Assembly (NCBI GenBank): GCA_023653025.1
Contig: JAMNXS010000023.1
Span: 1 to 37,883, forward strand
DNA: 37,883 nt
Direction: 5' to 3'
Source: Burkholderiaceae bacterium
GTDB lineage: Bacteria; Pseudomonadota; Gammaproteobacteria; Burkholderiales; Burkholderiaceae_D
Shown here: positions 1 through 37,883 of the stretch, piece by piece
How the letters are laid out: every line of letters starts with the position of its first letter
Position numbering within the stretch: the stretch's first letter is position 1
The notes under the pieces: model-generated
What the model saw: only the letters and a program-made list of their open reading frames with translations
Told to the model about the DNA's origin: nothing
Databases searched by the model: none
Made by a program: the position numbers and the translations under genes

Positions 1-905
1 CGGTGCGGGAACGAGAGCTTCGAGTGCGCGCCGGCGCCGATGCCGAGGTAGTCGCCAAACTCCCAGTAGTTGAGGTTGTGCCGCGCGCGGCGGCCGGGCC
101 TCGCGTAGGCGGAGACTTCGTAGTGCTCGTAACCCCGCGCCTGCATCAGCTCGCCGATCATCTGCTGCATGGCCGCGCTGCTGTCGTCGTCCGGCAGCGC
201 GGGCGGGTACTTCGCGAACACGGTGTTGGGCTCGAGCGTCAGGTGGTACAGCGACAGGTGCGGCGCAGCGAAGGAGAAGGCCGTCTCGACGTCGCGCCGG
301 GCCTCGTCCGGCGTCTGCGACGGCAGCGCGTACATGAGGTCGAGGTTGAAGTTGTCGAAGCTGGCCTGCGCGATTTCGATGGCGCGCCGCGCCTCGTCGC
401 CGTCATGGATGCGCCCGAGCGCCTGCAGGTGGCGCGAGTCGAAACTCTGGATGCCGATCGACAGGCGGTTGACGCCGCTGGCCGCATAGCTGCGGAACTT
501 GTCGCTCTCGAAGCTGCCGGGATTGGCTTCCATCGTGATCTCGGCACCGGCCTCCAGCGGCAGCAGGCTGCGGATGTCGGACATCAGGCGATCCAGCCCC
601 TGCGCCGACATCAGGCTCGGCGTGCCGCCGCCGATGAAGATGCTGACGATCTTGCGGCCCCAGACCAGCGGCAGCGACTGCTCGAGATCGGCACGCAGAG
701 CGTCGAGGTAGGCCGACTCCGGCAATTCGCCGCCGGCCTCGTGCGAGTTGAAATCGCAGTACGGGCACTTGCGCACGCACCACGGAAAATGCACATACAG
801 CGACAGCGGCGGCAGCGCCGTCAGGTTCAGGATGCCGGGCTGCAGGTAGCTGTCGATGACGCGGCGCGGTGCGGCCTGCAAGACCTCGGGACGGATGGGA
901 ATCAT
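1..905 (-). CDS. hemW: HemW-like radical SAM heme chaperone (3' end cut by window)
   Basis: HemW is a radical-SAM protein related to coproporphyrinogen III dehydrogenase and acts as a heme chaperone. The reading frame starts at ATG 905-903 and runs off the left edge, giving about 301 codons. The radical SAM 4Fe-4S motif CVRKCPYC lies at residues 43-50, followed by DFNSH and a GGGTPS glycine-rich stretch, all typical of the family. The N-terminus is some 30 residues longer before the first conserved strand (LSLYVHFPW) than in E. coli HemW, so the start may be further in. Its ATG overlaps the TGA of rdgB (ACATGA), which implies translational coupling in the rph-rdgB-hemW run. The C-terminal HemW domain is outside the window. 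Confidence 0.93.
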   Translation of the reverse strand, partial: MIPIRPEVLQAAPRRVIDSYLQPGILNLTALPPLSLYVHFPWCVRKCPYCDFNSHEAGGELPESAYLDALRADLEQSLPLVWGRKIVSIFIGGGTPSLMSAQGLDRLMSDIRSLLPLEAGAEITMEANPGSFESDKFRSYAASGVNRLSIGIQSFDSRHLQALGRIHDGDEARRAIEIAQASFDNFNLDLMYALPSQTPDEARRDVETAFSFAAPHLSLYHLTLEPNTVFAKYPPALPDDDSSAAMQQMIGELMQARGYEHYEVSAYARPGRRARHNLNYWEFGDYLGIGAGAHSKLSFPH

Positions 906-1482
906 GTCAGCTTATCGATCAGCGCGCGCAATGCCTGGCCGCGATGCGACAGCCGGTTCTTTTCTTCGGCGGGCAGCTCGGCAGCGGTCTTGCCGAGCCC
1001 GCGCACGACAAAATGCGGATCGTAACCAAAGCCGCCCTGCCCGCGCGGCGCAGCGACGATGTCGCCCAGCCAGCGCCCGTCGGCGATCACGGGTTGCGGG
1101 TCGTCGGCATGGCGAACGAACACCAGCACGCAGTAGTAGTACGCGGACTGGTCGACGTGGGCCGCCAGTTCGCGTACCAACTTCGCGTTGTTGGCGGCAT
1201 CGGACTTCGACTCGCCCGCATAGCGCGCCGACAGCACGCCCGGTGCGCCGCCTAGCGCGGGAACGCAGAGGCCGGAATCATCGGCCAGCGCCGGCAGGCC
1301 GGACAGACGCGCGGCGTGGCGGGCCTTGGCCAGCGCGTTCTCGACGAAGGTCGGGTACGGCTCGTCGGCCTCGGGAATCCCGAGCTCGCCCTGCGCGGTC
1401 AGTGCGAAGCCGAGCGGCGACAGCAGTTGCGACAACTCGACCAGCTTGCCGCGGTTATTCGACGCGAGGACCAGCGGCTGCG

Positions 1483-1486
<4 letters not shown>
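902..1486 (-). CDS. rdgB: dITP/XTP pyrophosphatase RdgB
   Basis: This Ham1/RdgB-family nucleotide-sanitising enzyme hydrolyses dITP, XTP and ITP to the monophosphates and so keeps deaminated purines out of DNA. The 194-residue length is normal for the family. The N-terminal [14 protein letters not shown] carries the nucleotide-binding SNNxGK motif. [18 protein letters not shown] is the conserved catalytic and metal-binding segment, and GGFGYDPHF and LSHRGQAL near the C-terminus are also family signatures. The start overlaps the stop of rph by four bases (ATGA) and the stop overlaps the hemW start, so the three are almost certainly co-transcribed. Confidence 0.97.
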
Positions 1487-2220
<734 letters not shown>

Positions 2221-2292
2221 GGGTGGTTCCTTGGAGTCGAGATAAAAAAACGCAGGGCGGGCGGGGCAGCAGGCGCAACGCGCCGGGTAACT

Positions 2293-3120
2293 CTATGACC
2301 GCTGCACCGGATGGATGGAGGTAATGACCTGGTTCCGGGGCAAGCCATCGGTCATCAGCAAATCCTGGCCGGGGTCGCGCAGATCGTCCAGCCAGGTGAC
2401 GGCCAGCGCGGTGACATTATCGCCGTTTTTGCCGTTGGCCACGTCGGCCTGCCGCACCAGCGCGGGTATCGCGTCGTCGAGCGGGCCGGCGGAGAGCCGG
2501 TAGGCCATTTCATGCTCGCGCACGCCGGACCACAGGCCGTCCGAGCACAGCAGCAGCTGGTCGCCGGACTGCAACTGGACCGGCGGCGCCTTGTCCACCC
2601 GCGGCAGGGTCGGCGAGCCGAGGCAGTTGTAGAGCTTGTTGCGGTCCGGATGGTTCGCGCGCTCGGCCGGCGACACCTTGCCGAGCGCCACCAGCCGCTC
2701 GAGGTGGGAATGATCGACGGTGCGCGCCAGTATGCGCCCCCGGCGCAGCCAGTACAGGCGGGAATCGCCGCAGTGCGCCCACCAGGCCATGCCCTGCTGG
2801 ACGAGACAGGCGACGATGGTGGTGCGCGGCGTGTCGGGCAGGCGGTGCGTCGCCCGGTAGCCCAGCAGCGACTGGTGCGCGGCGAACACCAGTTCGTCCA
2901 GCAGCGCCTGCGGGTCGGCCACGGTCGGCACGGCGCGCTCGCGGAACAGCGCCCCCGCCGTCTGCAGGCTCAGCGAGGCGGCGATCTCGCCGTGCAGGTG
3001 GCCGCCCATGCCGTCGGCCAGCAGCAGCAGCAAGGCGTCGCGCGAGAAGCAGTAGCCCATCCGGTCCTGGTTGCTCGGACGGCCGCCGATCAGACTCTCC
3101 TGGTAGACCGCAAAGCGCAT
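2293..3120 (-). CDS. PP2C-family serine/threonine phosphatase
   Basis: This is a metal-dependent PP2C (PPM) protein phosphatase of 275 residues. The metal-binding motifs are intact: ADGMGG with Asp36, HCGDSRLYW around 117-124, SDGLW at 193-197 and NGDNVT near 232-237. There is no membrane segment, so it is probably cytoplasmic. It starts two bases after the stop of the upstream Ser/Thr kinase gene, which makes the two a kinase/phosphatase pair that probably act on the same substrates. The frame stays open further upstream inside the kinase gene, but the MRFAVYQESLIGGR start fits the family. The substrate is unknown. Confidence 0.92.
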   Translation of the reverse strand: MRFAVYQESLIGGRPSNQDRMGYCFSRDALLLLLADGMGGHLHGEIAASLSLQTAGALFRERAVPTVADPQALLDELVFAAHQSLLGYRATHRLPDTPRTTIVACLVQQGMAWWAHCGDSRLYWLRRGRILARTVDHSHLERLVALGKVSPAERANHPDRNKLYNCLGSPTLPRVDKAPPVQLQSGDQLLLCSDGLWSGVREHEMAYRLSAGPLDDAIPALVRQADVANGKNGDNVTALAVTWLDDLRDPGQDLLMTDGLPRNQVITSIHPVQRS

Positions 3121-3122
3121 GG

Positions 3123-4088
3123 TCAGTGCATCGCCTTCAGGAGCCGCGACAGCAGGCCCGGCGGATGCACCGCCGCGTCGGCATGGGCCGGCGCCACGGC
3201 ATCGGCCAGCGGCCGCATCAGCTTCTGCAGCGCATACACGCTCTGCGGACGCTGCAGCGGGTCGAGTTGCAGGCTCCAGCGCACAAGGTCGATCAGCTCG
3301 GCAGAGTACAGGCTGTGCAGCGCGTCGAGGTAGCCGTCCATCCGGTCTTCGCGCTTGCGCTCGACCGAGGATTGCGGCGGTACGCCGACCATGCAGGTGA
3401 AGATGGTGGCGCCGATGCTGTAGATGTCGGTCCACGGGCCCAGCCCCTGGCGCGCATGAAGCTCGGGTGCGGCGAAGCCCGGCGTGTACATCGGATGCAG
3501 GCGCGACAGGTCGGCGTGCAGCGTCTGCCGTGCGGCGCCAAAGTCGAGCAGGATCGGCGTGCCGTCTTCTCGAAGGTAAATGTTGGCCGGCTTGAGGTCG
3601 AGGTGCAGCAGCTTGCGTGTGTGGACTTCGCGTAGCGCATCCATCACCTGCGCGAAGGTGGCGCGGAGGCCGCGCTCGGATACCAGCGGCTTGGCGCCCT
3701 TCTGCCGGCGGCGCGCGATGTGTTCCTGCAGCGACCGCCCGCGTTCGTAGGCCATCACCATGTAGACGGTGTCGTGCGCACGGAAAAAATTCAGCACCCG
3801 CACCACGTTCGGATGGACGATGGCCGACAGCGCCCTGCCCTCGTCGAAAAAGAACTTCATGCCGACGCGGTACAGCTCGAGATGCTCGGGCGCGACCACT
3901 GGCGCAAGCTGCCCCGGCATGCGCCGTGCGAGCGCGGCCGGCAGGTACTCCTTGATCGCAACGTCGCTGCCGTCGGCATCCTGCGCGAGATAGACGATGC
4001 TGAAGCCGCCCACCGCAATCTTCTTTAGAATGCGGTACCCGTCAAGCTCCAGTCCCTCCGGCAAGGCTGCGTTGTGTTGACCGGCCAT
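3123..4088 (-). CDS. Serine/threonine protein kinase (Hanks type)
   Basis: This 321-residue protein is a eukaryotic-like kinase. The glycine loop is near 25-33 (AVGGFSIVY), the ATP-binding lysine is Lys46 in VAIKEYLP, the catalytic loop is HLDLKPAN with Asp164, and DFG is at 182-184. Leucine replaces the usual HRD arginine (HLD), so activation may not need activation-loop phosphorylation. The C-terminal 40 residues are low in complexity and no clear membrane helix or sensor domain is visible, so it is probably soluble. ATG 4088 was chosen over the long upstream open frame because the latter is only the shadow of yicC. It is the first gene of a minus-strand run with the PP2C phosphatase. Confidence 0.93.
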   Translation of the reverse strand: MAGQHNAALPEGLELDGYRILKKIAVGGFSIVYLAQDADGSDVAIKEYLPAALARRMPGQLAPVVAPEHLELYRVGMKFFFDEGRALSAIVHPNVVRVLNFFRAHDTVYMVMAYERGRSLQEHIARRRQKGAKPLVSERGLRATFAQVMDALREVHTRKLLHLDLKPANIYLREDGTPILLDFGAARQTLHADLSRLHPMYTPGFAAPELHARQGLGPWTDIYSIGATIFTCMVGVPPQSSVERKREDRMDGYLDALHSLYSAELIDLVRWSLQLDPLQRPQSVYALQKLMRPLADAVAPAHADAAVHPPGLLSRLLKAMH

Positions 4089-4122
4089 GTTCTCTGTCGT
4101 GATTGCCCATTCCCGGGAAGGG

Positions 4123-4151
4123 ATTGTGTAGACTGATGTGCATTTTGTAAA
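4123..4151 (-). promoter_or_regulatory. Candidate sigma-70 promoter for the kinase-phosphatase-rph run
   Basis: Reading the minus strand, TTTACA (4151-4146) and CACAAT (4128-4123) are 17 bases apart, giving 5 and 4 of 6 consensus matches. A transcript would begin near 4116, leaving a leader of roughly 28 bases before the kinase ATG. The same 78-base gap must also carry the yicC promoter. The match is moderate and was found by eye. Confidence 0.35.
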
Positions 4152-4166
4152 TACCAGAGGTGTCCC

Positions 4167-5069
4167 TTGACCATCAGCAGTATGACGGGTTACGCAGTCA
4201 GCAGCCGCGACACGGAAGCCGGCGCCATCACGCTCGAACTGCGTAGCGTGAATTCGCGTTTCCTCGATCTGCAGTTCCGTATCAATGACGACTTGCGTTC
4301 GCTCGAACCGCTGCTGCGCGAGGCGATCATCGCCCGCGTTGCCCGGGGAAAGGTTGAATGCCGGCTCTCGTTCGGGCGCAAGGAACGCTCTGCCGGGCTC
4401 GCTGCGAACACCGAACTGCTGACCGCACTGAACGATGTGCAGCAAGCGGTGCTGCAGCGGTTCCCCGATGCCCGGCCGATGAGCGTGAACGAGTTGCTGC
4501 GCTGGCCGGGCGTGCTGGCCGACGCCGAACTCGGCCAGGACACGATGCAGGCCGACGTGCAGGCGACGCTGACGGCGGCGCTGGATGCCTTCGTCGAGTC
4601 GCGCCAGCGCGAGGGCGCAGCACTGGAAACCATGCTGCTGTCGCGCATCGCCGACATCGAGGCGATCGTCGCGCGCGTCACGCCGCTGGTGCCGCAGGCC
4701 GTCGAGCAGTTCCGGCACAAGGCCGTCGAGCGCCTGCAGGAGGCGCTCGGCATCGCGCTGGGCGACGGCAAGGCCGCGCCGGCGAGCGACGATATCCACG
4801 AGCGCATTCGGCAGGAAGTGACGCTGTACGGCATCCGCGTCGATGTCGCCGAGGAACTGACGCGCCTGTCGGGCCATCTGGCCGAAACCCGCGCAATACT
4901 GAAAAAAGGCGGACAGGTCGGCAAGCGGCTCGATTTCATGATGCAGGAACTCAACCGCGAAGCGAACACGCTGGGCTCGAAGGCTGCGGTTAAGGAACTG
5001 GCGGACGCGTCGATGCAGATGAAGCTCCTGATCGAGCAGATGCGCGAACAGGTACAAAACCTGGAGTGA
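4167..5069 (+). CDS. yicC: YicC/YloC-family endoribonuclease
   Basis: YicC-family proteins are stress-linked endoribonucleases that usually sit upstream of gmk. The 300-residue protein carries the conserved N-terminal [18 protein letters not shown] and the C-terminal [22 protein letters not shown] signature. The start is set at TTG 4167 because AGAGG (4156-4160) is six bases upstream and this gives the usual few residues before SMTGYA. ATG 4182 is the alternative, but it lacks a ribosome site. The stop overlaps a GTG three codons before the likely gmk start. Confidence 0.93.
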
Positions 5070-5071
5070 CG

Positions 5072-5728
5072 ATGACGACGACCACGACCATGACGACACC
5101 GACCTCCTCCGGCTCCGGCAGCCTGTTCATCGTCGCCGCGCCTTCGGGCGCCGGCAAGTCTTCGCTGGTGAATGCCTTGCTCGCCCGGGTGCAGGGCATC
5201 CGGCTGTCGGTTTCGTGCACGACGCGCGCGCCGCGCCCGGGCGAGCAGCATGGGCGCGAGTATTTTTTCCTGGCCGAACCCGAATTCGTCCAGCGCCAGC
5301 AGGCGGGCGAGTTTCTCGAATGGGCGCAGGTGCACGGCAACTACTACGGCACCGCGCGTGCGATGGTCGAGGAGCAGACGCGCGCCGGCCACGATGTGCT
5401 GCTGGAAATCGACTGGCAGGGCGCGCAGCAGATCAGGCGGCAGTTTCCCGATGCGGTGGGGATATTCATCCTTCCGCCTTCGATTGCCGAGCTCGAGCAG
5501 CGGCTGCGCAAGCGCGGACAGGACAGCGACGAGGTCATTGCCAAACGCGTGCGTGCCGCCGCGGGGGAGATCGCGCATGCGGGCGAGTTCGACTATGTTA
5601 TTATCAATGAAAATTTCGAGACAGCCCTGTCGGAGCTTGCTTCGATCGCACTTGCCGCGCGTTGCAGGGTCCGCCAGCAGGCGGCACGACACGACCGCCT
5701 CTTCGCCGACTTCGGCATCCAGCCCTAG
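5072..5728 (+). CDS. gmk: Guanylate kinase
   Basis: Guanylate kinase phosphorylates GMP to GDP and supplies precursors for GTP and (p)ppGpp. The P-loop APSGAGKSS is at about residues 23-31, followed by [13 protein letters not shown] and GREYFF of the GMP-binding region, and [12 protein letters not shown]. The N-terminus has a threonine-rich leader of about 15 residues ([17 protein letters not shown]) that most family members lack. ATG 5072 was taken; an in-frame GTG at 5066 overlapping the yicC stop is the alternative. It lies in the conserved yicC-gmk-rpoZ-spoT order. Confidence 0.96.
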
Positions 5729-5740
5729 TACAAGCCACAT

Positions 5741-5795
5741 ACGCAAGCGACAGACACAGGCGACAGACGCACACGACAGACGCAAGCGACAAGCA
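5741..5795 (+). repeat. Short tandem repeat, about three copies of a 13-base unit
   Basis: Between gmk and rpoZ the sequence repeats CGACAGACGCAAG-like units at 5748-5760, 5761-5773 and 5774-5786, followed by a decayed fourth. The copies differ at two to three positions. It lies in the leader upstream of the rpoZ ribosome site and does not code for anything recognisable. Confidence 0.7.
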
Positions 5796-5837
5796 GCAAC
5801 TTCGCACCGAACAGCAGCACCGTTTTCAGGAGGCCCG

Positions 5838-6041
5838 ATGGCACGCATTACCGTAGAGGATTGTCTGAAGAAGATTCCCAACCGCTTCCAGCTCACGCTG
5901 GCCGCCACCTACCGCGCGCGCCAGCTGTTGCAGGGTCACACGCCGAAGGTCGACAGCGACGACAAGGCGACCGTGACCGCGCTGCGCGAGATCGCCTCCG
6001 GCCAGGTCGGTCTCGAGATGCTGAAGAAGGTACCGACCTAA
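5838..6041 (+). CDS. rpoZ: RNA polymerase omega subunit
   Basis: Omega helps assemble RNA polymerase by chaperoning beta' and forms part of ppGpp site 1. The 67-residue protein begins [17 protein letters not shown], contains the [10 protein letters not shown] helix and ends in a short tail, as is typical in betaproteobacteria. A strong ribosome site (CAGGAGG, 5827-5833) precedes ATG 5838. It is followed by spoT, the usual neighbour, which links the ppGpp-binding subunit with the ppGpp enzyme. Confidence 0.97.
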
Positions 6042-6150
6042 GTCGAGGACACCCCCACGGGTCGGCATAGCGATGCACACGACCGCTGACACTGCCCCGA
6101 CCTCGCCTTCCCGGAAGGCTCATGCCGCTGCGCCCTCCCGGAGCTCCACC

Positions 6151-8325
6151 ATGAACGAACCCGCCTCGCCGACTGCCGTCGGCGTCGCGTCGGTAACCCA
6201 GCTGAATACCCGGCTGGCAGAGTACCTGACCGCATCCGAGCTGAAGAAGGTCAAGGAAGCCTACCGCTTCTCGGACGAGATGCATCTCGGGCAGGTGCGC
6301 AAGTCGGGCGAGCCCTATATTTCCCATCCGATCGCGGTGGCAGAGATCTGCGCCGAGTGGAAGCTCGACGCCCAGGCGATCATGGCCGCGCTGCTGCATG
6401 ACGTGATGGAAGACCAGGACGTCAAAAAGGACGAACTGATCGAGCGCTTCGGCGCACCGGTCGCGTCGCTCGTCGATGGACTGTCCAAGCTCGACAAGAT
6501 CGAGTTCCAGAGCCAGGTCGAGCAGCAGGCCGAAAATTTCCGCAAGATGCTGCTGGCGATGGCGCGAGACGTGCGCGTGATTCTGGTCAAGCTGGCCGAC
6601 CGCCTGCACAACATGCGCACGCTGGGCGCGATGTCGTCAGACAAGCGCCGACGCATCGCGCGCGAGACGATGGAAGTCTATGTGCCGATCGCGCACCGTC
6701 TTGGCCTCAACAACATTTACCGCGAATTGCAGGAGCTGTCGTTCTGCCACCTGCATCCGGTCCGGCACCGCACGCTGGCCAAGGCAGTCAAGGCCGCGCG
6801 CGGCAACCGGCGCGAAGTGGTCAACAAGATCCTCGAATCGGTGCGCGCGTCGCTGCAGTCGGCCGGCATCGACGCCGCCATCCAGGGCCGGGAAAAGACC
6901 CTGTTCGGCATCTACCGCAAGATGCGCAACAAGCACCTGTCGTTCTCGCAGGTGCTCGATGTCTACGGCTTCCGGGTCGTGGTCGACAGTTTTGCGAGTT
7001 GCTACGTCGCGCTCGGCGTGCTGCACTCGCTGTTCAAGCCGATGCCCGGCAAGTTCAAGGACTACATCGCGATACCGAAGCTCAACGGCTACCAGTCGCT
7101 GCACACCACGCTGATCGGCCCCTACGGCACGCCGGTCGAGTTCCAGATCCGCACCGAGGAGATGAACAAGGTCGCCGAGGCCGGCGTCGCCGCGCACTGG
7201 CTGTACAAGAACCAGGGCGCCGCGCTGACCGACCTGCAGCAGCGCACCCATGCATGGCTGCAGTCGCTGCTCGACATCCAGCACCAGTCGGGCGACTCGG
7301 TGGAGTTCCTCGAGCATGTGAAGGTCGATCTGTTTCCGGACTCGGTGTACGTGTTCACGCCGAAGTCAACGATCATCGCGCTGCCGCGCGGGGCCACGGC
7401 GCTCGATTTTGCGTACACCATCCACACCGACATCGGCGACCATGCGGTGTCGGCCCGGATAAACCACGAGCCCGCCGCGCTGAAGACCGAACTGCGCAAT
7501 GGCGACATTGTCGCCATCGAGGTCTCGGATGACGCACACCCGACGCCGAACTGGCTATCTTTCGTGCGCACCGGCCGCGCGCGCTCGGCAATCCGGCACC
7601 ACCTGCGCTCGATCAACCGCGAGCAGGCGGTCGAGCTGGGCGAGATGCTGCTCGAGCAGGCACTGATGGCGCTGGAAATCGCGCTACCGGTGCCAGCCGA
7701 CGCGCTGGACAAACTGGTCGGCGACACCGGTGCGCGGGCGCTGGACGACATCCATGCCGACATCGGCACCGGCCGCCGGCTGGCCTCGCTGGTCGCTCGC
7801 CACATACAGCGTGTGACGGAAGTGCCGACCGCCAGCGAGGCACCGGCCGAGAAAGCCGAATCTCGCGTCAAGCCGATGGAAATCAGCGGCGACGAGCCGG
7901 CCACTGCCGTGCAATTGGCTACCTGCTGTTCGCCGATACCCGGCGACCGACTTACCGGCAACCTGCGGCGCGACCAGATGCTGGTCGTGCATGCGGCCGA
8001 CTGCGACGGCGCGCGCCGCCAGCGTGCGAAGGAGCCGGGACGCTGGATCGAGGTGTTCTGGTCCGAAGACCCGGTAAGCCGCTCGAGCTGCCGCATCCGC
8101 GTGCTGGTCAGCGACGAGAAGGGTCTGCTGGCGCGGCTGGCGGCGGAGATCAACGAATCGGATGCCAACATTGTCCATGTCGGCATGGACGAGACGCGGC
8201 GCGAGGGCCCGCTGACGGAACTGCGCTTTACCGTCCAGGTCGAGAACCGCGTACACCTCGCCCGGCTGATGCGCAACGTCAAGAGCGTGCACGGCGTCGA
8301 GCGCGTGCTACGCGACCGCGGCTGA
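6151..8325 (+). CDS. spoT: Bifunctional (p)ppGpp synthetase/hydrolase
   Basis: A RelA/SpoT homologue that makes and degrades the stringent-response alarmones. From ATG 6151 (GGAG seven bases upstream) the protein has 724 residues. An in-frame ATG at 6073 would add 26 residues but has no clear ribosome site. The hydrolase HD domain is intact (SHP near 58-60; LLHDVMED with His83-Asp84 and Glu87-Asp88), so degradation should be active. The synthetase domain keeps DVYGFRVV, KDYIAIPK, GYQSLHT and EFQIRTEEM. It is followed by a TGS domain (VFTPKSTIIALPRGAT), a regulatory middle region and a C-terminal ACT domain. The rpoZ-spoT order and intact HD support SpoT rather than RelA. Confidence 0.96.
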   Translation: MNEPASPTAVGVASVTQLNTRLAEYLTASELKKVKEAYRFSDEMHLGQVRKSGEPYISHPIAVAEICAEWKLDAQAIMAALLHDVMEDQDVKKDELIERFGAPVASLVDGLSKLDKIEFQSQVEQQAENFRKMLLAMARDVRVILVKLADRLHNMRTLGAMSSDKRRRIARETMEVYVPIAHRLGLNNIYRELQELSFCHLHPVRHRTLAKAVKAARGNRREVVNKILESVRASLQSAGIDAAIQGREKTLFGIYRKMRNKHLSFSQVLDVYGFRVVVDSFASCYVALGVLHSLFKPMPGKFKDYIAIPKLNGYQSLHTTLIGPYGTPVEFQIRTEEMNKVAEAGVAAHWLYKNQGAALTDLQQRTHAWLQSLLDIQHQSGDSVEFLEHVKVDLFPDSVYVFTPKSTIIALPRGATALDFAYTIHTDIGDHAVSARINHEPAALKTELRNGDIVAIEVSDDAHPTPNWLSFVRTGRARSAIRHHLRSINREQAVELGEMLLEQALMALEIALPVPADALDKLVGDTGARALDDIHADIGTGRRLASLVARHIQRVTEVPTASEAPAEKAESRVKPMEISGDEPATAVQLATCCSPIPGDRLTGNLRRDQMLVVHAADCDGARRQRAKEPGRWIEVFWSEDPVSRSSCRIRVLVSDEKGLLARLAAEINESDANIVHVGMDETRREGPLTELRFTVQVENRVHLARLMRNVKSVHGVERVLRDRG

Positions 8326-8367
8326 GCCAGCGATTTTCCCTGCCTTGCAAAAAGCCTCGGTGCCTGC

Positions 8368-9735
8368 CTAGTGCGCAGCGTGGCCGCCGCGCGTCGCGCG
8401 ACGCCGCAGGCGCCGCACGCCAAACCATACCGCCAGCGCCAGCACCGGCACGGCCACGCCGGTGACGAGTTCGGTGTCCAGATGCAGGCCGCCGGCTTTC
8501 AGGCCCTTCATCAGATAGCTGATCAGCCCCACCAGATAGTACGAAATGGCGACGGCCGACAGGCCCTCGACGGCCTGCTGCAACCGCAGTTGCTGGGCCG
8601 CGCGCGCATTCATTGACGCCAGTATCTGGCTGTTCTGCCTCTCCTGACGGATGCCGACGCTGGTACGCAGCAGCGAGTTGGTGTTGGCGATGCGCTCGGC
8701 CAGCACCTCCTGGCGGCGCGCGGTGGACTCACAGGTATTCATCGCCGGCGCCAGCCGGCGCGCCATGAATTCCTCGACGGTCGGCACGCCCTCGACGCGC
8801 CGCTCGCGCAGTTCGGCGATGCGCGACTGCACGAGGCCGAAATAGGCCTGCGAGGCGGAAAAACGGTAGCTGTCGTCGACCGACAGTTGCTCCAGGCGCG
8901 ACGCCAGCAGCGTGATCTGCTGCAGCAGCGCCTGCTCCTCCTCCATGCCCTGCGCCTCGCTCAGGCCCGGCTTCTGCTGCGCCAGCATGCCGCGCGTCAC
9001 CGACGCCAGCTCGGCCTCGATGTCGTTGAGCACCGGCGCGGCCTGCTGCGCGACCGGCAAGCCCAGCAGCGCCATCACGCGATAGGTCTCGATCTCCAGC
9101 AGCCGCTGCACCAGCCGCCCGGCCTGCATACCTTTGAGGCCGGCATCGAGGACGACGAAGCGGCCGAAGCCGTCGGCATGGATCTGGAAATCGGTCCAGA
9201 CTTGCGCGCTCTCTGCGGCCTCGCAGCCGATGACGGCGTTGGTGTCGAACAGGCGGCGCATCTGGGATACGCTGTCCTCGGCCGAGGCCTGCGCGCGGTC
9301 GAGCGCGATATGGGTGGCGACCAGCAAGCGCCCCTCGAGCGTCAGCAGCCAGGCCTCGGGCAGCTCGGCCGACGGCATGGCGGAGAATATGCCGCCGTCC
9401 TGCGCGGCCGGCCGGCTGGCGGCGACGAAGGTGTAGCCGGCGAATTCGGTATGGCACTCCCACTTCAGGCGGAAGCGCCCGAAATCATGGAAGAAGTACT
9501 TGGCATTACCGGCCGGCGCCGGAACGCCGAAATGCGCACAGAAATCCGCCAGTAGCGCCGACTGCAGGCCGAGCTTGTCGGCTGGCTGCCGCGGCTCGTT
9601 ACGGCCATGGACGGCAAGATGCGTGATTTTTTCGGGTGCGTCGAGCCGGATCGGCGGACGCGAGTGAAGCTCGGCGGCCAGCGGCACGCGCAGTGGATGA
9701 TTGAGCGTGGAATAGACGATGGGCATAGCGCCCAT
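8368..9735 (-). CDS. DUF3422 family membrane-anchored protein
   Basis: This 455-residue protein matches the DUF3422 family, which has no established function. The N-terminal segment MPIVYSTLNHPLRVPLAAELHSRPP is characteristic. The middle is largely helical with coiled-coil potential, and two hydrophobic helices near the C-terminus (around VAISYYLVGLISYLM and VTGVAVPVLALAVWFGV) anchor it in the inner membrane before a basic tail. ATG 9726 is an alternative start three codons in. It follows greB by six bases and is convergent with spoT, 42 bases away. Confidence 0.85.
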   Translation of the reverse strand: MGAMPIVYSTLNHPLRVPLAAELHSRPPIRLDAPEKITHLAVHGRNEPRQPADKLGLQSALLADFCAHFGVPAPAGNAKYFFHDFGRFRLKWECHTEFAGYTFVAASRPAAQDGGIFSAMPSAELPEAWLLTLEGRLLVATHIALDRAQASAEDSVSQMRRLFDTNAVIGCEAAESAQVWTDFQIHADGFGRFVVLDAGLKGMQAGRLVQRLLEIETYRVMALLGLPVAQQAAPVLNDIEAELASVTRGMLAQQKPGLSEAQGMEEEQALLQQITLLASRLEQLSVDDSYRFSASQAYFGLVQSRIAELRERRVEGVPTVEEFMARRLAPAMNTCESTARRQEVLAERIANTNSLLRTSVGIRQERQNSQILASMNARAAQQLRLQQAVEGLSAVAISYYLVGLISYLMKGLKAGGLHLDTELVTGVAVPVLALAVWFGVRRLRRRATRGGHAAH

Positions 9736-9741
9736 TGTACG

Positions 9742-10298
<557 letters not shown>

Positions 10299-10302
<4 letters not shown>

Positions 10303-11204
10303 GCACGTTCCTTTACTGGCCTCGTGGCCGCGCCAGTGTGCAGCGTGTAACGCGCCGAGCCGTCGCGCGCCAGCGCCTGCACCAGCCAGGGCATGGTGTC
10401 CTTCAGCGTAGCCTCGAGCGTCCAAGGCGGGTTGATGACGAACATGCCGCTCGCGGTGAGGCCGCGCTCTTCGGGGTTGGGCGCACCGATCGACAACGTC
10501 ACGTGCAGCCAGTCGCCCTGCGCGACGCGCTTCAGACGTTCGGGCAGCTGCTGCGATTCGAGGCGGCCGAGGGCCGGATACCAGACCGCATAGGTGCCGC
10601 CGGCGAAACGCTTCTGGGCGTCTTCCAGCGCGGCGCGCACCTTGCGGTAGTCGTCCTTGTCCTCGTACGGCGGATCGATCAGCACCAGACCGCGGCGCGA
10701 CGGCGGCGGCAGCAGCGCCTTGAGCGCGGCGAAGCCGTCGGCACGCTCGGCGAGAATGCGCTTGCCGCGCGAACGCACGCCATTGGCCGCGGCATGGGCC
10801 TCGAGCTTGCGTACGTTCTCGACCAGTAGCTTGCTGTCGGTGGAATGCAGTTCGAAGAGCCGCAGCCGGTCCTGTTCGCGCATCACGCGCTCGGCAAGAA
10901 ACGGCGATCCCGGGTAGTGGCGCAGCTTGCCGGCCGGATTCATCGCGCGAATCTCGCTCACATAGGCGGCGACCGCTGCGGGCAAGTCGCTGCGCGCCCA
11001 CAGCTTCGCAATACCCTCATCGGCCTCGCCGCTCTTGGTCGCATACTCGCCGTCGAGCGTGTATACGCCTGCGCCGGCATGAGTGTCGATCACCATGTAG
11101 GCAGCGTCTTTCTGGTTCAGATAGGCCAGCAGTTGCACCAGCACCATGTGCTTGAGCACATCGGCATGGTTACCTGCGTGGAAGGCGTGGCGGTAGCTGA
11201 ACAT
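10299..11204 (-). CDS. rlmJ: 23S rRNA (adenine-2030-N6)-methyltransferase RlmJ
   Basis: RlmJ (YhiR family) methylates A2030 of 23S rRNA using SAM. The protein has 301 residues from ATG 11204 and begins with the family signature MFSYRHAFHAGNHADVLKH. The SAM site is DTHAGAG and the catalytic N6-adenine motif is DPPY in VLIDPPYEDK. The C-terminus has MFVINPPW. The open frame extends upstream into the intergenic inverted repeat, but conserved residues begin only at MFSYRHAF. The stop overlaps the greB start. Confidence 0.95.
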
Positions 11205-11276
11205 GGAAGGCTTTGGGAAAGGGCAGGAGCGTGATTTTAGCTGATGGCGGGGGTGGGTAATGCGGCGGATGGATGC

Positions 11277-11364
11277 GGCGGATTTCGCCTGCGGCTCTAT
11301 CCGCCCTACGATTCGTAGCATCCCGCAGTCCGTAGGGCGGATAGAGCCGCAGGCGAAATCCGCC
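11277..11364. repeat. Perfect 34-bp inverted repeat with 20-base loop (REP-like)
   Basis: The arm at 11277-11310 (begins GGCGGATTTCGCC, ends CCCTACG) is the exact reverse complement of the arm at 11331-11364. All 34 positions pair. The loop is 11311-11330. GTAGGGCGGAT...ATCCGCC palindromes resemble the dispersed REP-type elements common in proteobacterial intergenic regions. The RNA would form a very stable hairpin. There is no run of T after either arm, so it is not a classical terminator. Confidence 0.9.
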
Positions 11365-11412
11365 ATGCCACGCCATGCCACGCCACGCCATTCCATTCCA
11401 TTCCCTGGAACG

Positions 11413-11441
11413 AAAAAGGCCAGTCGATGCGACTGGCCTTT
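11413..11441 (-). terminator. Intrinsic terminator of aceA
   Basis: A perfect 12-bp stem (11415-11426 paired with 11430-11441) with a 3-base loop has GGCCAGTCG as its core. On the minus strand it ends in a run of five T (11417-11413). It lies about 87 bases after the aceA stop. On the plus strand only three T follow, so it acts mainly on aceA. Confidence 0.88.
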
Positions 11442-11527
11442 CCCTTGCGAGGCTCGCTCCGTGTCGGAGATGCCCCGTTGGCTGCTTCGGACAGATGTCT
11501 CCCCTGCCCTTTCCGAATGACGCTAGC

Positions 11528-12823
<1,296 letters not shown>

Positions 12824-12873
12824 GGTCTTCCCTCCGAGAGTGAGCGTCACAAAAAAAGAAATTCGATGAGAAG

Positions 12874-12902
12874 ATAGTAGGCCGATTTTTGCGAGGCAAC
12901 AA
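12874..12902 (-). promoter_or_regulatory. aceA promoter
   Basis: On the minus strand TTGTTG (12902-12897) and TACTAT (12879-12874) are separated by exactly 17 bases, about 50 bases before the aceA ATG. The -35 box lies directly beside the GTCTTATATAAGAC palindrome, which suggests that a regulator bound there controls it. Assigned by eye. Confidence 0.55.
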
Positions 12903-12903
12903 G

Positions 12904-12917
12904 GTCTTATATAAGAC
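12904..12917. promoter_or_regulatory. Palindromic operator candidate upstream of aceA
   Basis: GTCTTATATAAGAC is a perfect 14-base palindrome one base upstream of the aceA -35 element. Palindromes of this form are typical targets of GntR-family regulators of central carbon metabolism, but naming the regulator would be inference. The position suits either blocking or contacting RNA polymerase. Confidence 0.55.
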
Positions 12918-13049
12918 AGAGGAGATAAATTTATTTGTTCAAAATCATAGGCTTAATGATTTGATTTTGCGATACGAAAAGCAATTTCTCTCAGCGAAAG
13001 ACAGGACTGCTGCCCTGCGATGGCAATTTTTTGTATTATGAAACGAAGA

Positions 13050-13064
13050 TTTCGCAATGCGAAA
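13050..13064. promoter_or_regulatory. Inverted repeat upstream of aceA, second copy at 12965-12979
   Basis: TTTCGCAATGCGAAA has 7-base arms around one central base. A related site, TTTTGCGATACGAAA at 12965-12979, matches 12 of 15 positions. Two similar dyads in one promoter region suggest a second regulator of aceA; TTTGC/GCAAA dyads recall sites of short-chain acyl-CoA-responsive XRE regulators, but this is inference. Confidence 0.35.
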
Positions 13065-13097
13065 ACGAGACGGCCAGTCCAGTCGCTGCCGAACGCA

Positions 13098-13592
13098 TCA
13101 GGCGAGCTTCGTGCGCGACACCAGCATGCCGTCCTCGTCTGCGACTACCCAGTCGCCCGGGCGCACGCTGACGCCGGCGATGTCGACCACCAGATCCCGC
13201 TCGCCAACGCCCTTGCGGATGCTGCGGCGCGGATGGGTCGCCAGAGCGCGGATGCCGATCTCGCACTGCTTCAGCTCCGCGCTGTCGCGCACGCAGCCGT
13301 AGACGACGATGCCGGCCCAGCCGTTCTTCTGCGCGAGCGCGCCGAGATTGCCGCCGACCAGCGCGCAGCGCAGGCTGCCGCCGCCATCGACGACCAGCAC
13401 GCTGCCTTCGCCCGGCGTCTCGAGCGCGGCACGCACCAGTACGTTGTCCTCGAAGACTTTCAGCGTGCGCGCGGTGCCTGCGAAGCGGGCGTGCTTGCCG
13501 AAGTCGCGGAAGACGGACGGAAGGACGTGCAGGCTGCCGTCGGCGAGTTTGTCTTCATTTGCGTCGCACAGGTCGCAGGTGGCGAAGGTCAT
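13098..13592 (-). CDS. rraA: RraA-family protein (HMG/CHA aldolase type)
   Basis: The 164-residue protein belongs to the RraA family. Members are either inhibitors of RNase E or 4-hydroxy-4-methyl-2-oxoglutarate/oxaloacetate aldolases. It starts [12 protein letters not shown] at ATG 13592, with CAGGAG upstream. [20 protein letters not shown] and VVYGCVRDS carry the G-x-L and R-D residues that bind substrate and metal in the aldolases, and [13 protein letters not shown] is conserved. Proximity to aceA fits a metabolic role, but the sequence does not settle which activity it has. Confidence 0.9.
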
Positions 13593-13646
13593 GCGGGGTC
13601 TCCTGATGGGGCAGGAATGAGAGGGAATGGTCGGCAATGGGCGGGC

Positions 13647-16226
<2,580 letters not shown>

Positions 16227-16258
16227 GGGATGGGCTCCGAAAAATCACATTGCCGTGA

Positions 16259-16286
16259 TTATTGGGCCCGGGCTCGCCTTTTCAAG
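16259..16286 (-). promoter_or_regulatory. Sigma-32-type heat-shock promoter of clpB
   Basis: On the minus strand CTTGAAA (16286-16280) is followed after 13 bases by CCCAATAA (16266-16259). This closely matches the heat-shock consensus CTTGAAA-N11-16-CCCCATNT (7 of 7 and 5-6 of 8). It lies about 30 bases before the clpB ATG, where such a promoter is expected. Confidence 0.65.
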
Positions 16287-16313
16287 GCGGGTTCGACGCT
16301 TTTTGTCGGGAAT

Positions 16314-16703
16314 TCAGGACTGCAGGGCGCGCCACAAGGCGAAGCCGGCCACGCACAGCGCGAGCGAGCCGAGGAGGTGACTGCCGGCGTGCAACAGCGC
16401 AAAACCGTAGTCCCCGCGCTGCAGCAGCGCCATCGCCTCGGCGGAGAAGGTGGAGAAGGTCGTCAGGCCGCCGAGAAATCCGGTGACGGCAAACAGCCGC
16501 CATTCGGGAGCCAGACCGGGCAGACCATCGAAGAAACCGACGGCGACGCCGACCAGAAAGCCGCCGATCAGGTTGGCGGCCAGCGTGCCCAGCGGCAGCG
16601 CTTCCAGCCGTGCATTCAGCGCCAGCGCCAGTGTCCAGCGCAGCCACGCACCCAGCGTCGCGCCGGCGGCAATGGCAGCCAGGCTCAGGGATGCTGCGCC
16701 CAT
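16314..16703 (-). CDS. crcB: Fluoride ion channel CrcB/FluC
   Basis: A small membrane protein (129 residues) that forms a dimeric fluoride exporter. It has four hydrophobic helices, the LGAWLRWTLAL start of the family, the GTLAANLIGGFLVG segment and GGLTTFSTFSAE, which carries the fluoride-path phenylalanines and the sodium-binding turn. Its start overlaps the end of moaE by 19 bases, so it is probably the last gene of the thrC-moeA-moaD-moaE run. No fluoride riboswitch can fit directly upstream because that sequence is moaE coding. Confidence 0.94.
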   Translation of the reverse strand: MGAASLSLAAIAAGATLGAWLRWTLALALNARLEALPLGTLAANLIGGFLVGVAVGFFDGLPGLAPEWRLFAVTGFLGGLTTFSTFSAEAMALLQRGDYGFALLHAGSHLLGSLALCVAGFALWRALQS

Positions 16704-17143
16704 TTCTGCATCGCCTCGTCATCGGTGACGCGGGCATCGACCCAACGCGCGCCGGACGGTGTCTGCTCTTTCTTCCAGAACGGTGCCCGGGTCTTCAGGT
16801 AGTCAATGATGAACTCGCAGGCGTCGAAGGCTTCGCCGCGGTGCGCCGATGTGACGGCGACCAGCACGATCTGCTCGAGCGGCCTGAGCGGGCCGACCCG
16901 GTGGATGACGAGCGCGTCGACCAGTTCCCAGCGCGACTTCGCCTCGGCGACGATCTCCTCGAGCGCCTGCTCGGTCATGCCGGGGTAATGCTCGAGCTCC
17001 ATTTCGGCCACCTGCTCGCCCTCGTTCAGATCGCGCACGGTGCCGACAAAGGTGACGACAGCGCCGACCTTCGGCGTGAGCCGGCGCAGGTTCGCGACCT
17101 CGGTGCTGAGGTCGAAATCGTCGGTCTGGACGCGTACGGTCAT
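16685..17143 (-). CDS. moaE: Molybdopterin synthase catalytic subunit MoaE
   Basis: MoaE forms the heterotetrameric molybdopterin synthase with MoaD and inserts the dithiolene sulphurs into precursor Z. The 152-residue protein has AVVTFVGTVRD, ELEHYPGM, HRVGPLRPLE and the catalytic lysines in LKTRAPFWKKE (Lys117, Lys124/125). It follows moaD by 11 bases. Confidence 0.96.
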   Translation of the reverse strand: MTVRVQTDDFDLSTEVANLRRLTPKVGAVVTFVGTVRDLNEGEQVAEMELEHYPGMTEQALEEIVAEAKSRWELVDALVIHRVGPLRPLEQIVLVAVTSAHRGEAFDACEFIIDYLKTRAPFWKKEQTPSGARWVDARVTDDEAMQKWAQHP

Positions 17144-17154
17144 GGCGATCTCGC

Positions 17155-17412
17155 TCAGCCGCCGGTCACGGGCGGGAAGAACGCAAGCTCGCAGCCGTCG
17201 ACGAGCGGCGCAGCCGGGTCGGCCATCTGCTGGTTCAGCGCGACGCGCAATGCCCTGCCCTCGGCCAGCGCATCGGCCCAGGCGCCGCCGCGTGCGCGCA
17301 GGTAGTCGCGCACCTGGCCGGCGGTTCGCACCTCGGCCGGCAGGCTGACCGACTCGCTGCCGGTACCGACGGCCTCGCGCAGGCTGGCGAAAAATTTTAG
17401 ATGGATCTGCAT
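17155..17412 (-). CDS. moaD: Molybdopterin synthase sulphur carrier MoaD
   Basis: A ubiquitin-fold sulphur carrier of 85 residues that ends in the required Gly-Gly (PPVTGG), where the thiocarboxylate forms. The start MQIHLKFFASLREAVG at ATG 17412 is a typical MoaD N-terminus. The longer open frame upstream overlaps moeA and is not needed. Its start is one base from the moeA stop. Confidence 0.96.
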   Translation of the reverse strand: MQIHLKFFASLREAVGTGSESVSLPAEVRTAGQVRDYLRARGGAWADALAEGRALRVALNQQMADPAAPLVDGCELAFFPPVTGG

Positions 17413-17413
17413 G

Positions 17414-18649
17414 CTAGTTGAGCAGTTCGGAAAACGGTATGAAGTGTACGACATCGCCAGCCCGGATACCCTGCCCCGGCGGGTTGTCGATGATGCCATC
17501 GCCCCAGACAGTGGAGGTCAGCACGCCGGATCCCTGGTTGGGATACAGCTCGAGGCCGCCTCGATCATTCAGGCGCACGCGCAGGAATTCATTGCGGCGG
17601 TCGGGCTTCAGCCAGTCGAAATCGGCGCGCAAGGGGTAGCGTTTCGGCGGTACCACCGTCGCACCCTGCAGCGCGAGGATGAAAGGCCGCACGAAAATCA
17701 GGAAAGTGATGAAACTCGACACCGGGTTGCCTGGCAGCCCGACGAAGAAGGCCGGCGATGGCTGGCCTGCGCGGCGCACCTCGCCGAAGGCCAGCGGCTT
17801 GCCCGGCTTGATCGCGATCTGCCACAGGTTCAACCTGCCCTCGGCCTCGACCGCCGGCTTCACATGGTCTTCCTCGCCGACGGACACGCCGCCGGAGGTG
17901 ATGATGAGGTCGTTACCGGCGGCAGCCTGGCGCAGCGCTGCGCGCGTCGCGTCGCGCGAGTCAGGCACGTTGCCCAGATCGACGACCTCGCAGCCCAGCT
18001 GCTGCAGCAGACCGCGCAAGGTGAAGCGGTTCGAGTTGTAGATCGCGCCGGGCTTGAGCGGCTCGCCGGGCATGGTCAGCTCGTCGCCGGTAAAAAAGAC
18101 GCCGACCCGCACCCGCCGGTAGACCGGCAGTGCCGCCAGGCCGACCGACGCGGCCAGCCCCAGTTCCTGCGCACGCAGGCGCGTGCCGCGCTCGAGAATC
18201 GTGCTGCCGGCGACGATGTCCTCACCACGCCGACGAACCCACTCGCCCGGCTTCGGCGTATGCCGGATGCAGACGGTACCGGCCGCCTCGTCGAACGCGC
18301 ATTGTTCCTGCATGACGACGGCATCGGCGCCTTCGGGAATCAGCGCGCCGGTGAAGATGCGCGCGGCGGTGCCGGGCTGCAGCGGCAGGCCGACATGACC
18401 GGCGGGGATGCGTTGCGACACCGGCAGCGACGCGGCGCCCGAAGCGCAATCGGCGGCACGCACCGCGTAGCCATCCATTTGCGTGTTGTCCATCGGCGGC
18501 ACGTCGAGCCGCGAGGTCTGGTCGGCGGCGAGCACCCGCCCCGTAGCTTCGATGGTGGGAAGGTTTTTCGTGTCCGCGACCGGCTGCGCCGCAGCGAGCA
18601 GGAAAGCCAGGGCCTCCTGCACGCTCAGCATGGGTTGTGTTGTTCTCAT
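17414..18649 (-). CDS. moeA: Molybdopterin molybdenumtransferase MoeA
   Basis: MoeA inserts molybdenum into adenylated molybdopterin. The 411-residue protein has the expected domains: DVPPMDNTQMDGYAV near 50-65, IFTGALIPEGADAVVMQE, VFFTGDELTMPGEPLKPGAIYNSN and the active-site LIITSGGVSVGEEDHVK. GLPGNPVSSFITF is the C-terminal signature. It sits 44 bases after thrC and immediately before moaD. Confidence 0.97.
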   Translation of the reverse strand: MRTTQPMLSVQEALAFLLAAAQPVADTKNLPTIEATGRVLAADQTSRLDVPPMDNTQMDGYAVRAADCASGAASLPVSQRIPAGHVGLPLQPGTAARIFTGALIPEGADAVVMQEQCAFDEAAGTVCIRHTPKPGEWVRRRGEDIVAGSTILERGTRLRAQELGLAASVGLAALPVYRRVRVGVFFTGDELTMPGEPLKPGAIYNSNRFTLRGLLQQLGCEVVDLGNVPDSRDATRAALRQAAAGNDLIITSGGVSVGEEDHVKPAVEAEGRLNLWQIAIKPGKPLAFGEVRRAGQPSPAFFVGLPGNPVSSFITFLIFVRPFILALQGATVVPPKRYPLRADFDWLKPDRRNEFLRVRLNDRGGLELYPNQGSGVLTSTVWGDGIIDNPPGQGIRAGDVVHFIPFSELLN

Positions 18650-18693
18650 TCTGTTGCCGAAAATTTGTCTCGGCGGCGATTGTAACGCCGGAA

Positions 18694-20154
18694 TCAGAGG
18701 CCGGTGCGCTCGGCTACGTAGCGCTTGATTGTCTCCACGTCGGCCTGCATCACGTCGAATCGCTGCGGCAGCGCCTCGATGTTCTCGAAACCAGCTGGAC
18801 GCTCGGCGTCACGACCGAGCGCCTCGCGAATGGTTTCGTTGAATTTCGCGGGCAAGGCTGTCTCGAGCACGATCATCGGAATGCCGTCCTCGATTTGCTC
18901 GCGCGCGACCTTGATGCCGTCGGCGGTATGGGTATCGACGACCAGGCCGTGGCGCGCATCGACGTCGCGGATGGTGGCGAGGCGGTCCGCATGCGACGAC
19001 CGGCCGGACGCAAAGCCGAAGCGCCCGACTTTGGCGAACTCATCGCCGTCACTGCCAGGCTTTCCGGAAAGATCGAACCCGCCGTCGGTATCGACCTTGC
19101 GGAACAGCGCACGAACACGCGCAGCATCGCCGCCGAGCAAGTCGTGCACGAAACGCTCGAAGTTCGATGCCTTGCTGATGTCCATGCTTGGGCTGCTGGT
19201 ATGCAGCGTCTCGGCGGACTTGCGCACGCGGTAGACGCCGGTCTGAAAGAACTCGTGCAGCACGTCGTTCTCGTTGGTGGCCACCACCAGCTTGCTGATC
19301 GGCAGACCCATCATGCGCGCGATGTGGCCGGCGCAGATATTGCCGAAATTCCCCGACGGGACGGTGAAAGACACCTGCTGGTCGCTGGACCGAGTCGCAT
19401 CGAGATAGCCGCGGAAGTAGTAGACGACCTGCGCCACCACGCGCGCCCAGTTGATCGAGTTGACGGTACCGATCTTCTGCCGCGCCTTGAACGCCAGGTC
19501 GCTCGACACGCCCTTGACCATGTCCTGGCAGTCGTCGAAGACGCCGTCGACGGCGATGTTGAAAACATTCGGGTCCTGCAGACTGAACATTTGCGCGGTT
19601 TGGAAGGCGCTCATCTTCCGGTGCGGCGAGAGCATGAATACGCGGATGCCGGCCTTGCCACGCATCGCATACTCGGCGGCGCTGCCGGTGTCGCCCGAGG
19701 TGGCGCCCAGAATGTTCAGCTCCGCGCGCTGCCGCGCCAGCGTGTACTCGAACAGGTTGCCCAGCAGCTGCATGGCCATGTCCTTGAACGCCAGCGTCGG
19801 GCCGTTCGACAGCGACTGCAGCAGCAAGGTCTGCGCCCCTGACTGCTCGAGCACCCGCAGCGGCGTGATCCGGCTCACATCGTCGCCGGGCCGGCCATTG
19901 CGATACACGTCGGCGGTGTAGGTCTTGGCGGCGAGGGACTCGATGTCGCGCGCGGGAATGTCGGTCGCAAATTTTTTCAGTACCTCGGCAGCGAGCTCCG
20001 CGTACGAGAGCCTGCGCCAGGCATCCAGTTCTTCGCCGCTGACGCGGGGATAGACCTGCGGCAGGTACAGGCCGCCGTCCGGCGCCAGCCCCCCCAGAAG
20101 GATGTCGGAAAACAGCGGAGCGGCTTCATGTCCGCGAGTCGAAAGGTAATGCAT
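18694..20154 (-). CDS. thrC: Threonine synthase
   Basis: This PLP enzyme converts O-phosphohomoserine to threonine. From ATG 20154 (MHYLSTRGHEAA) it has 486 residues. The PLP lysine is Lys124 in NGPTLAFKDMAMQ, and the phosphate loop is ATSGDTGSAAE. A perfect TATAAT (plus-strand ATTATA at 20183-20188) lies upstream, without an obvious -35. In many Burkholderiales hom lies directly upstream of thrC; here the neighbour is the T3SS island. Confidence 0.96.
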   Translation of the reverse strand: MHYLSTRGHEAAPLFSDILLGGLAPDGGLYLPQVYPRVSGEELDAWRRLSYAELAAEVLKKFATDIPARDIESLAAKTYTADVYRNGRPGDDVSRITPLRVLEQSGAQTLLLQSLSNGPTLAFKDMAMQLLGNLFEYTLARQRAELNILGATSGDTGSAAEYAMRGKAGIRVFMLSPHRKMSAFQTAQMFSLQDPNVFNIAVDGVFDDCQDMVKGVSSDLAFKARQKIGTVNSINWARVVAQVVYYFRGYLDATRSSDQQVSFTVPSGNFGNICAGHIARMMGLPISKLVVATNENDVLHEFFQTGVYRVRKSAETLHTSSPSMDISKASNFERFVHDLLGGDAARVRALFRKVDTDGGFDLSGKPGSDGDEFAKVGRFGFASGRSSHADRLATIRDVDARHGLVVDTHTADGIKVAREQIEDGIPMIVLETALPAKFNETIREALGRDAERPAGFENIEALPQRFDVMQADVETIKRYVAERTGL

Positions 20155-20513
20155 CGTTGGGCGATCCAGGTTGAGGCGTCGAATTATACGGGGGCAAGAC
20201 TTACCCATCGGAAAAAGCGGTGACCGCACATGATGGACAGATGAGTTTTTTGCATTAAGTGTGGCTAATTTGGCATGTCGATTTGCTCACATTCCCGACG
20301 CAATTAATCTCCGTTTGTCAATCCCACGAAATAGGTAGTTTGCAAAGTTTTGACGAGGTTCTTGCGCAACAACCGGCTTCAAACCGGCTCTAGCAAGCGC
20401 TTCGCTCCCAAATCAGCGACTTCCGACCCGCCCCCTCCGGGGGTTCGGGCCTTCAACGGATGACCCTGGTCCTGAGACCTCACAGCAACCTACCCGACAG
20501 AAGGAGCGTTCGA
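20155..20513. other. Intergenic stretch between thrC and the sigma factor gene
   Basis: A 359-base gap with no supported gene, at the junction of core genome and T3SS island. It is clearly more AT-rich in its first two thirds than the flanks. It holds the thrC TATAAT, a direct repeat of ACCGGCTTCAA/ACCGGCT (20372-20391), an AAGCGCTT palindrome near 20395-20402 and a GC-rich hairpin candidate (20425-20449, arms CCCCC/GGGGG). No convincing promoter for the sigma gene and no hrp box was seen. Confidence 0.6.
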
Positions 20514-21275
20514 ATGAATGCCATTCACAGCGATACAGCGGAGTGCGAAGCGGCCCATCTGTTCGGCGAATACCCATTCGACCCGGACCACGACTCCGGC
20601 ACGACATCGGCCGACGTCGAAACCATCGAACTCGAAGAAAGCGCCGATTCCGAGGACACGGAAAGCGACGCGGCGCAGCAGCCGTCGGGGTACGCCATGC
20701 CGACCCCGAACACGCCGGTGGCCTTCGACCCGGGCCCAGCCCCGGCCGAACTGGACCAGGAGATGCTGTTCCGACAACTGATCGCCCAGCACCAGCGCCG
20801 GCTGTATCGCTTCGTGATCAAGTACATCGATCATCCGGACGACGCCGCCGACATCACGCAGCAGGCGTTCGTAGAGGCCGCGCGGACGATTGCGAGCTTC
20901 CGCGGCGACTCCAAACTCTCGACCTGGCTGTTTGGCATTGCAATGAACATGGTCCGCAATTATCTCAGCCGCGCGCCGCATCGTGTCCATCGGTTTGAAA
21001 CCGACGAGAGCCTCGTCACCATCGCGTCCAGCGAGCCCGACCCCAGCGACTGCCTGATCCAGAAAGAATTGCTGATCATGGCCGAGCGCGCCTTCGGCGA
21101 CCTGCCGATCGAGATGAGCGAAGTGCTCGGACTGGTTGCAATCGACGAAATCTCCTACCAGGACGCCGCCGACATCCTGTCGATACCGCTGGGCACCGTG
21201 CGCAGCCGCGTATCCCGTGCACGCGCCGTGATGCGGGCACAGTTTGAACAAGCCGGGGTCAAGCTGCAATTCTGA
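20514..21275 (+). CDS. ECF-type sigma factor with acidic N-terminal extension, likely T3SS regulator
   Basis: From ATG 20514 (AAGGAG seven bases upstream) this is a 253-residue sigma-70-family protein. Region 2 spans about 85-153, with DDAADITQQAFVEAART and STWLFGIAMNMVRNYLSR. Region 4 covers about 190-240 and has the helix-turn-helix ISYQDAADILSIPLGTVRSRVSRAR. There is no region 1.1 or 3, so it is an ECF sigma. The first 80 residues are an acidic, Glu/Asp-rich, low-complexity extension that is unusual. Position at the island edge recalls HrpL and Bordetella BtrS, and the two hrp boxes at 35.9 kb are its natural candidate targets (inference). It is convergent with the 335-aa gene, 15 bases away. 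Confidence 0.88.
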   Translation: MNAIHSDTAECEAAHLFGEYPFDPDHDSGTTSADVETIELEESADSEDTESDAAQQPSGYAMPTPNTPVAFDPGPAPAELDQEMLFRQLIAQHQRRLYRFVIKYIDHPDDAADITQQAFVEAARTIASFRGDSKLSTWLFGIAMNMVRNYLSRAPHRVHRFETDESLVTIASSEPDPSDCLIQKELLIMAERAFGDLPIEMSEVLGLVAIDEISYQDAADILSIPLGTVRSRVSRARAVMRAQFEQAGVKLQF

Positions 21276-21290
21276 ATCCGCGCCGACGAT

Positions 21291-22298
21291 TCAAAGGGAC
21301 CGCACCGCCACCGAAACGGGAGTGTCGTTCCTGCGCTTCTCGCTGTCCCGGGCCTGGCTCGGGACAGTCGCGTTGACGGGATCGATGCAGACAGGCGAAC
21401 CGGCGGGCGCGCCAGTGGTGGCCGGCAATCCGTCTTCCTCATCGCTCCCCTCGCCCGCAGGCTTCTTCGACGGCGCCCCATCCGTACGTTCCAACCGATG
21501 TTTGCGGGACTGCTGCAGGCGCACGGCCTCGCTGCCGGTTTGCGCGGCCGCCGTGATGGCCGGCATCGCCCCCACAACGGACCCGGCACCAGGCGACAGC
21601 ATCAAGCCGATGTCTTGCCGAATGCCATCGATGATGAGTACTAACCGCTGGCCGGCATCGCCGGGCGTTCTACTCGCCTCCAGATAGCCTTGCGCAAACT
21701 CGAGCGACCCTGCCATCGCCTCTAGATCCTCCCGGGAATCCGCGTCGAACGACGAACGCAATCGAAGCACCGACTCGCGCAAGGCATCAAGCCGCCGTTC
21801 AAGTTCTGCGGACGAACTCTGTATCCGCCACCCGGGCAATGCGTCGACCAGGTGCTCGACCAGAAGTTTCGGACGATTGTCCGGGTGTCGCGTCGCGTTG
21901 TCTGCGACCGATGCCGGCTGGTCATGGATATCCCGCTGCGCTGGCTGCTCTGCGGTCGGCTCGACCGGCCTGCGGCCGGCGACCTGCGCTGCTGCCGACG
22001 GCCGGGCCGCCATCGGTTCGGCTTGCGCCGGCCGTCGTCCCGCTCGCCTCGCCGTCGTCTCGGTGGCAGGCTCGCGGCGCAGCCTATCGGCCGACTCGTG
22101 CTGCCGTTGTGCGACCTCGGCCATTACCGCAGCGCGCTCAGCCTGCACGAGTTGTTCGTGCATCGCCGTTCTGTTGCGCGACTGCGCGGACAGCTGCGCT
22201 GCGGTCAACCGACGCGGGCGAGCACGTGAATCCTCGTCATCCGATGCGGCGGACACCATACGGCCCGCGCCGACCCCGTAAGGATTGATGAAAGTCAT
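21291..22298 (-). CDS. Unrecognised Ala/Arg-rich protein, last gene of the T3SS operon
   Basis: The family is not recognised. From ATG 22298 (MTFINPYGVGAGRM) it has 335 residues. It is hydrophilic, with no signal peptide or membrane helix. Residues 25-125 are rich in Ala, Arg, Gln and Glu and partly repetitive, suggesting disorder or coiled coil. The middle (about 135-240) looks like a compact helical domain (LLVEHLVDALPGWR, AELERRLDALRESVLRLRSSF, GQRLVLIIDGIRQDIGLML). The tail is again low-complexity. Its ATG overlaps the stop of the fusion gene by four bases. It could be a secreted substrate or a cytoplasmic accessory factor; the sequence does not decide. Confidence 0.7.
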   Translation of the reverse strand: MTFINPYGVGAGRMVSAASDDEDSRARPRRLTAAQLSAQSRNRTAMHEQLVQAERAAVMAEVAQRQHESADRLRREPATETTARRAGRRPAQAEPMAARPSAAAQVAGRRPVEPTAEQPAQRDIHDQPASVADNATRHPDNRPKLLVEHLVDALPGWRIQSSSAELERRLDALRESVLRLRSSFDADSREDLEAMAGSLEFAQGYLEASRTPGDAGQRLVLIIDGIRQDIGLMLSPGAGSVVGAMPAITAAAQTGSEAVRLQQSRKHRLERTDGAPSKKPAGEGSDEEDGLPATTGAPAGSPVCIDPVNATVPSQARDSEKRRNDTPVSVAVRSL

Positions 22299-24469
22299 CC
22301 CTGTCCCCCATGGACCTCGCACTTGCGCAAATCGACGAACGTCGATGGATCGAACTCCATCGGCAGGTTTTCGCGCCGGTAGTAGTCGCGCAATTCCATC
22401 GCCGGATCAACCTCGCCGGCAGCCGCATCGACCAGGGCGAAGAAAATCCGGTCCTGATCCGGTGCACAGGCTCGGATGGACAGCTCGACGAAGCCCAAGC
22501 GCCTCAAGGCCCGTATCGAACGGTGGTTGTCCTTGTAGGCAGAGGTCAGCATCACCGGCACACCGACCTCGGCGGCTCGCCGGCAGGCCAGCCGGCCGGC
22601 TGCCGTAGCGAACCCGAGACCCTGAAAATCGACCCCCGTCCAGAAACAGAAAAAGGCGGCCTGCCCGGATACGGCCAGATTGATGAAGCCCACGAAGCCC
22701 CAGTCGGCATGCATGACGGCGTAGTTCACCCGGCCAGCATCCGATTGCTGCCCTGCCATCCACTGGCGGACGGCTTCGGGGCTGGACATCGCCGGCAACC
22801 CGGTCATGACGGCGATTTGCGGATCCCGATACTGGTGACTCAGCGCCTCGGCATGGCTGTCATCGAGCGGCTCCAGCCCGAGGGGCAAGTCGGGATGGCG
22901 CAATTCGACCCGCCATCGCCGGTCACGGTCGGCCAGGCGAGCGATCAGGCGCCGCCGGATTTCATTTGCCGGCGCATGCCCTGTCTCGAGCGCGATGGCT
23001 CGCTCGACCAGCGCCACGCCGGTGGCAAGACTGCCCGTGCGCGCCTCGCACCACGCGAGGTTGGCAAGATCGCCGGGGTTGTCCGCGCGCCGCAGGGAGT
23101 CGGTGAGCACGCGGCGGGCCAGTCCCCAGTGTCCGCTGTGCATGGCGGCCTGCGCTAGCAGAGGGGCGAGCCTGTCGCCGGCCGGAAAGCACTGCTGGTG
23201 CTGCCAGACCTGCTCGAGCGCCTGTTGCCATTGACGACGGTCGGCGCCCTGCGTGCGCGCCAGTTCCTTGATGATGCCCTGCGCCGCGGCCATGAATACG
23301 CCGGGATCGAAACGCGATAATTGCAGCAGGTTCAAGCGCGCCTCCAGCCCCACGCCGGGCCCCATGGAGCGCGCCACCTCGGACAGCTGCGCGCGCGACG
23401 ACATCAGGGCAGGATCGACGCAAGCGGCGACCGTATCGAGGCAGCGAACACTGGCAACCTGCCCCAGCAACATGGCCTGCAACACGCGCCGGCCCTGCAG
23501 ATCGACCTCGACGGTCAAGCCGCCGGCATGGCCGGCCCAGCGCCCGAGCAACTGAAAATTTACAGGCAGGCGACCGGATTGACGAAAGCCGGCACTGACC
23601 TCAGTGAACGAGCTCAGCCGCAGCGCGAGGTCGCTGGTGCATCCCGGCGCAAGCGACAGGACGAGCAAGCCGCTCCCGGCCGCTTCATGTGCGGCAGACA
23701 AAAAGCGAAACGCTCCGGTCGGGTAGGCGACAGGGGCGCTGTTGAACTCGGTCCGATAACGCTCGATCAGCGGGACCAGCGACGGATCCCACGCCGACTC
23801 GTCGACGGGCTGCCAGAGCGCATCCTCGCGGCCGGCCTCGGGGGCGGCGAGCAGCCGGAGGTCGGCCCGCAGCAGTTTGCCGTAATGCATGGCGTAGAGC
23901 TCCTGGGGCAACTGGCTCCACGCATCGTGCGCCATCACTACCACGGGATTGACGGGTCGATAAGGTTGACAGGCGTTGGCGGGTCCGGCATCCGGGCCGG
24001 AGATCTGCAAGGCTGCCTGATCGCCCGTCCCCTGCCAGCGGATGTGCGATCCTGGCACGTCGCCGGAATCGGCAACGACGGCGTCCGCTGCCTGACCGGC
24101 TGCATCCTCGCCGTAGGCCGGCAAATAGCGAAGCTCGCCGTGCTGGCTGCTGCCCAGCCGGCGCTCGATTGATGCAAGCAACAGTGCCGATGCGCCCGCC
24201 CGGCCCGGGCACAAGTCGACGATATCGAGGCCTTGGTGCGGGTCAATCAGGCCGCGCCGTCGGCAATCCCGCCAGAAGCAGGCAATCATCGCCGCATACT
24301 GGGCGAGCATGGCCGGCCCTGTTTCTGCCGGGGCGAGCCGGACGAGATGGCTCCCCCGCCGGGCCGAGGGCACCGCGGGTGGCGCCGGCTGCAGGAGCAT
24401 ACGTATCTGCGCGGAATGGACTTGGGCTGTCATGATGCTATCCGTCGTTCGAGGATCAAGCTTGCTCAC
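22295..24469 (-). CDS. Fusion of SAM-methyltransferase-like, TPR-like and GNAT acetyltransferase domains
   Basis: A 724-residue protein from GTG 24469, which overlaps the sctC stop (GTGA); ATG 24433 is the alternative. Residues 55-330 resemble a methyltransferase fold of the MidA-like type: LDIVDLCPGRAG at 81-92, VVVMAHDAWSQLPQELY near 176-192 and RLPVNFQLLGRWAGHAGG near 300-317. In the first motif Cys replaces the usual glycine-rich start, so activity is uncertain. Residues 400-510 are a TPR-like helical region. Residues 520-680 are a GNAT domain with the acetyl-CoA loop QGLGFA (616-621) and NHRSIRALRRLGF (648-660). It is co-transcribed with the secretin gene; its role is unknown. Confidence 0.8.
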   Translation of the reverse strand: MSKLDPRTTDSIMTAQVHSAQIRMLLQPAPPAVPSARRGSHLVRLAPAETGPAMLAQYAAMIACFWRDCRRRGLIDPHQGLDIVDLCPGRAGASALLLASIERRLGSSQHGELRYLPAYGEDAAGQAADAVVADSGDVPGSHIRWQGTGDQAALQISGPDAGPANACQPYRPVNPVVVMAHDAWSQLPQELYAMHYGKLLRADLRLLAAPEAGREDALWQPVDESAWDPSLVPLIERYRTEFNSAPVAYPTGAFRFLSAAHEAAGSGLLVLSLAPGCTSDLALRLSSFTEVSAGFRQSGRLPVNFQLLGRWAGHAGGLTVEVDLQGRRVLQAMLLGQVASVRCLDTVAACVDPALMSSRAQLSEVARSMGPGVGLEARLNLLQLSRFDPGVFMAAAQGIIKELARTQGADRRQWQQALEQVWQHQQCFPAGDRLAPLLAQAAMHSGHWGLARRVLTDSLRRADNPGDLANLAWCEARTGSLATGVALVERAIALETGHAPANEIRRRLIARLADRDRRWRVELRHPDLPLGLEPLDDSHAEALSHQYRDPQIAVMTGLPAMSSPEAVRQWMAGQQSDAGRVNYAVMHADWGFVGFINLAVSGQAAFFCFWTGVDFQGLGFATAAGRLACRRAAEVGVPVMLTSAYKDNHRSIRALRRLGFVELSIRACAPDQDRIFFALVDAAAGEVDPAMELRDYYRRENLPMEFDPSTFVDLRKCEVHGGQG

Positions 24470-26160
24470 TGAGTGTTTAACGGAACTCCGGCCACCGGGT
24501 TCAAAATCTTGGGCGTGATGAGAAACAGCCTCTCCCGTTTCTCTACCCGTGTCGACTTCTTCTTGAAGAACAAGCCCAGCAGAGGGACATTGCCGAGCGC
24601 CGGAACCTGATCTACTTGACGAATGTCGGACTCGGCATTGAATCCCCCGATCAGCAGGCTCTCGCGCTCGTTCATTACGGCCTGCGTTCCTATCGTGCTG
24701 CGCCTGACTCGCGGCAGCGTCTGGGCATTGACATCCTGGATTGCTCCGTCTTCGATATCGACGATCAGTTGTACTGATGACCCGCCGGGGCCGTCGATAA
24801 TGTGCGGCGTGACTTTCAGCGTCGTACCCACGGAGATCGGAACGACGCTGGCTACCCGCTCCCCGACAGATTGCACATAAAAGGTTTCGGACAGATCGAT
24901 CAGAGCGCCGAGGTTATCGACTGTCAATACCGAGGGTCGCGATACCACCCGGGCACTACCCTTGCCTTCCAGCAGGCGTACACGTGACATCAGGAAGTTG
25001 CCTGCATTCGGAATGACCGTCGTGGGACTGACGTCGCGCCCGAAAATGATGGTGCCCGTTACGTTGTCCGGTGGCGCGGCCGGCCGGCCGAAACCACCGG
25101 CGACATTACCGGCACGAGCGCCCCAATCGATGCCCAGTTCGGCCAGATTGTTCGAGTTGACGTCGACGATCACGGCCTCGATCTCGATCAGGCGGGTGGG
25201 AACGTCGAGAAGCTTGAGCAGATCTTCGTAGATGGGCATGTGCTGCGGGATGTCCTTGATGATTACGGCATTCAGCCGCGAATCCGCCTGAATCACGGGG
25301 CGCAGCGGCGGCGTCTGCCGCTGCAGACCGGCCGCCGGCGCCCCGGCCTGCCCGGGCGCCGATGCCGGTGCGGCGCTCTCGCTCGAGGCCGGGTTGGCCG
25401 AGACCTCGGCCACGGGCTGGGCAGCGCGTAATGGCGCAGCGATCATCGACAATTGCTGAAAATTACTGGCCGTAGTGCCACCTGCGCCTCCTTGACCGGT
25501 AATGAGGGCGCGCAAGATCGAGGCCACGCCGGCGGTTGTAATTTGCTGGTCGCGGTACGAGATCACCCGATCATTGACCTGCGCATGTATCAGCCGGAAA
25601 ACGCGGATCTGGTGCTGCGGCTGGGGCAGCGGCAAGGTGGCTACAGCCCAGGCGACGAGATCGACATAGGCAGGCGGCCCCGACACCATGGCGACGCCCC
25701 TGTCGGCCAGTTCGCCCCAGCCAAATTTGGGATCGACGACGCCCAAGTCCGTCAGCGCCTTGCGGAAATCCGGCAGGGAAATGCCGTTCGGCGTGATCGA
25801 GCGCGTCGCATACTCGGAATTCTTGCTGACGTACAGCGTGCCGGCGTAGTAAAACCATTGCAAGCCGTAGGTTGCCGACAGCTGGTTCAGGAACTCCGTC
25901 GGGCTGGACATCGTGAACTTTCCGCTGACCCGGTCCGATCCGGACAGCACGGCGGTCGAGGCCTGCAGCTGGAGACCGAAGTTTCTCGCAAATGACCCGA
26001 GTACCTCGGTCAGGTTCTGCTTGTCTGCAATGAAGGTGAACGACACCTCGGGCCACGGTACCGGCGCCGCCGCTGCCGGCGCGAGCGGGCCGCCGCAGAG
26101 GACCGCTACCAACGCTAGCGTCCTTGCCCATTGGCGGCAGATCGTGACGGGATGCCTCAT
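24466..26160 (-). CDS. sctC: T3SS outer-membrane secretin SctC
   Basis: The secretin forms the outer-membrane ring through which the needle passes. From ATG 26160 it has 564 residues with a signal peptide (basic MRHPVTICRQWAR, hydrophobic LALVAVL, cleavage after APAAAA). N0/N1 domains cover about 35-170, the N3 region is near 180-330 with a Pro/Ala-rich insert (280-310), and the secretin core (340-555) ends with VPALGNVPLLGLFFKKKS and RLFLITPKIL. The start overlaps the chaperone stop (ATGA), which excludes the longer open frame. The location after sctU and a small chaperone gene matches the Bordetella bscU-bscW-bscC order. Confidence 0.95.
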   Translation of the reverse strand: MRHPVTICRQWARTLALVAVLCGGPLAPAAAAPVPWPEVSFTFIADKQNLTEVLGSFARNFGLQLQASTAVLSGSDRVSGKFTMSSPTEFLNQLSATYGLQWFYYAGTLYVSKNSEYATRSITPNGISLPDFRKALTDLGVVDPKFGWGELADRGVAMVSGPPAYVDLVAWAVATLPLPQPQHQIRVFRLIHAQVNDRVISYRDQQITTAGVASILRALITGQGGAGGTTASNFQQLSMIAAPLRAAQPVAEVSANPASSESAAPASAPGQAGAPAAGLQRQTPPLRPVIQADSRLNAVIIKDIPQHMPIYEDLLKLLDVPTRLIEIEAVIVDVNSNNLAELGIDWGARAGNVAGGFGRPAAPPDNVTGTIIFGRDVSPTTVIPNAGNFLMSRVRLLEGKGSARVVSRPSVLTVDNLGALIDLSETFYVQSVGERVASVVPISVGTTLKVTPHIIDGPGGSSVQLIVDIEDGAIQDVNAQTLPRVRRSTIGTQAVMNERESLLIGGFNAESDIRQVDQVPALGNVPLLGLFFKKKSTRVEKRERLFLITPKILNPVAGVPLNTQ

Positions 26161-26561
26161 CAGAGCACCTTCATCAGCAGACGCCATTCGCCGATGGCAT
26201 GAACGAAATTTTCGAGGCTGCGCTCGAACTCGTCCGGAGTGGCGTCCGCAGGACATCTCTGCTGCAGCAGAACATGACCACCGTCAGGCGACACCACGGG
26301 GACGTCGGCATGGCGCTGCATCCTCAACCACGAGATCGTTGCGCACTCGCGCAGGATCGCCTCGCGATCAGCGGGAACGACAGGCAGGTCTAGAAGCCGC
26401 GACTCCATGACAAGATCGCCGTGCGGCGCCGGTCGACAATACACACGGTAGTCCCTGTCCAGGGTAAGCACGACCGCACCGTCCACACGTTGCGCGCCAG
26501 GCCTGAGCTGATAACGATCGAGAAAGCCGGACAGCGCTGTCGGGTAACGGTCCATTTTCAT
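26160..26561 (-). CDS. Small T3SS chaperone (CesT/BscW-like position)
   Basis: A 133-residue acidic protein (MKMDRYPTALSGFLDRYQLRPG...) with the alternating strand-helix look of class I T3SS chaperones. It has an N-terminal helix, a central sheet (VVLTLDRDYRVYCRPAPHGDLVMESRL) and a C-terminal helix (FERSLENFVHAIGEWRLLM). The start overlaps the sctU stop and the end overlaps the sctC start. By position it corresponds to Bordetella BscW. Whether it serves the secretin or a secreted substrate is not visible. Confidence 0.7.
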   Translation of the reverse strand: MKMDRYPTALSGFLDRYQLRPGAQRVDGAVVLTLDRDYRVYCRPAPHGDLVMESRLLDLPVVPADREAILRECATISWLRMQRHADVPVVSPDGGHVLLQQRCPADATPDEFERSLENFVHAIGEWRLLMKVL

Positions 26562-27622
26562 GTCATTCCTCCAGCACGATCAACGGCGACGAGCCGTCTC
26601 ATCGCAATCAGCAGCTCTGCAACCGGCTCGATCAGATCAGCCGGGATATACTGGGCAACTTCGGCTTCCGCCATCAGGTCGCGCGCCAGTTGCACGTTCT
26701 GCATCACAGGGATGCCGCTGGCGAGCGCGATACGCACCATCTGGTGCGCAAGTTGATCCTTGCCCTTGGCCATGACCAGAGGCAGGGGCGTCTCTTCTTC
26801 CTTGTAGTACAAGGCCACGGCCAGGTGGGTCGGGTTGGTGACGACCACCGATGACTTCCTTGTCTTCAGCGTCATCTCGCCCATGGCGATTTCCTTGGCG
26901 ACTTGCTTGCGGTGCCCCTTCATGTGCGGGTCGCCCTCGAGTTGCTTGTATTCCTGCTTGATCTCGTCCATCGACATCATCAACTGCTTACGATGGTTGT
27001 AGCGCTGAAAGGCCAGATCGCCGAGGGCGATCGCGAGAAAAGCAATGAATGAGTAAGTGACCAGGGTCTTGAGCATCTCGGCCAACGCTGCGCCAGCCCC
27101 TAGCAAGCCGGCTTTCGGAATCAGGATAAGGGTGTTCAACGAATCGCGAATGACGATCGTGATGAGCGCGGTGAGAAAACAGACCTTGAGGATGGACTTG
27201 ATAAACTCGACGATGTTTTTCATGGAAAACATCTGCTTGGCATTGGTGGCCGGGTTCATCCGGTCGCCTTTCGGAATCAAGGCTTTGAACGCCAGCAGGA
27301 CGCCCGTCTGAATCATCTCACCGAAAATGCCAACGACGATCACCAGCAGGATGAAGGGAGCCAGCAATTTGGCTCCGGCCAGAAGGAAATGATCCAGCTC
27401 GACCCGGACCGCATCGCGGAAAGATAGCCCGTACAGCTGCGTCGGAAAGAGGATGAGCTCGGACAGCGTTTTGAAAATGTTCGTGGCATCGACCAGGAAG
27501 TAGCCGAACAATGCACCAACGAGCAGCGACTGGGTGAAGTCCTTGCTCTTTGCAACCTGCCCCTCCTCTCGCGCCTTGCGGATCTTGTGCTCGGTGGGCT
27601 GTTCGGTCTTCTCGCCACTCAT
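26558..27622 (-). CDS. sctU: T3SS export apparatus switch protein SctU
   Basis: SctU is the self-cleaving inner-membrane protein that switches substrate specificity from needle to translocators. The 354-residue protein starts MSGEKTEQPTEHKIRKAREEG, nearly identical in layout to YscU. It has four membrane helices (about 31-50, 83-101, 137-160, 186-203). The autocleavage motif NPTH is at 263-266 (VVVTNPTHLAVA). The cytoplasmic domain ends near residue 354. It overlaps sctT and the chaperone gene by four bases each. The long upstream open frame is a shadow of sctT. Confidence 0.97.
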   Translation of the reverse strand: MSGEKTEQPTEHKIRKAREEGQVAKSKDFTQSLLVGALFGYFLVDATNIFKTLSELILFPTQLYGLSFRDAVRVELDHFLLAGAKLLAPFILLVIVVGIFGEMIQTGVLLAFKALIPKGDRMNPATNAKQMFSMKNIVEFIKSILKVCFLTALITIVIRDSLNTLILIPKAGLLGAGAALAEMLKTLVTYSFIAFLAIALGDLAFQRYNHRKQLMMSMDEIKQEYKQLEGDPHMKGHRKQVAKEIAMGEMTLKTRKSSVVVTNPTHLAVALYYKEEETPLPLVMAKGKDQLAHQMVRIALASGIPVMQNVQLARDLMAEAEVAQYIPADLIEPVAELLIAMRRLVAVDRAGGMT

Positions 27623-28425
27623 GGCCGAACCTCTTTGAACATGGACGCGATCAGCTCCAGCATGCGGGGAGACATATCGACATACTCGTCGCGGAAGTAT
27701 CCGACGAGCGACGCCGTGTAAACCGCCAGTACGAACATCGCTACCGCACTCTTGATCGGCATGGCAAGGAAGAAGACCTGCAGCTGGGGCACAAACCGAC
27801 TGACGATGCCCAGACCCACTTCCGCCAGAAACATTGAAAAAACAACGGGCGCACTCAGCATGACAGCCAGCCACATCAGCTTGTCGGCGAGGCCGAGAAA
27901 GATAAGCCCCGCGTCGTCCGACCAACGCGGGAGCATTCGCGTGACGGGCCAGATCTGGTAACTCGCGTAGACCAGTTCCAGAATGATGAACAATCCGCCC
28001 GTGATCAGCAGGATGATCATGCCAGTCTGGCTGAACAGTTCACCCAACGGCGACGTGTCGTGCCCGGTCAGGGGATTGATGGTGGCAGCGATGCTTGCAC
28101 CGCGCTGGTTGTCGATGTAAGCCCCCATCACATCCATCGCCCAGAGCGGCAAGGCGAGGAGAAATCCCAGAAGAAAGCCGATCAGTGCTTCTTTCGCAAC
28201 AACCGAAAACAGACGAGCCGGTTGCTGTGCGATGTGGAGTGCATCCGGCACGAGGGCTGGCACCACGAAGAGCGCAAATCCGAAGGCGACGCCGATCCGC
28301 AGCAATCCGGGCAGCGCCTGCCGGTTGAAGATCGGCAGCAGGGAAAACATGGCGAGCATGCGCGGCATGGCCAGGAATGCTGCGCCAATCCAGGTCGACG
28401 GATAAAGGAGAAATTCTCTTTCCAT
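27619..28425 (-). CDS. sctT: T3SS export apparatus protein SctT
   Basis: An inner-membrane export gate component of the SpaR/YscT/FliR family with 268 residues from ATG 28425 (MEREFLLYPSTW). Several hydrophobic helices cover most of the length. Conserved segments include GFLLGFLLALPLWAMDVMGAYIDNQRGA and NPLTGHDTSPLGELFSQTG. It lies one base after sctS and overlaps sctU. Confidence 0.96.
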   Translation of the reverse strand: MEREFLLYPSTWIGAAFLAMPRMLAMFSLLPIFNRQALPGLLRIGVAFGFALFVVPALVPDALHIAQQPARLFSVVAKEALIGFLLGFLLALPLWAMDVMGAYIDNQRGASIAATINPLTGHDTSPLGELFSQTGMIILLITGGLFIILELVYASYQIWPVTRMLPRWSDDAGLIFLGLADKLMWLAVMLSAPVVFSMFLAEVGLGIVSRFVPQLQVFFLAMPIKSAVAMFVLAVYTASLVGYFRDEYVDMSPRMLELIASMFKEVRP

Positions 28426-28426
28426 C

Positions 28427-28696
28427 TCAATGCCCGAGAGTCGGAAATTTGTCGAACAACAGCAGCGTATAGTTGAAAATCTCTCCACCCACCCAGCGCG
28501 CAGTGAGGTAGAGCGTGATACCGACAGCGACCAGCTTCACCCCAAAAGACAGCGTCTGCTCCTGTATCTGAGTCAGTGCCTGAATCAGGCTGAAAAATAT
28601 GCCGACGACCGATGCGACGACAATCGGAGGCAGCGAAAGCCACAGCGTCAGTAGCAGCGCTTGCACGACGTGGGATACAACATCATTGGTTTCCAT
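28427..28696 (-). CDS. sctS: T3SS export apparatus protein SctS
   Basis: An 89-residue, two-helix membrane protein of the FliQ/YscS family. Helix one is about 10-38 (VVQALLLTLWLSLPPIVVASVVGI) and helix two about 50-68, with the conserved loop QALTQIQEQTLSFGVKL between them. It is four bases after sctR and one base before sctT. Confidence 0.96.
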   Translation of the reverse strand: METNDVVSHVVQALLLTLWLSLPPIVVASVVGIFFSLIQALTQIQEQTLSFGVKLVAVGITLYLTARWVGGEIFNYTLLLFDKFPTLGH

Positions 28697-28700
28697 GGCC

Positions 28701-29351
28701 TCACCGGATGTACGTCATCGTAAGTCCATGGATGAGCTTGGACCATCCATCGACCATCACAAAGAGGAACAGCTTCAATGGCAGTGAAATCGTCACGGGA
28801 GATACCATCATCATGCCCATCGCCATCAGGATGTTGGATATCACCAGATCGATGACGACGAAGGGCAGGAACAGCAAAAATCCGATTTCGAAGGCAGCAG
28901 TCAGTTCGGAGACGACGAATGCCGGGGCGACGATCAGGAGATCGTCCTGACGGGCGTCTTCGATCAGCTCGGGCGGCCACAGCTTTTTGGCCGTCGAGAA
29001 AAAAAACTGGCGCTGCTCGGGACGGCTGTTTCTGACCAGGAATTCCTTCAGGGGAACGACGCTGTCGCGGCCGACGGAGAGCATCGTTCGAACCGACATT
29101 GTCGGGTCTTTTTCTGCCGCGATCACATCGGCGATCTTGTATCCCACCGGCGCCATCACATAGACAGACAACAGAATGGCCAGCGCATAAATGGCCATGT
29201 TAGGAGGCGCCTGCTGCACGCCAAGCGCATTGCGGACAAGGGAAAGTACGATAGAAATCTTCAGGAAGGCCGTCGTCGTCACCAGCAGCAGCGGAAGCAA
29301 GGCAAACAGGCCAAGCGCAAACGCCAGCGCAATGGGGTCTATGGTGCGCAT
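28701..29351 (-). CDS. sctR: T3SS export apparatus protein SctR
   Basis: A 216-residue FliP/YscR-family inner-membrane protein. It starts MRTIDPIALAFALGLFALLPLLL and carries TTAFLKISIVLSLVRNALGVQQAPPN, the family signature. It also has PAFVVSELTAAFEIGFLLFLPFVVIDLV and the MMMVSPVTISLPLKLFLFVMVDGW ending. With SctS and SctT it builds the export gate. Confidence 0.97.
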   Translation of the reverse strand: MRTIDPIALAFALGLFALLPLLLVTTTAFLKISIVLSLVRNALGVQQAPPNMAIYALAILLSVYVMAPVGYKIADVIAAEKDPTMSVRTMLSVGRDSVVPLKEFLVRNSRPEQRQFFFSTAKKLWPPELIEDARQDDLLIVAPAFVVSELTAAFEIGFLLFLPFVVIDLVISNILMAMGMMMVSPVTISLPLKLFLFVMVDGWSKLIHGLTMTYIR

Positions 29352-29380
29352 CTGTCGCTGGTCCCGTCGGTGGTCCGGCG

Positions 29381-30394
29381 TCAGGCCGTCGCTTCCAGCC
29401 GGAGAACCACGACGCCAATCTGGCCATCCACATCGACAATCTCGCCCTCTCCGATCGGCCGGCCATTGGCCCGGATGGTCACGGCCTTGCGCACATCCCG
29501 CCCAAGGTCAAACACATGGCCCGGCCCCAGATGCATCAGTTCGGCCAGAACAATCGGGCGCTCGCCAAGATCGAAACTCAATCGAACGGAGAGTTTTCCG
29601 AGGCCCTCGTCTTCGGCGGGGAAGTGCTCGATGTCCGGATCCATCATTTCCTCCAATTCCTCGTTCAGAGTGATCGTTCTTCCGTTGATGGTCGCGGCTG
29701 CTGCATAGCGCTGACCGAAATTGACGACGATGGCGTCTGTATCCGGGCCGATCCAGCTTTCGTCCAAGAGGATCACATCCCGACGCTTCAGCTCTTCGAA
29801 AACGTTGATCGGCAAATCCGTAAAGCCCACCATGAAGCGCACAGGAACCGGCAGTCCACCCCAATCGTTGATGACGCCGGGATCCACCGGCAAACGTCGG
29901 ACTGTCTCGGCGAAAAATCCCAGACCTCGATGATCGAGTCCCACATCAGCTTCGACTATCTGCCTTCCGTCATCGAGCCGAATGCGAAACCAGTGCCTTT
30001 GACCGTCATCCGAAACTTTGTCGTCCAGCAGCCTGAACCGCTTGCGAGTACTCGACTCGATTGCATCTGCCAGTTGCGAAAATGCGGCCTCGATCACCAG
30101 CGCATGAAGATCGGTATCGAGCAGGTGGTCAATATCGGCACCGAGTACGTGCAATCCGATCCTTGAGATCGTCGTCCTGTCCATCTGAACCAGCAGTATC
30201 GAACCGCCCCAGTCTGCAGCGACGCATGCCAGTCCATGCCGCGGCGCGAAGACAGGTAAGACGGTAGCCTCCCATGGCTCGCCTAGCCACTCGAAATCCA
30301 GCGGCATTCTCCTGACGGCGGCGTGGCAATGAAACGAAGCGCTCGCCCTGGTCAGCTTTCGCAAAGCGATGCCCGATGCCATGAATGGTCGCAT
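29381..30394 (-). CDS. sctQ: T3SS cytoplasmic-ring (sorting platform) protein SctQ
   Basis: SctQ forms the cytoplasmic sorting platform. The 337-residue protein has a FliM/FliN-type C-terminal SPOA domain at about 265-334 (LSVRLSFDLGERPIVLAELMHLGPGHVFDLGRDVRKAV and GEIVDVDGQIGVVVL). The N-terminal two thirds are poorly conserved, as is usual for SctQ. The start overlaps sctP by 43 bases; ATG 30382 is an alternative. An internal start near the SPOA domain, as in Yersinia YscQ-C, is possible. Confidence 0.92.
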   Translation of the reverse strand: MRPFMASGIALRKLTRASASFHCHAAVRRMPLDFEWLGEPWEATVLPVFAPRHGLACVAADWGGSILLVQMDRTTISRIGLHVLGADIDHLLDTDLHALVIEAAFSQLADAIESSTRKRFRLLDDKVSDDGQRHWFRIRLDDGRQIVEADVGLDHRGLGFFAETVRRLPVDPGVINDWGGLPVPVRFMVGFTDLPINVFEELKRRDVILLDESWIGPDTDAIVVNFGQRYAAAATINGRTITLNEELEEMMDPDIEHFPAEDEGLGKLSVRLSFDLGERPIVLAELMHLGPGHVFDLGRDVRKAVTIRANGRPIGEGEIVDVDGQIGVVVLRLEATA

Positions 30395-30921
30395 CTTCCG
30401 TTGCCGGCCTCGGCAACAATCGAGGATGACACTTCGTCGATGATCCGTATCGTGAACCGGCAGGCGATGCGGGAATCCAGTGCCCGAACGAGTTCAAGCA
30501 GCTTGTCCGATATCCAGACGCGTACCTCCGAATCGCCCGTCCTCAAATCGAACACCAGCAACCGGCCGATCTCATGAACTTCGAGGGACGCGTCTTTCAA
30601 CACATCAGGCGACAGACGAAGTCGAACACTTTCTCGGTGCTCGTTCTGGTGAGATGAATGCGCACGATGCATCACCTCGACCAGCCACTGCAATCTTTGG
30701 TGATGGTCAGGCGGTCTTGGCGCAGACGGGTAATCGGCCTGGGCATCGTGTGCCGTCGGAATGTCCACTGCCGGTCCGCAGGGGCGAGCGCCCAGAAGCG
30801 CACGGAGCCGGAGGCCGTCGGCCGAGCGATGCTCGGGACAGACGGTGCGAGCTGTCGTTGGGGCCTCGGCCACCGCAAGCGACAGAAAGCCGAGATCGGC
30901 ATCGATACGCCTGCTGCTCAT
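30352..30921 (-). CDS. sctP: Probable T3SS needle-length/specificity protein SctP (short)
   Basis: Called mainly from its place between sctO and sctQ. The 189-residue protein has a variable, Pro/His-rich N-terminal part (1-75) and a more regular C-terminal domain (about 95-170: RESVRLRLSPDVLKDASLEVHEIGRLLVFDL and VRVWISDKLLELVRAL). This is consistent with the substrate-switch domain of SctP/YscP and FliK. It is much shorter than YscP, so the ruler part is short or absent. Its ATG overlaps the sctO stop. Confidence 0.65.
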   Translation of the reverse strand: MSSRRIDADLGFLSLAVAEAPTTARTVCPEHRSADGLRLRALLGARPCGPAVDIPTAHDAQADYPSAPRPPDHHQRLQWLVEVMHRAHSSHQNEHRESVRLRLSPDVLKDASLEVHEIGRLLVFDLRTGDSEVRVWISDKLLELVRALDSRIACRFTIRIIDEVSSSIVAEAGNGRCDHSWHRASLCES

Positions 30922-31451
30922 GCCTGCCCCACCGAATACAGTTCACCGGATACGTCGGAGTCTTCCCCCGCTGCCCGGGAGTCGAATGCAAACCGAATTT
31001 CGGCAGCCTCCTCCAACTCGCTCTCCTCGCGGCGTGCCAGCTCAAAGTCTCGCTCTTCCTGAACGGCGCGCATCATTTCGCCGAACTTCTCCCGCATGCG
31101 CACCGCCACCCGGTGCTGTTCACGCGCTTCGCGCTCGGAATCGACGGCTGCATCCAGCGTCTGGAGCGCAGCATCAACTTCCGCGGAAAGTTCGTCGGCA
31201 CGCTCTTTGGCGAGTTGGACATCGATCTGCACGCTGTTGATATCCCGTTGCAGGACAATCCGGCTGCAGAGATCATCGAACATGGCCTTTTCCTTTTTTT
31301 TGCTCTCGTCAAGAAAATCCCGAAGATTTTGTCGCGCGCGTTGGACTGCGACTTCTGCTTCCCTGACCCGGCTGCGCGCAATGGCCAGCTGACGCTCCGC
31401 CTTTTGCTCTCTGAAAATCTTGATTCGAAGTAAATCCGCTAGTACGTCCAT
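30918..31451 (-). CDS. sctO: T3SS ATPase stalk protein SctO
   Basis: SctO (YscO/FliJ-like) is the central coiled-coil stalk of the ATPase. The 177-residue protein is almost entirely charged helix, with heptad-like stretches between 15 and 145 (QKAERQLAIARSRVREAEVAV, REAREQHRVAVRMREKFGEMM). The N-terminus MDVLADLLRIKIFREQKAE is typical. It follows sctN after an unusually long gap of 215 bases. Confidence 0.87.
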   Translation of the reverse strand: MDVLADLLRIKIFREQKAERQLAIARSRVREAEVAVQRARQNLRDFLDESKKKEKAMFDDLCSRIVLQRDINSVQIDVQLAKERADELSAEVDAALQTLDAAVDSEREAREQHRVAVRMREKFGEMMRAVQEERDFELARREESELEEAAEIRFAFDSRAAGEDSDVSGELYSVGQA

Positions 31452-31666
31452 GTCGGCCTTTCATCGAACCACTAAGGTATCGGTACAAACCAGGGAACCC
31501 AAGCCAAATAGTTGTCAAATACATACATCTTGTCCGTATGTAACGGTCACAAGGGGCTGGTTCCTGACACAGCCCAAGCAAACTGAGGCGAAGGAAGCGA
31601 CAGAACGTTGTGCGGTCACCACACAGCCCTGTGCGAGAAACGAAGAAAGCGGGGGAATTGCGCCGA
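31452..31666. other. Gap between sctN and sctO
   Basis: 215 bases without a supported gene, in the middle of a run that otherwise overlaps or nearly touches. It contains a GGGCTG/CAGCCC inverted pair (about 31554-31575), a GTGcGGTcACCaCAC dyad at 31610-31624 and CATAC...GTATG at about 31522-31540. No hrp box on the minus strand was found. It may carry an RNA structure or a decayed gene. Confidence 0.5.
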
Positions 31667-32998
31667 TCAGCTCACGACATCGTGCAGTTGTTCGAGCATG
31701 TCGTCGAAACCGATCCGCTCGTCGGTGCGCTGTTTGAGAAAGCTGCGTATCTCGTCAATGCGCGCAATGGCCTCATCGGCAAGCGTATCCGCTCCGCGCT
31801 TGTATTCGCCGATCTTGACCAGCAGTTCGACCTCCTGGTACTTCGCCATCAACTCGCGAAATCTTCCGGCAGCTTGCTTGTGATCCGCATCGACGACCAT
31901 GTTCATGACGCGGGAGACGGAGGCGAGAATATCGATTGCCGGGTAATGGTTTGCTGCAGCAAGCCGCCGAGACAAAATGATGTGGCCATCCAGAATCGAT
32001 CGGGTTTCGTCCGCAATGGGCTCGGTCATATCGTCACCCTCGACGAGTACCGTATACAGAGCCGTAATCGAACCCTTGTGTCCCATGCCTACGCGCTCCA
32101 TCAGGCGCGGGAGGGTTGCAAATACGCTCGGCGGAAAACCCCGACGCGTTGGTGGCTCACCGGCTGCCAGGCCGATTTCCCGCTGCGCACGGGCAAATCG
32201 AGTCACGGAATCCATTAGGAACAGTACCCGCTTCCCCTGGTCTCGGAAGTACTCAGCAATTGCCGTGGCAACGTAGGCCGCTTTCGAACGCTCCATGGAC
32301 GACTTGTCCGAGGTGGCGCACACGATGACGGCCTTTTTCCGACCCTTTTCGCCAAGCTCGTGCTCAAGAAATTCCCTGACCTCGCGGCCGCGCTCCCCGA
32401 TCAGGGCAACCACCGTGATATCGACATCCGCCCCCTTGACAAGCATCGCCATTAAAGTCGATTTCCCCCCGCCCGCCGCAGCAAAGACGCCCATTCTCTG
32501 CCCCTCGCCACAGGTCAGCAATCCGTCCAGCGCCCGAACGCCGAGTGAAAGAGGATGCTGGATGATGCGTCGCTTGAGCGGATCGGGAGCGCCAGTCAGT
32601 ACCGGATAGTAGCGGCTGACCCGCAACGGGCCGTGAGTTGTCGTGTCGATCGGCTCTCCCATGCCGTCGAGCACGCGACCCAGCAAGCCATTTCCAACCG
32701 GGACCATATGCACCTGGCCTGTGGGAATGACTTCGGTATCCGATGAAATTCCCTGCATATCTCCCATCGGCATCAGCAGAGCGGATCCCTGCGAAAAGCC
32801 GACGACCTCTGCCTTCATATCGGTATCGATACCGGGGGTATGCAGTACGCATATTTCACCGATTTTTACCGAGGGGATGACGGCGCGGAGAATCGTACCC
32901 GTTACCTGGACGACCTTGCCGCGAATACTGGCAACCTGAGCCTGCGCAAGCGCGGATTGCAGCATGTCGGTGATGTAGTTGAAATGATGAGGCTTCAT
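31667..32998 (-). CDS. sctN: T3SS ATPase SctN
   Basis: SctN is the F1-like hexameric ATPase that strips chaperones and unfolds substrates. The 443-residue protein has Walker A AAGGGKST near 174-181, the GERGREV loop at 201-207 and Walker B VLFLMDS at 258-264. [31 protein letters not shown] is the family signature. The C-terminal domain ends [15 protein letters not shown]. Length and motifs are normal. Genes for SctL, K, J and I, often upstream of sctN, are replaced here by two unrecognised genes. Confidence 0.98.
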
Positions 32999-33028
32999 CG
33001 TGGGTGATTGGCGGCTCGGTAACCGTCT

Positions 33029-34255
33029 TCAAATGCCCGATGCAACCCGGTTCTCGGATTCTGTCATGGCTTTTAACGCGTTAGATGCCGTATCGAAAAA
33101 CAATGCAGCTTTTTGCATCAGCTCATTCAGATAAACCGACTGCTGGGAGCTTCTCTGCGTGAGCGAAACGACCGTATCGCCAAATTGTGATATCACGGTC
33201 TGCCGCTGTTCATCGGAGAGACCCAAAATGACCTTTTTATTTATATCGATCATTACCTCGACGAGATCCGCGGGCTTTGATGGGTTGTCGTTGTTTGCGT
33301 AGTAATACTTGTATTCGACTGCCCCGGACGAAACCGGACTCCTGATCAGCGAACCTTTCGGTGCCTGAATCGGACCAAATGTCGAACCGGCGGTCTGGAT
33401 AACCAGAGTAGTATCAACAATCGGAAAGACAGCGAAATTACTAAAGGACTGATCAGATGAGGACACGGTACGAAACGCAACAGCGTCGAACGGAGCCGTA
33501 GCTCGCGCGCTTTCAGACAGCTTGGCGACGAGGGCATCGGTTCGAGCTATTGCCAGCTGCGAGAAATAATCGGATGAGGACCCGAAAGTCCCCAGCACCG
33601 TATCAAGGAAAAACATTTCCTCAATTGACTTTATCCTCACCTGCTCCGTTCTGCCCGAACTGTCGGCAACCATCATGTAAATAGCGGTGTCGTTTTCAAC
33701 AGAAAAAGGTTTTTCAAGTTGGACAGTCCCATCGGGAGCGCGTGGCACGCCGTCTGGCGGAACAACAGGCAAGGGGTAAATATCGTTCAATGCAATCCAT
33801 GAGTCGGTGCTGCTGCCTTCCTTCCTGTAGGTGACTTTGACATCATTGAAATCAAGCAGTGGAGAACTGGTACCGATCCATGACGCAAAGTTGGTCTTTA
33901 TCCAGTTCGCGAGACCCACCAGCCGATCGACATCTGCCAACCCAAGGGAACTGATTGACTTTCCAATGAGATCGGGAATATCCACCGACTCAGGGGGCCT
34001 GATCTTGACGCCATTGATCCGCAAGGCGCCAAAACCCGAGTTGGAAAGTACGCCAATAGCATCGCGGACCGACTCCACCTCATCAAGCAAATTAACCATT
34101 GCATCTTTTTGAATTCTCAACTGATAACCCACGTAGGATCCCCTCTCTGCCAGCGTTCCTACCGCCGCAATCTTGACCGAATTCAAGTCTGGATCTCGCA
34201 ATTCCCATGTCGCGTTAGTTCTATAATCTGTCGTAATGGTGTAAGTGTTCGGCAT
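33029..34255 (-). CDS. Unrecognised T3SS-linked protein, possible needle-tip or translocon-type substrate
   Basis: The family is not recognised. The 408-residue protein starts MPNTYTITTDYRTNATWEL with AGGGG seven bases upstream. It has no signal peptide or membrane helix and is rich in Ser, Thr, Asn and Asp, as secreted T3SS substrates often are. The centre looks beta-rich. The last 70 residues form a strong helix (DEQRQTVISQFGDTVVSL, then QSVYLNELMQKAALFFDTAS, then NALKAMTES). This pattern resembles the C-terminal helix of tip or filament proteins such as SipD, EspA and SseB. That is inference from pattern only. The gene lies directly before sctN. Confidence 0.6.
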   Translation of the reverse strand: MPNTYTITTDYRTNATWELRDPDLNSVKIAAVGTLAERGSYVGYQLRIQKDAMVNLLDEVESVRDAIGVLSNSGFGALRINGVKIRPPESVDIPDLIGKSISSLGLADVDRLVGLANWIKTNFASWIGTSSPLLDFNDVKVTYRKEGSSTDSWIALNDIYPLPVVPPDGVPRAPDGTVQLEKPFSVENDTAIYMMVADSSGRTEQVRIKSIEEMFFLDTVLGTFGSSSDYFSQLAIARTDALVAKLSESARATAPFDAVAFRTVSSSDQSFSNFAVFPIVDTTLVIQTAGSTFGPIQAPKGSLIRSPVSSGAVEYKYYYANNDNPSKPADLVEVMIDINKKVILGLSDEQRQTVISQFGDTVVSLTQRSSQQSVYLNELMQKAALFFDTASNALKAMTESENRVASGI

Positions 34256-34377
34256 GATTAACCCCTGCTATTTCACGAAAACCTGCAACTGCATGTCTGA
34301 TAGGTACCGGCAAGTAGAGTTGTCAGAGCAGAGAAATTCAAGCCATCCCGCATAGCGGCCAACTTGCACATAAGGAG

Positions 34378-35394
34378 CTATGTGCCACCTCTGACACGAC
34401 TTCTGTTGCGATCACTTGCGGCTTCTGCCGCACTGCCGGATCCATCGATCAGGGGTACTCTGTAGGGATCGGCTGCACCCGGAGTCAGATTAGTTGCGGT
34501 GTTCGAGATACCGCTCGTACTATCGACTTGCAGGGCTCGAAACTCTCGTTCACGTCTGATTATTCGTTCTCGCCGCAAAAATTCTTCACGCAGTGCAAGC
34601 TGTGCTTCTCGCACCTGTGTTGTCGATTGATTGCTTTCCTGCTGGAACTGGATCATTTGAGAGCTGGTTTTTGCCACTTCGCCGATCGACTTCGCAGCGG
34701 TCACAAGTTCCGCTTGGAGAAGTTCCGATGTTTTATCGACCACGGCATTGATGGAGCCGATTGTTGAAGATAGTGCCGACGCCGTGGGACGGCGGTTGGC
34801 ATAAGCAGAAAAGACCGTGAACCGAACGGTATCGATGACCTTGTTTTGACTGTCTTTAACCACGGTTTCTCGAATTTCGCTGCCGGGAAAGCTCGAAATT
34901 CCGCCGGACTGAAGCCTCGAAATAATGGCAACTTGTGCTTCATCCATCCAGGCGAAAGCTTTTGACAGTGTCTTGCCCTTGTCATCGAATCGTTCGACCA
35001 GCACGGGAGTTCTGATCGGCGCATCTATCATGGCACCAGAGTCGATTATTTCGCTGTACAGCGCGTTTGCTTCGGCAAGCGTTGCTCCCAAATTAGGACC
35101 ATCGTCAGAAAACATTTTTCGCAGTGCCGTCTCGCTTTTTTGCACACTCGCCAGGGAGTCGAGAGTGACAGGCGTGCTTGTTTGAGATAGTCGTTCGACA
35201 AGCCGGGCCGTCAGCGACTTCAGCAACTCATATTGTTTTATGACGAATGACAATGCGGAATCAAGGCGTGCCCTCGCCACTTGAGTTCGAAACGCCATGT
35301 CTGCATCGGAGACAAAGCTGGTCAGCGACACTGCCTCTTCGGCCGAGGTAGGAACGAAGCTCGATGCTGATATCCCGGAAATGGGTGACGACAT
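34378..35394 (-). CDS. Unrecognised T3SS-linked protein with coiled-coil C-terminal half
   Basis: The family is not recognised. The 338-residue protein starts MSSPISGISASSFVPTSAEE with a strong GGAGGG ribosome site. The Ser/Thr-rich, uncharged first 25 residues look like a T3SS secretion signal. Residues 35-120 are helical. After a central segment, residues 205-290 are a long helix with coiled-coil character (SINAVVDKTSELLQAEL, then MIQFQQESNQSTTQV, then ALREEFLRRERIIRREREF). It has no membrane helix, so it is not a SctE-type hydrophobic translocator. It is followed after 122 bases by the 408-aa gene, and the two are probably co-regulated. Confidence 0.6.
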   Translation of the reverse strand: MSSPISGISASSFVPTSAEEAVSLTSFVSDADMAFRTQVARARLDSALSFVIKQYELLKSLTARLVERLSQTSTPVTLDSLASVQKSETALRKMFSDDGPNLGATLAEANALYSEIIDSGAMIDAPIRTPVLVERFDDKGKTLSKAFAWMDEAQVAIISRLQSGGISSFPGSEIRETVVKDSQNKVIDTVRFTVFSAYANRRPTASALSSTIGSINAVVDKTSELLQAELVTAAKSIGEVAKTSSQMIQFQQESNQSTTQVREAQLALREEFLRRERIIRREREFRALQVDSTSGISNTATNLTPGAADPYRVPLIDGSGSAAEAASDRNRSRVRGGT

Positions 35395-35494
35395 GATTTT
35401 CCCTCCGATCGCGCACGCTGCAAAGCCTATCGCGTCAGGCCGCTCGCGGCGGTGCGCCTACGTCCAGTACGAGCCGACCTGCAGGAACAGGCGC

Positions 35495-35794
35495 TCAAAT
35501 GATTGTCTTTGGTCGAAACCGGCGTTGAGGTCGATTAGGCGTCTGCGTGGTGTGCAGCGCCCGCTCTGTTTCCTCCTGAAGCTCACGAACAGCTCGCTGA
35601 ACTTGACGCTCTACTGCCGCCCTTTCGGCGGGAGAAAGGCGCTTTTGCATGTATTTTTCCAACTCGCCGGGCTCAAACCCATACTGCCTGTTGAATTCCT
35701 CTGCACGACGAAGAATGGCATCAACTTTGGCTACTAATCGACGCCCTTCGATGATCACTTGCTCGACTTTGTCCAAAGCTGGCCCCCAAATCAT
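35495..35794 (-). CDS. Small helical protein, first gene of the hrp-box-driven minus-strand operon
   Basis: Not recognised. The frame is open from ATG 35869 (124 residues), but an exact hrp box lies inside those first codons. Translation of the hrp-driven message should therefore start at a later ATG. ATG 35794 (MIWGPALDKVEQVIIEGRR) gives 99 residues. The protein is charged and almost wholly helical (VDAILRRAEEFNRQYG, KRLSPAERAAVERQVQRAVRELQEETERAL). It might be a chaperone or export cofactor; size and position fit, but nothing diagnostic is visible. Confidence 0.6.
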   Translation of the reverse strand: MIWGPALDKVEQVIIEGRRLVAKVDAILRRAEEFNRQYGFEPGELEKYMQKRLSPAERAAVERQVQRAVRELQEETERALHTTQTPNRPQRRFRPKTII

Positions 35795-35835
35795 TACTTC
35801 AGCATTCGTGGATGACGATTTTTTGTCGCCGACCT

Positions 35836-35863
35836 TCTGTGGCATGCGGGATTTGCCGGTTCC
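35836..35863 (-). promoter_or_regulatory. hrp-box promoter for the minus-strand T3SS operon
   Basis: On the minus strand GGAACC (35863-35858), 15 bases, then CCACAGA (35842-35836) is an exact match to the HrpL-type consensus GGAACC-N15/16-CCACNNA. It points into the run that starts with the 99-aa protein and leads to sctN. Transcription would begin near 35830, downstream of the long-frame ATG at 35869. Confidence 0.78.
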
Positions 35864-35882
35864 CTCCATTCAGAATGTTGCA

Positions 35883-35910
35883 GGAACCCATCGATTCTTC
35901 CAGTCACCAA
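35883..35910 (+). promoter_or_regulatory. hrp-box promoter for sctW-tyeA-sycN
   Basis: GGAACC (35883-35888), 15 bases, then TCACCAA (35904-35910) matches the same consensus with one mismatch in the -10 part. It lies 46 bases before the sctW ATG and is back to back with the minus-strand box, 19 bases apart. Confidence 0.7.
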
Positions 35911-35956
35911 TCGGCTTCAGGCGCTTGCCGTCGCATAGGAATTTTCAGGAAAAGCC

Positions 35957-37045
35957 ATGGAGTCAAACACCGGAAGAATCAATCAATCAGGACAGACCAC
36001 CCGCCTTGGGCTCACTCAATCTGTAGCGAACGATGCCGGACGCCTCGACGGAACCAGCTTACGTATTCGCGCCAACGACGATGATGTTGACGAGATGATT
36101 CAGGCCGAGCAGATGGCACGGTCGGCAGGTCTGCTGAGCACACGAGAACACAAGACACTGGCGCAGTTCAAGCTCTCGACAAATAACGCGGCCTCTGATT
36201 TAGGACTGGCCCAGGCACGCAAATTTGAAAATACCTTCTCTGCTGGCAAGAAAATCGCGGCCACGGCACAGGAAATGCTGCGCTCTCTGATGGAGGGTCG
36301 ACCACTACCGAGGAATGGCAGCAGCCCTTCTGAAGTTGCTGACCGATTTGCATCACTTGCTCGACTGCGAGAAGCATTGGCCGGTGATGACGACACTTTT
36401 GTCGCTTTGATGTCAGCCCTGCCCAACGGAGCCTTAGACCTGAAGGCTTTGTCGCGACAACTGCAGGAAGCCGGCGATGACGAGCAGGCTATGCAGGGAC
36501 TTTTATCAGATATTCGCGGTGAAGCGAGCGAAGATGAGTTTTCCAAAGCGATGACCACAGCGCGCTTCGATCCACATGCCCTGAAAAAGCTGCTGCGAGA
36601 AACCCAATCTCTGCCCACAATCGACAAGCTGGCGCGGGAAGAGCTTGCCGAAAAAGTCCAAGATGAAATCGCAGAATTGCTGCGGCGAGATGAAAGCCAT
36701 GTCCGAGCAATGGACGCCGTGATCGAAAAGGCCGGGGGCGAAAGAGTGCAGGCAGCTGCCTTGAGTTATGACGAGCTGGTGCATTCGGGTTGGAAAAGCT
36801 TTCCCAGCATGCTCGAGATCCTCGTGGCTCGCCACCCACCGAAGGAGCTGTCGCAGCAAATCATGCCGCTGATGGAGCAGACCCTGGCTCATGAACTCGG
36901 ACGCGGCGCTGAGCAACGGTCGGTCGATAAAGCCAAGCTGGAAGCGCTGATGAATTGGCTTCAATGCTTCCGCATTGCAAGGGGATTATTTCTCAGTCTG
37001 GAAAAGCTGACCACCACAATGGGGCGCACATACGGTGTCAACTGA
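35957..37045 (+). CDS. sctW: T3SS gatekeeper SctW (YopN/HrpJ family)
   Basis: SctW holds back effectors until translocators have been exported. The 362-residue helical protein starts MESNTGRINQSGQTTRLGL, polar and secretion-signal-like, with AGGA six bases upstream. Residues 60-230 and 240-355 have the repeated helical hairpin look of YopN/MxiC/HrpJ (EMLRSLMEGRPLPRN..., LMSALPNG, LSYDELVHSGWKSFPSMLEILV). The call rests on this and on the tyeA and sycN genes that follow. Its stop overlaps tyeA by 11 bases. Confidence 0.82.
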   Translation: MESNTGRINQSGQTTRLGLTQSVANDAGRLDGTSLRIRANDDDVDEMIQAEQMARSAGLLSTREHKTLAQFKLSTNNAASDLGLAQARKFENTFSAGKKIAATAQEMLRSLMEGRPLPRNGSSPSEVADRFASLARLREALAGDDDTFVALMSALPNGALDLKALSRQLQEAGDDEQAMQGLLSDIRGEASEDEFSKAMTTARFDPHALKKLLRETQSLPTIDKLAREELAEKVQDEIAELLRRDESHVRAMDAVIEKAGGERVQAAALSYDELVHSGWKSFPSMLEILVARHPPKELSQQIMPLMEQTLAHELGRGAEQRSVDKAKLEALMNWLQCFRIARGLFLSLEKLTTTMGRTYGVN

Positions 37046-37340
37046 AGCCGAGAAACGATTCAACGAGCAAAATCTGCTACTGGCCTTGATTCGGCTTCTG
37101 GGTTCGGGCTGGGTCTCAGCCAGCCAATTCGATCGGATGGCACGTGACTTTGGCATACCGGACGGACCAGCAAAAATCAGTTTTTTCACGGGACTGTCGC
37201 AAATCCTGAGGGAATTTCCACATCGACTTTTCGAAGATGACCTTGCGCGTATCGCCTTACTGGAATCATTACAAAACGCGCTCGATGACGCAATCGCTCA
37301 AGAGGAGTCGGATCCCGAGAATGAGCCGACATCAAGTTAA
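37035..37340 (+). CDS. tyeA: TyeA-like T3SS gatekeeper partner
   Basis: TyeA binds the C-terminus of YopN/SctW to close the export gate. The 101-residue protein aligns by eye with Yersinia TyeA over most of its length: LIRLLGSGWVSASQFDRMARDFGIP against LVDKRWAGIHDIEHLANAF, then ISFFTGLSQILREFPHRLF against VRFYQDLKRMFRLFPLGVF, then an acidic end. It starts at GTG 37035, inside the end of sctW. Confidence 0.88.
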   Translation: MSTEAEKRFNEQNLLLALIRLLGSGWVSASQFDRMARDFGIPDGPAKISFFTGLSQILREFPHRLFEDDLARIALLESLQNALDDAIAQEESDPENEPTSS

Positions 37341-37358
37341 ATCGGGGATGCAATTTAT

Positions 37359-37733
37359 ATGGACTGGACCGATCAGATTGTCTCCGAATTTGGTGTCCAA
37401 ATCGGACTCCCGGGGCTGAAACTCGACAGCAGGCGCCGCGTTCGCCTTGATGGCGACGATGGCTACGGCATTGCCTTTCTGGATGCTGCCGACCCTCCGA
37501 TACCCGAGTTTGTCGTGGTGCTCGCGCGGACCAACAGCTACTTGAAGGCACTGCAGCTTGAACAGACTTTGCAGCGATGCCACTACGCCTCCCCTGCCCC
37601 TTGGCCGCTGCAGTTGGCCTGCTCTCCGTCGGAAACGAGGCTGGCAGTAAGAATTCCGCATCGTAGCCTTTCCCTCAGTTGCTTGAATCAGGCAATTTCA
37701 TTTCTTAAAAGGCTGGATGCAGAAGCTTTTTAG
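37359..37733 (+). CDS. sycN: SycN-like T3SS chaperone
   Basis: SycN with YscB is the chaperone of YopN in Yersinia. The 124-residue protein has the same opening (MDWTDQIVSEFGVQIGLPGL against MSWIEPIISHFCQDLGVP). It also matches in the middle (VVLARTNSYLKALQLEQTL) and near the end (RSLSLSCLNQAISFLKRL against RSLTLPLLHQAFEQLLRL). GGGGA is about ten bases upstream of ATG 37359. Its place after tyeA supports the call. Confidence 0.85.
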   Translation: MDWTDQIVSEFGVQIGLPGLKLDSRRRVRLDGDDGYGIAFLDAADPPIPEFVVVLARTNSYLKALQLEQTLQRCHYASPAPWPLQLACSPSETRLAVRIPHRSLSLSCLNQAISFLKRLDAEAF

Positions 37734-37833
37734 TCAGAAAAAAATCGCGGCCGAACGGTCTTGGACGGATATCGGAAGGCTATCATTCAGCAGTCGCATA
37801 AATGGGATATCCGAAGCTCCCTTTAGCCGGTGA
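37717..37833 (+). CDS. Candidate 38-residue small ORF overlapping the end of sycN
   Basis: ATG 37717 overlaps the last bases of sycN and is preceded by AAAGG. The frame ends at TGA 37831-37833, which overlaps the GTG of the next candidate gene. The peptide (MQKLFSQKKIAAERSW...) is basic and not recognised. Tight coupling on both sides is the only support; it may be chance. Confidence 0.2.
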   Translation: MQKLFSQKKIAAERSWTDIGRLSFSSRINGISEAPFSR

Positions 37834-37883
37834 TAATCGGCATAACCAATGCCCAAAGTACAACCGCGAGGCTGCAGCAGCTC
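37830..37883 (+). CDS. Start of a further gene, possibly sctX (cut by window)
   Basis: The frame opens at GTG 37830 (peptide VIIGITNAQSTTARLQQL) and runs off the edge. In Yersinia and Pseudomonas the gene after sycN is yscX/pcr3. The visible 18 residues are too few to confirm this, and no ribosome site is clear. ATG 37849 in another frame is an alternative. Confidence 0.3.
   Translation, partial: MIIGITNAQSTTARLQQL

Follow-up and report, generated by a model that had tools for sequence, protein, structure and literature searches.

Conserved divergent putative ECF-type promoter boxes in a type III secretion island of a Burkholderiaceae bacterium, and a break point in the island's ECF sigma factor gene among its relatives

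The window analysed here is one whole contig, 37,883 bases long, of a 2.9 Mb draft genome (G000), and harbors a type III secretion system (T3SS) island (Table 1). At the left end of this island lies an ECF sigma factor gene encoding sigma2 and sigma4 domains, in agreement with the initial annotation, which had placed such a gene at 20.5 kb. Two divergent boxes, whose -35 elements are separated by 19 bases when read directly from the sequence, are located between the minus-strand 99 aa/338 aa/408 aa/sctN genes and the plus-strand sctW-tyeA-sycN genes, and both their coordinates and their placement among the gene calls are as that annotation had described. The third-position GC content ranges from 0.50 to 0.67 in the sctN-sycN T3SS genes (31667-37733), versus 0.86 to 0.87 in three long flanking genes (6073-16226). 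A 724 amino acid protein with a C-terminal GNAT acetyltransferase domain is encoded at 22295-24469, and similar proteins, some cut by contig ends, are found in eight relatives (G002, G005, G007, G009, G011, G015, G073 and G084). Neither sctD nor hom was found in the window's own genome. The scores of its two FHIPEP matches fall in line with those of FlhA-type matches in genomes lacking the T3SS, and sctV is therefore taken to be missing as well. The absence of these three genes probably represents a gap in the draft.

Table 1. Coordinates of the promoter boxes and genes of the T3SS island in the 37,883-base window; scores and ranks are those of a matrix trained on boxes of relatives
Feature	Position	Strand	Remarks
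ECF sigma factor gene	20460..21275	plus	Sigma70_r2, Sigma70_r4_2; left end of T3SS island
Tyr168 codon of ECF gene	20961..20963	plus	break point in 11 related genomes; whole in window
secretin sctC	24466..26256	minus	PF00263, PF03958
sctO (YscO)	30918..31451	minus	PF07321
box-like sequence facing box 3	31494..31521	plus	weaker; score 14.02, rank 4
ECF-type promoter box 3	31537..31564	minus	GGAACCAGCCCCTTGTGACCGTTACATA; sctN-sctO gap; score 20.6, rank 1
sctN, T3SS ATPase	31667..32998	minus	NF005391, above cut-off
408 aa protein	33029..34255	minus	no family match; two relatives have a similar protein
338 aa protein	34378..35394	minus	no Pfam match; similar protein in stretches of five relatives
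99 aa gene (124 aa from upstream ATG 35869)	35495..35794	minus	weak match to Btc22-family T3SS chaperone, E 5.8e-4, 20.3 of 100 bits, below cut-off
ECF-type promoter box 1	35836..35863	minus	GGAACC-N15-CCACAGA; score 15.94, rank 3
ECF-type promoter box 2	35883..35910	plus	GGAACC-N15-TCACCAA; score 18.88, rank 2
sctW gatekeeper	35957..37045	plus	named by its place ahead of tyeA; Pfam gave nothing above cut-off
tyeA	37035..37340	plus	follows sctW
sycN-like chaperone	37359..37733	plus	below curated cut-offs

Box 1 probably drives the 99 aa-338 aa-408 aa-sctN genes, with a transcription start expected a few bases past 35836, and box 2 probably drives sctW-tyeA-sycN. The longest minus-strand reading frame, of 124 codons, would place box 1 within coding sequence. 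In G002 and G007, every possible start of the homologue of the 99 aa protein lies beyond the box, and the conserved portion of the homologue lines up downstream of the window ATG at 35794, the start of the 99 aa form in the initial annotation; in G015, as in the window, the longer frame extends into the box. Position 35794 is the likely start of this gene. A third box, the best-scoring one in the window and overlooked in the initial annotation, occupies the gap between sctN and sctO, carries a TTAC -10 element and probably drives sctO and the genes after it. The earlier proposal that two boxes control both halves of the T3SS is supported as regards the divergent promoters, which are conserved, but two boxes do not cover both halves, given this third and better box. 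The weaker box-like sequence facing it may be a chance match. A box after sctN or before sctO is present in nine of the 12 genomes with an sctN at least 72% identical to that of the window (G000, G002, G010, G015, G036, G058, G084, G165 and G174) and absent from G007, G073 and G438.

The exact hrp pattern, GGAACC-N15..17-CCAC, is expected 0.18 times by chance in the window and is by itself weak evidence, and the case for the boxes stands on their conservation in relatives. Among 392 genomes of the family, sctN is matched at E 1e-170 or better in 14, and 12 of these, the window's own included, share at least 72% sctN identity. The divergent region, from sctW to the operon on the other strand, is readable in eight of the 12 (G000, G002, G007, G015, G058, G073, G084 and G174), all of which have a box on each strand, 18 to 77 bases apart. 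The contigs of G010 and G165 stop before this region, that of G036 stops ten bases past a single box, and G438 has one box and no partner. In G032 and G235, where sctN is 65-66% identical, the 19 kb read around this gene showed neither kind of box. The spacer between GGAAC and the -10 element is 16 bases in 16/16 boxes of the eight regions, and spacers of 11-15 and 17-22 bases occur in none, the pattern having first been defined with a spacer of 16. Over 12 sequences (188,564 bases), 34 sites and nine pairs were counted, versus a mean of 2.5 sites and no pairs in 60 rounds of simulation; eight of the pairs fall in the divergent region and one elsewhere in G007. A matrix built from the 14 boxes of seven relatives, with the window held out, returned the three boxes and the sequence facing box 3 as its four best sites in the window (Table 1), all others scoring 9.01 or lower. 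The score of box 1 is the lowest among all pair members, and none of the sites in 40 simulated windows reached it. Both the conservation among relatives and the held-out matrix bear out the reading of divergent ECF-type promoters with an ECF sigma factor gene in the same island. Boxes were also observed near sctV, as a second divergent pair upstream of this gene in G007 (L044 2355 and 2434), as pairs in G084 and G174, and singly in G002, G015 and G073.

All 14 relative boxes contain a GGAAC -35 element, with G as first base in 12 and T in two, and G at position 21. This fixed G is followed by T in 11, A in two and C in one, the next position is T in 11 and C in three, and AC and a closing A complete the element in 14/14. 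The -10 element of the clade consists of the fixed G and mostly TTACNNA, unlike the CCACNNA of the hrp box, as CCAC is found in none of the 14 relative boxes and in one of the three window boxes. HrpL, an ECF32 factor linked to the T3SS, is described in the accessible parts of the published accounts as firing several operons in P. syringae and Herbaspirillum (PMC8999054, PMC4149516, PMC3487950). The hrp consensus given there is GGAACC-N15-CCACTCAAT for Herbaspirillum (PMC3487950), whose hrpL is, in the same portion of the source, without a sigma-54 promoter, and GGAAC-N16-17-CCACNNA for P. syringae (PMC4149516). The window boxes resemble the hrp box, as outlined in these portions, in their GGAAC -35 element, 16-base spacing and occurrence before several operons. 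The window factor in turn resembles HrpL in its sigma2 and sigma4 ECF architecture and in the linkage of its gene to a T3SS cluster. The earlier description of the boxes as HrpL-type promoters fits the exact match of box 1, the -35 element and the spacing, but not the -10 element of the clade; the sigma factor groups apart from seven ECF factors of loci with CCAC boxes, in a tree that includes no authentic HrpL. On sequence grounds, the boxes are best described as conserved, divergent, putative ECF-type promoters of a variant HrpL type. A second parallel is BtrS of Bordetella, an ECF factor which, in the part of the report available, drives T3SS genes and has a secreted anti-sigma factor, BtrA (PMC10732220); the window likewise combines an ECF factor with a T3SS.

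Comparison with relatives suggests that the product of the ECF gene may start at the methionine at 20514. Ahead of sigma2 it carries about 80 additional N-terminal residues (20514-20745), a stretch that is acidic by eye and differs between species. An unassigned 343 aa gene at 21291-22322 faces the ECF gene and has a product 24-32% identical to those of two relatives; by position only, it is a candidate partner of the sigma factor with a BtrA-like anti-sigma role. Orthologs of the ECF factor at 66% identity or higher are present in nine of the 12 sctN genomes, the window's own included, while a G438 copy shares 48%. In eight of these ten the ECF gene shares a contig with T3SS genes. The nearest solved relatives of the factor are sigma-E and sigma-H. 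No box scoring 13 or higher precedes the ECF gene in the seven genomes of the genus with a whole copy. In a tree of ECF factors, which includes several long branches and no authentic HrpL, the window factor belongs to a clade of ten rows (99/98), apart from seven ECF factors of the same order that derive from five loci with CCAC boxes, defined by GGAAC-N16/17-CCACNNA (100/100). G116, with three TCAC boxes near T3SS genes, sits on the CCAC side of this tree (89/87), and the two ECF factors of G088, which has one CCAC box but, within the 20 kb read, none of the T3SS genes, fall outside the CCAC clade.

The initial annotation had further proposed a whole-genome scan with the hrp motif as a means of predicting the effector set, but the plain pattern performs near chance, with seven sites in the window's own genome versus 20 for the reversed pattern. 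When the exact consensus GGAAC-N15-GYYAC-NNA was counted against its reverse across 21 genomes, the own genome had six sites versus five, three of the six within 4.4 kb of the island. The excess is marked in G036 (50 versus 9), G084 (32 versus 7), G058 (21 versus 5), G007 (12 versus 3) and G010 (10 versus 1). Further counts are 27 versus 14 in G165, 25 versus 18 in G174 and 13 versus 6 in G002, while G438 (14 versus 12), G015 (9 versus 8) and G073 (7 versus 9) are near the control. The nine genomes without an sctN match gave 11 versus 7 (G003), 8 versus 6, 6 versus 4, 4 versus 5, 3 versus 7, 3 versus 5, 3 versus 3, 2 versus 7 and 0 versus 5. In a sample of 20 stretches of G036 holding 23 of its 50 sites, 20 sites have an open reading frame of at least 80 codons (ATG, GTG or TTG) starting within 150 bases, compared with 52% of random points, and two of the three misses are close to contig ends. 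The counts and this placement suggest that many genes stand behind such a box in some relatives, but few in the window's own genome.

We suggest, with a probability of roughly 80%, that the boxes serve as promoters for the island's own ECF factor, whose gene lies at its left end, and that one factor sets off at least three operons. With this factor bound, RNA polymerase would read GGAAC as the -35 element and (T/C)(T/C)ACNNA as the -10 element, the two spaced by 16 bases and the fixed G standing directly before the latter. By firing both ways from 35836-35910, and again before sctO, it would place at least three operons under one factor. The sequences themselves show where the boxes lie, how they are conserved and spaced, and that the ECF gene belongs to the same island; we infer that the island factor is the probable reader, in which direction each box acts, where transcription starts, and that there is an all-or-none single switch. 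A real difficulty for this reading, and one that lowers its odds, is posed by G058, a 98% complete genome with the box pair and a genome-wide excess of sites, in which no match to the factor was found beyond an RpoE-like one at 35%; G010 (75% complete) likewise has only an RpoE-like match at 35%. Also weighing against it are the near-control counts of the own genome, G015, G438 and G073, the count of 11 versus 7 in G003, which lacks sctN, the single box of G438, the lack of boxes around sctN in G032 and G235, the low score of box 1, and the lack of a box before the ECF gene itself.

GGAAC is a common -35 element among ECF promoters, and the boxes could as such be read by another sigma factor, for example an RpoE-like one, with the island factor serving some other function. 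The sigma-E and sigma-H affinities of the island factor and the case of G058 are in keeping with this. RpoE-like matches occur widely, however, whether or not a genome shows an excess of boxes, and the sites of the own genome cluster in the island, and we consider this explanation unlikely. Similarly improbable is a reading of the boxes as ordinary hrp boxes, with the ECF gene simply encoding an HrpL. The -35 element and spacing coincide with the Herbaspirillum (PMC3487950) and P. syringae (PMC4149516) consensus, as far as these are set out in the accessible sections, box 1 is an exact hrp match, and the type of -10 element does not follow the sigma factor tree cleanly, as G116 illustrates. 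Against this stand the lack of CCAC among the relative boxes, where T prevails at the second -10 position, the TTAC of box 3, and the separate clade formed by the ECF factors of the CCAC-box loci, a comparison without authentic HrpL among its rows. The factor therefore appears to work like HrpL and is best called HrpL-like. That the boxes are chance matches is hardly credible: the plain hrp pattern does occur near or below chance level in the genome, but position, orientation and spacing are kept in 8/8 readable regions and the held-out matrix recovers the boxes.

Orthologs of the ECF gene are present in 18 of the 21 genomes of the genus, several of these drafts being incomplete. The gene is whole in seven (G000, G002, G005, G007, G009, G011 and G015) and broken at Tyr168 in 11, so that in these related freshwater bacteria the sigma factor gene is the exact point at which most T3SS genes go missing. 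In eight genomes (G001, G003, G004, G006, G008, G016, G017 and G020) the frame runs on after Tyr168 into the last ~34 residues of SctV, and G018 and G019 bring the SctV fusions to ten (L108, L109, L111, L112, L113, L115, L117, L118, L143 and L144), all with an open frame. By Pfam, the G003 fusion comprises sigma region 2 and FHIPEP positions 624-656, the latter below the cut-off, and the same stretch is found in G008. In G018 and G019 one contig stops exactly at the Tyr168 codon and a second carries the SctV fusion, the paired contigs overlapping by exactly 114 (L114/L144) and 121 bases (L116/L143), respectively. Exact overlaps of this kind arise during assembly at branches of the graph, where there is more than one way onward, and a second continuation of the front part of the ECF gene therefore probably exists in both samples. 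In G013 (L110) the tail has no Pfam match and resembles, again from a Tyr codon, the tail of SctF in G015, a protein that itself scores 25.9 of the 29.4 bits needed for the needle family. Neither sctN (E 1e-170) nor sctW (E 1e-5) was detected in any of the 11 genomes with a broken ECF gene; sctN is present in four of the seven with a whole one (G000, G002, G007 and G015), and the contigs of the remaining three break off early. In G007 and G015, the ECF gene and sctV lie on one contig in the same direction, about 30 kb apart, between thrC and hom, which gives the fusions the appearance of deletions. Among the T3SS genes of G007 there is also a transposase (L044 7136-8113), presumably IS30-like.

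The two sides of the ECF-sctV join have only TA or TAT/TAC in common. Two pairs of sister genomes with broken genes differ mainly at silent sites, with 43 silent and six other changes in sigma2 and 12 and none in the SctV tail for G001/G008, and 34 and eight in sigma2 and 22 and one in the tail for G016/G019. The sctD gene (YscD domains), just downstream of sctV, is present in 15 of the 21 genomes, including ten of the 11 with a broken ECF gene, in part as fragments but with zero inner stops. These observations would be explained by recent losses, by persistence of the whole form in the population, or by use of the fusion protein. At Arg166, two codons ahead of the last ECF codon, 13 of the 18 genomes have AGA. 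This triplet accounts for 38 of 1580 Arg codons in thrC and clpB, and for 11 of 72 at the four remaining invariant Arg columns of sigma2, and its prevalence at Arg166 hints at a constraint there at the DNA level.

Whole and broken forms are scattered over both the thrC+clpB and the sigma2 trees, and close sisters differ in state (G015/G020 and G002/G017). On the thrC+clpB tree (17 rows; G004, with no clpB, was left out), the seven SctV-fused rows need six changes, all forced by well-supported branches, while the tree of the adjoining sigma2 DNA (18 rows) requires seven. A single inherited deletion without later regain was rejected on the former with the seven SctV-fused rows held together (dlnL 785, p-AU 0.0002), and likewise on the 234 bases of sigma2 up to the junction with all 11 broken rows (dlnL 149, p-AU 1.2e-10). 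An old deletion followed by repeated regain of the island is a possible history, since the trees show seven changes, as many as there are whole rows. Loss and regain cannot be told apart on these trees, and the number of separate deletions is accordingly uncertain, although the two different partners, SctV and SctF, would call for at least two events. G020 differs from its sister G015 by nine silent changes in 34 SctV codons and by four in 78 sigma2 codons, which looks like exchange of short stretches between species.

Several causes of the break were considered. An assembly artefact is unlikely, as the 11 broken genomes come from several projects. A large serine recombinase (PF07508) is present in only five of the 21 genomes and was rejected as a general cause. 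Homologous recombination between direct repeats was rejected as well, given that, in G002, G007, G011 and G015, the sequences up to 600 bases from the ECF site and from the sctV site share no stretch longer than ten bases, and none at the junction. We tentatively raise the possibility, with rather more doubt than conviction, that the ECF gene doubles as a recombination site. After a sequence-specific cut at Tyr168 (TA core), the ECF gene would be joined to one of the last Tyr codons of sctV or sctF, with the loss of about 30 kb of T3SS genes. Populations would then contain both the whole and the deleted form, and T3SS carriage would be a genetic switch rather than a fixed species trait. The open-access literature searched yielded nothing on point for T3SS loss by precise or site-specific deletion, nor for the T3SS of freshwater Oxalobacteraceae or of Noviherbaspirillum.

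The refined box predicts the T3SS operons of freshwater Oxalobacteraceae and yields dozens of candidate target genes in some relatives, and the differences among boxes suggest that T3SS sigma factors of one family have come to use different -10 elements. Should the cut prove site-specific, it would represent a new mechanism by which a population retains both T3SS-plus and T3SS-minus cells. Were the ECF gene indeed such a recombination site, the lineage would retain both injecting and non-injecting kinds.
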